A DNA stretch of 64,000 nucleotides from Herbidospora cretacea. GTDB taxonomy: Bacteria; Actinomycetota; Actinomycetes; Streptosporangiales; Streptosporangiaceae. The first letter of the stretch is position 1; each line of letters opens with the position of its first letter. The DNA lies in assembly GCF_001570605.1 (NCBI RefSeq), contig NZ_BBXG01000002.1:94549-158548 (forward strand). Reading direction: 5' to 3'. Below are positions 1-64,000 of the stretch, piece after piece. A model generated the notes under the pieces. It was given only the letters and a program-made list of their open reading frames with translations, searched no databases and was not told where the DNA came from. The translations under genes were made by a program, and so were the position numbers.

Positions 1-379
1 GCCCGGCCTCCAGGGGCGCGGCCCACCGCCGCAGCACCGCGCGGATGCGGGCCTCCAGCACGCGCGGGCGCACCGGCTTGACCACGTAGTCGTCGGCGCC
101 CGCCTCCAGGCCGCTGACCACGTCGAGGTCGTCGCCCCGGGCGGTGAGCATGACGATCGGCAGATGGCCACCGGCTCTGATCCGGCGGCACACCTCGAAA
201 CCGTCCAGGCCGGGCAGCATCAGGTCGAGCACCACGATGTCCATCGTCGTCTCGCGGAGCCGCCGCAGGCCCTCCTCGCCGGTCCCGGCGGTGGCCACCT
301 CGTGGCCGTGGCGGCTGAGGGACAGGCGCAGTCCTTCGCGGACGGACTGGTCGTCCTCGATGAGCATCACTCTGGCCAC
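1..379 (-). CDS. Response regulator receiver domain, 3' end cut by window edge
   Basis: Reading leftward from a GTG at 379, the product begins VARVMLIEDDQSVREGL and contains the phosphoacceptor context VVLDLMLPGLDGFEV and the conserved lysine motif DDYVVKPVRP, so this is the REC domain of a two-component response regulator. The acidic pair EDD, the Asp in LDLMLP and the Lys near residue 100 are all present. The DNA-binding half lies beyond base 1, so the output domain (most likely OmpR-type winged helix, from the style of the REC) cannot be confirmed. It is divergent from the wall-anchor protein and sortase that begin at 510; the 130-bp gap would hold both promoters. Confidence 0.85.
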   Translation of the reverse strand, partial: MARVMLIEDDQSVREGLRLSLSRHGHEVATAGTGEEGLRRLRETTMDIVVLDLMLPGLDGFEVCRRIRAGGHLPIVMLTARGDDLDVVSGLEAGADDYVVKPVRPRVLEARIRAVLRRWAAPLEAG

Positions 380-509
380 GTGACCCAGTATCCGGCTTGA
401 TCAGCGCAAACACTGACTAAAGCGACGTTCATTACACGCTCATGACATTCCGCTCATGGTCCGCGCACATGCCGCTGCCAGGCTCCCGGGTCGAGACCTA
501 GGAGGATGT

Positions 510-788
510 ATGCGCTTCACTCTGGCCGCCATCGGCCTGGCCGTGGCCACGCTGAGCTTCGCCGCCCCGGCCGCCGCCGCGCCGTCGCCCGCGCCTGCCG
601 AGCGGGCCCGGACCGCCGCGTCACCCGCTCCCGCGCCGGTGCCGTCGCGCGGGGTCAGCCGTCCCGTGCCCGACGGCGCTCCGGAGACCGGCGGCGGTCT
701 GCCGGTCGGCGTTCCGCTGGGCGGGGCCCTTCTCGTGGCGGGGGCCGCGACGGGCCTGATCGCCGTGCGGCGTCGCAGCGCGGCGTGA
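510..788 (+). CDS. Small secreted protein with C-terminal sorting-like signal
   Basis: A 92-residue protein starting at an ATG preceded by AGGAGG at 500-505. It has a signal peptide (MRFTLAAIGLAVATLSFAA), a Pro/Ala-rich middle, then PETGGG followed by a hydrophobic stretch and a RRR tail. This layout is that of a sortase substrate, with PETG in place of the usual LPxTG. Its TGA overlaps the GTG of the sortase gene by 4 bp, so the two are translationally coupled. The pairing suggests the neighbour acts on this protein, but the non-canonical motif makes it possible that it is just a C-terminally membrane-anchored protein. Confidence 0.75.
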   Translation: MRFTLAAIGLAVATLSFAAPAAAAPSPAPAERARTAASPAPAPVPSRGVSRPVPDGAPETGGGLPVGVPLGGALLVAGAATGLIAVRRRSAA

Positions 789-1387
789 GCCGCAGGGTCC
801 TCGGGCTGGCGGCCGCCACCCTCACCGCGACCGGGGCCCTGCTCGCGGGCGGCGCCTTCCTGCCCAGGGAGACGCCGCCCGTCCCACCCGTCGTGGAGTC
901 GGTCGCCCTGCCGTCGAAGCCTTCGAAAACCGATCTCCCCAGGTCACGGCCGGTCCGGCTGGACGTCGGGAGCATCGGCGTCCACACCGCTCTGATCATG
1001 CTCGGGCTCCGGGCCGACGGCACCGTGCAGGTCCCGGAAGCGCCGCAGGACGCCGGTTGGTACGAACCCGGCTACGCCCCCGGCGAGCCCGGTGCGGCGG
1101 TGATCCTCGGGCACGTCGACGGCGGCGGAAAGCGCGGGGTCTTCTACGACCTCGGCCGGATGCGACGCGGCGACGCCATCGCCGTCACCCGCGCCGATGG
1201 GAAGGTCGCCCGGTTCGAGGTCACGTCGGTGGAGCGGGTGGCCAAGAAGAAGTTCCCCTCGAACAGGGTGTACGGCCCCACCGGCCACCCCGAGCTGAGA
1301 CTGGTCACCTGCGGCGGCACCTTCGACGCCGCCACGGGCCACTACCGCGACAACGTCATCGTCTACGCGTCCCTCATCGGCGCGTAG
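785..1387 (+). CDS. Class F sortase
   Basis: A 200-residue product starting at a GTG that overlaps the preceding stop. It has an N-terminal membrane segment (VLGLAAATLTATGALLAGG) and a sortase catalytic domain: the histidine in ILGHVDGG, the cysteine in LRLVTCGGTF and the arginine in HYRDNVIVYA are all visible. Length and the HVDG and TCGG motifs fit class F sortases, common in actinomycetes. It would cleave and transpeptidate a surface protein outside the membrane; the coupled upstream gene is the obvious candidate substrate. Its 3' end overlaps the convergent MFS gene by 25 bp. Confidence 0.88.
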   Translation: MSRRVLGLAAATLTATGALLAGGAFLPRETPPVPPVVESVALPSKPSKTDLPRSRPVRLDVGSIGVHTALIMLGLRADGTVQVPEAPQDAGWYEPGYAPGEPGAAVILGHVDGGGKRGVFYDLGRMRRGDAIAVTRADGKVARFEVTSVERVAKKKFPSNRVYGPTGHPELRLVTCGGTFDAATGHYRDNVIVYASLIGA

Positions 1388-2547
1388 TACACCGCGTAGA
1401 CGACGAAGGCCACGAGCACCGCGATCGACACGACCGTGGCCCCGGCGAACACGGCCCGCACGCCCCAGATCTCGGCCGCCCCTCCGGCCAGGGCGGCGGT
1501 GACCGGGATCACCCCCCAGCTGATCATGCGGGACGCGGCGTAGATGCGTCCGAGCAGGTCGGGCGGGGAGAGGTTCTGCCGGATCGTCGCGACGAGGATG
1601 CGCCAGACGCTCGACCCGGCCCCCGCCGTGATCGCCCCGGCCGCCACCGCCCAGACCGGCGCGTCGACCGCGACCGGCAGGACGAGCAGCACCGTGCCGA
1701 CGGCGTCGGCGATGAGCAGGCGGGTCGTCCCGAACCGCAGCCGCAGGCGTTCGACCACGGCCGACGCGATCAGCCCGCCGACCGCCATGCCGGTCAGGAT
1801 CAGGCCGTAGTGGGCGGGGGTGAGGCCGAGCGGGCCGGGAGCGACGGCGTACACGACGAACAGCGCCGTCGAGACGGCCCACGGGATGTTCATCGCCGCC
1901 GTGAACAGGGTCAGCGTGCGCACGACCGGCTGCCGCCACAGATGCCGGAACCCGGCGACGACCTGGGTGTTCCCGCTGCTCACCGGCCCTTTGCGCAGGG
2001 CCATGAGGGCGAGGCCGGCGACGGCCAGGGCGTAGAGTCCGGCGCTCAGACCGGTCGCCAGCGCCAGGCTGACGGCGGCCAGCAGACCGGCCAGGGGCGG
2101 CCCGGCGAGCTGGTTGGTGAGGTTGATCGTCGCCTCGATGCGGGCGTTGGCCCGGTTGCGGCCCTCAGGCCCGACGACCATGGGGATCGTCGAGGTCAGC
2201 GCGGTGTCGGCCAGCGTCTCGGCCGCGCCGAGCAGCACCGCCGCGCCGAGCAGCAGCTCCAGCGAGAGCGTCCCGGTGAGGAGGGCGGCGGCGACCCCGG
2301 CTAGCAGCGCCGCCCTCCCCAGGTTGACCCCGCCGAGCAGCAGCCGCCGGTCGACGCGGTCGACGATCCAGCCGGCGTGCAGGCCGAACACCGGCCAGGC
2401 GAGGGTGAGCGCGGCGGTGACCGCCGCGACGCCGCCGGGTGACGCGCCGACCCCGAGGGCCAGCAGCGGCAGCACGAACAGGGCGATCCCGTCGCCGAGG
2501 TTCGCCGCGCCGGTGCCGAACCACAGGGCGTGGAAAGACCGTCCCAT
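1363..2547 (-). CDS. MFS transporter, drug-efflux type
   Basis: A protein of about 394 residues with repeated hydrophobic helices (GIALFVLPLLALGVGA, LLLGGVNLGRAALLAGVAAALL, ALVLIADAVGTVLLVLPVAV) and the loop GWIVDRVDRRLLL between helices 2 and 3, typical of the DHA-like group of major facilitator permeases. I take the ATG at 2547 (MGRSFHALWFG) because the sequence before it is not transporter-like; ATGs at 2571 and 2583 are in frame. It is divergent from a CGNR-type regulator with two inverted repeats between them, which suggests control of this exporter by that regulator. The substrate cannot be read from sequence. Confidence 0.85.
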   Translation of the reverse strand: MGRSFHALWFGTGAANLGDGIALFVLPLLALGVGASPGGVAAVTAALTLAWPVFGLHAGWIVDRVDRRLLLGGVNLGRAALLAGVAAALLTGTLSLELLLGAAVLLGAAETLADTALTSTIPMVVGPEGRNRANARIEATINLTNQLAGPPLAGLLAAVSLALATGLSAGLYALAVAGLALMALRKGPVSSGNTQVVAGFRHLWRQPVVRTLTLFTAAMNIPWAVSTALFVVYAVAPGPLGLTPAHYGLILTGMAVGGLIASAVVERLRLRFGTTRLLIADAVGTVLLVLPVAVDAPVWAVAAGAITAGAGSSVWRILVATIRQNLSPPDLLGRIYAASRMISWGVIPVTAALAGGAAEIWGVRAVFAGATVVSIAVLVAFVVYAVYYAPMRDA

Positions 2548-2560
2548 CCGACTCTTACCT

Positions 2561-2623
2561 TTCAAAGGCATTTGAACGGTCATAGCCTGAAGGGAGACGC
2601 TCTCACCTGTCAACAGTGGTTGA
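2561..2623. promoter_or_regulatory. Two inverted repeats in the MFS/CGNR divergent promoter
   Basis: TTCAAA-GGCA-TTTGAA occupies 2561-2576 and TCAAC-AGTG-GTTGA occupies 2610-2623, both with a 4-bp spacer. They also share the direct element TTGAAcGGT / TTGAAtGGT about 48 bp apart. Position between two divergent genes, one a transporter and one a likely regulator, makes them candidate operators. Their binding protein is not shown by the sequence. Confidence 0.5.
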
Positions 2624-2631
2624 ATGGTGAG

Positions 2632-3159
2632 ATGACAGAGGTCGAGCTGGTGGGCAACGCGTTCTGCCTGGACTTCGCGAACACGGTCAACGCCCGCCCG
2701 GTGGCCCGGCGCGACTGGCTCGCCACCGAAGAAGGGGCGCTGACCTGGGCCGCCGCGACCGGACATCCCCTCGACGAGGTGGGCGACCTGGCTGCCGCCC
2801 GCGACTTCCGCGAGACGGTGTTCCGGGTCTTCCAGCCCGTGGCCCACGGCGAACAGGCCCCTCAGGACGACCTCGACCGGATCCTCGCGGTCCACGGCGC
2901 GGGCGTGCTCCACGCGCGGCTCGACCGCGACTACCGGCTGACCTGGCCCCCGCCCCGCACGGTCGAGGTCCTGGTGTGGGAGGCCGCCGCCTCGGCGGTG
3001 GAGCTGCTCACCCACGGCCCGCTCGACCGGCTCGGCGAGTGCCCGTCGTGCTGCTGGGTGTTCCTGGACGTCAGCAAGAACCGCCGCCGCAGATGGTGCA
3101 GCATGACCACCTGCGGCAGCCGCGACAAGTCACGCCGCTACTACGCGGGCCGGGGTTAG
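2632..3159 (+). CDS. CGNR zinc-finger / ABATE-domain regulator
   Basis: A 175-residue protein. The N-terminal half has the ABATE-type opening (LVGNAFCLDFANTVNARP) and the C terminus the zinc finger CPSCCWVFLDVSKNRRRRWCSMTTCGSR, with the paired cysteines and the CGxR signature (CGSR for CGNR). The family is thought to be transcriptional regulators with a stress or ligand-sensing N-terminal domain. The ATG at 2632 starts right where the family begins. Divergent orientation to the MFS gene and palindromes between them suggest local control. Its stop overlaps the convergent WYL regulator by 4 bp. Confidence 0.85.
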   Translation: MTEVELVGNAFCLDFANTVNARPVARRDWLATEEGALTWAAATGHPLDEVGDLAAARDFRETVFRVFQPVAHGEQAPQDDLDRILAVHGAGVLHARLDRDYRLTWPPPRTVEVLVWEAAASAVELLTHGPLDRLGECPSCCWVFLDVSKNRRRRWCSMTTCGSRDKSRRYYAGRG

Positions 3160-4112
3160 GCCCGCTGGAAGCGCGCTCCCCACTCCCTCACCCGTTCGCC
3201 CAGCTCCGGCGGGCTCAGGACCTGGAAGTCCGCCTCCACGATCCCGAGGGCCATCGTCGGCCAGTCGAGCGAGTTGGTCGTCATGACCATGCGGCACCGG
3301 GCGGGGCCCAGCGGCTCGACCGTGCACCACCGCCCGATCCGTTCCCGCACGAAATCGGCCGGGGCCTCGATCAGCGCCTCGACCGTGTGGAGGCTGGGCG
3401 GGCTGCTCTCCAGCGCGGACTTCACGAACGCGGCGGCGTCGGCGGCCGGGAGCTCCCTCGGCCGGAACCGGGTGCCGGTCCGCTCCGGCCCGGTCATCCG
3501 GTCGACGCGGAAGCTGCGCCAGTCGTGCCTGGTCAGGTCGTAGGCGACGAGATACCAGCGGTAGCCGGTGCAGACGAGCCGGTGGGGCTCGGTCAGCCGC
3601 TCGGAGCGGCGTTCGTCGGCCGCGGTGTAGGAGAAGCGGAGCTGCTCCTGGTCGCGGCAGGACAGCGCGACCGCCGTCAGCACGTCGGGATCGATGCCCG
3701 CCCGGGGCGATCCGCTCCAGCCGCTCGGCACGGTCATCGTGCGCAGCGCCTCGACCCGGTGCCGCAGCCGGGCCGGCATGACCTGGACGACCTTCGCGAG
3801 CGCCCGTACCGACGACTCCGCGATCCCCTCGACGGCGCCCTGCGCGGCGGCCTGGAGCCCCACGGCCAGCGCGACCGCCTCCTCGTCGTCGATCACCAAC
3901 GGCGGCAGGGCGGCCCCGGCGGCGAGCTGGTAGCCGCCGTCGACGCCGCGCTGCGACTCGACCGGGTAGCCCAGCTCGCGCAGCCGGTCGACGTCGCGGC
4001 GCAGGGTCCGGACCGAGACGCCGAGCCGTTCGGCCAGTTCGCCGCCGAGCCAGTAGCGCCGGGTCTGGAGCAGGGAGAGCAGTCGCAGCGTCCGGTTGCT
4101 GGTGTTCGCCAT
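3156..4112 (-). CDS. YafY-type transcriptional regulator with WYL domain
   Basis: 318 residues starting MANTSNRTLRLLSLLQTRRYW. Residues about 5-60 form a DeoR-like winged helix (GELAERLGVSVRTLRRDVDRLRELGYPV), followed by the WYL sensor domain containing YRWYLVAYDLTRHDWRSFRVDRM, where the WYL motif and the ligand-facing arginines are visible. Such proteins regulate nearby genes or stress responses by ligand or nucleic-acid fragment sensing. It is divergent from the DinB-family gene with 62 bp between, a common pairing in actinomycetes, so it probably controls that gene. Confidence 0.88.
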   Translation of the reverse strand: MANTSNRTLRLLSLLQTRRYWLGGELAERLGVSVRTLRRDVDRLRELGYPVESQRGVDGGYQLAAGAALPPLVIDDEEAVALAVGLQAAAQGAVEGIAESSVRALAKVVQVMPARLRHRVEALRTMTVPSGWSGSPRAGIDPDVLTAVALSCRDQEQLRFSYTAADERRSERLTEPHRLVCTGYRWYLVAYDLTRHDWRSFRVDRMTGPERTGTRFRPRELPAADAAAFVKSALESSPPSLHTVEALIEAPADFVRERIGRWCTVEPLGPARCRMVMTTNSLDWPTMALGIVEADFQVLSPPELGERVREWGARFQRA

Positions 4113-4174
4113 AGGACAGATTCTGGCCGTCGTACAGGACAAGAAGTGACCGCTATTGGCCTCAGACTGGATTC

Positions 4175-4678
4175 ATGGACGAACGAGACGACCTGATCGC
4201 GACTCTGAAGAAGCACCGCGGCTTCCTGCGGCACACCGCCAAGGACCTGACCGACGAGCAGGCGGGTCAGCGGACCACGGTGAGCGAGCTCTGCATCGGC
4301 GGCCTGGTCAAGCACGTCACGTCGGTCGAACGCGGCTGGGCCGAGTTCATCGTCGAGGGCCCGAAGGCGATGGGCGACTTCACCCAGATGACCGAGGCCG
4401 ACTGGCAGCGCCGCGCCGACGAGTTCCGCATGCTGCCCGGCGACACCCTCACCGGCGTTCTGGCCGAATACGAGAAGGTGGCCGCGCAGACCGACGAACT
4501 CGTCGCCGGCCTGCCCGACCTCAACGCAACTCAGCCGCTGCCCAAGGCCCCCTGGTACCAGGAGGACGCCTGGACGGCCCGGCGCGTGCTGCTGCACATC
4601 ATCGCCGAGACCGCCCAGCACGCCGGGCACGCCGACATCATCCGCGAGGCCATCGACGGCCAGAAGTCGATGGGCTAG
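4175..4678 (+). CDS. DinB-family (DUF664-type) protein
   Basis: 167 residues forming a four-helix DinB-like protein: MDERDDLIATLKKHRGFLRHTAKDLTDEQ at the start, the internal helix with a conserved His (GGLVKHVTSVERGWAEFI) and the C-terminal RRVLLHIIAETAQHAGHADIIREAIDG with the second and third putative metal-binding histidines. Members are often metal-dependent thiol S-transferases (mycothiol/bacillithiol) or of unknown function; three well-placed histidines suggest an intact metal site. It is divergent from the WYL regulator, and its end overlaps the convergent cellulase stop by 4 bp. Confidence 0.83.
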   Translation: MDERDDLIATLKKHRGFLRHTAKDLTDEQAGQRTTVSELCIGGLVKHVTSVERGWAEFIVEGPKAMGDFTQMTEADWQRRADEFRMLPGDTLTGVLAEYEKVAAQTDELVAGLPDLNATQPLPKAPWYQEDAWTARRVLLHIIAETAQHAGHADIIREAIDGQKSMG

Positions 4679-6093
4679 AAGTCGTCGGCGGTCCGGATCC
4701 GGTCACGCACCCACACGCCGGCCTCCTTCAGCCGCGTCGTCCCCGTGTACGGCCCGCTGCCGCAGGTCCCCGTGGTGAAGACGGCGCCCGTGCGGAAGTC
4801 GTCGGAGAAGTTCCAGTTGACCCAGCTGACCTTCTTCTGGGCCATCAGGTCGATGTACTGCTGCGCCCTGCTGAAGTTGTTCGGCCCGTCACCCGAGGCC
4901 TCCTGGGTGCCCATCTCCGACACGAACATCGGCAGCAGGTCGGCGGCCCTCGACAGGGCGTTCAGGTACTGGGTGCCGTGCGAGGCCGCGTAGAAGTGGA
5001 ACGTGTACATGATGTTGGTGCCGGTGACCGGGTTGGCGCGGATCGTGTCGGTCTGGTCGCCGGGGCCGGAGATACCGAGCGACGACCACGCCGGGGTGCC
5101 GACCAAGATGGGGGCGTCGGGGTCGTACTGGCGGATGGTCGGGACCAGCGAGTTGGCGTAGTTGCGGATGACCGACCAGGTGACCGAGTCGCCGTTGGGC
5201 TCGTTGGCGATCTCGTACAGGACGTTCTTCTTGGCGTTGTGCCGCTGGGCGATCTCGGTGAAGAACGTCCGGGCCCTGGTCAGGTTGTAGTTGGGGTCGC
5301 CCGGGGTGAGCATGTGCCAGTCGACGATGGCGTACATGCCCCGGGCGCTGGCCATCTCGATGAGGCTGTGGACGCGGTCGGTGTAGAGACGCGGGTTGGT
5401 CTCGTAGCCGCCCTCCTGGATGTACATGGAGATGCGCAGGACGTCGGCCTTCCAGTCGGTGGCCAGGGCGTCGAGCGAGGCGCTGTTGAGACACTGGTTG
5501 TACCACTGGATGCCGTGGCTGCTCATGCCTCTGAGCTGGATCTGCTTGCCGGCCTCGTTGCAGAGCTTCACGCCGCAGACCCGGAGCTGGCCGTTGGCGG
5601 CCACCGGGGTGCCGCCGCCGGTCGACGACTCGGTGTAGACCTCGAACTCCCAGAGGGAGTAGCCCCACTGGGTGCCGCGCGCGGTGCCGTACATGCGGAT
5701 GTAGCGGCCGGAGCCGGAGACGGTGAGGTCGTCGGTCCCGCCGTCGCCCGTGGTGGTCGAGTAGAGCGGCGACGACCAGGTGTTGCCGTCGGCGGAGGTC
5801 TCGATCCGGTAGGCCTTGCCGAAGGCCGTCTCCCAGGTCAGCTTCACCCGGGAGATCGGGTAGCTGGCGCCGAGGTCGATCCTGATCCACTGGGGATCGC
5901 TGCCCTCGGCGGAGGCCCAGCGGGTGGCGGTGTTGCCGTCGACGGCCTTGCCCGGCTCCAGGCCGGTGCCCTCGACCGAGGAGGACGTGGTGGTCTTGCC
6001 TGCGGAGATGAGGACGGGTGCGGCCTGCGCCGGGGCGCTGACCGTGGTCAGGCCGGTCAGGAGGAGCAGGGCGACGAGCGAGCTACGTAACAT
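4675..6093 (-). CDS. Secreted GH5 cellulase with discoidin-type CBM
   Basis: 472 residues. A signal peptide (LVALLLLTGLTTVSAPAQA) leads into an F5/8-type C (discoidin-like) carbohydrate-binding domain at about 30-155 (AVDGNTATRWASAEGSDPQWIRIDLG). A Ser/Gly linker is followed by a glycoside hydrolase family 5 barrel: acid/base Glu in YEIANEPNGD and nucleophile Glu in PMFVSEMGTQ, plus VDWHM and FHFYA strand motifs. It should cleave beta-1,4-glucan or related polysaccharide outside the cell. An AGGAG site lies just before the ATG, and a TTAGGAA palindrome 23 bp upstream is a likely operator. Confidence 0.92.
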   Translation of the reverse strand: MLRSSLVALLLLTGLTTVSAPAQAAPVLISAGKTTTSSSVEGTGLEPGKAVDGNTATRWASAEGSDPQWIRIDLGASYPISRVKLTWETAFGKAYRIETSADGNTWSSPLYSTTTGDGGTDDLTVSGSGRYIRMYGTARGTQWGYSLWEFEVYTESSTGGGTPVAANGQLRVCGVKLCNEAGKQIQLRGMSSHGIQWYNQCLNSASLDALATDWKADVLRISMYIQEGGYETNPRLYTDRVHSLIEMASARGMYAIVDWHMLTPGDPNYNLTRARTFFTEIAQRHNAKKNVLYEIANEPNGDSVTWSVIRNYANSLVPTIRQYDPDAPILVGTPAWSSLGISGPGDQTDTIRANPVTGTNIMYTFHFYAASHGTQYLNALSRAADLLPMFVSEMGTQEASGDGPNNFSRAQQYIDLMAQKKVSWVNWNFSDDFRTGAVFTTGTCGSGPYTGTTRLKEAGVWVRDRIRTADDF

Positions 6094-6115
6094 AGGCGGC
6101 GCTCCTAGACTCAGG

Positions 6116-6132
6116 TTAGGAAGGTTTCCTAA
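6116..6132. promoter_or_regulatory. Palindromic operator upstream of the cellulase
   Basis: TTAGGAA-GGT-TTCCTAA is a perfect 7-bp inverted repeat with a 3-bp spacer, 23 bp upstream of the GH5 start. Similar TAGGAAA/TTTCCTA palindromes lie before secreted hydrolase genes in several actinomycetes, so a polysaccharide-response operator is likely. The remaining bases to 6346 hold no gene that I can see. Confidence 0.6.
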
Positions 6133-6346
6133 TTTGACGTGGAGCGTAAAGCGCCGTCAACGGTCACGCAACCACTTCGGGCCACCAGATGGTTGACAAC
6201 GCAACGGATCGCGGTCGCTCGGCCACTGTCCGCTTCCTGGCACGATGTGCGCTTTATCCATGCCCACCAGCACGGATGTTGGCAATCCCTGACAGACGTG
6301 ATCATGGGACGTGTACTTATGAGCGGAATGCGATAAATGTTCTGCC

Positions 6347-6982
6347 ATGAAAACGAGGCTGCTTCGCTTTTTAAGCGCTCCTCTCCTCGCGATGTCCCTC
6401 CTGCTTTCGGTCTTCGGCGCGCCGGCGCGTGCCGCGACCGACCAGCAGCTCGCGGATGAGTGGCTGTCCACCTGGAAGACGTACTGCTTCACCAAGGTCG
6501 CCAACCCCCTGCCGGAAGGCCGGGCGCGCGCGTCCCAGAGCATCTCCATCACCATCAACGCGTCCCGCGCCGAGGTCTTCGAGGCCTACTCGAACTTCAA
6601 CAACCACATCGGGGCCAACCCGGTGCTTGAGCGGGTGGTCACCCACAGTGACACCACCCACGCGGGTGTGCGGACCAAGAAGCTCACGGCCATCGAGGTC
6701 ATCCCCTTCGACCCGGCCCCGATCACCCTGAACACGCACGCGCGCCAGCAGCTCTACCTGGGCGACTTCTATTACACGGTCGACTCGTGGTCCACGGGCT
6801 ACATCGTGACCCACCAGAAGATCACCTTCGAGAAGATCAGCGGCAACAAGACCAAGGTGACCGAGAACCTCACGTTCGAGACCCCCTCGGAGCTGATCGA
6901 CCTCGCGCTGGCCTCCGGCGTGCAGGCGCACCAGGGCATCCAGTCGGTCCTGAAGCAGCGGATCGAGAGCGGCGCCCTCTAG
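6347..6982 (+). CDS. Secreted SRPBCC-fold protein
   Basis: 211 residues with a clear signal peptide (LLRFLSAPLLAMSLLLSVFGAPARA, cleavage after ARA). The mature part resembles the START/SRPBCC (polyketide cyclase-like) fold: ARASQSISITINASRAEVFEAYSNF is the typical strand 1-helix 1 opening and the C-terminal helix is LIDLALASGVQAHQGIQSVLKQRIE. Such folds bind hydrophobic ligands. A secreted form is less common than cytoplasmic ones. It stands alone; no operon partner is close. The exact role is not visible. Confidence 0.65.
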   Translation: MKTRLLRFLSAPLLAMSLLLSVFGAPARAATDQQLADEWLSTWKTYCFTKVANPLPEGRARASQSISITINASRAEVFEAYSNFNNHIGANPVLERVVTHSDTTHAGVRTKKLTAIEVIPFDPAPITLNTHARQQLYLGDFYYTVDSWSTGYIVTHQKITFEKISGNKTKVTENLTFETPSELIDLALASGVQAHQGIQSVLKQRIESGAL

Positions 6983-7069
6983 ACCCCTCTCGACCGAGCG
7001 GCGACCGCCACCTGGCAGCGGTCGCCGTCCACCGTTTTGATCTTTCTCCCGGCGGAGAAGATCCAGGTC

Positions 7070-7795
7070 ATGGACGGTATGGGGCGAAGGGCACTACTCG
7101 CGGGCGGCGCGTCCCTCGCGCTCGGGGGCTGCGTCTCCACGACCGGGACGACCCTGCGGGCGGTGCCGGTGTCCACCGCGTCCCAGGCCTACCCCGGCAC
7201 GCCGAAGGCCGCCTTCGACCGGCTGATGACGGGCAACCGGCGCTGGGTGACCGGGGCCCTGCAGCATCCCGACCGCGACCCGACCCGGCGCGAACTGCTC
7301 GCGGCCAAGCAGAAGCCCTACGGGGTGGTGCTGGCGTGCATCGACTCCCGCGTCCCGCCCGAGCTCGTCTTCGACACCGGCCTGGGCGACCTGTTCGTGA
7401 TGCGCACCGGCGGCCAGGCCGTCGGGCCCGTGGTGACGGGCTCGGTCGAATACGGGCCGATGACCGGCGGGACCCCCCTGATCGTGGTGCTGGGGCACCA
7501 GCGGTGCGGGGCGGTGGAGGCGGCGTACACGGCTCTGAAGGACGGCAAGCCCCTGCCCGGGAACCTCCAGGCGATCGTCGAGGCGCTGCGGCCCGCCTAC
7601 GAGCAGACCGTCCGGGAGGGCAGCGCCGATCCCGTCGAGACGATGGCGAAGACCCAGGTCAAGCTGACGGCCGACGAGCTGCGCGGCAACCGGGACCTCG
7701 CGCCGCTGGTCGGCGGCGGGAAGCTGGCCGTGGTGAGCGCCTTCTACTCCCTGGACACCGGCCAGGTCGAGGTTCTGGACGGCGCTCCGTCCTGA
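7070..7795 (+). CDS. Exported beta-carbonic anhydrase
   Basis: About 241 residues. The zinc ligands and dyad of a beta-class carbonic anhydrase are present: Cys and Asp in LACIDSRVPPE, His and Cys in LGHQRCGAVEA, with GDLFVMRTGGQ between. The N terminus, MGRRALLAGGASLALGGC, carries twin arginines and a lipobox ending in Cys, so the enzyme is probably a Tat-exported lipoprotein hydrating CO2 at the cell surface. I place the start at the ATG 7070; one at 7079 is equally possible. An earlier ATG at 7037 would put 11 extra residues before the signal peptide. Confidence 0.88.
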   Translation: MDGMGRRALLAGGASLALGGCVSTTGTTLRAVPVSTASQAYPGTPKAAFDRLMTGNRRWVTGALQHPDRDPTRRELLAAKQKPYGVVLACIDSRVPPELVFDTGLGDLFVMRTGGQAVGPVVTGSVEYGPMTGGTPLIVVLGHQRCGAVEAAYTALKDGKPLPGNLQAIVEALRPAYEQTVREGSADPVETMAKTQVKLTADELRGNRDLAPLVGGGKLAVVSAFYSLDTGQVEVLDGAPS

Positions 7796-7815
7796 GTCCT
7801 GCCATGATCGCTGGC

Positions 7816-8376
7816 ATGACGACGCCCCCCGGCGACTACGCCTGGTTCTCCGGCTCCAACCTCGCGGAGGCCTTCAGTTTCATCTTCGTCCGCGGGCTCA
7901 CGCCCGAGGAGCTCGTGGCCCGGATGGGCGGCCGGGTGGAGGACTTCACCTGGATGACGCTCGACGAGTCGATCCACGCGGGCTCCCGCCACGACTACAA
8001 GACCGAGTTCGTCGCGGTCACGAGCGTCGGCGGCTGGGCCTTCGTGGCGCAGTACAACAGCTGGCTCGCCTGCAACGACGACGTCACCGTGCCGCTGTCG
8101 GCGGGCACGAGCCTGGTCTCGCTCTACCGCCTCGACATCAAGGGCCTTGAGGACTTCCGCTGGATCGAGGACGGCGAGATCCGATTCGCGTTCCGGGCCC
8201 AGGACGGCTACTCCGAGGACGTCCCCGCCGAGCTCGTGGAGACCATGGAATCCATCGACGACGACTGGGACCTCCACACCGGGCCCGGCCTGGTGCTGAT
8301 CGAGCGCATCACCGGGATCAGGCTCACTCCCGAGATCCTCGACGAGTCCCGCTTCCTCTCCGGCGTCCTGTCCTAG
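7816..8376 (+). CDS. DUF6461-like protein
   Basis: 186 residues, MTTPPGDYAWFSGSNLAEAFSFIFVRGLTPEELVARMGG, an all-cytoplasmic protein of the actinomycete DUF6461 type, recognised from the YAWF..... FIFVRGLTPEE opening and the WAFVAQYNSW strand. Its function is unknown. An ATG at 7804 is in frame and no clear ribosome site favours either. It follows the carbonic anhydrase by 20 bp in the same direction and may share its transcript. Confidence 0.65.
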   Translation: MTTPPGDYAWFSGSNLAEAFSFIFVRGLTPEELVARMGGRVEDFTWMTLDESIHAGSRHDYKTEFVAVTSVGGWAFVAQYNSWLACNDDVTVPLSAGTSLVSLYRLDIKGLEDFRWIEDGEIRFAFRAQDGYSEDVPAELVETMESIDDDWDLHTGPGLVLIERITGIRLTPEILDESRFLSGVLS

Positions 8377-8463
8377 ACCCCTGGCCATACCCGTAGGACT
8401 CGCGCGCCCCTTAAGGATGGGCCGTTCACCCCGTAAATTGTTGACCATCGGAAAGGTGGCCTA

Positions 8464-9012
8464 ATGGACCTGGAAGCCCGCGCCTCCGACCAGGACCGGG
8501 AGACGACCGTCAGACGCCTGCAACAGGCGTTCGCCGATGGCCGCCTGGCCCCCGAGGAGCTGGAACAGCGCGTCGAGCGCGCCCTCACCGCCGTCTCCCA
8601 CGGCGACCTGTTCTTCCTCACCACCGACCTGCCCGAACGCCCCGGCGAGGTGGTGACCATCTCGTCGAAGGCGAGCAAGATCACCCGTTCCGGCCAGTGG
8701 CGGGTCCCCCGGGTGCTGCGCATCGAGTCGGCGTACGGCCATCCCTACCTCGACCTGAGCGAGGCGCTGGTCGAATACCCGGAGATCGTCTTCGAGCTCC
8801 ACCTGAAATACGGCTCCGCCGACATCACCCTGCCGAGGGGCGCGAGCGCCGACACCAACGACGTCCACTGCGAGTGGGGCAGCGTCCAGTCGCAGGTCGC
8901 GGCGGTCCCGACGCCGGGGCGGCTGCACCTGCGGGTGAGCGGCAAGTTCGGCTACGGCAAACTCCGCATCCGCTACGGCGGAGCCCGCAAGGTCCGCTGG
9001 TTCGGCCGCTGA
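8464..9012 (+). CDS. DUF1707 SHOCT-like domain protein
   Basis: 182 residues. The N-terminal 60 residues form the DUF1707 domain (RASDQDRETTVRRLQQAFADGRLAPEELEQRVERALTAVSHGDL), a short helical domain found almost only in actinomycetes, often on membrane-linked proteins. The rest is a beta-rich domain (LHLKYGSADITLPRGASADTNDVHCEWGSV) like the DUF2154/LiaF-type C-terminal repeats. No membrane segment is present here. AAAGG precedes the ATG at good spacing. The function is not known. Confidence 0.8.
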   Translation: MDLEARASDQDRETTVRRLQQAFADGRLAPEELEQRVERALTAVSHGDLFFLTTDLPERPGEVVTISSKASKITRSGQWRVPRVLRIESAYGHPYLDLSEALVEYPEIVFELHLKYGSADITLPRGASADTNDVHCEWGSVQSQVAAVPTPGRLHLRVSGKFGYGKLRIRYGGARKVRWFGR

Positions 9013-9073
9013 GCGCGTGCCTGTCCCCGTCAGGGTGTGGCTGGCTCGCCGAGGGGCCGCGAATACTTGAGCC

Positions 9074-9898
9074 ATGAACGCGAGACGGCAGCTCGGGGAG
9101 TTCCTCCAGACGAGGCGCTCCCAGCTCCAGCCCGAGGACGTCGGGGTGGCCACCTACGGTGACCGGCGCCGGGTCCCGGGACTGCGCCGGGAGGAGCTGG
9201 CGCTGCTGGCCGGAGTGAGCGCGTCCTACTACTCGCGGCTGGAGCAGGGCCAGGCGGCCAACGCCTCGCCCGAGGTCCTCGACGCCCTCGCCCAGGCCCT
9301 CCGCCTCGACGACGTCGAACGCCGCCACCTGCACGAACTGGCCACGCGCCGGAAACCCGCCACCCGGAGGCCCGCCGCGGAGAAGGTCAGCGCCGCGACC
9401 CGTCAGCTCGTCGCCGCGCTCGGCGGCGTGCCCGTGGTGGTGCTGGGCCGTCGCAGCGACGTGCTCGCCTGGAACCCCCTCGGCCGGGCCCTGTACGCCG
9501 GCCATCTGTCCCAACGTCCCAACATGGCCCGCCTGGTCTTCCTCGACGCCCACACCCGCGACCTCTACGCCGACTGGCCCGCCAAGGCCCGGGGCGTGGT
9601 CGCGACGCTGCGGATGGCCTCCGGACGCCATCCGGACGACCCGCAGCTCACCGCCCTGATCGGCGAACTGACCGTCAAGAGCCCCGAGTTCGCCACCCTG
9701 TGGGCCGACCACCGCGTCAAGACCGCAGGTGACGCCGTGTACGAGATGCGCCACCCCCTCGTCGGCACCCTCCACGTGACCCAGCACACCCTGCGTGTCA
9801 CCGACGACCAGTCGGTGGTCGTCGCCACCACCGAACCCGGGTCACCCTCGCATGCCGCGATGACCCTGCTCGTCCACAGCGCGGCCACCGGCTTCTGA
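9074..9898 (+). CDS. XRE-family regulator with MmyB-type ligand domain
   Basis: 274 residues. The helix-turn-helix region near residues 30-60 carries the family signature RVPGLRREELALLAGVSASYYSRLEQG. After about residue 105 the MmyB-like PAS-related domain begins (LVALGGVPVVVLGRRSDVLAWNPLGRALY) and ends in HPLVGTLHVTQHTLRVTDDQSVVVATTEPGSPS. These proteins usually regulate an adjacent oxidoreductase or exporter in response to a lipid-like ligand. Here the downstream gene in the same direction, 70 bp on, is a secreted propeller protein. This is the first of three such regulators in the window. Confidence 0.87.
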   Translation: MNARRQLGEFLQTRRSQLQPEDVGVATYGDRRRVPGLRREELALLAGVSASYYSRLEQGQAANASPEVLDALAQALRLDDVERRHLHELATRRKPATRRPAAEKVSAATRQLVAALGGVPVVVLGRRSDVLAWNPLGRALYAGHLSQRPNMARLVFLDAHTRDLYADWPAKARGVVATLRMASGRHPDDPQLTALIGELTVKSPEFATLWADHRVKTAGDAVYEMRHPLVGTLHVTQHTLRVTDDQSVVVATTEPGSPSHAAMTLLVHSAATGF

Positions 9899-9968
9899 TC
9901 CTCCTTCCCTGGCAGGCGCTCCGACCGGAGCGCCCGATGCCGCACGCCCTCATCCAGACAGGACCACC

Positions 9969-10880
9969 ATGCGCAAGAGATTGCTCGCCCTCGCCCTCGC
10001 CACCGGGATCGGCCTGGTCACCGCGCCACCGGCCCACGCGGCGGGCTCCCGGATCGCGGTGCACTTCGACCTGGCCAAGGGCCAGCAGCCGGAGAACATC
10101 GCCTTGGCCCCCGACGGCACCGCCTACGTCACCTTCGCCGTCGCCCGGCAGGTGGCCGCCGTGACCCCCGGCGGCGCGGTGAAGATCCTGGCCACCCTCC
10201 CCGACACCGGCGCCGCCGCCCCGGTGCTCGGCTTCGCCCTCACCACCGGCATCGTCCGCCTGGCCGACGGCACCCTCTATTTCCTGTACGCCGGCGGCGA
10301 CGCCGCCACCACCGGCCTCTACCGCCTGCCCCCGGGCGGGACTCCGCACCGCATCGCCGCCCTCCCCGCGAACGGCCTGCCCAACGGCCTGGCCTACGAC
10401 GAGCACGCGAAGACCTTCTACCTGACCGACTCGGTCCTCGGCACGATCTCCACCGTCCCCCTGAAGGGAGGCCCCGCCAGAACCTGGTCGTCGGCCGATG
10501 AACTGACCGCGACCGGCTTCCTCGGCGCCAACGGCATCAAGATCCGGGACGACGCCGTCTGGGCCACCAACCTCGACAGAGGCACCCTGCTCCGCATCCC
10601 GATCAAGCACGGCCGCCCCGGTCCGATCCAGGTCAAGGCCACCGGCCTCACCGGCGTCGACGACCTCGCCTTCACCCGCGACGACCAGGTCATCGCGACC
10701 CTGAACGCCCCCAACAAGGTCGTCCGCATCGACCACCACGGCCACACCGAGACCCTGCTCACCACCGGCCTCCAGAACCCGACGTCAGTGGCCGTCCGCG
10801 GCCGGACCCTCTACGTCCTCAGCGCCGCCTACCTCACCGCCACCGACCCCAACCTCATCCTGGCCCGGCTCAGCAATTAG
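9969..10880 (+). CDS. Secreted SMP-30/NHL-type beta-propeller protein
   Basis: 303 residues with a signal peptide (RLLALALATGIGLVTAPPAHA). The mature part has repeated propeller blades, seen as PENIALAPDGTAYVTFA, LPNGLAYDEHAKTFYLTDS, GVDDLAFTRDDQVIATL and NPTSVAVRGRTLYVLSA, typical of SMP-30/gluconolactonase-like proteins. It may bind or hydrolyse a lactone outside the cell, but the catalytic residues of true gluconolactonases are not obvious. It follows the MmyB-like regulator and may be controlled by it. Confidence 0.75.
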   Translation: MRKRLLALALATGIGLVTAPPAHAAGSRIAVHFDLAKGQQPENIALAPDGTAYVTFAVARQVAAVTPGGAVKILATLPDTGAAAPVLGFALTTGIVRLADGTLYFLYAGGDAATTGLYRLPPGGTPHRIAALPANGLPNGLAYDEHAKTFYLTDSVLGTISTVPLKGGPARTWSSADELTATGFLGANGIKIRDDAVWATNLDRGTLLRIPIKHGRPGPIQVKATGLTGVDDLAFTRDDQVIATLNAPNKVVRIDHHGHTETLLTTGLQNPTSVAVRGRTLYVLSAAYLTATDPNLILARLSN

Positions 10881-10895
10881 TCACCGATTTTGACT

Positions 10896-10910
10896 GTCAT
10901 TAATCATGAC
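10896..10910. promoter_or_regulatory. Inverted repeat upstream of the monooxygenase-like gene
   Basis: GTCAT-TAATC-ATGAC, a perfect 5-bp inverted repeat with an AT-rich spacer, lies 15 bp before the start at 10926. In this GC-rich region the AT-rich patch is notable. It may be an operator overlapping the promoter. Confidence 0.4.
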
Positions 10911-10925
10911 TATATCGTGGCCGTT

Positions 10926-11213
10926 ATGACGACGACAGTGGAAATCACCAGGTTCCGGGTCTCTTCCGAGCGCAGGAGCGACCTGCTGGCCGCCCGGGGC
11001 GGGATGATCGCCGACTTCCAGGCCGACCGTGCCGGGTTCCTGGGGGCCAAGCTGGTCGAACTGCCCGGCGGCGAGTGGGTCGACATCGTGGAGTGGCGAT
11101 CCCCGGCGGACTTCGCCGCCTCCCGGGCCAAGGGCGGCAATCTGCCGGGGATCCAGGCCTTCTTCGCCGCGATCGACGAACTCGTCTCCTCCGAAGAGGG
11201 CACCGCCCACTGA
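10926..11213 (+). CDS. ABM-domain (monooxygenase-like) small protein
   Basis: 95 residues starting MTTTVEITRFRVSSERRSDLLAARGGMIADFQADRAGFLGAKLVEL. The ferredoxin-like ABM fold is recognised from the opening VEITRFRV strand, the helix and the WVDIVEWRSPADFAAS strand. Members are small dimeric oxygenases or heme-degrading-like proteins, many uncharacterised. I choose the ATG at 10926, since the 12 residues before it (from 10890) would span the AT-rich promoter-like patch. It stands alone. Confidence 0.68.
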   Translation: MTTTVEITRFRVSSERRSDLLAARGGMIADFQADRAGFLGAKLVELPGGEWVDIVEWRSPADFAASRAKGGNLPGIQAFFAAIDELVSSEEGTAH

Positions 11214-11283
11214 CCGATGCCATCAAAACCTACCTTCGCCTGGTTGAACCGCCCTTGCCACCCGCCCGCGTAGCGTCGGAGCC

Positions 11284-11640
11284 ATGAGCGCAATCGAGGT
11301 TCGGGTACGCCGGGTCTACGAGGAGCCGGCCGACGACGACGGCACCCGGGTACTGGTCGACCGGCTCTGGCCACGGGGCCTGGCCAAGGCCACAGCCGGT
11401 CTGGACGAATGGTGCAAGGACATAGCCCCATCAGCGGAACTCCGGACCTGGTACGCCCACGACCCCGACCGCTTCGAGGAGTTCGGCCGCCGCTACCGGC
11501 GCGAACTGAAGGGCCCCGAGCGGGCGGCGGCCGTGTCGCATCTTCGCGAGATCGCCCACAGGGGCGTGCTGACCCTGCTCACCGCGACGAAGAAGGCGGA
11601 CATCAGCGAGGCGGCCGTCCTCGCCGACGTGCTCCGATGA
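11284..11640 (+). CDS. DUF488 family protein
   Basis: 118 residues with the hallmark of the YeaO-like branch of DUF488: VRVRRVYEEPADDDGTRVLVDRLWPRGLAKATAGLDEWCKDIAPS, followed by LRTWYAHDPDRFEEFGRRYRREL and the ending LTLLTATKKADISEAAVLADVL. Structure-based work places DUF488 among small, possibly nucleic-acid-linked or heme-linked proteins with no settled role. Conserved residues of the family (WPRG, WY.HDP, F..RY) are all intact. Confidence 0.85.
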   Translation: MSAIEVRVRRVYEEPADDDGTRVLVDRLWPRGLAKATAGLDEWCKDIAPSAELRTWYAHDPDRFEEFGRRYRRELKGPERAAAVSHLREIAHRGVLTLLTATKKADISEAAVLADVLR

Positions 11641-11643
11641 CGG

Positions 11644-12395
11644 TCAGCCCTGTCCGGCGGCGATCAGGCCGAGGCCGGGGTGGCGGAGGTTGTGCCGGCC
11701 GGTGACGCCGAGGACGGCCTTCTTGATCAGGACCACCGGGCGTCCGGTGAGCACCCTTCCGCGTGGTGTGCCGTCCAGGTCGGTCGGCTGGAAGAGGCCG
11801 TCCCGTTCGCCGAGGCTGATGCACAGGGCGTCGGTCTTGACGCGGAGCGGCTTCGGGTCGCGTCCGGCCATGCGGGCGGTGATCGCGTGGAAGGCGCACG
11901 CGGCGGCCAGCCCGCCGGGGCCGCAGCCCATGCGGAGCAGGTGGCCGTCCTGGGTGTGCGCGGCGGCGGCGTCGCCGATGCCGTAGACCTCCGGGCGCGA
12001 CCGGGAGCGCAGGGTGCCGTCGACGATCATGCGGCCTCGGCCGTCCACGGCCAGTCCGGCTTCGCGGGCCAGGCCGGGGACGGTGAAACCGGCCGTCCAG
12101 GCGACCGCGTCGGCGGTGACGTGGTCGCCGCCCTCCAGGGTCAGGCCGTCGGCGTGGACCTCGGCCACCCTGGCGTTCTCGTGCACCTTGACGCCCAGGC
12201 GGTCGAGGGCGCGGCGTACGTAGTCCTGGCCCCGGCCGGACAGTTCCCGGCCCAGGGTTCCGCCGGTGACCAGGCGGATCGTCCGGCCGGGGTGGGCCTC
12301 GGCCAGGGCGGTGGCGGTCTCCAGGCCGGTCGGCCCCGCGCCGACCACCGCGCCGGGGACGGCGTCCAGGTCGGCGTGGCTGCCCAGGGCGTCTC
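11644..12395 (-). pseudogene. Truncated FAD-dependent NADH dehydrogenase-like oxidoreductase
   Basis: The leftward frame reads VVGAGPTGLETATALAEAHPG, the NAD(P)H-binding Rossmann motif normally found in the middle of type II NADH dehydrogenase-like flavoproteins, then the C-terminal FAD motif EVYGIGDAAAAHTQDG. The N-terminal FAD-binding GxGxxG segment of about 150 residues is missing. Just upstream the reading frame runs into the remains of an ECF41 sigma factor in another frame. About 235 residues from a GTG at 12348 could still be made, but without the first FAD half it should not work. ECF41 genes usually sit beside such an oxidoreductase, so a deletion between the two is the simplest explanation. 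Confidence 0.72.
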
Positions 12396-12690
12396 CGGGA
12401 CGAACTCGATGCGCGGGGCGTACCGGCTGAGAGCGAGCAGGTAACGCAGGACCTGCTCCCGGCCGACCACCGGACGGCGCATCGCTGGCGCCTTGCCGCC
12501 GCCGTCGGCCCAGGCCACCACGTCCTCGGCCAGCATCCGCTCCAGCGCCGGCACGTCACCCGCCAGCGTGGCCGCCATGAACAGCTCCAGCAGTTCATGG
12601 CGCTTGTCCGGCGAGACGGTGAACCGGGGGCGCTCCTCGGCGACGTGGCGCTGGGCCCGGCGGTAGAGCTGCCGGGCGTGCGGCGCTCCA
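12396..12690 (-). pseudogene. C-terminal remnant of an ECF41-type sigma factor (SnoaL-like tail)
   Basis: The leftward translation gives RQLYRRAQRHVAEERPRF, the end of sigma region 4, followed by the SnoaL-like extension of ECF41 sigma factors (LFMAATLAGDVPALERMLAEDVVAWADGGGKAPAMRRPVVGREQ). Regions 2 and most of 4 are missing at one end, and the SnoaL domain is cut after about 75 residues at the other. It is out of frame with the oxidoreductase fragment that follows. Both are remnants left by deletions. Confidence 0.65.
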
Positions 12691-12735
12691 GCCGCTCCGG
12701 TGTCACGGACGCCAGCGTAACGAGCCGCCCCCTCG

Positions 12736-15036
12736 CTATCTCGGCTGAGCCGGCTTGCGGTACGTGACCCGCTCGCCCCCCTTCGCGGGGAAGGCCATGA
12801 TCAGCAGGCGCTGGCCGGCCTCCTGAGGCCCGTCCCAGTCGAACCAGTCGTAGTGGACGCGGACCCGATAGTGACCCGCCCGGCCGTCGAGCGACAGGTT
12901 GGGGAATTCGGTGCCGCTCAGGTCGTCCCTGAGCACCATGTCACCGGCCGGGCTCTCGTAGCCGACCTCGACGACGTGGTCCCAGCCCTTGGTCTCGACC
13001 GGCGGGCGGCGGGCGTAGGTCTCCAGGGTGACGCAGACGTCGTAGTCGGGGTGGGTCAGGACCATCAGATTTCCGGGGCGGGAGGCCACCAGGCCGTCGT
13101 CCTGTGCCTCGTCGAGCACGTCCTCCTCATAGGCCTCCTCGGTCTCCTCGTAGGTCTCGACGGCCCCGTAGTCCGTCCACTGGGGTTCCTTCATCCGGAC
13201 CACCTTCGCCGGTCTGATGAGCGGGCGGTGGCGGGGGCGGGTGTCGCACATGCGCTGCGTGTCGGCCTCCCACTCCTGCATCTCCCGGTCCGATTCCGCC
13301 GCCGCGGCGCTGACCACGGCGCCGGCGCTGGGGCAGACCTCCGCGAGCGGGTAGGTCAGCGCGTCGCGGGCTATCCCCTGTGTCGCCTTGAGGTCGGCGA
13401 CCTCCCGGGGATCGTTGCGGGTGTAGACGCCGCACAGCCAGCGGGCGTGGGTGAGGATCATGGAGTCGGGCGTGCCGGCGGCCAGTCTGATCACCTCGGA
13501 CTGCCGCAGGGAGCAGACGAGCCGCTGGTCACGGGTGAGCTGAGGCCCCTCGGGCTGACCCTCCCAGGGCTCGGGCGGCGCGCAGTCCTCGGCTGTGGTG
13601 ACCGGGCTGCGGGCCAGGTCCGCCGCGGGCACCACCACCAGCGCCACCAGCGTCGCGACCTGGGCGATGACGAGCATCCGGCGGCGCGCGGGCCGGGTCA
13701 GCGGGGTCGGGTAGAGGAACGCCAGGAGCAGCGCGGAGGCCAGCAGAGCCACGCCGTACCAGGCCGGTGAGATGCCGAGGGGGAGCGTGTCCCCGTAGAT
13801 CTGGGAGCCTTCGTAGAAGTCGTCGAACTCCTCCGGCGCAGTCGTGGCCGTGAGCGCGCTGACGAAACCCACGGCGGCGGCGATGACCAGCGCCGACGTG
13901 GTGAACCACAGGGCGCGTCGGGTCCTGCGCAGGACGGCGGCCAGGATGAGCAGCGCGGGGCCGCCGACGCCGACGAAGACGTCCACGACGAGCCAGCTCA
14001 GGGCGTTTCCGCTGCCCGCCTCCACGCGGAAGTAGTGTTCGATCACGCCTCTCGGGCCGATCCAGTGGAAGCTGCCCTGGGCGAGGTTGACGGCGGCCGG
14101 GATCAGCGGCAACGCGACGGCCACGGCCGCCAGAGGCCATGGCCGGGCCGCCATCCGGTCCGACACCGCGCCCCGCTCGGGGAGGGGGCCGGCCAGTTCG
14201 TGGGCGGTCCGGGCGTCCCACACCAGCCCGAACACACTGGCCGCGCCGAGGAGCGTGAAGAACGTCTGGATGCTCGGGAACCCGCTGCCGAAGAACCCGA
14301 CCGTCCCGGAGGGCTGGACGACCGAGATCACCTGAGCGGCGACACCCGTCCAGACGGTCGCCGCGCTCCAGCGAGGATCCTTGGCCTGGGCGATCAGGAT
14401 CGACACCGACCACGCCAGCCAGAGGTGCCCGTACCCTCCGGCAAGGTAGAGGATCTGTCCGGCGGTGCGGAGATCGAGGAGGTCGGTGATCTCTCCGCCG
14501 AGGCTGCTCACGGCGGCGACGGCTCCGACGACCAGGGAGAACAGCCGGAGCCCGCGCGAGACGGTGTCCCGCAGGATCACGAAGAACAGCCATACGGTGG
14601 CCACCTGGAGGCAGCCCGAGAGGATGCCCGTCACCGACCAGAACCAGTAGATCTCCAGCGCGTAGACCAGCGGAGCGGCGGCGATGGAGATCAGGCCGTA
14701 GCCGACGCCGGCGTACAGGGCGAGTCGCAGCAGGCCGACCTGCCTGCCCCGCTCGGTCAGCTCACCGCTGACCCGTCCGCGCAGCACCTGCCACAGGGCC
14801 CACGCCTGGAGCGCTCCGATGAGGACCAGGACGACCATCAGGCCCCCCGGGATGGCCGGGGGAGATTCGCCGGGGTCGGAGAACCAGTCCAGGAGGAAGT
14901 CGCGGGTGACGACCTTCCAGAGGAGACCGCCTTCAGCGGTGATCAACGATATGACGCCCAGGACCACGACCACGGCGAAGTAGCCGAGCGCGATCAGAGT
15001 GGCGATCCTGCCTAAACGGTAGCGACGCATGGCCAT
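12736..15036 (-). CDS. Large polytopic membrane protein, unknown function
   Basis: 766 residues, not recognised. Roughly the first 480 residues hold about twelve hydrophobic helices (for example IATLIALGYFAVVVVLGVI, GLMVVLVLIGALQAWALW, AWYGVALLASALLLAFLY), and the last 260 or so are soluble. That tail includes an acidic segment (AVETYEETEEAYEEDVLDEAQDDG) and a beta-rich end (RVRVHYDWFDWDGPQEAGQRLLIMAFPAKGG). Several cysteines lie in the soluble part (AEDCAPPE, LVCSLR, WLCGVY, EVCPSA, RMCDTR), which fits an extracytoplasmic, disulfide-bonded domain. It is monocistronic with no informative neighbour. Confidence 0.75.
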   Translation of the reverse strand: MAMRRYRLGRIATLIALGYFAVVVVLGVISLITAEGGLLWKVVTRDFLLDWFSDPGESPPAIPGGLMVVLVLIGALQAWALWQVLRGRVSGELTERGRQVGLLRLALYAGVGYGLISIAAAPLVYALEIYWFWSVTGILSGCLQVATVWLFFVILRDTVSRGLRLFSLVVGAVAAVSSLGGEITDLLDLRTAGQILYLAGGYGHLWLAWSVSILIAQAKDPRWSAATVWTGVAAQVISVVQPSGTVGFFGSGFPSIQTFFTLLGAASVFGLVWDARTAHELAGPLPERGAVSDRMAARPWPLAAVAVALPLIPAAVNLAQGSFHWIGPRGVIEHYFRVEAGSGNALSWLVVDVFVGVGGPALLILAAVLRRTRRALWFTTSALVIAAAVGFVSALTATTAPEEFDDFYEGSQIYGDTLPLGISPAWYGVALLASALLLAFLYPTPLTRPARRRMLVIAQVATLVALVVVPAADLARSPVTTAEDCAPPEPWEGQPEGPQLTRDQRLVCSLRQSEVIRLAAGTPDSMILTHARWLCGVYTRNDPREVADLKATQGIARDALTYPLAEVCPSAGAVVSAAAAESDREMQEWEADTQRMCDTRPRHRPLIRPAKVVRMKEPQWTDYGAVETYEETEEAYEEDVLDEAQDDGLVASRPGNLMVLTHPDYDVCVTLETYARRPPVETKGWDHVVEVGYESPAGDMVLRDDLSGTEFPNLSLDGRAGHYRVRVHYDWFDWDGPQEAGQRLLIMAFPAKGGERVTYRKPAQPR

Positions 15037-15090
15037 CTTCGTGATGAGGCGGTCAAAGCGCCCAACCGTAGCGAGTGGACAGGAGTTTGA

Positions 15091-15531
15091 TCAAGCGGCT
15101 GTGTCGTCCATTGCCAGGTGCATACCGAGCTGCGAGAACAGCTCCAACTGATCGAAGTATTCGCGGTGGGTGACGATCTTTCCATTGTCGATGAACGAGG
15201 CGCACGTGCCGCGCAGCGAGATGCGGCGTCCGGTCGCTTCCAGATCGCGCCCATCGGGCAGCAGGAAAGGACCGGTGTGGGTGCCGGTTCCCGTCCATTC
15301 GACCACCAGGGGATCGTCATTTCCGATGGCCTCGTACCACACGATCAGGCGAAGGTCCGGAAATCCCTTGAAGAACTGCTCGAAGATCCACGCGATCTCG
15401 TCGTGTCCCTCCGCCACCCCCACGGGAGAGACGAATGTCGCGTCCTCGGCGAAGCAATCGAGCATTCGATGCATGTCATGGTCATTGATCGCGGCGGCTA
15501 GCGCGCGTTTGATCTCCCATTTCTCGACCAT
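15091..15531 (-). CDS. SnoaL-like ester cyclase / NTF2-fold protein
   Basis: 146 residues, MVEKWEIKRALAAAINDHDMHRMLDCFAEDATFVSPVGVAEGHDEIAWIFEQFFKGFPDLRLIVW, a typical SnoaL-type NTF2 fold (helix, the F-A-D-A strand, the FKGFPDL motif and the GTGTHTGPF strand). Such proteins act as polyketide cyclases or unknown small-molecule enzymes. The start is taken at the ATG 15531, preceded by a GGGGAAG purine run. No partner gene is adjacent. Confidence 0.8.
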   Translation of the reverse strand: MVEKWEIKRALAAAINDHDMHRMLDCFAEDATFVSPVGVAEGHDEIAWIFEQFFKGFPDLRLIVWYEAIGNDDPLVVEWTGTGTHTGPFLLPDGRDLEATGRRISLRGTCASFIDNGKIVTHREYFDQLELFSQLGMHLAMDDTAA

Positions 15532-15670
15532 GGATCTTCCCCTTTCCGGGTCGTGGCAGGACACTTATCGATGACATTACCCACGCGTTTTCCGACAACG
15601 GCCCACGGGGCCGTCGTGGGCATACAAGGGAATGCCGCGCAACCTCCCGGCCGGGAAAAGCGCATTCGAC

Positions 15671-16250
15671 CTACACGGGGAACGTCACCCGGGTCAGCTC
15701 CTCCGAGATCGTCCACAGCCGGCGCTGGGCCGCGAGGTCGTGGGAGCGCGGGCTCGACGTCACCACCTTCGGGTGGCCCCTGCTCTCCTGGAATCCGTCC
15801 GGGCCCACGTACTGGCCGCCCTGGATCGCCGGGTCGGTCGCGGCACGCAGCGAGGGGAGCGCCCCCATCTCGGCGGGCTGGATCAGCAGCGGCCGGACCA
15901 GCGCGAAGAAGACCCGGAACCACCACGGCTGGTTCGCGACCGAGGTCCTGGAGCCTCCCGTGTCGGATCCGCCGGGGTGCGCGGCGACGGCGACCGTCTC
16001 CCCCGTGCCCGACAGGCGGCGCTGGAGTTCGTAGGTGAACATCAGATTGGCCAGTTTGGAGTTCCCGTACGCCGCCACCCGGCTGTACTCGCGGGTGGTC
16101 CAGTTGACGTCGCCGAAGTCGATCGGCCCGCCCTGCCGGTGACCCGCGCTGCTGACCGTGACCACGCGAGAGCCCGGGACGGGCAGCATCAGGTCGAGCA
16201 GCAGGCCCGTGAGGGCGAAGTGGCCTAGGTAGTTCGTGCCGAAGTGCGAG
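15671..16250 (-). pseudogene. SDR dehydrogenase lacking its N-terminal half
   Basis: The leftward reading has the central and C-terminal parts of a short-chain dehydrogenase: HFGTNYLGHFALTGLLLDLM, the catalytic serine strand SRVVTVSSAGH, and the YxxxK-type AAYGNSKLANLMF. The NAD-binding TGxxxGxG half that should precede FGTNYLGHF is absent. At 16247-16252 the sequence passes directly into a rightward TetR gene that also lacks its first helices. One deletion that removed both 5' ends and the shared promoter explains this. An artificial start farther right would use TetR sequence in reverse. Confidence 0.75.
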
Positions 16251-16745
16251 ACCTTCGCCGAGGAGGGCGCGGGCGTCCCGATCGACGAGATCGCCCGCTG
16301 GGCCGGGGTCGGCGCGGGCACGATCTACCGCCACTTCCCCACCAAGGAGTCGCTGTTCCAGGCGATCGTGGCCGACCGGCTGCGGCAGGTGGCCGAGCGG
16401 GCGCGCGACCAGGCGGCGCTCGACCCGGGAGAGGGTCTGTACGCCTTCCTCACCCACATGGCCGAACAGGGCGCGACCGACCTGGGCCTCACCGAGGCGT
16501 TCGCCGGGATCGGATTCGACCTGGCCACGGCCCTGCCCGAGGTCGAGAAGGAGTTCACCGACCTGATGGCCGACCTCCTCGCCCAGGCCCGGCGCGCGGG
16601 GACCGTGCGATCCGATGTGGACGTGGCCGACGTCCAGACCCTGATCGTCGGCCTCCAGGCGATGAGGCGCTTCAGCGGCGACAGCCAGGTGATGCGGGTG
16701 ATCCGGGCCGGCCTCACCCCAATGAGGGGGCCGAACGCCGTTTGA
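16251..16745 (+). pseudogene. TetR-family regulator lacking its N terminus
   Basis: The rightward frame reads ETFAEEGAGVPIDEIARWAGVGAGTIYRHFPTKESLF, the turn and recognition helix of a TetR DNA-binding domain, followed by the ligand domain to residue about 165. The usual 15-20 residues before FAEEG (the first helix with its arginines) are missing, cut at the junction with the SDR remnant. An ATG at 16236 lies in the reversed SDR sequence and could start a protein lacking helix 1. The repressor is likely nonfunctional. Confidence 0.7.
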
Positions 16746-16791
16746 GAGAGTGGAAGGACGTCGCCTCTTCGTCTCCAGGAAGGAGAAGATC

Positions 16792-17841
16792 ATGTCTTCT
16801 CCGCTCGGCAGTTGGGTGGGCACCGACTACGCGGTCGTCGCCGAGTTCGGCGCCATGATGCCGACCGGCGTGACCGTGACCGACGAAGGCCGCCTCTTCG
16901 TCTCCTTCCCACGGTGGGGCGACGAGGTGCCCTACACCGTCGCGGAGGTCGTCAAGGGCGAGGCGGTGCCCTATCCCGACCTCGCGTACAACACCGGCAC
17001 CCTGGTGTCGGTGCAGAGCGTCATCACCGACCCGGAAGGACACGTGTGGCTGCTCGACACGGGCAGCCTCGCCTTCCAGCCCTGGCTGGAGAACGGCCCG
17101 AAACTCGTCGAGGTCGACCCCGCCACCGACCGGGTCGTCAGGGTCATCCCGCTCGACCCGGCCGCCGCCACCCGCACGACCTACCTCAACGACGTGCGCT
17201 TCGACTTCTCGCGGGGATCGAGCGGATACGCGTACCTGACCGACTGCGCCCCCGAAGGCGCGCTGATCGTCGTCGACCTGGCCACCGGGGAGATGTGGCC
17301 CCGGCTGCGCGGCCACAAGAGCACCTTGGCGGTGCCCGGGTTCCGCGCGATCGTGCAGGGCGTCGTCCGCGAGAACTACCAGGTCGGCGTGGACGGAATC
17401 GCCCTGGGCGCCGACGGCTCCCGCCTGTTCTACTGCCCGCTGTCCAGCAGACGCCTGTACAGCGTGGCGGCCGACGCCCTGGTCGACCGCTCCCTGACCG
17501 ACGAGCAGGTCGCGGCCACGGTCGTGGACCTGGGCGACAAGGGCGCCTCCGACGGCCTCGAATCCGACACCGACGGAGCCGTGTACGCCACCGCCTACGA
17601 GCACAGCGCCGTCGTCAGACGCGACCCCGACGGCCGCTGGTCGACGCTCCTGCACGGCCCGGCCCTGCTCTGGCCGGACACCCTGGCCCTGGCGAGCGAC
17701 GGTTTCCTGTACGTCAGCGTGAACCAGTTGCCGCGAACCCCGCTGTTCAACGACGGCACCGATGCGAGGGTGCCGCCCTACCAGGTCATCCGCGTCGACG
17801 TCGGCGCCCACCCGATCCGCCTGGGCACGCAGACCCGCTGA
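16792..17841 (+). CDS. MRJP/NHL-type propeller protein
   Basis: 349 residues with propeller blades like those of major royal jelly / L-dopachrome tautomerase-related proteins: PTGVTVTDEGRLFVSFPRWGD, SVITDPEGHVWLLDTGS, TTYLNDVRFDFSRGSSGYAYLTDC, QVGVDGIALGADGSRLFYCPLSSRRLY and DTLALASDGFLYVSVNQLPR. There is no signal peptide, so it acts in the cytoplasm. AAGGAG sits 8 bp before the ATG. Many bacterial members are predicted lactonase-like enzymes, unproven. Its end overlaps the convergent membrane gene by 64 bp. Confidence 0.78.
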   Translation: MSSPLGSWVGTDYAVVAEFGAMMPTGVTVTDEGRLFVSFPRWGDEVPYTVAEVVKGEAVPYPDLAYNTGTLVSVQSVITDPEGHVWLLDTGSLAFQPWLENGPKLVEVDPATDRVVRVIPLDPAAATRTTYLNDVRFDFSRGSSGYAYLTDCAPEGALIVVDLATGEMWPRLRGHKSTLAVPGFRAIVQGVVRENYQVGVDGIALGADGSRLFYCPLSSRRLYSVAADALVDRSLTDEQVAATVVDLGDKGASDGLESDTDGAVYATAYEHSAVVRRDPDGRWSTLLHGPALLWPDTLALASDGFLYVSVNQLPRTPLFNDGTDARVPPYQVIRVDVGAHPIRLGTQTR

Positions 17842-18800
17842 GTACGGCGCAGGTAGGACCACGCGGCCGCGCCCAGCGCGACGCCGTACACGGCGAAGGG
17901 GCCGAGCCCGAACCAGGTGACCAGAAGGGCGTCTTCCGGGGTGGGGAAGTCACCCCGGGGGACGGTCACCACCCCCGCCGAGGCGAGCCCCGCGTAGACC
18001 ACCCCGACCACTCCGTAGGGCGCGAGTGTGGCGGCTCCGATCAGCGCGGGGGTGAGCGGCAGCCAGCGAGGCACCCGCCTGCCGCGCACCGCGAGCCCCC
18101 ACGGCCGGGTCAGGCCGAAGAGGAGGACCACTCCGAGCACGGCCAGCAGCGCCGTGGCGTCGATGCCCCAACGCTCCAGGGTGAGCCACACCCCCGAGGC
18201 GCCGTTGCGTTCGGCCGTCGCCAGCATCTCCGCTCCGCTGATCCCGGCGATGGTGCCGCCCAGCGCCCAGACCGTCTTCATGGCCGCGTACGGCAGGAAC
18301 GACACGGCCCCCGTGTAGGCGAGCAGGCGGATGCGCCGCGGCGCGGCCGTGGGCTCCGGCCGGCTCCACTCGGTCGCGGAGGTGTGCACGTCGCCGCAGC
18401 GCGGACAGCCGCCGTGTGCGGCGGAGCGGTAGGAGCGAGCCACGGCGATGAGCAGGACCACTCCGACCGCGGCGAGCGACCGGTTGGCGGTAGCCGTCCA
18501 ACTGTCTACGGTCTGGTTGAAGACGAGAGTGATCACGTCCATCAGCAGGCCGAACGCGGCCACACCGCTCAGTACGGACAGCCCGAGAACGACCCGCCGG
18601 CCCCAGGGCTGCGAGGCGGCCGAGGCCGCGACCGCCGCCAGGACGGCGATGGCCACGACGACCCAGTTCAGGCCCACCGGCAGCGGCTCGGCGGCGCGGT
18701 AGAACAGCGCGGTCCCGGACAGCGCGGAGACCAGGCCGAACGCTCCGTACACCGCCGCCCATCCGAAGAGCGCGTATCGGTTCCACGACCCTCCACGCAT
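17778..18800 (-). CDS. Polytopic membrane protein, unknown
   Basis: 340 residues with about eight hydrophobic helices (YALFGWAAVYGAFGLVSALSG, LNWVVVAIAVLAAVAASAAS, WGIDATALLAVLGVVLLFGL, and others) and one soluble loop around residues 130-155 carrying a CPRCGDVH pair of cysteines. The family is not one I can name. Its C terminus overlaps the convergent propeller gene by 64 bp. An in-frame ATG at 18809 is another possible start. Confidence 0.7.
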   Translation of the reverse strand: MRGGSWNRYALFGWAAVYGAFGLVSALSGTALFYRAAEPLPVGLNWVVVAIAVLAAVAASAASQPWGRRVVLGLSVLSGVAAFGLLMDVITLVFNQTVDSWTATANRSLAAVGVVLLIAVARSYRSAAHGGCPRCGDVHTSATEWSRPEPTAAPRRIRLLAYTGAVSFLPYAAMKTVWALGGTIAGISGAEMLATAERNGASGVWLTLERWGIDATALLAVLGVVLLFGLTRPWGLAVRGRRVPRWLPLTPALIGAATLAPYGVVGVVYAGLASAGVVTVPRGDFPTPEDALLVTWFGLGPFAVYGVALGAAAWSYLRRTQRVCVPRRIGWAPTSTRMTW

Positions 18801-18975
18801 GATCCGCAACTTAGCCCGGAGCTCCTGTGGCGGAGCTGAGACGGGCTGAGAGCAGTCACAGGGCCGGGCCGGTTACCGCGTGCGCAGTACTGCCGATCGC
18901 CTGCGTACAGCGGACGACGGGCGGTGGGCCCGGTGGACATGATCGTGCTTTCTCGGCTCGGGAGGCACGGAAATC

Positions 18976-19830
18976 ATGACCAGCGATCAGAGCCGGTGGG
19001 CGCCGACCATCTTGTGGATCATCATCGGTCTCCTGTTGATCTTGATGCTGACCCGGAATCTCATCTCCCACGGCATCGGCGGCGGCGTCAGCTTGCTCGT
19101 CCAGACGGTGCTGCTGACGGCGTTCACCCTGCTGCACGGCTCCCGCCGCTACGGCCGGCGGGCGATTCTCCTCTACTACGCGGTCACGCTGGTCGTCAGC
19201 AACGTCCTGGAGAACCTGTCCATCCTCACCGGCTTCCCGTTCGGCGACTACCACTACACGACGGGCCCGCAGCTCTTCCACGTACCGCTGGCGATCGGGC
19301 CCTTCTACGCGGCCGTCGGCTACATGGCCTGGACGATCGCCGCGCTGCTCAACGGCGAGGTCCACCGCGGGTCGAGCCGGTCGACGACCATCGGGACACC
19401 GGTGATCGCGTCGTTCGCCATGGTCGCCTGGGACCTGGCCATGGATCCCACCCGGGCCACCATCCAGCGGTTCTGGATCTGGGAGGACAGCGGCGGCTTC
19501 TTCGGCGTGCCCCTGGTCAACTTCCTCGGATGGTCGCTGACGACCTACCTGTTCTTCCAGCTCTTCGCGCTCCACCTGCGCCGCCGCGGTTCGGCGCCGA
19601 CGACCTCGCCTGTCCAACCCCTGCTCCTGTACGGAGCCACCGCCGCCACGTTCGTCCTGGACTACCTGACCGGGGAACGCACGACTGTGACCGACGCCCT
19701 GGGCCAGACCTGGCGCACGGCCGACATCTACGAGACCTCGGTGCTGAACACCATCTACGGCATGGTCTTCATCACCGTCCTTGCGGCGCTCAGCCTGGTC
19801 CGGCGACGCGGCTCCAACCTGGTCCTATAG
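18976..19830 (+). CDS. CruF/DUF422-like carotenoid biosynthesis membrane protein
   Basis: 284 residues with about seven membrane helices. The segment VVSNVLENLSILTGFPFGDYHYTTGPQLFHVPLAIGPFYAAVGYMAW matches the conserved N-x-E-x-x-G/FPFGxYxY pattern of the DUF422 family, which includes CruF-type carotenoid hydratases. WDLAMDP, shared by this family, is also present. No other carotenoid genes lie nearby, so the substrate is uncertain. The following APC permease starts 38 bp later in the same direction. Confidence 0.7.
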   Translation: MTSDQSRWAPTILWIIIGLLLILMLTRNLISHGIGGGVSLLVQTVLLTAFTLLHGSRRYGRRAILLYYAVTLVVSNVLENLSILTGFPFGDYHYTTGPQLFHVPLAIGPFYAAVGYMAWTIAALLNGEVHRGSSRSTTIGTPVIASFAMVAWDLAMDPTRATIQRFWIWEDSGGFFGVPLVNFLGWSLTTYLFFQLFALHLRRRGSAPTTSPVQPLLLYGATAATFVLDYLTGERTTVTDALGQTWRTADIYETSVLNTIYGMVFITVLAALSLVRRRGSNLVL

Positions 19831-19868
19831 CCTGCGCGATAGCGATCCGCCGGCGCTGGGAGTGAGCC

Positions 19869-21122
19869 ATGAGCACGTACCCCGAGGCGCTAAAGCGGCG
19901 GCTGGGAGTGTTCGACGCCGTGATCGTCGGCCTCGGCTCGATGATCGGGGCCGGGATCTTCGCCGCGCTCGCCCCCGCCGCCTCGGCGGCCGGATCCGGG
20001 CTCCTGCTCGGGCTGGCCCTCGCCGCGGTGGTCGCCTACTGCAACGCCACGTCGTCCGCACGGCTCGCCGCCCGCTATCCCCAGTCCGGCGGGACCTACG
20101 TCTACGGCCGGGAACGGCTGGGCGAGTTCTGGGGCTACCTGGCCGGATGGGCCTTCGTGATCGGCAAGACCGCGTCGTGCGCGGCGATGGCCCTGACGGT
20201 CGGCTCCTACGTGTGGCCCGGCCAGGAACACGCGATCGCCGTCGCGGCGGTGGTGGCGCTGACCGCCGTGAACTACCTGGGAATCCACAAGTCCGCGCTC
20301 CTGACGCGCGTGATCGTCGCCGTGGTCCTGGCAGTCCTCGCCGCCGTGGTGACCGCCTGCCTCACCAGCGGCGTCGCCGACGCGGCCCGGCTGGACATCG
20401 GCGCGGACGCCACCTTCGCCGGGGTGCTCCAGGCGGCCGGCCTGCTGTTCTTCGCCTTCGCCGGGTACGCGCGCATCGCCACGCTCGGCGAGGAGGTCCG
20501 CGACCCCGCCCGGACCCTCCCCCGCGCCATCCCGCTGGCGCTCGGCATCACCCTGGTCGTCTACGCGTCGGTCGCCGTCTGCGTCCTGCTGGTCCTCGGC
20601 CCCGGCCCGCTGGCCCACACCACCGCTCCGCTGGTCGAGGCCGTCCGGGCGGCCGGCGTCCCGAACCTGGCCCCTGTCGTGCAGGTCGGCGCGGCGGTCG
20701 CCGCACTCGGCTCGCTGCTCGCGCTGATCCTGGGCGTCTCGCGCACCACCCTGGCGATGGCGCGTGATCGGCACCTGCCACACGTCCTGGCCGCCGTCCA
20801 CCCCCGCTACCAGGTGCCCCACCGCGCCGAACTCGCCGTCGGCGCGGTCGTCGCGGTCCTGTCCGCCACGACGGACGTACGTGGCGCGATCGGCTTCTCG
20901 TCCTTCGGCGTGCTGGTCTACTACGCCGTCGCCAACGCGTCCGCCTGGACCCTGAGCCCCGCCGAGGGCCGCCCGGCCAGGATCATTCCGATCGTCGGCA
21001 CGGCGGGCTGCCTGGTCCTCGCCTTCGCCCTGCCCCTGGGCTCCGTGCTGACGGGAGCGGCGGTGATCGCGGCGGGCGCCGCCGTGTACGGCCTGCAAAA
21101 AGCACTCACTCCCCGCGTTTGA
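19869..21122 (+). CDS. APC-family amino acid permease
   Basis: 417 residues, about twelve helices. The first helix has the substrate-binding glycine motif VGLGSMIGAGIFAALAP, typical of the APC superfamily, and helix 2-3 the conserved ATSSARLAARYPQSGGTYVYGRERLG. It should move amino acids or amines by proton symport or exchange. It lies 38 bp after the CruF-like gene, perhaps co-transcribed. The substrate cannot be told. Confidence 0.87.
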   Translation: MSTYPEALKRRLGVFDAVIVGLGSMIGAGIFAALAPAASAAGSGLLLGLALAAVVAYCNATSSARLAARYPQSGGTYVYGRERLGEFWGYLAGWAFVIGKTASCAAMALTVGSYVWPGQEHAIAVAAVVALTAVNYLGIHKSALLTRVIVAVVLAVLAAVVTACLTSGVADAARLDIGADATFAGVLQAAGLLFFAFAGYARIATLGEEVRDPARTLPRAIPLALGITLVVYASVAVCVLLVLGPGPLAHTTAPLVEAVRAAGVPNLAPVVQVGAAVAALGSLLALILGVSRTTLAMARDRHLPHVLAAVHPRYQVPHRAELAVGAVVAVLSATTDVRGAIGFSSFGVLVYYAVANASAWTLSPAEGRPARIIPIVGTAGCLVLAFALPLGSVLTGAAVIAAGAAVYGLQKALTPRV

Positions 21123-21176
21123 ATGGCTCACGGCTGGCCTCAAAAGCACTCGCTGTGGATGCCGCCCGCTGCCACG

Positions 21177-21677
21177 ATGGTGTACATGGGAAATCCCGGC
21201 GGATCGGACTGCGTTTTCTGCGCGATCCTGCGCGGCGAGGCCGAAGCGAGCATTCCCTACTCAGACGACCGCGTCATGGTGATCATGGACCTGGGGGCCA
21301 TCACCCCTGGTCACCTCCTCGTCGTTCCACGCGTTCACGCCGTGGGGTTGGAGGACCTTGATGAGGAGACGAGCACGCACGTATGGAGGATCGGCCACCG
21401 AATGGGCCGCGCTCTACGGCGCTCCGGTCTGCGATGTGAAGGCGTGAACGTTTTCCTGGCGGACGGGAAAGCGGCATTCCAAACGGTCTTCCACTTTCAC
21501 CTGCATGTTTTCCCCCGCTTCGAGGGAGACACCTTCCGGATCGCCGCCAACCAGGACACCAGGGCGCGGAGTCTGCTCGATCAGGCGTCGAAGGCCGTCC
21601 AATCCGGCTTGGCAGCGCTGGAATCGCCTACCGCGGACACCAGGACCGAACATGGCGAACTCGCCGATCCATTCTGA
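21177..21677 (+). CDS. HIT-family nucleotide hydrolase
   Basis: 166 residues with the zinc-type start CVFCAILRGEAEASIPYSDDRVMVIMD, the strand ITPGHLLVVPRVH and the histidine triad HFHLHVFPRF. HIT proteins hydrolyse dinucleoside polyphosphates or AMP-linked compounds. Start codons at 21177 and 21186 are both plausible, with no strong ribosome site. Its 3' end overlaps the next gene by 26 bp, so the two are co-translated in different frames. Confidence 0.86.
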   Translation: MVYMGNPGGSDCVFCAILRGEAEASIPYSDDRVMVIMDLGAITPGHLLVVPRVHAVGLEDLDEETSTHVWRIGHRMGRALRRSGLRCEGVNVFLADGKAAFQTVFHFHLHVFPRFEGDTFRIAANQDTRARSLLDQASKAVQSGLAALESPTADTRTEHGELADPF

Positions 21678-22080
21678 TTCTCCTTATGACGCCGTGCCCG
21701 ACGTGCCGACCTCGGTCCTGCGACTGGCGGAGACGCTGGTGATGCTGGCCGCTTCCGCCGACGAACAGGTCGCGTGGGTCGACCGGCACCGATGGAGCGA
21801 GGACGAATTGGCGCTGGATTTCGACTGGGCGAACGGGTGGGTGCCGTGGAGTGTCGACGAGCGCTCGCCAGGCCTTCTGTCCCCGGTGATTCATGAGCTG
21901 CTGAAGCGCATCGACGACCGCTTGGCGGAGATGAGTGGTGAGCCCAACGCCGACAAGTGGACCCCCGAAGGGCTCGCCACCGATCCCGGATGGGCCGAGG
22001 TCCGGCACCTCTCCGGTCGGGCACTCACCGAAATCGCCAGGCTGGACCTCGTCACCATCCCACCGCCAGGGGAGCTGTAG
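21652..22080 (+). CDS. Hypothetical protein overlapping the HIT gene
   Basis: 142 residues starting MANSPIHSDSPYDAVPDVPTSVLRLAETLVMLAASADEQVAWVDRHRWSEDELALDFDWA. I do not recognise a family. It is soluble and acidic with several tryptophans. It starts inside the HIT gene in another frame and ends 14 bp before the convergent quinone reductase. Codon position GC is like that of its neighbours, which supports coding. Confidence 0.6.
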   Translation: MANSPIHSDSPYDAVPDVPTSVLRLAETLVMLAASADEQVAWVDRHRWSEDELALDFDWANGWVPWSVDERSPGLLSPVIHELLKRIDDRLAEMSGEPNADKWTPEGLATDPGWAEVRHLSGRALTEIARLDLVTIPPPGEL

Positions 22081-22093
22081 ACACAGCGTTCCG

Positions 22094-23116
22094 TTACGAG
22101 ATGCGAGGGGGAAGCGCGACAGTGTCGCCCGCGACATCGATCGTGACCTTGCCGCGGAGCGCGTACGACCGCCTGTTCTCCAGGAGTTCGTGAGCCTCGC
22201 CCATCCGAGCGAGCGGAAGAGTCGCGCCGATGACCGGCGTCACGAGGCCGCGCTCGACCAGCGTGGTGAGCGCGTCCAGCTTCCCCCGGCTCTGTCGGGT
22301 GAAGACGAAGTGGTAGGCGGCGTTCCTGCCCCACGCCTCGACGAGGTTCTGCGGCTGCGCGATGTCGACGATGCTGACGACGCGTCCGGAGTCGGCGAGC
22401 GTCAGGGGGCTTCGGGTGAGCGTGTCGCCACCGATCGTGTCGAAGACGACGTCGACCCCCCTGCCTCGCGTCATCTCGGCCACGGCGTCGACATAGTTCG
22501 TCGACGTGAAGTCGATCGCCGCGTCCGCTCCGAGAGAGCGCACGAACTCATGGTCGGCGGCTTTGGCGGTGGTGATCACCCGTGCGCCGATCGCCTTCGC
22601 GAGCTGGATCGCGATCGTGCCGACACCGCCCGCGCCTCCATGGATGAGGATCGTCTCCCCCACGGTGAGCTGAGCCCGCCTCACCAGGGACTCCCAGACC
22701 GTTCCGCCGACGAGGGTAAGGCTCGCCGCCTCCAGGTGGGTGAGGTTCTCCGGTTTGCGGCCGACGAGGTCGACGTCGGCGACGTGCTGCTCGGCGTAGG
22801 AGCCGGGGCCGCCGAAGATCCGGGGCGTGTAGTACACCGCATCGCCGGCGCGGAACTCGGTCACGTGGGAGCCGACTTCCTCGATCACGCCGGAGATGTC
22901 GTGCCCGATGATCGCCGGGAGCGGCACGTGATCCGCGTAGTCTCCGCGACGGATCTGGTAGTCGAGCGGGTTGACGGCGGTCGCATGGACGCGTACCCGC
23001 ACCTGGCGGGGTCCGACGTGCGGTACGGGAACGTCGCGCAGCTCGAAGGCATCGGCCCCTCCGAAACGGGCGAGCACAACGGCCTTCATCGAATCAGTCA
23101 CAGCGGTGCCCCTCAT
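22094..23116 (-). CDS. Zinc-less quinone oxidoreductase (MDR family)
   Basis: About 340 residues. The family features are clear: [23 protein letters not shown] opening, [12 protein letters not shown] near residue 75, and the NADPH-binding [29 protein letters not shown]. No structural-zinc cysteine lobe is present, so it is a quinone-reductase-type member that reduces quinones or enones with NADPH. ATG 23116 and 23089 (MKAVVL) are both possible starts. The MerR gene follows upstream in the same direction, 54 bp away, and probably regulates it. Confidence 0.85.
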
Positions 23117-23169
23117 CGTGGATCCGGGCGCGCGAAGATCACCTCCGCACCACAAGGGTCATCCCCACA

Positions 23170-23892
23170 TCACCATCGCCCTGCGCTGATCATCTGTGCC
23201 CGGCGCAGCACATCGATCTGAGCGCTGTTGTAGAGGGCTTCGAGAGCACGGCCGAGGGCGGCCTGGGCCGCTCGGACCTGCCCCGGTGAGGAGGCCTTGA
23301 GTTCCAGCGTGACCGGATGATCGGTGCTCGCGCCGTCGACGAACGGTGCGAGCCTCTCGGCGAGGGCCTGCCGCGTGGTGTCGTCGGCGTCCTCGGGGAG
23401 GTCGCGGAACTCCTCGTCGAGCGCGACGTCGGGGCGTGCCTCCAAGGTCCGCCGTACGGCGTCCATCGACTCCTCCGAGAACAGCTGGGCGTAGATCATG
23501 AGAAGTGCGCGATCATTGCCGCGCAGGTCCTCCGCGACCCCGCTGAACCCGGTCGGCACGTCCGCCGCCGCGCCCGGCTCGGACAGCGTGGCCAGCACCC
23601 GCCGGATGCTCTGGAGCCGCTCCACTGTCGCCTCCAGCTCGGCGTCGATGGTCCTGAAGATCGAGGCCTGATCTTCGGCGCCGGCCCCCATCGCGGCCAC
23701 CTGCGCGAGCGGCACGCCCAGCCCGGTCAGTCGCTTGATCTGCAGCAGCCGCGTCAGGTGGCGGACCTCGTAGCGCTTGTAACCGTTGGGTTCGCGGTCG
23801 GGCTCGTCGAGCAGGCCGATCTGGTGGTAGTAGCGCACCGTCTTCACCGTGGTCTCCGCGAGCTCGGCTATCTCACGAGTGCTCCAGCTCAT
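23170..23892 (-). CDS. MerR-family transcriptional regulator
   Basis: 240 residues. Residues 1-70 form the MerR winged-helix (STREIAELAETTVKTVRYYHQIGLLDEPDREPNGYKRYEVRHLTRLLQIKRLTGLGVPL), with the RYYHQIGLL signature, followed by a coiled-coil and a C-terminal alpha-rich effector domain of about 150 residues, as in TipA-like or actinomycete MerR proteins. No Cys metal site is visible. Neighbours are the quinone reductase downstream and a CPBP protease upstream, all leftward. Confidence 0.87.
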   Translation of the reverse strand: MSWSTREIAELAETTVKTVRYYHQIGLLDEPDREPNGYKRYEVRHLTRLLQIKRLTGLGVPLAQVAAMGAGAEDQASIFRTIDAELEATVERLQSIRRVLATLSEPGAAADVPTGFSGVAEDLRGNDRALLMIYAQLFSEESMDAVRRTLEARPDVALDEEFRDLPEDADDTTRQALAERLAPFVDGASTDHPVTLELKASSPGQVRAAQAALGRALEALYNSAQIDVLRRAQMISAGRW

Positions 23893-23907
23893 GGGTTGCC
23901 CGCCTCC

Positions 23908-24819
23908 TCATGCGGCTTTGCGGGTCCGGCGACGCCGCTCGCGCAGCCAGACGAGGACGACCATGCCGACGTTGACGGCGGCGAGAATCAGCAGGGACGC
24001 GTCGCCGGTGTCGGTGGACCGGTCGAGAGGGAACGCCTCACCGTCCGCCATCAGTGTATTGACGGTCGTCGCCACGACGTTGTTGGCGACGTGGAAGGCG
24101 ACCGGCGCCTCGATGCCCCGGCTGATGATCGCCATGAGCCCGGTGCAGAGGCCGAACACGGCGTAGTAGCCGAACAACCAGGGGTCGGTCGAGCCGTGCA
24201 TCACGGCGAAGGCCAGGCTGGCCACCATGAGCCCGACGGCCAGAGCCGGGCGAACCGGACGCACCCACGACGCGGCGGCGGGCAGCACGGCGCCGCGGAA
24301 CATCAACTCCTCCCCGGCCGCCTGTAGCGGAGTGGTCAGCAGGATGAGGATCAGCATGACGATCGTCGTGGCGCTCACCCCGAAGGCGGTCCAGCCCGGA
24401 GCGTCCGGGGCGACCAGGGCCACGACCCCGATCCCGGCGCCCACCAGCAGCGCCGCGCCGAGAAGGTACTCCGTCAAGCGGCGGGGGTCGAACGCTCGCG
24501 GCGCGCTGATCAGCCTGCGCCACGGCACCTTCGCCAGCCACACCAGGAGCCCGATCGCCAGCGCACCGGCCGCGCCCACGCTGACGTTGACGGCCAGGAA
24601 CTTCAACGGCGTGAAGGTGGCCGCCAGCGGATCGTCGCTGCCCTCGACGACCCCGACGAGCTGGTAGAGCACGACCTGCAGGACCACCATCCCCAGCGAG
24701 GGCACGATGATGACCAGGAGCGCCTTCCACCAGCTCATGCGCAGGTGCGCGCCGAACGGCCGGGAGCCGTCGACCGGACTCGTCACGTCTCGGTGATCGG
24801 CGGAGCCTGGTGCGTCCAT
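23908..24819 (-). CDS. CPBP-family intramembrane metalloprotease
   Basis: 303 residues with about eight membrane helices. The CPBP catalytic motifs are present: AAGEELMFRGAVLP (EExxxR), FAVMHG with the helix-2 histidine, and HVANNVVATT with the third conserved His/Asn set. These proteins are Abi-type (CAAX) proteases acting on prenylated or membrane substrates. The ATG 24819 follows a GAGAGGA site. It precedes the MerR gene by 15 bp in the same transcript direction. Confidence 0.85.
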   Translation of the reverse strand: MDAPGSADHRDVTSPVDGSRPFGAHLRMSWWKALLVIIVPSLGMVVLQVVLYQLVGVVEGSDDPLAATFTPLKFLAVNVSVGAAGALAIGLLVWLAKVPWRRLISAPRAFDPRRLTEYLLGAALLVGAGIGVVALVAPDAPGWTAFGVSATTIVMLILILLTTPLQAAGEELMFRGAVLPAAASWVRPVRPALAVGLMVASLAFAVMHGSTDPWLFGYYAVFGLCTGLMAIISRGIEAPVAFHVANNVVATTVNTLMADGEAFPLDRSTDTGDASLLILAAVNVGMVVLVWLRERRRRTRKAA

Positions 24820-24970
24820 GGGGAAAGTCCTCTCGAGCGTGAGCCGATTGCAGCGCTCACGAGCGAACACCATGCCCTGGGGGCACACTCAAGTCGTCCG
24901 GCGAGGGTCGGGTGGCGCGTAGCTCCGCACCCCAGCTCACGACATCCGGCAGGTCCGGCGCCATGCCCTC

Positions 24971-25801
24971 TCAGAGGCGGGGGGCCAGGTCCTGGAGGCC
25001 GACGACCCGCAGTAGTTCGAGCCGCTGGTAGGTCTCGGTGCCCGGCCGCGCCGAGTGCACGACGAGTTGCTGGCTGTGGCCGTCGCTGACCAGCACCTCA
25101 CAGTCGAGGTCGAGGACACCGACCACGGGGTGGAGGAAACGCTTCGGCGACGGGCGGCGCACCACGACGTCATGCGACTCCCAGAGTTCCTCGAACTCAG
25201 GTGACGCGGCGCGGAGTTCGGCCACGAGGGCGGCGGGGCCCTGGTCGTGGGGGCGGGCCGCGGTGACCGCACGCAGGCTCGCCACGTGTGCGCGGGCATG
25301 CTCCTCGTGGTTCTCGGGTGGGGTCAGGTCCCGTGCGCCCGGCACCGTGAACCAGCGGCGGATCATGTTCGTCCCCACATGATCGCCGGTCACGGCCACC
25401 GACATGGTGTTCTGCGCGAGCATCTGGCCCCAGTCGCTCACCACCGACGCCGGGATGTCGCGCAGCCGGTCAAGGATCAGCAGCAGCCCCGGGCGGACAT
25501 GGTCCGAGGAGCTGCCGGGGCGGGGCGGCTCCTGCCCCGCCAGGTGGAACAGGTGGTCGCGCTCCACGTCGGTGAGCCGCAGGGCGCGGGCGAGAGCGGT
25601 GAGCATCTGCCGCGACGGGTGGGAGCCGCGGCGCTGTTCCAGCCGCGTGTAGTAGTCCGTGGACATCCCGGTGAGCTGCGCCACCTCCTCGCGGCGCAGC
25701 CCCGGGGTGCGGCGCCGCGGACCCGGCTTCAGCCCCACGTCGGACGGGGCCAGGCGGAGGCGGGCGCGGCGCAGGAAGTCGGCGAGTTCGATGCGGTCCA
25801 C
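24971..25801 (-). CDS. XRE-family regulator with MmyB-type ligand domain
   Basis: 276 residues. HTH: RTPGLRREEVAQLTGMSTDYYTRLEQRRG; then the MmyB-like domain begins with HVRPGLLLILDRLRDIPASVVSDWGQMLAQN and ends with HPVVGVLDLDCEVLVSDGHSQQLVVHSARPGT. It is divergent from an NAD-dependent epimerase/dehydratase gene with 129 bp between, the usual arrangement for this regulator type, and probably represses that gene until a ligand binds. It is the second of three in the window. Confidence 0.87.
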   Translation of the reverse strand: MDRIELADFLRRARLRLAPSDVGLKPGPRRRTPGLRREEVAQLTGMSTDYYTRLEQRRGSHPSRQMLTALARALRLTDVERDHLFHLAGQEPPRPGSSSDHVRPGLLLILDRLRDIPASVVSDWGQMLAQNTMSVAVTGDHVGTNMIRRWFTVPGARDLTPPENHEEHARAHVASLRAVTAARPHDQGPAALVAELRAASPEFEELWESHDVVVRRPSPKRFLHPVVGVLDLDCEVLVSDGHSQQLVVHSARPGTETYQRLELLRVVGLQDLAPRL

Positions 25802-25930
25802 TCTTCGAGGATGCCCTGGTCACGGGCTCGTATCCAGGGTGTGCCGGTCCCTGGATGACCGCGTCTCTCCCGCCGCTCCCCGCCCGTCCCGCACGCTTCA
25901 AAAGGTGGCTACGACGACGAGGAGGCGGCC

Positions 25931-26785
25931 ATGCTGACTTTGGTGACAGGCGCGACGGGCCAGGTAGGACGGCGGTTCGTGCCGCGGCTGCTGCAGAACG
26001 CGGGCCCCGGCGACGAGGTAAGGGTCCTGGTGCGGGACGCGGCGCGCGGCGAGCGGTTCGCGGAACTCGGCGCCCAGGTGCTGGTCGGCGATCTACGGGA
26101 CGCGGAGGTGCTCGGCAAAGCGACGGCTGGCGTGGACGCGGTGGTGAACGTCGCCGCCGCGTTCCGCGGGGTGCCGGACGAGGAGGCGTGGTCGGTCAAC
26201 CGGGACGCGGCCATCGAGCTCGGACGGGCCGCGGTGGCTTCAGGCGTGCGGCGGTTCGTGCAGGTAAGCACCGGTCTCGTGTACGGCGCCGGGCGAGGCA
26301 GGGCGCTGGTCGAGAGCGACGAGACCGTGCCGGGCGATCATCTGTGGGGCGCCTACCCCGAGTCCAAGTGGGAGGCCGAGCGTGCGCTCAAGGCACTGGA
26401 CGGCCTCGACGACCTCCGCATCGGACGGCTGCCGTTCGTCTACGGCGACGGGGACCCGCACCTGGCCGACGCGATGAAGTGGGCGCCGAACTGGCCCGCC
26501 ATGCAGCGCCTCCACATGGGCCACCACCTGGATGTGGCGCAGGGCCTGCGGCGACTGCTGTACGCGCCCGGTGCACACGGCGTCTACAACATCGCCGACG
26601 ATGCCCCGGTGACCATGGTCGACCTCTTCCAGTTCCATGGGCTGCCGGTGCCCCAGGAGGCCTACGACAGGGCTGTCCCCGATCCGTGGCACAGCGTGAT
26701 GTCCACGACCCGCATCCGCCACGAACTGGGCTACCGCCCTCTGATCCCCTCGGTATGGACGGCACGGGACATGGGAGTGCTGTAA
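25931..26785 (+). CDS. NAD(P)-dependent epimerase/dehydratase
   Basis: 284 residues. The N-terminal LVTGATGQVGRRFVPRLLQNAGPGDEVRVLVRD is the extended-SDR nucleotide-binding motif. STGLVYG gives the catalytic Ser/Thr strand and the AYPESKWEAE segment the YxxxK tyrosine and lysine. NIADDAPVTMVDLF is the typical C-terminal sugar-epimerase-like segment. It is divergent from the MmyB-like regulator. Substrate unknown. Confidence 0.82.
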   Translation: MLTLVTGATGQVGRRFVPRLLQNAGPGDEVRVLVRDAARGERFAELGAQVLVGDLRDAEVLGKATAGVDAVVNVAAAFRGVPDEEAWSVNRDAAIELGRAAVASGVRRFVQVSTGLVYGAGRGRALVESDETVPGDHLWGAYPESKWEAERALKALDGLDDLRIGRLPFVYGDGDPHLADAMKWAPNWPAMQRLHMGHHLDVAQGLRRLLYAPGAHGVYNIADDAPVTMVDLFQFHGLPVPQEAYDRAVPDPWHSVMSTTRIRHELGYRPLIPSVWTARDMGVL

Positions 26786-26890
26786 CCGGCCCGACACCTC
26801 TGCCTGCTTCTTGAGTAGGGGGCGACTCATGCGCGGGGCCGTCGGGAGAGGGACCTTGGCGGGGAGTCACCTTCGACAGAGGAGAGCATC

Positions 26891-27169
26891 ATGGCCAGGA
26901 AGGTCGCCACCATCGGGGTAACACTGGACACCAACCCGCCACGCCCCTCGGGCGGAGCGGGCGAGGTGGTCGTCCAGGTCGGCTCCGCCGAGGTCCTGCT
27001 CGAATGGAAGGACGGCGCGATCTCCGACGTCCGTGCCATCGACGAGAGCGCCCCCATCAACGAGATGCAGACCCTGGAACAGGAGACCGGCGCCATCGTC
27101 TGCTACCGCTGCGCGGTCGACACCGAGACCGGCGCCTGGTGGTGCTGGCAGGTGGTCTGCGGCACCTGA
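26891..27169 (+). CDS. Small protein with a cysteine-rich C terminus, unknown
   Basis: 92 residues with a strong AGAGGAG ribosome site and, 50 bp after the stop, a strong terminator, so it is transcribed alone. The first 65 residues are ordinary soluble sequence (VEVLLEWKDGAISDVRAIDESAPINEM); the last 23 are Cys/Trp-rich with four cysteines (CYRC, WWCW, VVCG). That layout could be a small zinc or disulfide domain, or a ribosomally made peptide precursor with leader and core. No modification enzyme is adjacent. I do not recognise the family. Confidence 0.6.
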   Translation: MARKVATIGVTLDTNPPRPSGGAGEVVVQVGSAEVLLEWKDGAISDVRAIDESAPINEMQTLEQETGAIVCYRCAVDTETGAWWCWQVVCGT

Positions 27170-27221
27170 GAACCGCCGCCCTCCCTCCACAACGGCGCAA
27201 TACCAGCTCTGAGAAACACTG

Positions 27222-27259
27222 AAGCCCAGGCAGAGAAATGGCCTCTGACCTGGGCTTTT
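27222..27259 (+). terminator. Rho-independent terminator
   Basis: AAGCCCAGG and CCTGGGCTT form the stem, with an inner CAGAG/CTCTG pairing and TTTTA following. It ends the 92-residue cysteine-rich gene. Confidence 0.8.
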
Positions 27260-27307
27260 ATGTTGGTAGAGCCAGCGGCCGCGCAACGTACGAAGTAAGA
27301 CTGAATC

Positions 27308-27613
27308 ATGAAGGATAAGCAGGTAAATAACGGAACGAAACGTCACCTGGTCAACTGCCGAGGCCCTCGTGTGCATGTTGCCGGTCGCCGAAGGCAGAGG
27401 GTTGGGCCGGATGGCCGGAGACAGCGCGTCCGAGTGCAGGTCGGAGCGATGGAGCGTCGCAAGGTTCGCGCGGACAGGAAACCGGAGCTTCCGGATGACG
27501 CGGTCGAGCATGTGGCCAAGCAGGTGCGGGTGCCTGCCTCGGAGCTGGGCTTCTACAAGTGGTCCGAACGTCGCGCACGCCGAGCGGGTCCGAGCTTTCG
27601 CGCAGACCTATAG
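27308..27613 (+). pseudogene. Tn3-type transposase N-terminal fragment
   Basis: Within this frame the stretch RKPELPDDAVEHVAKQVRV and then ASELGFYKWSERRARRA resembles the DUF4158-like N-terminal region of Tn3-family transposases. These read P-x-x-x-V-x-x-V-A-x-Q-x-x-V, then L-G-F-Y-x-W-S-x-R. The bases before it do not match the expected start of a transposase. The frame stops at 27613, far short of about 1000 residues. It is thus a scrap of an old transposon. A near-by, differently framed reading through 27760 has no clear homology. Confidence 0.5.
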
Positions 27614-27730
27614 CGCTTCGTCCACCGCGCACTGCGAGAAACCGCCGCAAACGCTTCACCATTTGCCGAACCACGCTGCGCATATGGGAGACGAGGCTAG
27701 AGTGGCCGAATTCTCCAGGAAAGGATCATC

Positions 27731-28087
27731 ATGCCCAGCATTGTCCGACGTTCTGCCTTAACAGGCGCGCTCGCGATGAGTCTCGCCGTGGCCACCGTCG
27801 GCTTCGCACCTCCCTCGGCCGCGGCGACACCGCCGTACGGACTCCTCAAGCTGGTCTTCAGGTGTGCCCACGTGGGTGGCGTGTCGGTCACGGTCGCGGG
27901 TCCGGGCGTCGCGGGCAGCGCGCGCGACGACAACGGCACGTACTACTTCCGGGGCCGGCCCGGCGCCTACCGGGTGAAGCGCCTCGCGAACGGACGGATC
28001 GCACCGAAATCCAGGCTTATCCAGATCCCGAAGTTCTCGACCCGCACCGTCAATGTCTGCTCCCTCAAGTGGCCCGGACGCCCTTGA
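27731..28087 (+). CDS. Small secreted protein, unknown
   Basis: 118 residues with a signal peptide (SALTGALAMSLAVATVGFAPPSAAA). The mature part has about 85 residues with two cysteines (FRCAHV and VNVCSLK) that could form a disulfide, and a beta-rich pattern (VSVTVAGPGVAGSARDDNGTYYFRGRPGAYRVKRL) reminiscent of a small carboxypeptidase-regulatory-like beta sandwich. AAAGGA precedes the ATG. No family is recognised and no neighbour informs it. Confidence 0.65.
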   Translation: MPSIVRRSALTGALAMSLAVATVGFAPPSAAATPPYGLLKLVFRCAHVGGVSVTVAGPGVAGSARDDNGTYYFRGRPGAYRVKRLANGRIAPKSRLIQIPKFSTRTVNVCSLKWPGRP

Positions 28088-28122
28088 TCAGCATTCACCG
28101 TGGCGTCTTCACCGCGGCGTGT

Positions 28123-29010
28123 TCATGGTGTGTTTCCCGCGGCTCGTCCCGATGGGTCCTGGACGCGGTCGCTGGACAGGACCCAGCTGGTCAGGAGCTG
28201 CATGGCCTGGCGTGAGGCGGTTCCGGCCTCAGTGGTGTAGACGAAGAGGGTCTGGTCGGGGTCGCCGGGCATGGTGAGCGTCTCGTAGTCGACCGTGAGC
28301 TCCCCGACGACGGGGTGGCGCAGGCTTTTGGAGCCGAACGTGCGCTGATAGACGCCGTGCTCCTCCCACCACCGCCGGAACTCGGGGCTGCACCGGGACA
28401 GCTCGGCGACCAGGTCCTTGGCGATCTGGTCGCCCGGGTCGTGGCCGACGTCGAGACGGAGGCTTTCCACGGCCGCGCGCGCCTGCACGTCCCAGTCGAG
28501 GAACAGCTCGCGCGCCTGGTCGGTGAGGAACATCCACCGGGCGTAGTTGCGCTCGCGGGGCCGGAGCGCGTCGAAGTCGCTCAGCAGGGCTCTGGCCATG
28601 CGGTTGGTGGCCAGGACGTCGGTCCTCCGGCCGAGAATGAGGGCGGGGGTGCCCTCAAGGGCGTCGAGGAACTGGTGCAGCCCTGGGCGTACCCTTTGCA
28701 CGCTCGGGACGCGACGGCGGGGCCCGGAGGCCGCGCCAATGAGGTGGCCGAGATGTTCGCGCCCGGCCGCGTCGAGGCCGAGAGCACGGGCGATCGCGTC
28801 CAGGACCCCGGCGGACGGGGTGATGCGCCGCCCCTGCTCCAGCCGGGTGTAGTAGTCGGTGGACACTCCCGCCAGCAGCGCGACCTCCTCGCGGCGCAGG
28901 CCCGGGACCCGGCGGATGCGGTCATCGGCCGGCAGGCCCGCGCGGGAGGGGTCGACTCTGCTCCGGGCGCGCCGGAGGAAATCCGCGAGCTCCCTGTTGT
29001 CTGCCGCCAT
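28123..29010 (-). CDS. XRE-family regulator with MmyB-type ligand domain
   Basis: 295 residues. HTH: RVPGLRREEVALLAGVSTDYYTRLEQGRR; ligand domain from VQRVRPGLHQFLDALEGTPALILGRRTDVLATNRMARAL to HPVVGELTVDYETLTMPGDPDQTLFVYTTEAG. It is closely similar in layout to the regulators at 9074 and 24971. It is divergent, with 171 bp between, from the SDR at 29182, which it probably regulates. The third such pair suggests repeated use of one regulatory module in this chromosome. Confidence 0.87.
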   Translation of the reverse strand: MAADNRELADFLRRARSRVDPSRAGLPADDRIRRVPGLRREEVALLAGVSTDYYTRLEQGRRITPSAGVLDAIARALGLDAAGREHLGHLIGAASGPRRRVPSVQRVRPGLHQFLDALEGTPALILGRRTDVLATNRMARALLSDFDALRPRERNYARWMFLTDQARELFLDWDVQARAAVESLRLDVGHDPGDQIAKDLVAELSRCSPEFRRWWEEHGVYQRTFGSKSLRHPVVGELTVDYETLTMPGDPDQTLFVYTTEAGTASRQAMQLLTSWVLSSDRVQDPSGRAAGNTP

Positions 29011-29181
29011 GGTCTGATCCTCCCAAAAATCGCCTGAGCGAGCCTGGATCGGCCCTTCCTAGGACGCGGCGTCCCAGGACGCAGGAGGCCGGATATGGCA
29101 CCAGCCGGGGCACTTCCGTGCCGAAGACTGGAATCACGTCCCGGCCACCATCTGGCCCAATGATCTGCAGGAGAGATCCCC

Positions 29182-30051
29182 ATGACCAAACTCACCGGCA
29201 CCCCTGCGACCTGGTTCGTCACCGGCACTTCCCGCGGCCTCGGCCTGGAACTCGTGCGGCAGCTGCTCCAAGCCGGTCACAACGTCACCGCGACCACCCG
29301 CTCCACCGAACGCCTGACCCAGGCTCTGGCCGGCGTGGACACCAGCCGGCTGCTGGCCCTGGAGGTCGACCTCGCGGACGAGGCCGCGGTCGCCGACGCC
29401 GTCCGCCGCACCATGGACCGCTTCGCAGCCCTGGACGTCGTGGTCAACAACGCGGGCTACGGCTTCCTCGCCTCGGTCGAGGACACAGCCGACGCCGAGG
29501 CCAGGCGGATGTTCGATGTCCAGGTCTTCGGCGTCTGGAACGTCCTGCGCGCCGTACTGCCCATCTTCAGGAAGCAGAAGAGCGGCCACGTCGTGAACAT
29601 CTCCTCTGTGCTGGGCCTGGTCGCCGTTCCCGGATGGGGCCTGTACTGCGCGGGCAAGTTCGCGCTGGAGGGCTTGAGCGAGGCGCTCGCGGGCGAGGTC
29701 GCGGAGTTCGGCGTCAAGGTCACCCTCGTGGAGCCCGGCTACTTCCGCACCAGCTTCCTGACCACCGACTCGCTGGCCCTGCCGACCTCGACGACAGAGG
29801 GTTATGAGCCCATCCGCGAGATGACCGACAACCACCTGAACCTCCAGGGCAGCCAGCTCGGCGACCCGGTGAAGGGCGCTGCCGCGATCATCTCCCTGAC
29901 GGCGACAGAGGCGGCACCGGGACAAGGCCCGCTGCGCCGGCTCCTGGGATCCGATGCCTACTCCTACGCCACCAGCAAGGTCCAGGCCCTCACGGCGGAC
30001 ATCGAAGCCGGACGCGAACTGGCCCACAGCACGGACTTCCCGCAGCCCTGA
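29182..30051 (+). CDS. Short-chain dehydrogenase/reductase
   Basis: 289 residues, all classical SDR motifs present: TWFVTGTSRGLGLELVRQLL (cofactor-binding TGxxxGxG), NNAG in DVVVNNAGYGFLA, the catalytic Ser in HVVNISSVLGLV and YCAGKFALEG (YxxxK). The family member is of the oxidoreductase type often regulated by MmyB-like proteins. AGGAGAG precedes the ATG. Substrate unknown. Confidence 0.85.
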   Translation: MTKLTGTPATWFVTGTSRGLGLELVRQLLQAGHNVTATTRSTERLTQALAGVDTSRLLALEVDLADEAAVADAVRRTMDRFAALDVVVNNAGYGFLASVEDTADAEARRMFDVQVFGVWNVLRAVLPIFRKQKSGHVVNISSVLGLVAVPGWGLYCAGKFALEGLSEALAGEVAEFGVKVTLVEPGYFRTSFLTTDSLALPTSTTEGYEPIREMTDNHLNLQGSQLGDPVKGAAAIISLTATEAAPGQGPLRRLLGSDAYSYATSKVQALTADIEAGRELAHSTDFPQP

Positions 30052-30135
30052 CGCGGAGCCTTGCCCAAGGCCGACTCGTCGGGCTGAGATCGCGGGCTGG
30101 CTTCCTTGCGCGGACGTCCCCGATCTCACGAATGG

Positions 30136-31041
30136 CTATTCGTTCTCGGCGGGCGGTTGCACCACCTCGGGAAGCTCGTCGGTCCATTCGGCGGTGGAGA
30201 TCTCGATCACGCTGTCCGGCCCGTTGACGATGCTCCGGAGCAGGCCCGTTTCCTTGTCGACGACAAGGGTGAACGCGGCTCCGTCGATGTCGACCCGCAC
30301 TCCGTCGCCGCCGTTGACCTCGCCGACGTTCGACACGATCGGCAGGGACGCCAGCGCCCGCAGGACGCCCGCCCTCACCTCCGGTGAGATCGGCACATCG
30401 TAGAGCAGGTAGTGCATCGAGAGGGCGATGTAGCCGTCCTCGCCGATTCTGGGCTCCTCGCCCTTCAGGCCGTCGCGCATGCCCTTGAGAGCCAGTTCCT
30501 TCAGGGCTTCCGGGTCGGTGGGGAGGTCCTGGAGCTGCTGGTAGGTGAACGACTGGTCGAGGACCCAATAGTTCTTCGACAGCGGGTTGTCCATGGCCTT
30601 GCCGTCGCCGGTGCCGCCGAAGAGATGGCCGTCGGCGCGGCGGTACCACCATTCGGCGCGCCACGGGCCGTCCGGCTTGCCCTTGGCGGTCCTGGCAGGG
30701 CCGTCGTGCTCGATGACGACGTGCCAGTACTTCCCGGGCTCGTCGGCGGCCTGCTCGGCAGTGTCGGCGGCGGCGAGCAGGATCTGCCGGCCCGTCAGTT
30801 GCACCGGCCGGCTCACGCTGGGCTGTGCCTGGGTGGGCGCGGGAAGGGGGGCGGCCGTGGTCAACATGGTGATCACGGCGGCGGCCGAAGCGCCGAGGGC
30901 GAGCGCTCCGACAGCAAGCCAGCGGCGCCTTGCGGGGGCGGAGTGGCGGGTGGCGTTCATGAGGCGGTGGCGCCCCTGGTCGATCGTGTCCTGCGAGGGG
31001 TCCTTGGCCAGCGCGACGCGCAGGGACTCAAGGTCATCCAT
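30136..31041 (-). CDS. CU044_5270-family protein
   Basis: 301 residues. The N terminus is cytoplasmic, with a membrane helix at about 41-61 (WLAVGALALGASAAAVITMLTT), and an outer domain of about 230 residues containing TGRQILLAAADTAEQ and the WHVVIEH and WYRRADGHLFGG motifs. This layout is typical of CU044_5270 proteins, which are encoded with ECF sigma factors in actinomycetes and are thought to act like an anti-sigma or signal partner. Its start overlaps the sigma gene end by 8 bp, so both come from one mRNA. Confidence 0.83.
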   Translation of the reverse strand: MDDLESLRVALAKDPSQDTIDQGRHRLMNATRHSAPARRRWLAVGALALGASAAAVITMLTTAAPLPAPTQAQPSVSRPVQLTGRQILLAAADTAEQAADEPGKYWHVVIEHDGPARTAKGKPDGPWRAEWWYRRADGHLFGGTGDGKAMDNPLSKNYWVLDQSFTYQQLQDLPTDPEALKELALKGMRDGLKGEEPRIGEDGYIALSMHYLLYDVPISPEVRAGVLRALASLPIVSNVGEVNGGDGVRVDIDGAAFTLVVDKETGLLRSIVNGPDSVIEISTAEWTDELPEVVQPPAENE

Positions 31042-31606
31042 TGAACGACTCCTTGCCGATCAGTTTGCGAAGCTTCGTACGGGCACGGCTCAGCCGGGAG
31101 CCGACCGTGCCGTAGGAGATGCCGAGTGCCTCGGCGACCTCCTCATGGGAGAGCTGGGCGAGCGCCACGAGCAGCAGCACGTCGCGTTCCCCGCGATTCA
31201 GCGACGCCAGCGCCCGCACCAGGTCGGTGTGCAACCGGCCCGCCGCGACGGACGCGAGCACCCGGGTCTCGTGGCTCTCGGTGTCCGGCTCGGCCCCCGT
31301 ACGGGCCAGTGCCTGGTAGTGCCGGGCCTCTTTGCGGCGGTGGCGGGCGACGAGATTGGTCGCGATCCCGAACAACCAGGGGCGCAGGGCCCCGCGTTCG
31401 GGCTCGAACCTGGCGCGCAGCCGGAACGCGGTGAGGAAGGTCTCCGCCGCGAGATCGTCGGCGGCGTCCTCGCCGAGCCGGCCGGCCACATAGCGGTAGA
31501 TGTCACGGAAGTAGCGGTCGTAGACGCGGGTGAACGCCTCCGGATCCTGGCGGAATCCGGCGACGAGCTCGTTGTCCCTCACGTGCTCGCCGATATCGGT
31601 CGTCAT
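31034..31606 (-). CDS. ECF-type RNA polymerase sigma factor
   Basis: 190 residues starting MTTDIGEHVRDNELVAGFRQDPEAFTRVYDRYFRDIYRYVAGRLGEDAADDLAAETFLTAFRLRARFEPERGALRPWLFGIATNLVARHRRKEARHYQ, region 2, and region 4 with LLLVALAQLSHEEVAEALGISYGTVGSRLSRARTKLRK. The ATG at 31606 is chosen because GGAGG sits 6 bp ahead of it; an ATG further on at 31645 lacks one. It forms an operon with the CU044_5270 protein. Confidence 0.88.
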   Translation of the reverse strand: MTTDIGEHVRDNELVAGFRQDPEAFTRVYDRYFRDIYRYVAGRLGEDAADDLAAETFLTAFRLRARFEPERGALRPWLFGIATNLVARHRRKEARHYQALARTGAEPDTESHETRVLASVAAGRLHTDLVRALASLNRGERDVLLLVALAQLSHEEVAEALGISYGTVGSRLSRARTKLRKLIGKESFNG

Positions 31607-32150
31607 GGGCGCCCTCCGGGCGAAGCGGTCATCTGACATCTGCACTCCGCCGGAGGTACGAATCGCTTTCCCGCCCCAGTGTGCAGGCGGAAGTTCGTGC
31701 AGGTCACACGGCAGGGTGCCACCCGAATCACGGCGCTTGGTGGGTTACACGCGGTCTCCACGTCACCGGCCACCATGTACTCGGCTACTTCGATGGACTT
31801 GCCGTCTCCTCCCGATGCCCCCACGCGCCCAATCTCCAGCAGAGTCGCCATCGGGCACGCAACGGGCACGGAAGCGGACTGACCCCCGCGATCGGGTGGC
31901 CGGAGGGAATCGGGTGGCCGACCAGGCGAAGCCGTAACGAAAGAAGGCTTAACGAGCGAAGCGAGCAGCAGCCCGAGCGAAGCGAGGCCTTGCCAGGGAG
32001 CGCGAGGGGCGGAGCCCTTCGCCAGGGAGCGCAGCGACCCCGGAGCGAATGCGACGACGGGGACGCGATAGCGGACCAGGGGGAGCGCGAGGGGGCGAAC
32101 AGCCCCTTCGCATCGGGGGGTTCGGGGGGTCGTCCCCCGTAGACGAACGA
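31607..32150. other. Non-coding spacer with short clustered repeats
   Basis: About 540 bp between the sigma operon and the tRNA terminator. No credible gene is visible. It contains clustered near-repeats: CGAGCGAAGCGAG occurs twice near 31950-31990, and GCCAGGGAGCGC occurs twice near 31991 and 32021. A long leftward open frame runs across it but is not gene-like. It is ordinary downstream sequence of the tRNA in the uninterrupted chromosome. Confidence 0.5.
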
Positions 32151-32199
32151 AAACGGCTTGTGAAAGCCGCCTTGAAGGGGCGTCAACCACAAGCCGTTT
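32151..32199 (-). terminator. Original tRNA-Ala terminator stranded by the element
   Basis: AAACGGCTTGTG (32151-32162) pairs perfectly with CACAAGCCGTTT (32188-32199), 12 bp, and the leftward RNA then runs into TTTTCGTTCG. It lies just outside the left attachment repeat and points away from it. In the uninterrupted chromosome this would lie right behind the tRNA-Ala gene. The element now separates them by 16 kb. Confidence 0.72.
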
Positions 32200-32209
32200 G
32201 AAGTGGAGA

Positions 32210-32252
32210 GTGGAGCCTAGGAGATTCGAACTCCTGACATCCTGCTTGCAAA
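32210..32252. repeat. attL: left 43-bp attachment repeat
   Basis: Identical to 48262-48304. It begins within the tRNA 3' acceptor strand and ends in the anticodon stem, and includes the T arm. The adjacent sequence at 32253 diverges at once. This copy lacks the CCA-type flank present at the right-hand copy, so it is the displaced partial tRNA. Confidence 0.92.
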
Positions 32253-32350
32253 CGACGCACCCAAGCCGCAGAACGTGCTGCTTTGTCTGACCTGCCTCGC
32301 GCCGACAGTCCGTCGATGTTCGCGAGAGTCCGCGCGCGTCCAGCCCAGTC

Positions 32351-32368
32351 GTCACTCATTTAGTCACC
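32351..32368 (+). promoter_or_regulatory. Left copy of an 18-bp end motif (candidate integrase/Xis arm site)
   Basis: GTCACTCATTTAGTCACC lies 99 bp inside the left repeat. A copy with one mismatch, GTCACTCAGTTAGTCACC, lies 42 bp outside the right repeat edge at 48203-48220, in the same direction. Paired motifs inside both ends of a tRNA-integrated element are what arm-type binding sites of a tyrosine integrase or its Xis look like. Confidence 0.5.
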
Positions 32369-32398
32369 CAAGCGTGGCTAGTCAGAGTGGGCGAGGGT

Positions 32399-33313
32399 TC
32401 AGGGTGCGGCATCGGCACCCATAAGCACGCGCTCAATTCCCAGTCGCAGGGCCGTATCATCTCGCTCACCCCGCCAAAGAACCCATTGCCCTACATTCGA
32501 ATCTGTGAACATCTGGGCGGCACTACTGGACATGCGATAATTCGAAATAATCACTATTGGAAAAATCTGCCTATCCGCCATAGAAATTATCTGCCCCACC
32601 ATAGCGGTACTCATAGTGGTAGCTGATCGCGAGGAATATTTTACGATAACGCGCGCGAAACGATCCCCGCGTCGAATGATGAAATCTGCGACGCCGTCGC
32701 GATAGGGGGTCTCGATTGATACCTGTCCTGCAAATATTCCAGTGATGGCATCACGAACCCTCTGTTCATATCTAAAAGCCATCATCGTTATCATGCCAAC
32801 CGAGTCAGCATCACTATCGCGCCGTGCGCTCACATGGGGCGCCCCATCCACGGTCCAGTCAATCACAAGCTTAGGAGGGGCATCTTCACCCGACTTGGCC
32901 CATTCCCAGCCGATACGTGCGCCTTCAACGAGTACCCGAGATAACGCCGCCTGGCGCTCTCTTTCTATTCCTAGCCGACCTTCCAAATCGGCTATCTTGG
33001 CCGCCAGCAGTGATTGCTCGTCCGAGTGAGTCTCATCACTCGAATTAGCTCGCTGCTCGTCATTCACATCACTTAGCAAAGCCTCGACTACCGCGCTAGG
33101 AGTTGGTTCTACCGCCTCTTCCAGCGCGTTGGACGCCGCTTCTTCGGCATCGTCAAGGCCAACTCTGGCCTTGAATCCTGGAGCTTCGAGCTCGAAATCC
33201 CGCTTAAGGAGGCCAGCCAACGGCCGGCGCAAAATGAACACCATAAGTACGACCATGAGCGGCCAAGATAAGATGATCTTTAGGTAGTCAAGTCCTAGCT
33301 TCCACCACTCCAT
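32399..33313 (-). CDS. Membrane-anchored PD-(D/E)XK-like nuclease, possibly inactive
   Basis: 304 residues. One N-terminal membrane helix (YLKIILSWPLMVVLMVFIL) is followed by a charged, acidic linker with a coiled-coil (AAKIADLEGRLGIERERQAALSRVL). The C-terminal 120 residues resemble Mrr-like restriction-endonuclease folds: YEQRVRDAITG helix, then GVADFIIRRGDRFARVIVKYSS, in which the Asp of VADF and the Lys of IVKY fit the D...(E/Q)xK motif. The E/Q position is Ile here, so catalysis is doubtful. GC is clearly lower than the backbone. Such membrane nucleases are often defence cargo, but this is an inference. Confidence 0.6.
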   Translation of the reverse strand: MEWWKLGLDYLKIILSWPLMVVLMVFILRRPLAGLLKRDFELEAPGFKARVGLDDAEEAASNALEEAVEPTPSAVVEALLSDVNDEQRANSSDETHSDEQSLLAAKIADLEGRLGIERERQAALSRVLVEGARIGWEWAKSGEDAPPKLVIDWTVDGAPHVSARRDSDADSVGMITMMAFRYEQRVRDAITGIFAGQVSIETPYRDGVADFIIRRGDRFARVIVKYSSRSATTMSTAMVGQIISMADRQIFPIVIISNYRMSSSAAQMFTDSNVGQWVLWRGERDDTALRLGIERVLMGADAAP

Positions 33314-33384
33314 GTAGACATGATGACGCTACACAGTCATCCCGTCTTGGACTTTCGCCCATCGCAGCCTCTCGACATCGGATT

Positions 33385-33642
33385 GTGATCGATGGCTGCA
33401 CGGAAGGCATCCGCACTAGCCACCCGACGTACGCTAGCGCCAATCTCCCTGGCGTGAGGCGCGCTACTGGCATTGTAGTGATTGGTCGACGCACCACCCT
33501 TTCTGATCGCGACATTCAACGACTTGCCTGGCGGAATGGCGCATCTGGCGGACGCCTCATCGTCTTAACATTTGATGATCTGTCAGAGCGCGCCCAAGCA
33601 CTGGACCGTTTTCTACACGAGGACATCAATGCGGACGAGTAA
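33385..33642 (+). pseudogene. DUF4263/Shedu-like C-terminal fragment
   Basis: 85 residues, ending in GIVVIGRRTTLSDRDIQRLAWRN and then IVLTFDDLSERAQALDRFL. This resembles the end of DUF4263 (Shedu/SduA-type) nucleases: a hydrophobic strand ending G-R, a helix with conserved Arg, and a T-[FY]-D-D-L-x-x-R-A motif. The nuclease core that should precede it (about 150 residues) is missing; the bases before are shared with the divergent promoter of the membrane gene. It may be the tail of a lost defence gene. Similarity is short and needs a profile search. Confidence 0.4.
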
Positions 33643-33677
33643 TAACGAGGACTAAGAAGCTGCGACTTGTCTCCGCA

Positions 33678-34337
33678 CTAAATCAGGCGATCCTTATAAC
33701 CTGCACTCACTAGGCGCTCAAAAGCCGTGTGGACCTTGTCGGGATACGGCTGCTCGACAGCAAATCCTTTTTTCGGATACTCCGTGATACGTTGCGTGTC
33801 GCCAACCAACATGTTAATCACCCGATCAACGTCCCCAATGCTCTCCACATAATCGTCAAGCGAGAGCGGATGTGATGCGCAGATAACCTCTATCTCTGGC
33901 CACAGCTTCTTACACGTGGCGTACGCCCGTCGTTGCTGATAAGGGCGCGAGATGAGCACCGCCGAGCTGACCGAGAGCCCACGTTCCGCTAGAAGGGCCC
34001 GGGTGTAGGTGAAGTTTTCACCGGTGTTGGTCGCTTTTGGCTCTACCAACACCGCGCCATCCGGAACCCCTCGCGCGATTGCATGTTCCCTATACTCCAC
34101 CGCTTCACCTCGCGGAAATCTGCTGACGGTAGTCGGAGCATTAGCGCCCGTGAACACGATCAGCGGAAACATGCCTTGCATGTAGAGATCAGCCGCATAT
34201 GTAGCGACTCCCAAATCATGACTGCCCAAACCGATGCCGATGTCTGAAGGTCGCACATCGTGGTGCATGTTGTGGTAGTCCCACAGCGTCTCAACGTCGG
34301 CCCGTACAGCTTGGGGTATGGCAGCACTGACAGTCAT
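33678..34337 (-). CDS. YdcF-like (DUF218) protein
   Basis: 219 residues with DUF218 signatures: IGIGLGSHDLGVATYAADLYMQGMFPLIVFTGANAP, EYREHAIARGVPDGAVLVEPKATNTGENFTYTRALL and SAVLISRPYQQRRAYATCKKLWPE. The family includes E. coli YdcF and SanA; a role in envelope or SAM-linked chemistry is not settled. There is no membrane segment. It is transcribed leftward just downstream of the GntR regulator, 15 bp away, a pairing common in AICEs, and has slightly low GC. Confidence 0.82.
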   Translation of the reverse strand: MTVSAAIPQAVRADVETLWDYHNMHHDVRPSDIGIGLGSHDLGVATYAADLYMQGMFPLIVFTGANAPTTVSRFPRGEAVEYREHAIARGVPDGAVLVEPKATNTGENFTYTRALLAERGLSVSSAVLISRPYQQRRAYATCKKLWPEIEVICASHPLSLDDYVESIGDVDRVINMLVGDTQRITEYPKKGFAVEQPYPDKVHTAFERLVSAGYKDRLI

Positions 34338-34352
34338 GACCTCTACCTGTCC

Positions 34353-35120
34353 TCAATCGGGAATCTTGAACGTGTAGGACCACTCGAAACGTGATGCCGC
34401 ATGAACGCCTCTGGCGAACTCGACCAGCCGACCGTCTTCGGCGAACGTCTGCCGCCGGAGCACCACGACGGGTTCGCCGGCGGGCAATCCCAAAGTCTCG
34501 GCCTCATCTGGCGTCGGCATACGTGCGTGAATTGTCTCGGTCATGGTGTCTGGTTCTAGGCCCTGGATCGTCAGAACGGCGAAGCCACCACCACGGCCCG
34601 CTGGTCCGGGTGTCGGGTCGACCAGCGGAGTGCCTTGCACGTCCTCAGGACGGTAGTAGCTGGTCAACGTGTGCGTGGGAGAGTCCCCTTCCTTGACCAG
34701 CCGTGAACGCTCGTACACCTGAGTTCCGACGTCGAGCCCGAACGCCTGGGACACCTCGGCATCGGCTTCGACCAGGCGAACCGTCTGGGTCTGGTCGGCT
34801 GGCGTCCATTCTCGACCCGAGGCCTCGCGATCGGCAGCGAACGCCACAAGCCCGCCGAACTTCCACTTGCTCTTGGCGTAGCGCTCCACCCCCAGTCGCT
34901 TCATGGGAGGGCGTTCCCGAACGACAGTTCCCCGTCGCCGAACGGGCGTTACCAGTCCTTCGGCTTCAAGGAGCCGAACGGCTTGTCGAACGGTCTTGAT
35001 GTTGACTTCGTGGCGATCGGCCAGCTCCTCCTGCTTCGGCAGCGTTGAACCTGCCGGGTAGTCGCCTCGCCTGATGCTGTCTCGAAGGAGTTCGGCCAGC
35101 TCTCGGTATCCGGTGACCAT
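34353..35120 (-). CDS. GntR/HutC-family repressor, KorSA-like
   Basis: 255 residues. Winged helix: ELAELLRDSIRRGDYPAGSTLPKQEELADRHEVNIKTVRQAVRLLEAEGLVTPVRRRGTVV. The UTRA ligand domain follows and ends GEPVVVLRRQTFAEDGRLVEFARGVHAASRFEWSYTF. In pSAM2 and related AICEs a protein of this kind (KorSA) silences transfer and excision. The divergent region to its right holds two AATAGAGC palindromes over a promoter for the transfer operon, which fits that role and autoregulation. Confidence 0.85.
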   Translation of the reverse strand: MVTGYRELAELLRDSIRRGDYPAGSTLPKQEELADRHEVNIKTVRQAVRLLEAEGLVTPVRRRGTVVRERPPMKRLGVERYAKSKWKFGGLVAFAADREASGREWTPADQTQTVRLVEADAEVSQAFGLDVGTQVYERSRLVKEGDSPTHTLTSYYRPEDVQGTPLVDPTPGPAGRGGGFAVLTIQGLEPDTMTETIHARMPTPDEAETLGLPAGEPVVVLRRQTFAEDGRLVEFARGVHAASRFEWSYTFKIPD

Positions 35121-35187
35121 GACATCTCCTCACTCGCTCATCCCTCAATAAGGGTAGCGATATTGGCTCCAACCAGCCATCTTAGAT

Positions 35188-35246
35188 AATAGAGCCAGCT
35201 CTATTGACAGTCCTCGCCCCATACTCCCTAATAGAGCTAGCCCTAA
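35188..35246 (+). promoter_or_regulatory. Divergent operator/promoter with two AATAGAGC palindromes
   Basis: AATAGAGC-CA-GCTCTATT (35188-35205) is a perfect 8-2-8 palindrome; AATAGAGC-TA-GCCCTA (35230-35245) is a second copy, 42 bp on. Between them a rightward -35 TTGACA (35204-35209) and a TAATA-type -10 (about 35228-35234, spacing 18-19) overlap the operators. A GntR regulator bound here would repress both itself and the rightward AICE operon. Confidence 0.65.
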
Positions 35247-35455
35247 GCGAGCAAGAACGGCTACGGGGCACGGAGCCCCTGGAAGGCGAGCCGACGGGAT
35301 CGCGCGCCAATGCTTCGGAACCTGCCCTGGCTGACGAGTCAGGCGCGCCCGACACCTAAGAACTCAATAGCGACGACGAAGGGCCACCGCCTCCCGTAGA
35401 AAAGGCGGCCCGCGCATGGACTGACCTGCGCATACACGTATCCGACTAAGAATTC

Positions 35456-35498
35456 GCCCTGATGGTCGTAGGCGGGGTTCGACTCCCCGCCGGGGCAC
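35456..35498 (+). repeat. tRNA-3'-half-like repeat, copy 1
   Basis: Contains GGCGGGG-TTCGACT-CCCCGCC, a 7-bp stem with a perfect T-loop, preceded by a variable-loop-like GATGGTCG and followed by an acceptor-like CCGGGGCAC. Copy 2 at 36338-36381 is identical except TA versus CAA. A matching 5' half is absent upstream. Together the copies bracket three small genes. Confidence 0.7.
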
Positions 35499-35545
35499 CT
35501 TCGATCTTTCATCACCCCTCCCTGCATCAAGGAGCCCTTAGTCTC

Positions 35546-35926
35546 ATGCCCGCTGTCCGCATCGAGTCGTTCGGCTATCTGCACGCTGATCCGCCGACCG
35601 CGCATCTGGTCATCGACCTGCGCCAGCACTTCCGTGACCCGCACGTCTCGCCTGAGCTGCGGCACATGACCGCCCACGATGAGCCGGTCAGGACCACGGT
35701 CCTGAACACCGCCGGCATCACCGACCTGGTGAACGCCACTGCCGCCGCTGTGACCGCTTTCCTGTCCGGCCCCAGCGCCGGACAGGTCACGGTCGCTGAT
35801 GGGTGCGCCGGCGGTCGGCACCGCGCTCCGGTCTTCGCCATGGAGCTTGCCGACCGGCTGCGCCGTGCCGGACTGACCGTCGAACTGGAACACCGCGACC
35901 TGGACAAACCCGTCGTTCAGCGCTGA
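35546..35926 (+). CDS. Standalone RapZ C-terminal domain protein
   Basis: 126 residues consisting only of the C-terminal domain of RapZ-type proteins: SFGYLHADPPTAHLVIDLRQHFRDPHVSPELRHMT, then VADGCAGGRHRAPVFAMELADRLRRAGLTVELEHRDLD. The GCxGGxHRAP phosphate-binding loop is intact. Whole RapZ is a nucleotide/RNA-binding adaptor; the lone C-terminal domain is common in actinomycete elements, with unknown role. AAGGAG precedes the ATG at 35546. It is the first gene of the KorSA-controlled operon. Confidence 0.8.
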   Translation: MPAVRIESFGYLHADPPTAHLVIDLRQHFRDPHVSPELRHMTAHDEPVRTTVLNTAGITDLVNATAAAVTAFLSGPSAGQVTVADGCAGGRHRAPVFAMELADRLRRAGLTVELEHRDLDKPVVQR

Positions 35927-35965
35927 GAGCCCACAGCCTCTCACCAACCCCTGGAAGGAAAGATT

Positions 35966-36157
35966 GTGATCAACGCCAATGGCCGGATCGTCAGCGCCGA
36001 ACAGGACCTCAGCGTGAACATCGCCGGGGACATCATCGGCGACATCGGGGTCATCATCAGCGGGAACACCGGCCCCGTCCACCTGGGAACAGGCAACGTC
36101 TACACCGGCGTGACCGTCATCGAGAACGACATCCACACCGATCGGCGCGGGCGATGA
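35966..36157 (+). CDS. 63-residue protein with RHIM-like core
   Basis: The second half reads DIGVIISGNTGPVHLGTGNVYTG. The V-H-L-G core, with Asn three residues on (TGN), matches the spacing of the RHIM-type amyloid core [IV]-Q-[IV]-G-x-x-N seen in RIPK1/3 and in bacterial pseudo-palindromic signalling motifs, with His for Gln. The first half is Gly/Ile-rich with no membrane helix. It is translationally coupled to the 58-residue gene by an ATGA overlap. Amyloid activity is untested and the match is short. Confidence 0.55.
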   Translation: MINANGRIVSAEQDLSVNIAGDIIGDIGVIISGNTGPVHLGTGNVYTGVTVIENDIHTDRRGR

Positions 36158-36330
36158 AGCGGCGCAAGGTCGTCCAGTTCTACAGCTCGACCACCAGCGA
36201 GACCTACATCGGCGACTGCCCGGGGTGGATCGCCCTCACCCGGCGGGCGCGGCCGGACCTGCGCGAACGGCGGGTCATCGCCTACGGCGGCGGTCCCTGG
36301 CTGTGCTGGAGTTGTCGCCCGTCTCACTGA
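36154..36330 (+). CDS. 58-residue basic protein, unknown
   Basis: MKRRKVVQFYSSTTSETYIGDCPGWIALTRRARPDLRERRVIAYGGGPWLCWSCRPSH. Arg-rich and ends in a C-x-x-C (CWSC). Coupled to the RHIM-like gene by ATGA. Not a family I recognise. The trailing C-x-x-C could bind zinc with the upstream CPGW cysteine. Confidence 0.5.
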   Translation: MKRRKVVQFYSSTTSETYIGDCPGWIALTRRARPDLRERRVIAYGGGPWLCWSCRPSH

Positions 36331-36337
36331 TCTACCA

Positions 36338-36381
36338 GCCCTGATGGTCGCAAGGCGGGGTTCGACTCCCCGCCGGGGCAC
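36338..36381 (+). repeat. tRNA-3'-half-like repeat, copy 2
   Basis: Same sequence as 35456-35498 with CAA in place of TA. It lies 8 bp after the stop of the 58-residue gene and 100 bp before the next gene. The two copies are in direct orientation 882 bp apart, enclosing the RapZ-C, RHIM-like and 58-residue genes. Confidence 0.7.
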
Positions 36382-36487
36382 TCCCGGCCAGCTGGCCGGT
36401 CTCCCCATCTACGCCAAGAGGGCAGCCCCCCAATCCGCCAAGACAACGGGGCTGCCCTCACTCCCATCAAAAGGAGCTGTCTCCATC

Positions 36488-36625
36488 ATGGCTTTACTCC
36501 TGCGTTTCCTGCGGGCGGTCTGCCCGTCCGACTGCCGCAACGGTCAGATCTGGAACCCGGGCTCGGGGCCTTACCCGTGCCCCTTCTGCTGGCCGAACGC
36601 CGCGCAGAGCGGCGGCCCCCGATGA
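36488..36625 (+). CDS. 45-residue peptide with cysteine pairs
   Basis: MALLLRFLRAVCPSDCRNGQIWNPGSGPYPCPFCWPNAAQSGGPR, starting at an ATG with AAGGAG 10-14 bp upstream. The cysteines lie in two pairs (CPSDC and CPFC), so a small zinc ribbon is likely. It ends by an ATGA overlap with the WhiB gene. It begins the second half of the rightward operon, after repeat copy 2. Confidence 0.6.
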   Translation: MALLLRFLRAVCPSDCRNGQIWNPGSGPYPCPFCWPNAAQSGGPR

Positions 36626-36960
36626 CCCCGGCCGCGCCCGGCCGCGTGCTTCGCCAGGTCGGCGAAGTCCCTACCGTCCGGTTGCTCGACCTGATCACCT
36701 GGGACCTTCCGGCCGATCTGGTGAAGGGTGCGGCGTGCGGGGCTGACCCCGACCTGCACACCGGCCCCGACCTGTTCGACCACGAGTCCGCTCAGGAGCG
36801 GGCGGCCCGGGAAGACGTCGCCAAGAGCGTGTGCGCCGACTGCCCCGCCCGCCTCCACTGCCTGGCGGCGGCCCTGCGCATCCGTCCCGAGACCGGCGTC
36901 TGGGCTGGCCTAACCGCTGACGAACTCGCCGAGATGACCCGCCCGGGGCTGGCCTCATGA
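36622..36960 (+). CDS. WhiB-family iron-sulfur regulator
   Basis: 112 residues. Four cysteines with Wbl spacing (AACGADPD, then VCADCPARLHCLA) and the turn GVWAGLTADE are present, so the protein should bind a 4Fe-4S cluster and act with sigma factor region 4. The N-terminal extension (PGRVLRQVGEVPTVRLLDLITWDLP) is typical of element-borne Wbl proteins. ATGA overlap with the previous gene and again with the next shows tight coupling. Confidence 0.85.
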   Translation: MTPAAPGRVLRQVGEVPTVRLLDLITWDLPADLVKGAACGADPDLHTGPDLFDHESAQERAAREDVAKSVCADCPARLHCLAAALRIRPETGVWAGLTADELAEMTRPGLAS

Positions 36961-37097
36961 GCCGCTACCAGTGCCCCCTGTGCAGTGGACTGCACCCGAT
37001 CGCGGCCAAGCCGCGCTGTCCGATCCACGGGACCAACCACAGCGCCTCGTGCGCGCACTGCCAGAGCGCCGCCGCCAACCCACCGTGCGGGAGGTAG
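36957..37097 (+). CDS. 46-residue zinc-finger-like peptide
   Basis: Starts MSRYQCPLCSGLHPIAAKPRCPIHG and ends with CAHC and PPCGR. The pairs CPLC, CPIH and CAHC make a plausible double zinc site. Coupled by ATGA to WhiB and ends 4 bp before the next gene. Not recognised as a named family. Confidence 0.6.
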   Translation: MSRYQCPLCSGLHPIAAKPRCPIHGTNHSASCAHCQSAAANPPCGR

Positions 37098-37100
37098 CCG

Positions 37101-37538
37101 ATGTCTCGCATCCGTGCGGCCTTCTGGGACCCGGCCGGTTCCCGGTACGGCATCCCGACCTTCCCGTGGCGGATGGCCCCGCCGCATCTGCTGACCCGCC
37201 GTCAGCTCACCGCGCGGGGCCTTCGCCCCGGCGGTCAGGACGTGCAGGCCCAAATCAAGTGGCGGTCCCGCCGCCACGGCGCTCCCGGCGTCCGGGTGGC
37301 CTACCTGTATGACGAGCGGTTCGCCCTGCCCAAGCGCACCGCCACCCCGGCCCAGCTGGGCGCGCTGGCCAAAGCTCTCGCCGCCCGCCGGACCTGCCCG
37401 GAGTGCCAGACCGACGTCGGCTACGTCCTGCCCCGCCATCTGGGCGTCTGCCTGGACTGCGCCCACCGCTTCGCCGACTACGTGGACCGTCTGCTCACCG
37501 CCGACGCCGACACCGACGCCGGTCAGGTGGCCTCATGA
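37101..37538 (+). CDS. RRQ-motif AICE protein with zinc finger
   Basis: 145 residues with the segment LLTRRQLTARGLRPGGQDVQAQIKW, which I know from many actinomycete AICE and plasmid proteins of unknown role (RRQ family), and a downstream C-x-x-C ... C-x-x-C finger (TCPECQTD, VCLDCAHRF). GGAGG sits before the ATG. Its stop overlaps the next start by 4 bp. Likely nucleic-acid-binding. Confidence 0.7.
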   Translation: MSRIRAAFWDPAGSRYGIPTFPWRMAPPHLLTRRQLTARGLRPGGQDVQAQIKWRSRRHGAPGVRVAYLYDERFALPKRTATPAQLGALAKALAARRTCPECQTDVGYVLPRHLGVCLDCAHRFADYVDRLLTADADTDAGQVAS

Positions 37539-37735
37539 GCAGGCCCCGCCGGTTCTGCCCCCTCCGCCCTCCCGCCTCGTCGTCGACCACGCGCCAGCAG
37601 AACCCCGCCCTGGCCGAGGCCGACCGCCACGAGTCCCCCCGCACGGTGCCGTGCTGGTGGTGCAGCGGATCGGGCTGCGAGTCCTGCCAGGGGTCGGGCG
37701 GTCAGCCCGACCGCATCCCCGGCGGGGACACCTGA
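37535..37735 (+). CDS. 66-residue protein with a C-x-x-C-x-G-x-G repeat
   Basis: Middle and end read CWWCSGSGCESCQGSGGQPDR. This is a single DnaJ-like zinc knuckle (CxxCxGxG twice). Coupled to the previous gene by ATGA. No chaperone domain is present. Probably a small RNA- or protein-binding zinc peptide of the AICE operon. Confidence 0.6.
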   Translation: MSRPRRFCPLRPPASSSTTRQQNPALAEADRHESPRTVPCWWCSGSGCESCQGSGGQPDRIPGGDT

Positions 37736-37783
37736 TGACCCGCGACCTCTCCAACCAACTTCCGTCCCCCGAAGGGAGGCGAG

Positions 37784-39145
37784 ATGACGCAGACCTTTTA
37801 TGACTCCCGGGCGGAGCGGACGATGGCCGAGGCCGCCGCCGACCAAGCCCGCGCCGCCGCCGAGGCGACCCGCGCCGAGACGGCGTTACGTCTGGACCAG
37901 GCCCGCCGGCAAGCCGAGGACGACCGCGCCGCGCGTGCCGAACAGGCTCGCGAGGCCCGCCGCAAGGACAAGGCCGACCGGCGGGAGCTGCGGCGCATCC
38001 GGCGCGCTGAGGTCAACGCCCAGCGTCGCCAGGCTCGCCGCGCCAGTGCCGGCCGCCTGGCCGCAACGGTGGTGAGCCGTGCTCCGCTGATGGTGGGCGG
38101 TGTCGCGATGAGCGCCCCCATCCTCATCGCCTGGAACGGCCAACTGGCGTTCGCGCGTGAGGTCATGCACCTGGGCGTGCTGGCCCCGGCGCTGCCGATC
38201 GCGCTGGAGGGCGCGGCCTGGTATCTGGCCTACCTCACCCACACCGCGATCAAGGCGCACCTTCCCGCCGGCCGATACCGGGCCTGGACGTGGGGGCTGG
38301 CCGGTGTCGCGGCGGGCATGAACGCCTGGCACGGCATCGCCGACAACGCCACCCCGGGCGACCCGTGGGCGGGCGTCCAGGTCGGCATCGTGCTCGCGCT
38401 GGCCAGCCTTCTCGGCATCCTGCTGTGGGAGCTGACCGCCTCCCAGCACAAGCGCCAGCAGGACCATGCCCGCAACGGCCTCAGCGCGGCCGAGATCCGC
38501 CGCGCGGCCTGGCGGCGGGTCCGCTACCCCCGTCTGTCGTGGGCGGCTGCCAGCATCCAGGCCGCCCGCGCCGACCACGACGCCGAGGCAGCGTGGGTGG
38601 CCGCGTGGGTCGACCGCTACGGCATCGGCCCGCACGCCTCCCGCCGAGACCGGCGCCTGGCCCGCGAGATCGCCCGCTACAGCGCCCGCGCCGATCGTGA
38701 AGCCGCCGAGTCCGGCCGCCTGGCCATCATCGACGGCGCGATCGTCGAACGCCCCTCCCCCTCGATCGAAATCGACGTGGAACAGATCGACACCCCTTCG
38801 ATCGACACCCCGCCGTCGATCGAACCTGATCGATCGGTCCCCGTCCGGTCGATCGAACCGGCGGCCGATCACCGCCCGAGGCCCGCGACCAATCGGACCT
38901 CGAACCGGACGTCAAACCGGCCACCGCGCCGGTCGATCGACGAGCATCGCGCCGAACTGGCACGGCTGATCCAGGCCGGGGCGATCGATTCCCGACCTGA
39001 CGCTGAACCGATCCGTAAGGCCCTGCGCTGCGCGCCTAAGACCGCCGCGACGCTGCGCGACGAACTGCGCGACGCCGACAGCGCCATGAACGCCGCCCGC
39101 GCGCCGCGCGAGGCGCTCACCGTTCCCCAATCTTCGGAGGGGTGA
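37784..39145 (+). CDS. DUF2637 membrane protein of AICE
   Basis: 453 residues. Residues 1-90 form a highly charged coiled coil (AEAAADQARAAAEATRAETALRLDQARRQAEDDRAARAEQAREARRKDKAD). A four-helix membrane unit follows (ATVVSRAPLMVGGVAMSAPILIAWNG, MHLGVLAPALPIALEGAAWYLAYL, WGLAGVAAGMNAWHGIAD, VQVGIVLALASLLGILLWEL), the DUF2637 region. The tail is soluble and contains the SI(E/D) repeats of the TCGATCGA cluster. DUF2637 proteins are standard AICE/conjugative plasmid components, thought to help spread or transfer. A strong GGAGG precedes the start. Confidence 0.78.
   Translation: MTQTFYDSRAERTMAEAAADQARAAAEATRAETALRLDQARRQAEDDRAARAEQAREARRKDKADRRELRRIRRAEVNAQRRQARRASAGRLAATVVSRAPLMVGGVAMSAPILIAWNGQLAFAREVMHLGVLAPALPIALEGAAWYLAYLTHTAIKAHLPAGRYRAWTWGLAGVAAGMNAWHGIADNATPGDPWAGVQVGIVLALASLLGILLWELTASQHKRQQDHARNGLSAAEIRRAAWRRVRYPRLSWAAASIQAARADHDAEAAWVAAWVDRYGIGPHASRRDRRLAREIARYSARADREAAESGRLAIIDGAIVERPSPSIEIDVEQIDTPSIDTPPSIEPDRSVPVRSIEPAADHRPRPATNRTSNRTSNRPPRRSIDEHRAELARLIQAGAIDSRPDAEPIRKALRCAPKTAATLRDELRDADSAMNAARAPREALTVPQSSEG
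38762..38940. repeat. TCGATCGA cluster inside the DUF2637 gene
   Basis: Exact TCGATCGA occurs at 38762, 38798, 38816, 38849 and 38933, with close variants at 38830 (TCGATCGG) and 38982 (CGATCGAT). All copies are read in one frame, encoding S-I-E or S-I-D. Five exact octamers in 180 bp is far above chance. TraB-type translocases bind clustered 8-bp repeats, so this may be a transfer site as well as a linker. Confidence 0.55.
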
Positions 39146-39151
39146 CCCGCC

Positions 39152-39418
39152 ATGGTCGTTTTCACGATCGCCGTCATCATCATCACCGCCGTGGCGGCCA
39201 TCGCCTTCACGGTGTTCATCGCGGTCCGGGGCTTCCAGGACCGCCACTACGTCCGGGAGACGGTCAACGAGCACACCGCCCGGTTCTACCGGTGCGGTCG
39301 CTGCGGGGTGCTGCACGAGTACGGCCACAGCCCGCACGCCGACCGCCGGGAAGGCCGGGGCTGGCCGGTGCCCGATGAGTCCACCTACAGCTACGGCTTC
39401 CCCGAGGTCGGGCCATGA
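39152..39418 (+). CDS. Small membrane protein with a zinc knuckle
   Basis: 88 residues. One N-terminal helix (VVFTIAVIIITAVAAIAFTVFIAV) and then a cytoplasmic part with a C-x-x-C (YRCGRCGVLHEYGHS). It follows the DUF2637 gene by 6 bp with GGAGGGG before it, and its stop overlaps the next start by ATGA. It belongs to the group of spread/transfer (Spd-like) small AICE proteins by position and layout. Confidence 0.65.
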   Translation: MVVFTIAVIIITAVAAIAFTVFIAVRGFQDRHYVRETVNEHTARFYRCGRCGVLHEYGHSPHADRREGRGWPVPDESTYSYGFPEVGP

Positions 39419-39681
39419 CCGGCCGACCCTGCCACGGACGCCGCACGGCCCCGGGCATGGCGCTGCTGATGGCGCTGTGCGCGGGGCTGTGCCTGCCTGC
39501 CCTGCTGATCACCGCCGCCGATGCGTGGCTGACCGCCCTCGTCGGCTTGCCGCCGCTGATCCCCGCGCTGTGCCGTGTGGCCCGGCAGATCGCCCATGAG
39601 TACCGAATGTGGCTGATGGGCGTGGTGGAAGCCGACATCGTCTTTGACCCCAACGAACCGGAAAGGACGGTGTGGCGCTGA
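39415..39681 (+). CDS. Small two-helix membrane protein
   Basis: 88 residues with two hydrophobic segments (MALLMALCAGLCLPALLITAA and WLTALVGLPPLIPALCRVAR) and a soluble tail ending VFDPNEPERTVWR. Coupled by ATGA to the previous gene and by TGATG to the next. Likely Spd-type transfer-associated protein. Confidence 0.62.
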   Translation: MTGRPCHGRRTAPGMALLMALCAGLCLPALLITAADAWLTALVGLPPLIPALCRVARQIAHEYRMWLMGVVEADIVFDPNEPERTVWR

Positions 39682-39995
39682 TGGCCGACCGAAAGATCTC
39701 CGAACTGTCCTCGATCACCTTCACCGGCAGCCTCGGGGAGGCGTTCCAGACCTACGGCAACGCGCTGAGCACGATCGCCGACCGGTGGAACACCGAACTG
39801 GACATCGCCGCCGTGGACTCTGAGGCCGCCATGGGGTCCATGAAGGGCCACGTCCTGCTGTTCGGGCTGGACTCCAAGATCCGCGCCCGCCGGGTGGCCA
39901 AGCGGCTCAAGCGCGCTCGCGACCTGGCCGCCTCCCTGGCCGAACGCGGCCAAACCTTCCACCGCTCCTACCGCAAGCACTTCCTGGCCGGATGA
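39681..39995 (+). CDS. TraA-like protein, first paralog
   Basis: 104 residues, MADRKISELSSITFTGSLGEAFQTYGNALSTIADRWNTELDIAAVDSEAAMGSMKGHVLLFGLDSKIRARRVAKRLKRARDLAASLAERGQTFHRSYRKHFLAG. The second half (MKGHVLLFGLDSKIRARRVAK ... HRSYRKHFL) lines up with the second paralog at 40198 (LKGHPLLMGIDVRARAWRVAR ... QFRQEFL). Both resemble TraA-type small proteins that accompany TraB in actinomycete elements. The TGATG overlap shows coupling. Confidence 0.62.
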   Translation: MADRKISELSSITFTGSLGEAFQTYGNALSTIADRWNTELDIAAVDSEAAMGSMKGHVLLFGLDSKIRARRVAKRLKRARDLAASLAERGQTFHRSYRKHFLAG

Positions 39996-40030
39996 GACCC
40001 GCCGGCACTCGACCTCAGAGAGGAAAGCCC

Positions 40031-40198
40031 ATGGCCAAGCACGAGACACCCCTCGTGGGCGAGCACGGCGGTCCCGATTACCAGCTCATCGGCCGCCACA
40101 TGCTGATCGCGGGGATGACCAGTTCCGGCAAGTCGATCGGTGACGCCTGGAGCATCATCGGCGAACTGATCGCTCAGGACAGGCCGGTGAACCGCTGA
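40031..40198 (+). pseudogene. TraB/FtsK fragment carrying a Walker A motif
   Basis: 55 residues: the core GRHMLIAGMTSSGKSIGDAWSIIGELIAQD is nearly the same as GHHLQIMGMTGSGKSIGGAWNIIGELISRK in the full-length TraB downstream. Everything before and after in a translocase (membrane helices, remaining motor) is missing. Because it directly follows TraA-like copy 1, just as full TraB follows copy 2, it appears to be a decayed first copy of the pair. AGGAAAG before the ATG and coupling to the next gene mean the fragment is probably still translated. Confidence 0.7.
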
Positions 40199-40584
40199 TG
40201 GGCAGCGGACAGGCCCGCCTGGACCAGATCGCCTGCATCGAGTTCCACGGCAAGGTCCCCTCCAAGATCGCCGCCTACGCCACCGCGACCCAGCTTTTCG
40301 CGCACGACCTGGCGCGGGAGCTGGACGCCGCCGCCAACGCCGCCGAGAACGCGATGCGGCAGCTCAAGGGCCACCCGCTGCTGATGGGCATCGACGTGCG
40401 CGCCCGCGCCTGGCGCGTGGCCCGCGAACTCAACGACGCCCGGGAACTGGTGCTCGGCATCAGCGCCGAGGCGGTCAAGTTCAACGTCCAGTTCCGACAG
40501 GAGTTCCTGGAGGCGCTGGAAGCCCTCAGCAAGCGCGAGCGCGACACCAAGAGCAAGGACTACAAGGGAAAGGTTGATCTGTGA
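40198..40584 (+). CDS. TraA-like protein, second paralog
   Basis: 128 residues, all-helical, MGSGQARLDQIACIEFHGKVPSKIAAYATATQLFAHDLARELDAAANAAENAMRQLKGHPLLMGIDVRARAWRVARELNDARELVLG, paralogous to the gene at 39681. It starts within the stop of the TraB fragment (TGATG) and ends in a GTGATG overlap with full-length TraB, so it is co-translated with the translocase. Role in transfer is inferred from position. Confidence 0.65.
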   Translation: MGSGQARLDQIACIEFHGKVPSKIAAYATATQLFAHDLARELDAAANAAENAMRQLKGHPLLMGIDVRARAWRVARELNDARELVLGISAEAVKFNVQFRQEFLEALEALSKRERDTKSKDYKGKVDL

Positions 40585-42881
40585 TGCGCAAGAGTTCGGC
40601 CCCGTCCCTGCAACTGGTGCAGGACGCCTCCATGGAGCGGCTGGCCGCCGCTGCCGCCTCCAAAATCGGGGTGCTGGTCCCGCCGTGGCTGATCCTGGGT
40701 GCCGAGGCCGCCACGGCGGCCATCTCCCACGCGCTGTGGGGTGAGGCCCCGGCGGTGACGTGGGCGGCCATGGGCTCCACGCTCGCCACCACCGTCCTGA
40801 CCGGTCTGACGTGGGCGATCACCCACCAGCGCAGGATGATCGGACGGCTGCACGCCACCTTGACCACCGCCGCCGCCGGCGGCTGGTTCACCACCGTCAC
40901 CGTCACCGGCCTGGACACGCCCGTCGTGACCGGCGCGCTGTTCTTCGGCGGCGGCGCACTGGCGCTGTCGTGGAACATCCGCACTGTCATCCGCTCTGGC
41001 CCCGGCAGCGAGGACGGGGACGGCGGGGACACGCTGGCCCGGCTGTTTTCCCGCCGCCGGGACGAGGCCGGTCTCAAGGGCGCCCGGGTGCGGACGACCG
41101 AGGTCACCGACAACAAGGTCAAGGGCAAGATGCAGCTGCCGCCCGGGGAGAAGACAGCCGACGACGCGATCAAAGCCGCCGACCGGCTCGAATCGGGGAT
41201 GCAGCTGCCGCCCGGCAGCGTGACCATCGCCCGCGACGACGACCGCGCCGACCAGGCCGTCATCACCGTGTCCGACCCGCGCGCCATCCGCCGGCCGATC
41301 CCCTGGCCCGGCCCCTCCCACCCCGGCGCGTCGGTGGACAAGCCGCTGCGGATCGGGCTCTACCAGGACGGCGACGACGTCGAATACCGGTTCGTCGGCC
41401 ACCACTTGCAGATCATGGGGATGACCGGTTCCGGCAAGTCGATCGGAGGCGCGTGGAACATCATCGGCGAACTGATCAGCCGCAAGGACGTCGCGGTGTT
41501 CTCCATCGACCTCAGCAAGGACGACCAGACCATGGGTCCGCTGCGGGAAGGGCTGCACCGCTTCGAGACCGGCAAGGCCGGTGCGGTGGACCTGATCCGC
41601 GCCATGCACAAGGCCATCCCGGCGCGGACCAAGTGGCTGGCCGAACGTGGCTACAGCAACTGGGAACCCGGCTGCGGGCTGACCTACTGGTTCCTGCACG
41701 TGGAGGAACTCCCCAAGCTGGTCGGCGAACTCGGGGGCGAGGATGAGGAACGCCTCGGGGAGATCCTCAAGGAGATCCGATCGGCTGGTGGCGGTGTGAT
41801 CCTTTCGCTTCAGCGGGCTGACTACACGCAGATCCCGACGCTGTTCCGCTCGCAGATGGCCAAGATGTGCTTCGGGCTGTCCGACCCCGACGACGTCAAG
41901 TACGGCACCTCAGCGCGGCAGCGCAAGGCCGACGTGGAGCCGCACGAGTGGGAAGACCACTACCCCGGCATGGCCTACCTGGACGGCAAGAGCGTCCGCA
42001 CCACCCACTACGCGATGCCGCTGCGCACCTACTCGTGGGGGCGCAACAGCGCCGAGGCCCGCGCCGCGATGATGGCCCACGCCGCCGCCTTCCCCGCCGC
42101 CGGCAAGAAGGTCGACCCGTTCACCGCTGGTATCGCCCGCCCGACCGGCCCGGCCCGCACCCCGGCCCCGCCGCTCACCCCGCCGCCCGCCGCGTTCGAC
42201 GAGGGGCAGGACGACGGGTCGGAGCGTGAGGAGTTCGCGGCCGAGTTCGCTGAGCTGCTGGCCGCCGCCGCATCGCTGGTCATCGCCCGCCAGAACGCCT
42301 CCCCGGCTCTGCTGCAAAGCAGGCTTCGCATCCCTGCCGAGGACTGCCTTCGCCTCCTGGAGGCCCTGGAGCGCAAAGACATCGTCGGCCCGCCCCACCC
42401 CGGCGGGGACGAGCGACCGGTTCTCATCGCAGCCGATGACACCGCCACCATCCTGAGCGTGGTCGACCACCTGCGCACCACCGGCGATCCGGTCGCTGAG
42501 GCGCTGGCGGGCAGTGAGGACCCCGACCCGTCCGTCACCGCCGGGCACGGCGACCGGGTGCAGGAGCCGACCCAGGCCGAAGCCGACGCCTACCAGGCCG
42601 ACGCGCCCGCCCCGAAGATGGCCCCCGAGGCAGCCCGCGGCTTGGTCTACGCCTGGCTGCGCCAGCGCCGACAAGCCGGTCGGCCCACCTTCACCGCCAC
42701 CGACCGCGACCTGACCGCCATCCGCACCCAGACCGGCAACAGCCGCGCCTGGACCTACAAGATCCTGACCGCCCTCCACCAGCGGGGCGTCCTGGACGTC
42801 GACACCTCCGACAGCGTCCGCACCTACACCATCAAGGACCTGTCCCCCCTCGACCGCGAGGACCACGCCACCGCCGCCTGA
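40584..42881 (+). CDS. FtsK/TraB-type conjugal DNA translocase
   Basis: 765 residues (766 if the GTG at 40581 is used). N-terminal membrane region (TAAISHALWGEAPAVTWAAMGSTLATTVLTGLTWAIT, GALFFGGGALALSWNI). Motor domain with Walker A GMTGSGKSIGG near residue 280 and a hydrophobic Walker B-like segment ending HVEELPK near 375. The C-terminal region has a winged-helix-like part (PALLQSRLRIPAEDCLRLLEALERKDIVGP) that could read the clt repeats. It is the single protein needed for double-stranded AICE transfer from cell to cell. It forms the end of the rightward transfer operon. Confidence 0.85.
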   Translation: MRKSSAPSLQLVQDASMERLAAAAASKIGVLVPPWLILGAEAATAAISHALWGEAPAVTWAAMGSTLATTVLTGLTWAITHQRRMIGRLHATLTTAAAGGWFTTVTVTGLDTPVVTGALFFGGGALALSWNIRTVIRSGPGSEDGDGGDTLARLFSRRRDEAGLKGARVRTTEVTDNKVKGKMQLPPGEKTADDAIKAADRLESGMQLPPGSVTIARDDDRADQAVITVSDPRAIRRPIPWPGPSHPGASVDKPLRIGLYQDGDDVEYRFVGHHLQIMGMTGSGKSIGGAWNIIGELISRKDVAVFSIDLSKDDQTMGPLREGLHRFETGKAGAVDLIRAMHKAIPARTKWLAERGYSNWEPGCGLTYWFLHVEELPKLVGELGGEDEERLGEILKEIRSAGGGVILSLQRADYTQIPTLFRSQMAKMCFGLSDPDDVKYGTSARQRKADVEPHEWEDHYPGMAYLDGKSVRTTHYAMPLRTYSWGRNSAEARAAMMAHAAAFPAAGKKVDPFTAGIARPTGPARTPAPPLTPPPAAFDEGQDDGSEREEFAAEFAELLAAAASLVIARQNASPALLQSRLRIPAEDCLRLLEALERKDIVGPPHPGGDERPVLIAADDTATILSVVDHLRTTGDPVAEALAGSEDPDPSVTAGHGDRVQEPTQAEADAYQADAPAPKMAPEAARGLVYAWLRQRRQAGRPTFTATDRDLTAIRTQTGNSRAWTYKILTALHQRGVLDVDTSDSVRTYTIKDLSPLDREDHATAA

Positions 42882-42890
42882 CATCGCCTC

Positions 42891-42912
42891 GGGGCAGCCG
42901 CCGGGCTGCCCC
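42891..42912. terminator. Hairpin after the TraB gene
   Basis: GGGGCAGCC and GGCTGCCCC form a 9-bp stem with a 4-base loop, 10 bp after the TraB stop. No T run follows, so it is a weak intrinsic terminator or a stabilising hairpin. Confidence 0.5.
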
Positions 42913-42976
42913 GACCGGTCCGGCCGCCTCGCGTGCGGCTGCGCGTGGGACGCGCCGCACCCGCGCCGATGATCTT

Positions 42977-43121
42977 GTCACGGCCCCGTCACGAGCACTG
43001 TCACGGGCGCTGTCACCCCTGCCGTCACGGCCCTGTCACGGGCGCGCTGTCACAGCGTCACACCGCCCCTGACCTGTAACACCCATCCCCCACCCCTTTC
43101 CGTGACACCCGCGCGTGTCAC
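42977..43121. repeat. GTCAC iteron-like array before the replication genes
   Basis: GTCAC starts at 42977, 42988, 43000, 43012, 43024, 43035, 43049 and 43057, then inverted GTGAC at 43102 and a further GTCAC at 43117. The first six are 11-12 bp apart, one per DNA turn on one face. No gene is present here. An iteron-type replication origin or an operator for the replication operon fits. Confidence 0.7.
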
Positions 43122-43139
43122 GCGATCAAGGAGACACCC

Positions 43140-43358
43140 ATGAACGCCGCAACCGGTCGGCGGCATCGCTGGACCCATCACGACAAGAACCACGCCACCT
43201 GCCAGCACTGCGGGACGCGAGCGCAGAAGCGCCCTTCCCCGTACGGCCGCCGCTGGTGGACCGAATGGCATCTGCCCGACGGCACGACCCGCGACAACTA
43301 CAACGGCCAGCCCACTCCCCCATGCCTGACCGCCGACGACGCCCGGAAGGAAACGTGA
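43140..43358 (+). CDS. Small protein with zinc-like C-x-x-C, unknown
   Basis: 72 residues, MNAATGRRHRWTHHDKNHATCQHCGTRAQKRPSPYGRRWWTEWHLPDGTTRDN. AAGGAG before the ATG. Basic, with C-x-x-C and several histidines, so DNA- or RNA-binding is plausible. It starts right after the GTCAC array and overlaps the next start (GTGA). Confidence 0.6.
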   Translation: MNAATGRRHRWTHHDKNHATCQHCGTRAQKRPSPYGRRWWTEWHLPDGTTRDNYNGQPTPPCLTADDARKET

Positions 43359-43495
43359 GTGGACTACTGGGCCCCTGCAACTACGGTTCGGGGCCGTGCG
43401 GGAAACGTCCCACCCGGCCCTACCCGTGCGGCCCCCGGTGTGCGGAGCACGCTCCCGCAGTGCTCCGCAAGGAGGAGAACAGCGATGTCTCCTGA
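43355..43495 (+). CDS. 46-residue cysteine-rich peptide
   Basis: Starts at GTG 43355 overlapping the previous stop. PCNYGSGPCGKRPTRPYPCGPRCAEHAP has four cysteines in two pairs; related small Cys-rich peptides occur upstream of prim-pol genes in other actinomycete elements. Its end overlaps the prim-pol start by 11 bp. Confidence 0.6.
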   Translation: MSGLLGPCNYGSGPCGKRPTRPYPCGPRCAEHAPAVLRKEENSDVS

Positions 43496-44393
43496 CCTCA
43501 CCCGCTACGCCCTGGCCGCCGCCGCCCGAGGCTGGCACGTCTTCCCCCTCGTCGTCGGCGGGAAGGTGCCACCCCAAAGGTTCGACCGGTGGGAAGAACG
43601 CGCGACCACCGACCCCGAGGTCATCCGCCGCTGGTGGTCCAAGCCGTTCAACATCGGCATCGCATGCGGCCCCTCCCGGCTGGTGGTGCTGGACCTGGAC
43701 AAGCCCAAGCAGAAGGAGGGGGCTTCGCCCCCGCCACCCTTTGACCTGCCGGGCGTCACTGACGGGGCCGACGCCATGGCGCTGGTCTGCGAACGCGCCG
43801 GACAGCCCTTCCCTACGTGGGAAACCTTCCAGGTCAGCACCCGTCGCGGCGGAATCCACCTCTACTACGCCGCGCCGCCAGATGGCCCCGAGCTGCGCAA
43901 CACCGAGGGAGACAAGGGCAACGGGCTGGGCTGGCTGATCGACACCCGCGCGGCCGGCGGCTATGTCGTCGCCCCCGGCAGCTTCGTCGACCTGCCTGAC
44001 GGCACCGGACCCTATGAGGTCGTCTACAACGCGGCCCCGGCCCCGCTGCCCCCCTGGCTGTCCAAGCGCCTTTCAACCCCGCCACGGCAGGCCGCCACGC
44101 CCCTCCGGCTGGAGCTGCCCCGTGACCGGCGCGGCGCGTTCCTGCACGCCGCTATCAACGGAGAACTCGCCAAGCTGGCCGCCGCGCCCCTCGGGCAGCG
44201 CAATCGCACCCTCTACCTGGCCGCGACCGCTCTCGGGCAACTGGTGGCGGGCGGGGCGCTGGACGAACAGGAGGTCAAAGACCTGCTTGGACAGGGAGGG
44301 GTGGACGCCGGGCTCACCCCGTCCGAGACCCGCCTCACCATCGCGTCCGGACTCAAGAACGGTGCCCGACGACCCCGCGCCCTGGCCGCATGA
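43485..44393 (+). CDS. Bifunctional DNA primase/polymerase (prim-pol), replication initiator
   Basis: 302 residues. The prim-pol domain is clear: ALAAAARGWHVFPLVVGGKVPPQRFDRWEERATTDPEVIRRWW opening, the metal-binding LVVLDLD strand (DxD), and RRGGIHLYYAAPP with the catalytic GxH. AAGGAGG precedes the ATG. AICEs of the pSAM2-like group use this with a helicase-like partner in place of a RepSA initiator; it would make and extend primers at the element's origin. The GTCAC array lies about 360 bp upstream. Confidence 0.87.
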   Translation: MSPDLTRYALAAAARGWHVFPLVVGGKVPPQRFDRWEERATTDPEVIRRWWSKPFNIGIACGPSRLVVLDLDKPKQKEGASPPPPFDLPGVTDGADAMALVCERAGQPFPTWETFQVSTRRGGIHLYYAAPPDGPELRNTEGDKGNGLGWLIDTRAAGGYVVAPGSFVDLPDGTGPYEVVYNAAPAPLPPWLSKRLSTPPRQAATPLRLELPRDRRGAFLHAAINGELAKLAAAPLGQRNRTLYLAATALGQLVAGGALDEQEVKDLLGQGGVDAGLTPSETRLTIASGLKNGARRPRALAA

Positions 44394-44412
44394 GCTACAG
44401 AGAGAGATCCAC

Positions 44413-45573
44413 ATGACCACGTCACCACCCGCAAGCGGCGCTGACCTACTCGACGAACTGCGCGCCGCGCTGACCCGCTACGTCATCCTGCCCAGCGAAC
44501 ACGCCGCCAACGCCGTCACGCTCTGGGTCGCGGCCACGCACGCCCAACCCGCGTGGGCTCACGCGCCCCGGCTGGTCATCCGCGCTCCCGAGAAGCGGTG
44601 CGGGAAATCCCGGCTGCTGGACATCGTGGAAGCCACCTGCCACGACCCGTTCATCACGGTCAACAGCAGCAGCGCGGCGGTCTACCGCTCCATCAGCAGC
44701 GACCCGCCCACCATGCTGGTCGATGAGGCCGACACCATCTTCGGCCCCAAAAGCGACGGGAACGAGGACCTTCGCGGGCTGCTCAACGCCGGGCACCAGC
44801 GCAACCGCCCGGCCAAGAGGTACGACGCCACGACCGGCCGTGTCGAGTCCATTCCGACCTTCTGCATGGCGGCTCTGGCGGGCATCGGAGCGATGCCCGA
44901 CACCATCGAAGACCGCGCGGTCGTGGTCCGCATGCGCCGGCGCCTGACCGGTGAGACCGTCGCCCCCTATCGTCACCGCCGCGACCGCCCGCCGCTGCGC
45001 CAGCTGGCTGAGGACATCGCGGCCTGGCTGCGCGCCGACCTGGCCGCGCTGGAACAGGCCGAACCGCCCATGCCGGTCGAAGACCGGGCCGCCGACACCT
45101 GGGAGTCCCTGGTGGTCGTGGCCGACTTCGCTGGCGGCCACTGGCCCGACCGCGCCCGGCAGGCCGTACTCGCGCTGACCGCCGAGGCCGACGACAACGG
45201 CCAGCCCTCACCGCGTATCCGCCTGCTGGCCGACTGCCGGACCGCGTTCGGCACCGACACCGCTCTCCCGACCGCCGTCCTGCTGGAGCGGCTCAAGGAC
45301 GACCCCGAATCCCCGTGGGTCGACTACGGCCCCGCCGGGCTGACCGCCATGAAGCTGGGCGTCCTGCTGCGCGAGTACGACATCCGCTCCACCACCATCC
45401 GTTTCCCGCCCCCAACCGGACAGGCGAAGGGCTACCAGCGGGCCGACTTCGCCGACGCCTGGCAGCGCTACTGCCCCGAGATCGAGACCGCCGAACGGGC
45501 CGCACTCATCCCCCTGGACCGGGGAAGCCGTCCCGGTCGTACCAGCCTCAACATCGCAGCTCAGAGGGGATGA
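44413..45573 (+). CDS. DUF3631 ATPase, replication partner
   Basis: 386 residues. Walker A-like RAPEKRCGKSRLLDIVEATC, Walker B TMLVDEADTIFG, then sensor-like IPTFCMAALAGIGAMPDTIEDRAVVVRMRR, followed by the DUF3631 region to the C terminus. DUF3631 often lies C-terminal to helicase/primase modules of actinomycete elements. Directly downstream of prim-pol, it is probably the helicase or loader of the replicon. It ends 142 bp before xis. Confidence 0.82.
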   Translation: MTTSPPASGADLLDELRAALTRYVILPSEHAANAVTLWVAATHAQPAWAHAPRLVIRAPEKRCGKSRLLDIVEATCHDPFITVNSSSAAVYRSISSDPPTMLVDEADTIFGPKSDGNEDLRGLLNAGHQRNRPAKRYDATTGRVESIPTFCMAALAGIGAMPDTIEDRAVVVRMRRRLTGETVAPYRHRRDRPPLRQLAEDIAAWLRADLAALEQAEPPMPVEDRAADTWESLVVVADFAGGHWPDRARQAVLALTAEADDNGQPSPRIRLLADCRTAFGTDTALPTAVLLERLKDDPESPWVDYGPAGLTAMKLGVLLREYDIRSTTIRFPPPTGQAKGYQRADFADAWQRYCPEIETAERAALIPLDRGSRPGRTSLNIAAQRG

Positions 45574-45582
45574 GGCTTTTCC

Positions 45583-45655
45583 GGTGGTACGGCACAAGCC
45601 GTACCACCAAAAAAGCCGTACCGGGCCTGACCTGCAAAAACAAGCCTGGTACGGC
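45583..45655. promoter_or_regulatory. GGTACGGC palindromes upstream of xis-int
   Basis: GGTGGTACGGC-ACAA-GCCGTACCACC (45583-45608) is a perfect 11-bp inverted repeat. Further half-sites GCCGTACC (45615-45622) and GGTACGGC (45648-45655) face each other. All lie between the DUF3631 gene and xis, so they are candidate operators controlling excision genes. A hairpin role is possible too. Confidence 0.55.
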
Positions 45656-45714
45656 TGTTACGGCTACCCCCCTCAAACCTGACACGCCTGCTCTCAAAAT
45701 CGTGGAGAACCGCC

Positions 45715-45933
45715 ATGAACCCCGGACAGAGCAAGCCCCATTCCGACGACCTAGAGCTGTACCGCATCCCCGATGTCATGCGCCTGCTCAAGCTCAGCCG
45801 CAGCAGCGTCTACGAGCAGTTGCGGAGCGCGCGACTGCGCTCCGTCCGTCAAGGACGTTTGCGACTCGTACCCGCGAAGGCCATCCGCGAGTACATCGCC
45901 CTCTTGGAGACCGAAGCAAAGGAGGCCGCGTGA
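45715..45933 (+). CDS. xis: Excisionase (Xis), AlpA/MerR-like HTH
   Basis: 72 residues, LELYRIPDVMRLLKLSRSSVYEQLRSARLRSVRQGRLRLVPAKAIREYIALLE, the classic winged-helix excisionase with HTH LKLSRSSVYEQLRSARL. The stop overlaps the integrase GTG by 4 bp, so the two are co-translated. It would bend attR/attL DNA to drive excision. Confidence 0.88.
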   Translation: MNPGQSKPHSDDLELYRIPDVMRLLKLSRSSVYEQLRSARLRSVRQGRLRLVPAKAIREYIALLETEAKEAA

Positions 45934-47099
45934 CCAAACGCAGGAGCAGAGGAGACGGCGGGCTCCATTGGGACCCCGTCCGCGAGCGCTGGATCGCTAC
46001 CGTGACGGTCGGCTATACCCCGGCCGGAAAGCGCATCGTCAAGAAGGCCAGCGACAAGGACAAGACGAAAGCGCGGGAAAAACTGAAGGCGATAATCAAG
46101 GATTACGAGGATGGACTCACCGCCAACTCACACAACTACACCGTTGCCGACACCGTGAAATACTGGCTTACTCACGGGCTTAAAGGCCGTGACCCGCGAA
46201 CGGTCACCCTCTACACGGAGTTCGCGGAGAACCACATCATCTCTGCCTTAGGCGCGAGGAAACTCCGAGACCTGTCAGTCGAAGACGTGGACAAATGGCT
46301 AGCGGACAAATCGGCTAGCCTAAGCACGCGAACCCTCAAGATGCTTCATTCGATCCTGAATCGAGCCGTAAAGAACGCGATGCGGCGCGACAAGGTCAAA
46401 CGGAACGTCGTGGACCTCTGCGAGGTGCCCGAGGGACGTGTAGGGCGCCCGTCAAAGGCGTTCACGCTCGATCAGGCTAGCGCTCTGCTGGCAGCAACCG
46501 AGCAAGCCCACGTACGTATGTGTGCCTATATCGTCCTGTCGCTACTCACGGGCGCTCGAACAGAAGAATTGCGAGCCCTTACGTGGCCCCACGTCGTAAC
46601 CTTCGACAAGGAGCACAAGGCATGGCGCCCGGTCGGGGACGCGGGATGGGGGCATGGAGAGTTCGCCATGTATGTATGGCGTTCGGTTCGGCGAAAGGGC
46701 GACACCAAGACGGCGAAATCCCGCCGGACTCTCAAGCTCCCTCAGCGGTGTGCGCGAGCATTACACGCGCTATGGGAATCACAGGATAACGACCGTCAGC
46801 AGCCCAACGCGGAATTAGTGTTCCGCACCCAGAATGGAACAGCTCTCAGCGCTGGAAACGTCCGCCGTGACTTCAGGAAGGTGGTCAACGCGGCCGGACT
46901 CGACGGCGATGCGTGGACTCCGAAGGAACTGCGACACAGCTTCGTGTCGCTGCTCTCAGACTCAGGCGTCCCCATCGAAGACATCTCGCGCCTAGTAGGT
47001 CACGCTAACACTGTGGTTACAGAGACCGTGTACCGTCACCAAATCCGCCCTGTCATGCAGGAAGGCGCGACGGCCATGGATGTCATCTTCCGAAGCTAA
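45930..47099 (+). CDS. int: Tyrosine integrase
   Basis: 389 residues from GTG 45930 with GGAGG upstream. N-terminal arm-binding part (SRGDGGLHWDPVRERWIATVTVGYTPAGKRIVKKAS), core-binding domain near 70-155 (TVADTVKYWLTHGLKGRDPRTVTLYTEF), then catalytic domain with Arg in LLTGARTEELRALTW, His-x-x-Arg in ELRHSFVSLL, GHAN (His) and the tyrosine in TETVYRHQ. It joins element and tRNA-Ala. The strong terminator at 47128 closes the transcript. Confidence 0.92.
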   Translation: MTKRRSRGDGGLHWDPVRERWIATVTVGYTPAGKRIVKKASDKDKTKAREKLKAIIKDYEDGLTANSHNYTVADTVKYWLTHGLKGRDPRTVTLYTEFAENHIISALGARKLRDLSVEDVDKWLADKSASLSTRTLKMLHSILNRAVKNAMRRDKVKRNVVDLCEVPEGRVGRPSKAFTLDQASALLAATEQAHVRMCAYIVLSLLTGARTEELRALTWPHVVTFDKEHKAWRPVGDAGWGHGEFAMYVWRSVRRKGDTKTAKSRRTLKLPQRCARALHALWESQDNDRQQPNAELVFRTQNGTALSAGNVRRDFRKVVNAAGLDGDAWTPKELRHSFVSLLSDSGVPIEDISRLVGHANTVVTETVYRHQIRPVMQEGATAMDVIFRS

Positions 47100-47127
47100 G
47101 CCAAGAGATAACAATGCAAAATTCGCC

Positions 47128-47167
47128 AACGCCCCGTTGCCATATCCGGTAGCGGGGCGTTAGTTTT
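47128..47167 (+). terminator. Terminator after the integrase
   Basis: AACGCCCCG pairs with CGGGGCGTT around TTGCC...GGTAG, followed by AGTTTTAAT. It ends the xis-int transcript and lies between two convergent genes. The hairpin is related in sequence to the one at 48222. Confidence 0.82.
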
Positions 47168-47185
47168 AATCGTCGGAATTCTAGA

Positions 47186-48049
47186 TTATTCCCAGCCCGA
47201 ACCTACTTGGTTGGCTAGCGGGCGAAGGGCCACTAGCATGACAGCCGCTTGATTGTTCTTGCTCCACGTCGCACCCACCATTCTCGCTTTCGTGGGTAGT
47301 CCGGATTGCTTTAGGGCCTCCGGCCCGACTGGCGCTGTGTCCATTCCGTTGACAATCAAGGACGGAATAAAGACGTCGTCGATGTTCCCGAATACTTGAG
47401 CCTCTCCGGAACCGTCCGGAAGCATGTGAGATGAAACACAAGATTCGCTAACGAGATCTTGGGATCTCATTGCGGCCTTGCGGCTTACATTGGCAGCATG
47501 CGCGCGGAGCGCCTTTGGTGTTCGACGCCTCGACATCTCATCCGCCAAGTCAGCTATCTCGTCCTCATCTGTAGCGCTCTTTTGTCCAGTAACAAAGCAC
47601 TCGACACCTCTTATTCGCACATGGCTGACGAATAACTGATCGGCCGGTACAGGCAGATCCGGACCTCGGAGGCTCTGAAAGTTTGAAATCGTATATATAT
47701 GCGGGATCTGATTACTGTAAGCAAGAAGCGTAAATGTGTGATGTCTCTGACTTGCCGAAATTCGTTTTAGCCAGACACTCCCTTTGCTTTGTATCTGATC
47801 AACCACTTCCTTCATAGACCGATTTCCCGGCTTATGAGAAAGTACTCGCCCGAGCCATTCTGCCGTATTGTGGTTGCCCGCTTCAGCGATGCCCGTATAG
47901 CAAAGCAGCCCCGACCAGTCCCGATAGTGAAGTACCACTTGCTTTTGCGCGGAGCTGCTACGGATCTGTGCAGTGCCAGCGTACGTCAGGCGAAAATCTG
48001 AAGTTTGAACAGCAAGGGCTCGTGTGGCGACGGAAATATTAAGCGTCAT
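47186..48049 (-). CDS. Ntn-hydrolase-like (proteasome-fold) cargo protein
   Basis: 287 residues taking the ATG at 48049. After Met removal, Thr is residue 1 and D17 and R19 fall exactly where proteasome beta subunits have them (TLNISVATRALAVQTSDFRL), with a lysine at 35 near the usual K33 site (AQKQVVLHY). VVLHYRDWSGLLCYTGIAE resembles the following strand. The C-terminal half is not recognised. An open frame extends to 48184 but the added 45 residues read unlike protein and would bury the nucleophile. GC is about 50%, much lower than the backbone. A free-standing peptidase- or amidase-like enzyme is inferred. Confidence 0.6.
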   Translation of the reverse strand: MTLNISVATRALAVQTSDFRLTYAGTAQIRSSSAQKQVVLHYRDWSGLLCYTGIAEAGNHNTAEWLGRVLSHKPGNRSMKEVVDQIQSKGSVWLKRISASQRHHTFTLLAYSNQIPHIYTISNFQSLRGPDLPVPADQLFVSHVRIRGVECFVTGQKSATDEDEIADLADEMSRRRTPKALRAHAANVSRKAAMRSQDLVSESCVSSHMLPDGSGEAQVFGNIDDVFIPSLIVNGMDTAPVGPEALKQSGLPTKARMVGATWSKNNQAAVMLVALRPLANQVGSGWE

Positions 48050-48202
48050 GTGATCTTCATCGCCTTCTACGCGATGGCCTTCATCAGCCTCTGAGCAATC
48101 GTTAAGCCGTGCGTGCCTAGGCAGAGGGCGACTGACTACAGGAGCAAGCGCAAGATGGCACGAGTGCTCGATGAACGTCATCACTTGGTCGTTCAGGGGA
48201 TA

Positions 48203-48220
48203 GTCACTCAGTTAGTCACC
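48203..48220 (+). promoter_or_regulatory. Right copy of the 18-bp end motif
   Basis: GTCACTCAGTTAGTCACC, one mismatch from 32351-32368, in the same orientation. It lies 42 bp from the start of attR and precedes the terminator-like hairpin at 48222. Candidate integrase or Xis arm site. Confidence 0.5.
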
Positions 48221-48221
48221 T

Positions 48222-48256
48222 ACGCCCCGCTACCTTGATCGGTAACGGGGCGTTTT
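48222..48256 (+). terminator. Element-borne hairpin behind tRNA-Ala
   Basis: ACGCCCCGCTACC and GGTAACGGGGCGT form the stem with a TTGATC loop and TTTT on the + strand. It sits 4 bp downstream of the tRNA's CCA end on the tRNA-coding strand, and stands in for the stranded host terminator at 32151. On the leftward RNA no T run follows, so termination of the tRNA transcript may be weaker. Confidence 0.7.
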
Positions 48257-48259
48257 GGC

Positions 48260-48335
48260 TGGTGGAGCCTAGGAGATTCGAACTCCTGACATCCTGCTTG
48301 CAAAGCAGGCGCTCTGCCAGCTGAGCTAAGGCCCC
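48260..48335 (-). tRNA. tRNA-Ala(UGC), CCA encoded
   Basis: Reverse complement starts GGGGCCTTAGCTCAG, has anticodon loop TTTGCAA (UGC), T arm GGAGTTCGAATCTCC and ends AGGCTCCACCA. Acceptor pairs are all complementary, including the G3-U70 pair that marks tRNA-Ala. CCA is encoded (48260-48262). The 5' half to the right of 48304 is host sequence; the last 43 bp are shared with attL. Confidence 0.95.
48262..48304. repeat. attR: right 43-bp attachment repeat
   Basis: Identical to 32210-32252. It covers the 3' 43 bp of the tRNA gene from the anticodon stem to the acceptor end, so integration rebuilds an intact tRNA on this side. Confidence 0.92.
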
Positions 48336-48397
48336 GTTGACGCCCGCTCCGAGCAGACGTCGCTACACCGTAGCAAGGATCTCAACCTGCCCGCCAC

Positions 48398-49090
48398 TCA
48401 CCGGACGGCGGGCACATCGCTCCCCATCACGACAGCGGGGAAATCGGCGATCGACTCCAGAATGTGCGTCGCGCCCCCGGCGGCCAGCCGGTCTCGGCTG
48501 TGGACGCCGGTCAGCACCCCGGCCACCACGGAGGCTCCCGCACGCCGGGCCGACACCATGTCGCTCTCGGTGTCCCCGGCGACGGCGACCTCGCGGACAT
48601 CTTCGATGCCCAGCTTCATCACCGCCGTGAGGATCATGTCCGGGTAGGGCCGACCGCGGTTGCAGTCCTCGGGCGACAGGGCGAGGTCGACCTTGTCGTA
48701 CCAGCCCAGCGCGCCCAGCACGCGCCCCATGGTCCCCCGGGAGAACCCGGTGACGAGGGCGATCTTGATCCCGGCGCCGCGCAGCTTCTCCAGTGCCTCG
48801 ACCGTCCCCGCGAGCGGCGTGACGCCGGCGCGCTCGATCGACCCCTCGAAGGAGTGCTCGAAGGTCAGGTTGGCGGCCTGAGCCTGCGCCTCGTTGTCGG
48901 GGAAGATCCCCCGGAAAACGTCGATCTTGGGGCATCCCCGGGACCGGTGCACATGCACCATCGCGCGTGCGTAGGCGCTGGTCCCGGGGACGATCCCCTG
49001 TGTCGCGATCGACTCGGCGAACGCCCGTTCGACCAGGGCGACGTCGCCGATCGTGGTGCCCGCCAGGTCGAGGCAGGCCAACTTGATCAC
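48398..49090 (-). CDS. Phosphonatase-like HAD hydrolase
   Basis: 230 residues from GTG 49090: LACLDLAGTTIGDVALVERAF has the HAD nucleophile in DLAGTT, the phosphonatase-type variant. The conserved Thr/Ser strand IKIALVTGFSRGTMGRVL, the Lys-containing region, and VAVAGDTESDMVSARRAGASVVAGVLTG (motif 4) follow. It may hydrolyse a phosphonate or phosphate monoester; neighbours give no substrate. Transcribed leftward toward the tRNA, 62 bp away. Confidence 0.85.
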   Translation of the reverse strand: MIKLACLDLAGTTIGDVALVERAFAESIATQGIVPGTSAYARAMVHVHRSRGCPKIDVFRGIFPDNEAQAQAANLTFEHSFEGSIERAGVTPLAGTVEALEKLRGAGIKIALVTGFSRGTMGRVLGALGWYDKVDLALSPEDCNRGRPYPDMILTAVMKLGIEDVREVAVAGDTESDMVSARRAGASVVAGVLTGVHSRDRLAAGGATHILESIADFPAVVMGSDVPAVR

Positions 49091-49095
49091 GAAGA

Positions 49096-49215
49096 TCAGT
49101 TCTCGCTGCCGGTCGCCTCGGTCCACAGGTCGAGCTCGGCCCGATCGGCCTGGACCTTGCGCCAGAACAGCAAGCCGACAACGGCAACGACTGCAAGAAG
49201 GAGCAGCTTCTTCAT
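49096..49215 (-). CDS. DLW-39 family peptide
   Basis: A 39-residue protein: MKKLLLLAVVAVVGLLFWRK, then VQADRAELDLWTEATGSEN. It has one membrane helix followed by the DLW motif and has exactly the family's length. DLW-39 peptides lie near tRNA-Ile/Ala genes in actinomycete chromosomes, in agreement with the tRNA-Ala just downstream. Function unknown. It is too short for routine gene callers. The HAD gene starts 5 bp after its stop, so the two are probably co-transcribed. Confidence 0.85.
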   Translation of the reverse strand: MKKLLLLAVVAVVGLLFWRKVQADRAELDLWTEATGSEN

Positions 49216-50146
49216 AGTGATGACCCCATTTCCCGGGTGTGACAAACGCCCGGTTCCGCCCCCGGGCCGCGCGCCGAATACAACACTTTATCCCCCTGGG
49301 GATTTTCGCCGCGAAAGCCGTACCGAGGAGGGCTCCGCTATCAGCGAAAGAGACGAGACCCCAGGTGAGCAACGAGCTTAGCCCCGCACCAACCCCCGCG
49401 TCAGCCGCACTGCACTCCCCCGAAGCCCCACGAATCACCCCGCCACCCACCACGCCTGGCCCGCCGACGCCCACCATGTCTTGTCGGTCAATGCCCTACC
49501 GCCCATGGCTCCAGGTCCGTGGCCGCCCTGGCACCCGACGCCTCCGGCATCGCCGCCCGCCCAAGACTTCAGGCCCGTCGCCACCCCGGCACCCCACACC
49601 TCCGGCACCGCCACCCGCCCAGAACTCCAGGCCCGTCGCCACCCCGGCACCCCACACCTCCGGCACCGCCACCCGCCCAGAACTCCAGGCCCGTCGCCAC
49701 CCCGGCACCCCACACCTCCGGCACCGCCACCCGTCCAGAACTCCAGGCCCGTCGCCGCCCCGGGCACCCCACACCTCTACCCGCCCAAGACCTCAGATCC
49801 GTCGCCGCCCCACCGCCTGACCGATCTGGGCGTCCGACGCCGCTCGCAACCTCAGTCCGCCGACAGGCGCTGCAGACCCCCGCGCCGCACATCAGGCGCT
49901 TTCATTCCTCGTCAGACACCATTCTCTGTACGACATCACCACCAAAACGCCCAGAAATCCCCTCTGGCAACTCGGCCCGATTCCAAGGCCTCGCTCAGGT
50001 CCCAGCTATCGGAATGAACGCCCCGGCCCGTGACATCCCCAGCGCCCGCTGTCGGCTTTGGCCTCGCCCACATGCCGGAACACCGGTCAAACAGCCCGCA
50101 GCACCTCTCATCAAGCAACCGCAGCCAGGTCAGCACCGCGAGCAGT
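49216..50146. other. 0.93-kb gene-free region with a minisatellite
   Basis: No credible gene. All three rightward frames across 49376-49900 stay open and read as Pro/Thr/Ala/Arg-rich text because of the 58-bp tandem repeat, which is not a multiple of three. Before 49376 and after 49870 there is nothing recognisable. Confidence 0.55.
49513..49802. repeat. 58-bp tandem repeat (minisatellite)
   Basis: Units begin at 49571, 49629, 49687 and 49745, exactly 58 bp apart, each reading AGGCCCGTCGCCACCCCGGC followed by 38 more bases including CCGGCACCGCCACCCG. A degenerate unit starts at 49513 and the last unit fades after 49775. Spacers are absent, so this is not a CRISPR array. Confidence 0.88.
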
Positions 50147-50521
50147 TCAGAGCTGCGGGACCCCGGCGCTCAGACGCACCGTCGTCCCCCCGGGAGCCGT
50201 GCTCACCACGATCGTCGTCAGCCGGTGCATCAGCCACAGCCCGCGCCCGCCCGTAGGCGTCGTCGTCGGCCCGACCGCTATCCCCGGCCCTCCGTCGGAC
50301 ACCTCGCACAGCACCCGTGCCCCTTCGAGCCACAGCCGGAGCACCCGCGGCGACTGCGCGTAGCGCACCGCGTTGGTCACGGCCTCGTGGACGGCGAGCA
50401 CGTAGTCGTCGAGCCCCAGCCCGGACAGTCCCGCCGCCTGAGCGCAGTCGTGGACGGAGCGCCGAACCTCGGGCACGGTCATCTGGTCGAGTTCGAGGGA
50501 GAGCAGGAGGTCGCCGGTCAC
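50147..50521 (-). CDS. RsbW/SpoIIAB-like anti-sigma ATPase
   Basis: 124 residues from GTG 50521 with GGGAGG upstream. The Bergerat-fold motifs are present: LDDYVLAVHEAVTNAVRYA (N box), EVSDGGPGIA (G1), and TGGRGLWLMHRLTT (G2). Such cytoplasmic kinases bind a sigma factor or phosphorylate an anti-anti-sigma protein. It has no partner next to it in the window; the poly-HAMP kinase is close, but its output is separate. Confidence 0.85.
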   Translation of the reverse strand: MTGDLLLSLELDQMTVPEVRRSVHDCAQAAGLSGLGLDDYVLAVHEAVTNAVRYAQSPRVLRLWLEGARVLCEVSDGGPGIAVGPTTTPTGGRGLWLMHRLTTIVVSTAPGGTTVRLSAGVPQL

Positions 50522-50558
50522 AGGCTTCGCCTCCCAGGATGTCGACTGACACCTAACC

Positions 50559-51071
50559 CTAGGCCAGCTGACGCTCGATCTCGGCGACCATTTCCTCCTG
50601 ATCACGGACCAGGCGACGGGCGAGGTCCGCCGTCGGCGAGTGGTCGCCCACGGCCAGAACCACCCGGGACGTCGTCATTCCGGCGCCCAAATGGCGTGAC
50701 ATCAGGCCGAACCAGGTTCGGTCGAACGCCTCGCCGGTGAGGTCGCGCAGTTTGGCGAATTCCGCGTCGGTGATGTTCCCCGGCCCGATGGGGCGGGCGC
50801 CGGGGGGAGGCGCGGCCACCTCCCACATCGACAGCCAGTTCGTCATCGCCTGCAGGTCCGCGCGGCCCTGCGACCTGATCTCGACCGAGGTCGCTTTGAC
50901 CCAGTCGCTGTACGCCCTTCCCTGCGCCATCTCGGCCAACTGCACCGTCTGCCGATACTGGGGAATCATCTCCAGGGAAAAACGCACGTCGGGATCTGCC
51001 GGATCCCCACCGGAACAGGCAACGACCAGCGTCAGCACGAGACTGGTCGCGAACAGCCGAATCGCGCTCAT
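50559..51071 (-). CDS. DUF305 lipoprotein
   Basis: 170 residues. Lipobox LVLTLVVACSGG at the N terminus, and the DUF305 pattern DVRFSLEMIPQYRQTVQLAEMAQGRAYSD...MTNWLSMWEVA with MSRHLGAGM at the second site. The usual first H-x-x-M or FxxMxxHH motif is MIPQYRQ here, so one putative metal ligand differs. Exported to the cell surface; role often metal-related and unproven. It starts 82 bp from the divergent poly-HAMP kinase. Confidence 0.83.
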   Translation of the reverse strand: MSAIRLFATSLVLTLVVACSGGDPADPDVRFSLEMIPQYRQTVQLAEMAQGRAYSDWVKATSVEIRSQGRADLQAMTNWLSMWEVAAPPPGARPIGPGNITDAEFAKLRDLTGEAFDRTWFGLMSRHLGAGMTTSRVVLAVGDHSPTADLARRLVRDQEEMVAEIERQLA

Positions 51072-51153
51072 CAGCCGGAGGTACGCAGGATGACCCGGCT
51101 AGGTTCAGGTTCTACGGTGGAAAACACCATCAGGGCAGAACAATGGAGTTGGC

Positions 51154-55554
<4,401 letters not shown>

Positions 55555-56763
55555 GAAGGGTCAGCCGGAACAGCGCGCCGCGCGGGCTGTCCTCGATCGT
55601 GAGCGTCCCGCCGTGGGCGGTCACGATCTCGCGGGCGATGGCCAGCCCGAGCCCGGCCCCGCCCGCGTCGCGGTCGCGGGCCTCGTCGAGGCGGGTGAAC
55701 CGGTGGAAGACGGTCTCCCGGTGTTCGGCCGGGATGCCCGGCCCGTCGTCGAGCACTTCGAGGAGGGGGCCTGGCGCGACCCGTACAGAGACGGCCTTTT
55801 CGCAGTGCCGGGCCGCGTTGACCAGCAGGTTCGTGATGACCCGGGTGAGCTGCGCGGGGGAGCCGCGCACCACCACGCCGGGGGCGATGTCCAGATTCGT
55901 CGGCACGGGAACGCGCAGCGCCTCCTCCGTCGCGAGCTGCCCCAGGTCGACCTCCTGGAGGCGCAGCGGCTCCCCGGCGTCGAGCCGGGCCAGAACCAGC
56001 AGGTCGGCGGCGAGCGACTGCAGCCGGGTGACGTCGGTCAGCGACTCCCCGGCCAGCGCCGGGGCCGCGCGCTGCCCGAGTTCGAGGCGGGTGCGCAGCG
56101 TCGCGATCGGGCTGCGCAGTTCGTGGGCGGCGTCGGCGACGAAGCGTTTGTGCAGGTCGACGGCGGTTTCCAGGCGGTCGAGGGTGCCGTTGACGGTCTT
56201 GGCCAGCGCCGCGATCTCGTCGCGGGCGTGCGGTTCGGGGACCCGCTGGTGCAGGTCGCGGGCGGTGATGTCGGCCAGCTTGGCGCGGATCGCCGACACC
56301 GGCGCGAGCGCCCGGCCGACCGAGAACCAGGTCAGCCCCGCCACCATGGCCAGCAGCAGCGGAATCCCGACGATCAGCACCCAGGTCAGCGTCTGGAGCG
56401 CGAGCTGGGTCGGCGCGAGCGAGGCCCGGACCGCCACCGTGGTGCCGGCGTCGAGCGCCCGGGTGGCGGTGACATAGCCGTCGCCGGTGCTGACCATTCC
56501 GGCGGGCAGCGCGGGGTCGGCCTTCGTCACCAGCACGTCGGGATCGCTGATGGTGAAGGAGCGGCCCGTCTCGCCGCGCAGGGGCGCACCGGGCGCGGCG
56601 ATCAGCGTGGTGATCTGGTCGGCCCGCCGCCCCGCCTCGTCGGCGGTCCCGTCGACCAGGCTGGTGCGCAGCACCCCGATCAGCACGGCCGACGCCACGC
56701 CCAGGGCGACCGCGACGATGAGGGTGACGGTCACGGTGGCGCGCAGGCGCACCGACCAGCGGC

Positions 56764-57432
56764 TCACGGTTCCAGCCGGTAACCGGCGCCCCGGACGGTG
56801 ACCAGCGACGTGCGGCCGAAGGGCGCGTCGATCTTGCGGCGCAGCGCGCTGATGTAGACCTCGATGATGCTCGGGTCGCCGTCGTAGGCGAAGTCCCACG
56901 CCTGGGCCAGCAGGTCGGCCTTGGAGACGACCTCCCCCGGACGTCTGGCCAGCGCGTGCAGCACGGCGAACTCCTTGGGCGTGAGGGCGATCTCCGCCTC
57001 GCCCCGGCGGCAGCGCAAGCCCGCCGGGTCGACCACCAGGTCCCCCACGGTCAGCGCGACCGGCCGGGCCGAACCGCCGCGCCGGACCAGCGCGCGGAGC
57101 CGGGCCAGCAGGACCACGTAGGAGAACGGCTTGGACAGGAAGTCGTCGGCGCCGGTGTCGAGCGCCTCGGCTTCGTCGTACTCGCCGTCCTTGGCGGTCA
57201 GGATCATGATCGGGGTCCAGTTGCCGTCGTCCCTGAGGCGGCGGCAGACGGCGTAGCCGCTCAGCCGGGGGAGCATCACGTCGAGCACGATCGCGTCGTA
57301 GTCGTGCTCCCCCGCCAGCCACAGCCCTTCGGCGCCGTCGTGCGCCACGTCGACCGCGAACCCCTCGTCGGCCAGGCCCGACTTCACCAGGTCGGCCAGA
57401 CGTCGTTCGTCCTCCACCAGCAGCACGCGCAT
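56764..57432 (-). CDS. OmpR-family response regulator
   Basis: 222 residues. REC: LLVEDERRLADLVKSGL, Asp in AIVLDVMLPRLSGY, Lys in DFLSKPFSYV; winged helix: EIALTPKEFAVLHALARRPGEVVSKADLLAQAW and IEVYISALRRKIDA...RGAGYRLEP. Co-transcribed with the kinase. The promoter to its right carries two GCTTCAGG direct repeats 11 bp apart, a typical OmpR-family site. Confidence 0.92.
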   Translation of the reverse strand: MRVLLVEDERRLADLVKSGLADEGFAVDVAHDGAEGLWLAGEHDYDAIVLDVMLPRLSGYAVCRRLRDDGNWTPIMILTAKDGEYDEAEALDTGADDFLSKPFSYVVLLARLRALVRRGGSARPVALTVGDLVVDPAGLRCRRGEAEIALTPKEFAVLHALARRPGEVVSKADLLAQAWDFAYDGDPSIIEVYISALRRKIDAPFGRTSLVTVRGAGYRLEP

Positions 57433-57478
57433 GGGGCCAGCCTGGCAAAAGGCACCTAAAGCGAACCTGAAGACGGGT

Positions 57479-57497
57479 GCTTCAGGCTGGCTTCAGG
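57479..57497. promoter_or_regulatory. OmpR/PhoB-type direct repeats
   Basis: GCTTCAGG at 57479-57486 and again at 57490-57497, an 11-bp period. An inverted half-site CCTGAAG lies at 57466. Placed between the response regulator and the divergent secreted protein gene, it likely binds the regulator and controls both. Confidence 0.6.
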
Positions 57498-57544
57498 TAC
57501 GCCGGGCCAAGGTGGCGATCATCCGAACGAAGGAGATGTTCCAC

Positions 57545-58051
57545 ATGAAACATCGACGCCTGGCCGCAGCCGGCCTGCTGGCCCTGGCCGTGATCTTCGG
57601 CGCGACGGGGGCGGCCAACGCCACCGACGACGCCCCCGACCCGGGCGGCACGGTCAGTTGCACCGTCGACGGCAAGGAGGTCACCCTCACGAAGGCGATC
57701 CCGGCGCTGCCCGCCAAACCCGGGGAAGCGGGGGATCCGGCCAAGCCCGGACTGACCATCACCACGGCCCCGGAGTTCGGCGAGACGGGCAAGCTGGCCG
57801 GATCGGCGACCATCGTCGTCCCGGCCCCCGGTGAAGCCGGCGGTCCGGTCGAGCTCGGCGAGGCGACGGCGGCGGTGCCCGCTGTGCCCGCGGTGCCCGT
57901 GGCGGCGCTGCCTTCGGGGGAGACGGACATCGCGATGGCCCAGCCCAGCGGCCCCTCGTTCTCCGTCGAAGGCCACGAGTCGCCGACCGGCGTCAAGATC
58001 ACCTGTGTGCACTCGGCGGCTCCGGAGAGCCCCGTCGCGCCGTCGGAGTGA
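57545..58051 (+). CDS. Secreted alanine/proline-rich protein
   Basis: 168 residues with signal peptide RRLAAAGLLALAVIFGATGAANA. The mature part has cysteines near its start and end (TVSCTVDGKEVTLTKAIPALPAKPGEAGDPAKPG and VKITCVHSAAPE), a possible disulfide, with a Pro/Gly/Ala-rich middle including PAVPAVPVAALP. AAGGAG precedes the ATG. It sits divergent to the two-component operon with the direct repeats between, so it is probably its target. The family is unknown. Confidence 0.68.
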   Translation: MKHRRLAAAGLLALAVIFGATGAANATDDAPDPGGTVSCTVDGKEVTLTKAIPALPAKPGEAGDPAKPGLTITTAPEFGETGKLAGSATIVVPAPGEAGGPVELGEATAAVPAVPAVPVAALPSGETDIAMAQPSGPSFSVEGHESPTGVKITCVHSAAPESPVAPSE

Positions 58052-58625
58052 CCTTCGGCACGAACCGACCCGTCCGGGCCGTATAAGAGGTGAACGCCGT
58101 TCCGTGGACGCGGGCCAGATAGGGCTCCTCGACCACCCGCACCTGGATCTCGACCGCGGCAACCAAGGAGACCAGCGCCGCGACCGACACCCAGGTCGGC
58201 ACCAGCAACGGCAGCCCGGCCAGGGCCACGACCATCGCCGAGAAGACCGGGTTCCGCACCCGCCCGAAGATCCCGGTGGTCACCAGGTCGGTGCGCTCCC
58301 CGGCGTCGACGCCGACGCGCCATGAGGCGCCCATGGCGGTCTGCGCGGCCAGGGTGAGGATCAGCCCGGCGACCGCGAGCACGAGCCCCACGGCCATGGG
58401 CGAAAGCGCCGCCGGGGTGATCCCGGTCAGCTCCAGCACGGGGGCGGCGACGGTGAGGGCGATGCTCAGGATGAACAGCACCCCGCCCCACCAGCCCAGA
58501 CGCAGCACCGGCTCTCGGATGCCGACGAAGCCGGTGCTGCCCGTGGCCCACCACTGGGCCCAGCTCCGATAGCCGAACGCCAGCGCCAGCCCCAGGCCGT
58601 AGACGAGTAAGGCGGCGAGGCTCAT
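57999..58625 (-). CDS. Isoprenylcysteine carboxyl methyltransferase-like protein
   Basis: 208 residues, four to five membrane helices, with the ICMT-type motif LVTTGIFGRVRNPVFSAM and the C-terminal EEPYLARVHGTAFTSYTARTGRFVPKV, conserved in this membrane methyltransferase group. In bacteria the substrate is unknown (lipid or prenyl thiols). It starts inside the last bases of the CDF gene and should be the third gene of the arsR-CDF operon. Its end overlaps the convergent secreted protein by 53 bp. Confidence 0.8.
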   Translation of the reverse strand: MSLAALLVYGLGLALAFGYRSWAQWWATGSTGFVGIREPVLRLGWWGGVLFILSIALTVAAPVLELTGITPAALSPMAVGLVLAVAGLILTLAAQTAMGASWRVGVDAGERTDLVTTGIFGRVRNPVFSAMVVALAGLPLLVPTWVSVAALVSLVAAVEIQVRVVEEPYLARVHGTAFTSYTARTGRFVPKVTPTARRGSPEPPSAHR

Positions 58626-59569
58626 GCGTCCTTCCGGTGCACGGGCCCGTGGGGATCGGCGCAGTGGTCGTCGCCGATGGTCAGCACGTCGGGGTGGGCG
58701 TGGTCGACCTGGAGGGTGGTGTGCTCGATCCCGTACGCCTCGCGGACCAGTCTCTCGGCCGCGAGGCGGGCCGCGTGGCAGTCGGCGCCGGGGTTGACCA
58801 GGATGTGCGCCGAGAGGGCGGCGTAGCCGGAGGTGACCTCCCAGATGTGCAGGTCGTGCACCTCGACCACGTCGGCGATCTCGGCCAGCCGGCGCCCGGT
58901 CTCGGCGGGGTTGAGGCCCACGGGGGCGGCCTCCATGAACACCCGCCCGGCGTCGCGCACGAGCCCCCACCCGGCCTTGACCATGAGCAGCGCGACGACC
59001 AGGGCGGCCACGGCGTCGGCGCGGGCCCAGCCGGTGAGGTAGACGACCAGACCGGCGATCGTGGTCGCGACGAACGCGAACAGGTCGTTGAGGATGTGCT
59101 GGTAGGCGCCCTCGACGTTGAGCCGTGACCGGTCGGCCCGGCGCAACAGCCAGGTCGCGATCAGGTTGACGACGATGCCCGCGAGGCCGGTGAAGACGAC
59201 GAAGAGCCCTTCGACCTCGGGCGGGACGATCAGGCGGCGCACACCTTCGTACAGGAAGAAGGCCGCCAGGAGCAGCAGCGTGATGCCGTTGAGCTGCGCC
59301 GAGATGATCTCGGCGCGTTTCAGGCCGTAGGTGAAGCCGCCGCGCGGCGGCCGGGCGGCGATCCGCATGGCCACGAGGGCGAAGAAGATGGCGAACGCGT
59401 CGGTCAGCATGTGACCGGCGTCGGTGATCAGCGCCAGCGACCCGGCGACGAAACCGATGACCACCTCGACGGCCATGAAGGCGAGGATGAGCGCCAGCGC
59501 CGCGCTCAGATAGCGCCGGTCGGCGTCCTGCGAGACGGCGTGGCCATGCCCGTGTCCATGGTCACTCAC
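58622..59569 (-). CDS. Cation diffusion facilitator (zinc-type efflux)
   Basis: 315 residues. N-terminal His-rich MSDHGHGHGHA, six helices, and the CDF metal site in SLALITDAGHMLTDAFAIFFAL (helix 2, HxxxD) and HILNDLFAFVATTIAG (helix 5). The cytosolic domain has EVHDLHIWEVTSGYAALSAHI. The D/H pattern of helices 2 and 5 fits Zn/Cd exporters such as ZitB. Its start overlaps the ArsR-type regulator stop by 8 bp. Confidence 0.92.
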   Translation of the reverse strand: MSDHGHGHGHAVSQDADRRYLSAALALILAFMAVEVVIGFVAGSLALITDAGHMLTDAFAIFFALVAMRIAARPPRGGFTYGLKRAEIISAQLNGITLLLLAAFFLYEGVRRLIVPPEVEGLFVVFTGLAGIVVNLIATWLLRRADRSRLNVEGAYQHILNDLFAFVATTIAGLVVYLTGWARADAVAALVVALLMVKAGWGLVRDAGRVFMEAAPVGLNPAETGRRLAEIADVVEVHDLHIWEVTSGYAALSAHILVNPGADCHAARLAAERLVREAYGIEHTTLQVDHAHPDVLTIGDDHCADPHGPVHRKDA

Positions 59570-59960
59570 CGGCCCGCCCCTCCTTGCCGTCGTGGGTCAT
59601 GTGGGTGATGGCCAGGTCGAACAGCAGGCGCACATGCGAGTCGGCCAGTTGGTAGTAGGCCATCCGGCCCGCCCGGCGCACCTTCACCACCCGGTGGGTG
59701 CGCAGCAGCCGCAACGCGTGGGAGGCGGCCGACATGCTCTGGCCGGTCGCCGCCGCCAGATCGCACACGCACATCTCGCCGCCCTCCAGGAGAGCGGCCA
59801 TCAACCGGAGCCGGCCGGGGTCGGCCAGCAGCCCGAACACCTCGGTCAGATCGCCGACCAGCTCGTCGCCGGGCATGACCGAGCGCACATGGGCCACGCG
59901 TTCGGCGTCGACGCACGCGTCCGGCGCAAGTGCCACTTCCACATTTGAACGATTATTCAT
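59562..59960 (-). CDS. ArsR/SmtB-family metal-responsive repressor
   Basis: 132 residues. Winged helix with MCVCDLAAATGQSMSAASHALRLLRTHRVVKVRRAGRMAYYQL; metal ligands include the alpha-5 set D-x-H and H-x-x-H (DSHVRLLFDLAITHMTH), with a Cys pair (MCVCD) at alpha-3. That set is of the zinc/CzrA or CmtR type. It starts inside a TTTGAA-N6-TTCATA operator, so initiation without a leader is possible; a start at the nearby GTG within NVEVAL is an alternative. Confidence 0.9.
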   Translation of the reverse strand: MNNRSNVEVALAPDACVDAERVAHVRSVMPGDELVGDLTEVFGLLADPGRLRLMAALLEGGEMCVCDLAAATGQSMSAASHALRLLRTHRVVKVRRAGRMAYYQLADSHVRLLFDLAITHMTHDGKEGRAGE

Positions 59961-59961
59961 A
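59944..59961. promoter_or_regulatory. ArsR-type operator over the regulator start
   Basis: TTTGAA-CGATTA-TTCATA, the 6-6-6 pattern of SmtB/ArsR sites. It covers the start codon of the gene itself, so the promoter must be close and the protein should repress its own operon when metal is low. Confidence 0.65.
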
Positions 59962-59971
59962 CGTTAACTGT

Positions 59972-60008
59972 AAAACAACGGGCCGCCCCCCGGAAGGGGG
60001 ACGGCCCG
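59972..60008 (-). terminator. Rho-independent terminator of the PRC-barrel gene
   Basis: On the leftward RNA, CGGGCCGTCCCCC pairs with GGGGGGCGGCCCG around a TTCC loop and is followed by TTGTTTT. It lies 22 bp behind the PRC-barrel gene. Confidence 0.82.
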
Positions 60009-60029
60009 CGGTTGGTTGTGGATTACCCG

Positions 60030-60380
60030 TCAGAAGCGGTTGTAGTAACCGCCCAGCTGATCGCGGTACATCGGGTCCTTGAAGGTCGTCTCGTCGTACT
60101 CGGGAGCGTCCTTGATCTCTTCCTTCGTACGCGCGATGAAGACCTTCTGCTCCTGCGGGTCGATCTCGGTGACCGTCCCGGCGGGGAGCACGACCTTCTT
60201 ACCGAAGATCCACGGGCCCGTGTCGACCACCAGGTAGCTCTCGCCGACCTCGTAGTTCGACTCGTCCACGGAGCCGATCTTTCCGTCTGTCGCCTCGACC
60301 GTGAAGCCGGTCACGTCCAGGGTCGTGGTGGGATCCTGTACGCCCTGACGGTAGGTCCAGAGGTTGTCGTTCGGCTGCAT
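60030..60380 (-). CDS. PRC-barrel domain protein
   Basis: 116 residues. The PRC barrel is recognised from TGFTVEATDGKIGSVDESNYEVGESYLVVDTGPWIFGKKVVLPAGTVTEID, followed by VFIARTKEEIKDAPEY and a Phe/Tyr-ended tail. AAAGGAGAG precedes the ATG. PRC-barrel proteins of this short type are often stress or envelope-linked in actinomycetes. It stands alone with its own terminator. Confidence 0.87.
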   Translation of the reverse strand: MQPNDNLWTYRQGVQDPTTTLDVTGFTVEATDGKIGSVDESNYEVGESYLVVDTGPWIFGKKVVLPAGTVTEIDPQEQKVFIARTKEEIKDAPEYDETTFKDPMYRDQLGGYYNRF

Positions 60381-60506
60381 TGCCTTCGCTCTCCTTTGTG
60401 GGGTTTGCGGTTGTGGCACCACACCAACTGCCCGGCCGACCGGGGCTAAACATGCCGTTTCGCCGCGATTGTCCCGGGCAACCCCTGGGTGAAGGGGGCG
60501 AGAGCC

Positions 60507-60818
60507 ATGACGGAACCCGATGACCAGCGCATTCAGGATGTCGATCTCGACGCTGAAGACGAAGTAGAGGACGCCGACCACCCGATCGGCCTGGACGGCA
60601 CCGACGAGGACTCCCTCGACCGGCGGCTGGCCGCCGAGCAACCTGAGGCCCATCTGCACCACGCCCGCGACGAGCGCGTGGGGGCCGGCCGCCTGGTCGA
60701 CCCCGACGAGGGCGCCCGCGAAGACGTGGACGACGAGCTCGTGGGTGAGGACGCCGGGGACGACGACGGCCGCTACTCCGCCGAGGAAGCGGCGATGCGG
60801 GTGGAACGAGATATGTGA
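60507..60818 (+). CDS. DUF5709 acidic protein
   Basis: 103 residues, highly acidic and with no predicted structure: DVDLDAEDEVEDADHPIGLDGTDEDSLDRRLAAEQPEAHLHH, then RVGAGRLVDPDEGAREDVDDELVGEDAGDDDGRYSAEEAAMRVE. The SLDRRLAAEQP and RLVDPDEGAxED blocks are the DUF5709 signatures. Function unknown, perhaps stress-linked. The 86-bp gap after the PRC-barrel gene includes the shared divergent promoter. Confidence 0.83.
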   Translation: MTEPDDQRIQDVDLDAEDEVEDADHPIGLDGTDEDSLDRRLAAEQPEAHLHHARDERVGAGRLVDPDEGAREDVDDELVGEDAGDDDGRYSAEEAAMRVERDM

Positions 60819-60921
60819 TCTAAGCCACATATCCGGAAATGTCGAGTCATGATCCTCGCACTGGGGCCTCGTCCCATAACATCCGTTAAAAACCGAGGCT
60901 CCAGCCGCGAAGGAGAAGGAC

Positions 60922-61734
60922 GTGACGTCCGAGGAGCAGGCGCCCGCCGGAATCGATCCGTCGGTGCCCAGCGTGGCGCGGATCTACGACTACTGGTTAG
61001 GCGGGAAGGACAACTTCGCGTCCGACCGCGCGGCGGCCGACAAGTTGCTGGAGTTCGTGCCCGACGCCCGCGAGATGTGCCGGGAGAACCGGGCCTTCCT
61101 GACGCGGGCGGTCTCGCTGCTCGCCAAAGAGGGCGTCACCCAGTTCGTCGACATCGGCAGCGGGCTGCCCACCCAGGACAACACCCACCAGGTGGCCCAC
61201 CGGGTGAACCCCGAGGCCCGGGTCGTGTACGTGGACAACGACCCCATCGTGCTGGTGCACGGCCGGGCTCTGCTCGAGGACAACAGGCACACCCGGGTCG
61301 TCGTCGGAGACGTGCGCAAGCCCGCGGCGCTGATGGCCGACCCTGAGGTGACGGAGCTGATCGACTACAGCAGGCCGGTGGCGGTGCTGCTGCTGGCGAT
61401 CCTCCACTTCGTCAGTGACGACGAAGAGGCCGCGGCGATCATGACGGCGATTCGGTCGGAGCTCGCGCCAGGAAGCTACGTGGTGATGACACACGGCTTT
61501 CCCGGCGAGCTGCAGAACGACACGCTCGAATCGGTGCAGGAGGTCTACGCCAAGACCGCTTCCGGCGGTGTCGTAGGCCGTTCCCGCGCGCAGATCGCGA
61601 GTTTCTTCGAGGGTATGGAGATCATCGAGCCCGGGATCGTGCCCAGCGAGGCCTGGCGCCCCGACGTTCCGTGGGACGTTCCGGTCGACTTCACCAAACA
61701 CGGCGTGCTCGGAGTGGTCGCTCGGGTGCGCTAG
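60922..61734 (+). CDS. SAM-dependent methyltransferase (DUF574-type)
   Basis: 270 residues: VPSVARIYDYWLGGKDNFASDRAAADKLLEFVPDAREMCRENRAFLTRAV is the family's hallmark (ARxYDYxLGGKDNF), VTQFVDIGSGLPTQDNTHQVA the SAM-binding loop, then RVVYVDNDPIVLVHGRALL and VLLLAILHFVSDDE. Actinomycete genomes carry dozens; targets are unknown. AAGGAGAAGG before the start at 60922 (GTG) is strong. Confidence 0.87.
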   Translation: MTSEEQAPAGIDPSVPSVARIYDYWLGGKDNFASDRAAADKLLEFVPDAREMCRENRAFLTRAVSLLAKEGVTQFVDIGSGLPTQDNTHQVAHRVNPEARVVYVDNDPIVLVHGRALLEDNRHTRVVVGDVRKPAALMADPEVTELIDYSRPVAVLLLAILHFVSDDEEAAAIMTAIRSELAPGSYVVMTHGFPGELQNDTLESVQEVYAKTASGGVVGRSRAQIASFFEGMEIIEPGIVPSEAWRPDVPWDVPVDFTKHGVLGVVARVR

Positions 61735-61919
61735 GCCATCGCCGGCGCGCGAAGCGGAGTGGAGACGGTGCAGTCGGGCATCAGCAGCCCGGTGTCGTCG
61801 AAGAGGACGACGCCGTTGCACAGGAGGCTCCAGCCCTGCTCGGGGTGGGCCGCCACGACGTGGGCGGACGCGCGGTCGGAAGCGTAAGCGGACGGGCAGT
61901 GCGGGTTGTGCTGGCACAT
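61731..61919 (-). CDS. DUF5999 small protein
   Basis: 62 residues: CQHNPHCPSAYASDRASAHVVAAHPEQGWSLLCNGVVLFDDTGLL and DC at the end. C-x-x-x-x-x-C and GWSLLCNGVVLFDDTG are the DUF5999 signature. It probably binds zinc. AGAGG precedes the ATG 61919. Its stop overlaps the methyltransferase stop by 4 bp (convergent). Confidence 0.82.
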   Translation of the reverse strand: MCQHNPHCPSAYASDRASAHVVAAHPEQGWSLLCNGVVLFDDTGLLMPDCTVSTPLRAPAMA

Positions 61920-61963
61920 GATGGGCACCTCTTTCAGGTGGTGCGTTCGAAGGTGGTCGTCGA

Positions 61964-62062
61964 TCAGTAGGGCAGGAGCCGACCTGACGGAGTGCGGAGG
62001 TCGAGGGTCGGCCTGGGCGCCTTCGGCTGCTTGGGCCGGATCTTTATCAGCTTCATCCTCAT
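61964..62062 (-). CDS. Possible 32-residue basic peptide gene
   Basis: MRMKLIKIRPKQPKAPRPTLDLRTPSGRLLPY, with AAAGGA about 7 bp before the first ATG. Proline- and lysine-rich with no helix. It lies upstream of the DUF5999 gene in the same direction, 45 bp away. It could be a small peptide, a leader, or chance. Too short to assign a family. Confidence 0.35.
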   Translation of the reverse strand: MRMKLIKIRPKQPKAPRPTLDLRTPSGRLLPY

Positions 62063-62248
62063 CACGATCCTTTAGCTGTAGGTCGGACCGACTCGGACGT
62101 GCACCCCTCCATCATCTCAACCGGGACCGACAGATTCCTGGTCTTTTTACGGCTTCGGGGTCCTTCTCCGGGCTGACAGCCGGCCCATGAACTATTTCGC
62201 TTCAATCGTGCTAACGGATGACCTTCAGGTCTTAAAGGTTCAACTCTC

Positions 62249-62650
62249 TTGTCGATCAAAGCCAGGCGACGCGCGGCGGTGGCCGCGTCCCTCGTGATCG
62301 TCGCTACCGGCCTAGCCGTTCGTGCGGTCTTCGAGGGTGGTTTCGCCAAATACTGCGGCACTTCGTTGTACTCATCCTTTATAACCACTTTTGCCGTTGC
62401 ATGGTTCCCCAGGACGCGACCTTTTCTCGCGGCAGGGGCGTCAGTGATCTTCTGCTGGGCGGTTGAGTTCGCCCAGCTCACGCCCCTGCCGGCGGACCTG
62501 GCGGCCCGAATCCCCGTGTCCGCAGTGGTTTTCGGCACCACCTTCAATTTCCCTGATCTTTTCTGGTACGTCGTGGGCGCGCTCGCCGCGGCCGGATTTT
62601 TTACCTTGCTGGACCAGAGGAATTCGAGGGCTGCAGATTGCGATTCGTGA
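62249..62650 (+). CDS. DUF2809 membrane protein
   Basis: 133 residues from a TTG start. Four helices (AAVAASLVIVATGLAVRAVFEG, YSSFITTFAVAWFP, FLAAGASVIFCWAVEFAQLT, FWYVVGALAAAGFFTLL). The family motif is VEFAQL and the FNFPDLFWYVVG ending. GC is lower than the neighbours. Function unknown. Its end overlaps the convergent MMPL gene by 50 bp. Confidence 0.78.
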   Translation: MSIKARRRAAVAASLVIVATGLAVRAVFEGGFAKYCGTSLYSSFITTFAVAWFPRTRPFLAAGASVIFCWAVEFAQLTPLPADLAARIPVSAVVFGTTFNFPDLFWYVVGALAAAGFFTLLDQRNSRAADCDS

Positions 62651-64000
62651 CGATCTTTGACCTGAGGCGCGAAGGCCACCAGATCCGGTCGCCCGCGTCG
62701 ATCGTCAGCGCCGTCAGAAGCACCGACCTGACCACGAACGTGTCGAGCAGGACGCCGAAGGCGACGATGAATCCGATCTCGGCCAGCACCACCAGCGGCA
62801 GCACGCCGAGCACCGCGAAGGTCGCGGCGAGCACCACGCCGGCCGAGGTGATGACCCCGCCGGTGGCCGACAGCGCGATCAGGGCGGCCTTCCTGGTGCC
62901 GTGTTCGGCCGTCTCCTCGCGGACCCGGGTGATCAGGAAGATGTTGTAGTCGACTCCCACGGCCACCAGGAACACGAACGCCAGCAGGGGCACGCCTGTT
63001 TCCATGGCGGCGAACCCGAAGACGTGCGTGAAGAGCAGGCCCGAGACCCCCAGCGTGGCCGCGAACGAGAGCACGACCGTGGCGATGACCAGCAGCGGCG
63101 CGACCACGGCCCGGAGCAGGACGCCGAGGATGACCACGATCACGGCCAGGATCAGCGGGATGATGAGCCGGGCGTCGTGCTCGGAGGCGATCTCGGCGTC
63201 GAGGGCCTCGGCCACGGTGCCGCCGACCTGCGCGCCGGGGATCTCGCGGAGGCGCTCCACGGTCGCGGGGTCCTTGACCGAGCCGTTGATGAGGGCGTTC
63301 GGCCCGGCGACGACCGGTTCGCCGACCGACAGCACGCCGGGGTCGGCGTCCAGAGCGGTCCTGACCTGCGCCGCCTGACCGGCGGGGGCGATGACGACGA
63401 GCGAGCCGTCCTGGGTGGCGGGGAAGTTCTTCTCCAGCAGTTCGGCGCCGATGACGGAGTCGGGGCGGCCCCGGTAGGTGTCGGCGTCGGCGAGCGGGCC
63501 GATGGTGATGACGCTCAGCGTGGCGGCCATCCCGGCCAGGACCAGCGTCGTGATGATCCACGTCCGGCGCGGGCGGCGGTCGACGGCCGTGCCGATGCGG
63601 GTCCAGACCTTGCCCGAGGTCAGCGGGACGCCGTACCGGGGGATCTGCGGCCAGAAGACGCCCCGCGGGACCAGCACCAGCAGGGCGGGCAGCAGCGTCA
63701 GCATCGCGACGAGCGCGCAGACCACACCGGCGGCGCAGACCGGGCCGAGGCCGCGGGTGGCGCTCTGGTCGGCGGCGAGCAGGCAGAGCAGTGCCGCGAC
63801 GACCGTCGCCGCGCTGGCCACGATGGCAGGGGCGGCGCGCTTCCAGGCCACGGTCATGGCCGCGACGCGGTTCTCGTGGCGGGTGAGCTCCTCGCGGTAG
63901 CGGGCCACGAGCAGCAGCGCGTAGTCGGTGGCGATGCCGAAGACCAGCACGAGCAGGATGCCGCCGCTCTGGCCGCTGACGGTGAAGTCGGCGTACTTCG
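62601..64000 (-). CDS. MMPL-family RND exporter, 5' end beyond window
   Basis: The leftward frame stays open to the window edge. Over 450 residues are seen: LVFGIATDYALLLVARYREELTRHENRVAAM is the MMPL helix-4-5 GxxxDY motif, repeated in the second half as LLAFVFLVAVGVDYNIFLITRVREE. Between the two lies a periplasmic loop (NFPATQDGSLVVIAPAGQ). In mycobacteria relatives export lipids; in actinomycetes they also export antibiotics. The N-terminal half and start are outside. Confidence 0.88.
   Translation of the reverse strand, partial: KYADFTVSGQSGGILLVLVFGIATDYALLLVARYREELTRHENRVAAMTVAWKRAAPAIVASAATVVAALLCLLAADQSATRGLGPVCAAGVVCALVAMLTLLPALLVLVPRGVFWPQIPRYGVPLTSGKVWTRIGTAVDRRPRRTWIITTLVLAGMAATLSVITIGPLADADTYRGRPDSVIGAELLEKNFPATQDGSLVVIAPAGQAAQVRTALDADPGVLSVGEPVVAGPNALINGSVKDPATVERLREIPGAQVGGTVAEALDAEIASEHDARLIIPLILAVIVVILGVLLRAVVAPLLVIATVVLSFAATLGVSGLLFTHVFGFAAMETGVPLLAFVFLVAVGVDYNIFLITRVREETAEHGTRKAALIALSATGGVITSAGVVLAATFAVLGVLPLVVLAEIGFIVAFGVLLDTFVVRSVLLTALTIDAGDRIWWPSRLRSKIVTNRNLQPSNSSGPAR

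Follow-up and report, generated by a model that had tools for sequence, protein, structure and literature searches.

Within the window, the 64,000-nucleotide stretch of Herbidospora cretacea DNA analyzed here, an AICE carries two near-identical direct repeats that enclose three small genes. The question raised by this arrangement is whether the repeats act as DNA, by moving the genes that lie between them, or as RNA, by processing the transcript in which they are found.

The two repeats and their place in the AICE

The initial annotation described direct repeats of 43 and 44 bp with a T-arm and a TTCGACT loop, and their coordinates and sequence were borne out; the distance between them, given as 882 bp, was measured as 883 bp. 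The repeats had been taken for tRNA 3' halves with no matching 5' half, and neither part of this description held. Each repeat is a complete mini tRNA-like fold in which a D-loop-like GAUGGUCGNA linker joins a 5–6-bp acceptor stem to a 7-bp T-arm, and it contains a reduced 5' half (GCCCUG/CGGGGC, UGGU linker). The acceptor is formed by GCCCU(G) paired with (C)GGGGC, either GAUGGUCGUA or GAUGGUCGCAA serves as linker with the D-loop-like UGGU inside it, the T-arm loop of both copies is UUCGACU, and A-C follows the acceptor. The acceptor and T stems total 12 bp, as they do in tRNA (7+5).

Element 1 (35456–35498, + strand, 43 nt) may be considered in terms of an acceptor 5' strand (35456–35461), a linker, a T-arm and an acceptor 3' strand ending at 35496, followed by a discriminator A at 35497 and a C at 35498. 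RNase P is predicted to cut it at 35455/35456 and RNase Z at 35497/35498. For element 2 (36338–36381, + strand, 44 nt), the corresponding predicted cuts are at 36337/36338 and 36380/36381. The two elements share an identical 29-nt block and score 67.7 and 67.5 bits, respectively, with model R1, both being members of its training set. Within the window, the repeat was found at these two sites only (shuffling expectation 0.01), and a search of the 8.28-Mb genome returned the same two copies as its sole matches.

ARAGORN identified one tRNA in the window, a tRNA-Ala at 48260–48335 (minus strand), and called neither repeat. The best Rfam match of both repeats was mascRNA-menRNA (RF01684; 23.3 and 21.4 bits, E = 0.17 and 0.56), and neither reached the gathering score of 42.5 bits. 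The folding energy of the two copies alone lies 1.7–1.8 sd below shuffles, and that of longer stretches 0.3–1.0 sd below. Thus, the case rests on comparison and not on folding energy.

The presence of three enclosed genes stands as initially annotated. The first encodes a RapZ C-terminal-domain protein of 126 aa (35546–35926, + strand; PF22740, E = 2.2e-26), the second is a 63-aa ORF (35966–36157, + strand), and the third is a 58-aa ORF (36154–36330, + strand) of a family (cluster f19, 6 members) that adjoins an element in other AICEs. The RHIM-like label of the initial annotation is supported by no model; the best Pfam match of the 63-aa ORF is Fil_haemagg (E = 0.073). Element 2 begins 7 nt past the stop codon of the 58-aa gene (36328–36330). 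Element 1 lies in the operon leader and, by the gene calls, the same strand is gene-free upstream as far as a divergent GntR/UTRA regulator (34353–35120, − strand; PF07702, PF00392). With no gene before it, element 1 would cleave a leader and not part two genes. A single promoter-like match is located at 35163–35190, with 0.2 expected.

Behind element 2, a 6-bp hairpin (CCGGCC-AGCT-GGCCGG, 36384–36399, + strand) begins 3 nt past the 5' end that the cut is predicted to create. A second hairpin, of 12 bp (GAGGGCAGCCCC...GGGGCTGCCCTC, 36418–36459, + strand), lies in the next gene's leader and has no T-run behind it. A 45-aa ORF with the ribosome site AAAAGGAG (36488–36625, + strand) overlaps the WhiB start; like the 12-bp hairpin it was read from the sequence, and the gene finder did not call it. 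The WhiB-like protein (36622–36960, + strand; PF02467, E = 2.4e-13; cluster f0, 40 members) is encoded by the first conserved gene of the transfer operon. A TraB/FtsK-like transfer protein (40584–42881, + strand; E = 2.4e-120, under the family cut-off), a Prim-Pol gene and the tyrosine recombinase, or integrase, of the AICE (45315–47099, + strand; PF00589, E = 1.3e-21) are found in the same element. The integrase coding start may be 45930, as the gene finder has it (45930–47099).

The AICE is bounded by a 43-bp direct repeat of the tRNA-Ala 3' half, with the integrase nearby. One probable copy of this attachment core lies inside the tRNA-Ala gene (48262–48304) and the second at the left end of the AICE (32210–32252). 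As the core is a different, tRNA-Ala sequence, the two repeats studied here were ruled out as the AICE attachment core.

Two proposals for the cargo were also dropped. A PADLOC analysis of five proteins gave no match for four and only weak Cas1 matches for RapZ-C (E = 0.02 and 0.053), so the cargo was not retained as defence genes. A dedicated partnership between RapZ-C and the element was rejected since a clear adjoining element was present in one of nine viral loci encoding RapZ-C; RapZ-C does adjoin the element in the AICE set, but this set was collected via the element. Stand-alone RapZ C-terminal-domain genes are a recurrent AICE cargo and occur in 9 viral-contig loci as well.

Distribution in actinophages and other mobile elements

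A descriptor consisting of structure only, and blind to linker sequence, produced 87 matches in 14 complete actinophage genomes versus 5.7 in dinucleotide shuffles, and none in 48.5 kb of sequence from lambda (28.5 kb) and T7 (1–20000). Four of the 87 are ordinary tRNA genes for Trp and Gln (Sheen 5649, Phlei 5841 and 5974, SWU2 5515); ARAGORN placed tRNA calls over six, comprising these four and two that are doubtful. A few further matches look like chance, in agreement with the shuffles. The descriptor also misses a StAB element that model R1 finds. Between 1 and 17 matches were obtained per phage, with three or fewer in eight of the 14. Doubtful ARAGORN tRNAs overlie elements at 3970–4038 of the Trine stretch and at 254–344 of stretch L209; where phage annotation contains calls of this kind, they may be mini elements mistaken for tRNAs.

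Gene calls are reliable for 12 of the genomes, whose intergenic fraction is 7.5–18%; there, 61 of 64 matches are intergenic and on the strand of the downstream gene (57 of 60 without the tRNA genes). The gene caller is based on codon usage, and its coordinates equal those of the record for the 20 VanLee genes compared; Indlulamithi and Konstantine were left out of this count because the caller fails on the former and partly on the latter (85% and 37% called intergenic). Among the descriptor matches listed, in sets that share some phages, 243 of 270 lie between genes and share the strand of the downstream gene, and the upstream gene is divergent in 16 of the 95 genome-contig matches listed. When all 14 phages are taken together, including the two with poor gene calls, the 78 intergenic co-directional matches lie a median of 11.5 nt after a stop codon and 48 nt before a start codon.

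The records of the 14 actinophages contain intergenic gaps of about 80–120 nt that carry no annotation. In the 14 annotated stretches, the matches fall in unannotated gaps between co-directional genes with two exceptions by record annotation: three copies at or inside the start of Trine gene 40, and one copy in Journey13 that overlaps gene 74. The annotated start of Trine gene 40 is probably too far upstream. In this Gordonia phage, the three elements are arranged in tandem about 110–120 nt apart (stretch 3764–4040). Model R1 made 49 matches at E ≤ 1 in the 14 stretches, all on the coding strand, each stretch having been oriented by one of its own matches.

For five phages, the gaps longer than 45 nt between listed genes were inspected by eye. 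The fold was seen in all 14 such gaps along a 9-kb gene run of VanLee, in all 12 gaps of Indlulamithi (two being longer or visible by eye only), in seven of eight gaps of Konstantine (one weak), in seven of nine gaps of Endor1 and in only two of ten gaps of Dagobah. Different GC-rich hairpins that are not tRNA mimics occupy the gaps at 557–640, 890–958, 1148–1229 and 1663–1733 of Dagobah, a Streptomyces phage, so that structures of two kinds may be in use between the genes of a single phage. In the Konstantine stretch, the 1.5 kb between genes 44 and 45 (561–2117) is devoid of annotated genes.

The fold occurs with four linker types: three are GATGGTCGNA, GACTGGCAGACA and AACGGTTTTC, and the fourth forms a genuine small D-arm, for instance GCTC-TGGT-GAGC. 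The GACTGGCAGACA and AACGGTTTTC linkers recur in 43 and 21 stretches of viral contigs, and of their distinct viral-contig matches 36 of 39 and 29 of 29, respectively, passed a loose check for the fold.

A pattern scan returned at least 119 stretches in named genomes and 81 in viral contigs, part of which are not true elements; 165 of 215 pattern rows among the matches listed, duplicates from overlapping loci included, passed a pairing filter. Several matches outside the actinobacteria (Bacteroidales and others) failed this filter, were judged by eye to be tRNA or coding matches, and were discarded. Sixty AICE-like loci, defined as holding a conserved AICE-type gene (WhiB or cluster f5), were present among the matches listed. 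They carry one element in 46 cases, two in nine, three in four and five in one, and in 35 of these 60 a conserved AICE-type gene directly follows the last element. From the element and gene maps of the 60 loci, small cargo genes sit between elements ahead of the transfer operon.

Model R1, applied at E = 1e-4 with strict filters, was positive for 30 of 295 genomes from a single genus. This genus is probably Streptomyces, to judge from a locus 81% alike to one of S. cellostaticus over 1.5 kb. A phylum-wide set gave 5 of 396 genomes and a set of relatives 3 of 120, the genome of the window being counted in the latter two sets. The one good match of a plasmid search lies on a plasmid of Gordonia bronchialis that is present in two records (E = 5e-8, 94.7% over 38 nt); the remaining 16 records were weak (E = 0.004–0.6), and two of these matches lie under annotated erm genes.

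Covariation, processing marks and a cluster A relative

Covariation was assessed in matches selected by linker and loop motif alone, with no pairing filter. In viral contigs, all five acceptor pairs form in 46 of 51 matches (90%) versus 7% with permuted partners (maximum 20%). For the less diverse genome contigs, 32 of the 41 matches listed (78%) are paired in the acceptor versus 48% when permuted (maximum 61%). Alignment A3 of 109 distinct copies, which was fitted to the model, contains 457 two-sided changed cells versus 129 in shuffles, and its score is 0.897 with slid partners reaching at most 0.172. Alignment A1 is composed of 71 fully paired rows and is hence itself selected for pairing. 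Within one phage, the copies differ in sequence and keep the fold.

Excluding A-type linkers, YGGY is present in 44 of 62 linkers (41 of 58 without tRNA genes) versus 13.6 in shuffles (maximum 24), as expected if the linker docks on the T-loop. The linkers of the mini elements measure 7–22 nt, which leaves no room for an anticodon arm; an excised product would therefore not be a working tRNA. Among the 78 intergenic co-directional matches, the discriminator is A or G in 72, the next base is C in 70 and CCA is encoded in one. Without the four tRNA genes (n = 74), these values become 68, 67 and zero. C75 is not conserved in the elements. An encoded CCA favors cleavage by RNase P, and CCA inhibits RNase Z.

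A further mark is found just behind the elements. In 23 of 59 elements from the 14 phages, tRNA genes included, a 6-bp hairpin starts no more than 5 nt from the predicted new 5' end, versus 1.4 in shuffles. The same holds for 20 of 111 elements in viral contigs (3.4 shuffled) and for 24 of 83 in genome contigs among the matches listed (3.9 shuffled). Control windows 10–100 nt downstream gave 0–5, 3–14 and 2–10 hairpins for phages, viral contigs and genome contigs, respectively. Such hairpins accompany a minority of elements, and element 1 has none.

A possible relative is found in cluster A mycobacteriophages. According to one study, the Pleft transcript of L5 starts at 51,672, is about 500 nt long, abundant and stable, and about 90% of it ends at 51,140–51,190 without a canonical stem-loop terminator, an end that its authors interpret as termination (PMC5712189). 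The same study reports smaller, presumably processed species and a deletion (51,195–51,407) that was unobtainable (PMC5712189). On the minus strand of D29, a conserved unannotated tRNA-like structure at about 47,980–48,103, just before gene 89, lies at the end of the Pleft noncoding RNA. It has the acceptor GGGTAG/CTACCC and the T-loop TTCGATT, and terminates at 47,981, about 521 nt behind a start that was placed by its distance to the genome end. The equivalent structure of SWU1 ends at 51,314. If the right-end lengths agree, the D29 and SWU1 ends translate to about 51,151 and 51,137 in L5. In nine related phages including D29, the acceptor is kept and the T-stem varies by compensation; the forms that Bactobuster and BabyBack carry in this region are shorter. 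ARAGORN and Rfam both missed the structure in D29.

This structure is a candidate answer, from sequence, to how the 3' end of Pleft RNA is formed in cluster A. Like the mini elements, it is a tRNA-like structure of actinophages; its T-loop is UUCGAUU, A-C follows its acceptor, and the RNA 3' end of the L5/D29/StarStuff report falls at it (PMC5712189). Unlike the mini elements, it extends to about 100–120 nt with extra hairpins, and the available part of that report describes no tRNA-like fold (PMC5712189). As a longer cousin placed via SWU1 and D29, it supports, but does not prove, cleavage of the mini elements.

Interpretation and relation to known systems

The elements probably serve as tRNA punctuation: the mimic would be cut out by host RNase P and RNase Z, and operons would thereby be divided into separate mRNAs. 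RNA processing had been one suggestion of the initial annotation, and it is well supported by the covariation, the strand, the stop-to-start position and the hairpins at the new 5' ends. The fold itself and its place between coding modules are observed directly; from them we infer both cuts and their effect on expression. The repeat would act in the operon transcript as a minimal tRNA mimic, its acceptor and T-arm stacked to 12 bp, with no anticodon arm and with a D-loop-like linker that can dock on the T-loop. RNase P would cut at the acceptor 5' end and RNase Z past the discriminator base. The upstream message would be released just behind its own stop codon. The downstream message would begin at a newly formed 5' end that precedes its own ribosome site and often lies at a hairpin. 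In the AICE, the two copies would separate a leader, a message for the RapZ-C, 63-aa and 58-aa cargo, and a WhiB-Tra message, which may then decay and be translated independently. In the phages, the elements would punctuate non-structural, probably early, operons. RNase P is reported to recognize the T-stem stacked on the acceptor, apparently with no need of the D-loop (PMC4919913), and to cut other tRNA-like RNAs, phage-derived ones included (PMC11143913). The elements offer this stack together with a T-loop, a D-loop-like GG and a 3' end of purine-C, and their excision would part modules that are each translated as a unit.

Several observations count against punctuation. Its use is variable (two of ten gaps in Dagobah; three or fewer matches in eight of 14 phages), C75 is unconserved, an encoded CCA is absent, the window copies fold weakly, the covariation contrast in genome contigs is smaller (78% versus 48%), and the hairpins are in the minority. 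An unlikely alternative, which likens the mimic to the tRNA-like structures of plant viruses, is that RNase Z alone cuts and the mimic, possibly CCA-tailed, stays on the upstream mRNA as a cap that blocks 3' exonucleases. The short distance behind the upstream stop codon (median 11.5 nt) would suit a cap, as would the stable and abundant L5 RNA that ends at a tRNA-like structure (PMC5712189). However, RNase P recognizes these features of the mimic (its 12-bp stack, T-loop and purine-C 3' end), so a 5' cut is expected too, and element 1 and others precede the first gene (16 of 95 listed are divergent) where there is no upstream mRNA to protect. Still less probable is termination, attenuation or antitermination at the T-arm hairpin. 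A hairpin between genes and the termination assumed by the L5 authors for a related structure (PMC5712189) speak in its favor. Against this, an intrinsic terminator scan of the window found no clear T-run behind either copy and one weak match, overlapping the end of element 1, with 0.6 expected from shuffles; moreover, VanLee transcription would need to pass 14 successive sites in 9 kb. We know of no role in termination for the conserved linker and UUCGANU loop.

The initial annotation also considered a small cassette moved by a tyrosine-recombinase core. As a general reading, the elements would be DNA recombination sites, or module boundaries, for cargo, with the RNA fold a relic of a tRNA attachment core. 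This is improbable, lying between the cap and the terminator in likelihood. Single-copy AICEs lacking a cassette, for which the initial annotation had advised a search, do exist: eight of the 60 AICE-like loci listed have one element, a divergent upstream gene and no cargo, and 14 of the 60 have 2–5 copies with varied small genes between them. Site-specific excision is not shown by these loci; they suggest that the elements delimit exchangeable gene modules, which ordinary homologous exchange would explain. The AICE core differs in sequence, no recombinase is encoded between the two repeats, where only the RapZ-C, 63-aa and 58-aa ORFs are found, and phages carry long series of elements. Compensatory changes preserve pairing amid sequence change, even among copies in one phage, and DNA recombination has no need of pairing. 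Least probable of all, and barely credible as the main role, is a decoy, whereby a free mini tRNA soaks up a tRNA-binding protein or a tRNA-cutting defence and its operon location is a means of production. Several copies per phage in many genomes and mimicry of the tRNA elbow would fit, but a decoy gives no reason for sites at gene junctions with a hairpin behind, and the sequences differ freely.

A broader form of tRNA punctuation may be put forward as a tentative and rather doubtful proposal. The elements would constitute a new, widespread RNA class of mini tRNA mimics at the junctions of early or transfer operons in actinobacterial phages and conjugative elements, in some phages at nearly all of them, and early expression would thus depend on host enzymes of tRNA maturation. 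The excised mimic might also be a product, such as a CCA-tailed decoy that keeps tRNA-binding factors of defence or quality control occupied. If the gaps do hold tRNA mimics, the mRNAs of these phages would be made by tRNA enzymes, and separate mRNA ends would be accounted for with no promoter or terminator, the L5/D29 question included. The mimics would also be a minimal natural substrate for both RNase P and RNase Z and could serve as a compact operon-splitting tool, and annotators gain a model that finds the elements.

A search of the open-access literature by title and abstract found no paper on this element class. An Rfam analysis of both repeats and four phage stretches returned no match that reaches a gathering score and no match to tRNA (RF00005). 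Punctuation by an anticodon-less mimic in phages and AICEs appears to be undescribed, and its principle is known from mitochondria.

Tyrosine-recombinase attachment cores in tRNA genes also resemble the tRNA 3' half, and the AICE appears to use tRNA-Ala as one; the window repeats differ in that they are not the core and lie away from the AICE ends. The mascRNA and menRNA (RF01684) are reduced tRNA-like RNAs and the closest Rfam family to both repeats. In contrast to the elements, which occur several per operon and score far under the gathering score, they belong to animal long noncoding RNAs; the MALAT-1 and Men-beta RNAs are named among RNase P substrates in PMC4919913. The tRNA-like domain of tmRNA (RF00023) matches an Indlulamithi element at 25.6 bits (E = 1.1e-6) and another at E = 0.053. 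Both fall under the 47-bit gathering score, and an element of 45–50 nt is without room for a tag-coding loop. The early operon of T7 is split into separate mRNAs at structured intergenic RNase III sites in its polycistronic RNA. There, unlike in the elements, another enzyme acts and the site is a long hairpin instead of a tRNA mimic. In mitochondria, the tRNAs that lie between ORFs are cut out by RNase P and RNase Z. As proposed here, cloverleaf-derived folds lie between the co-directional genes of one long transcript, and mRNA ends would come from processing and not from promoters. The differences are that the mini elements lack an anticodon arm and do not serve translation, that they reside in bacterial phage and AICE operons, and that cleavage is so far a prediction.
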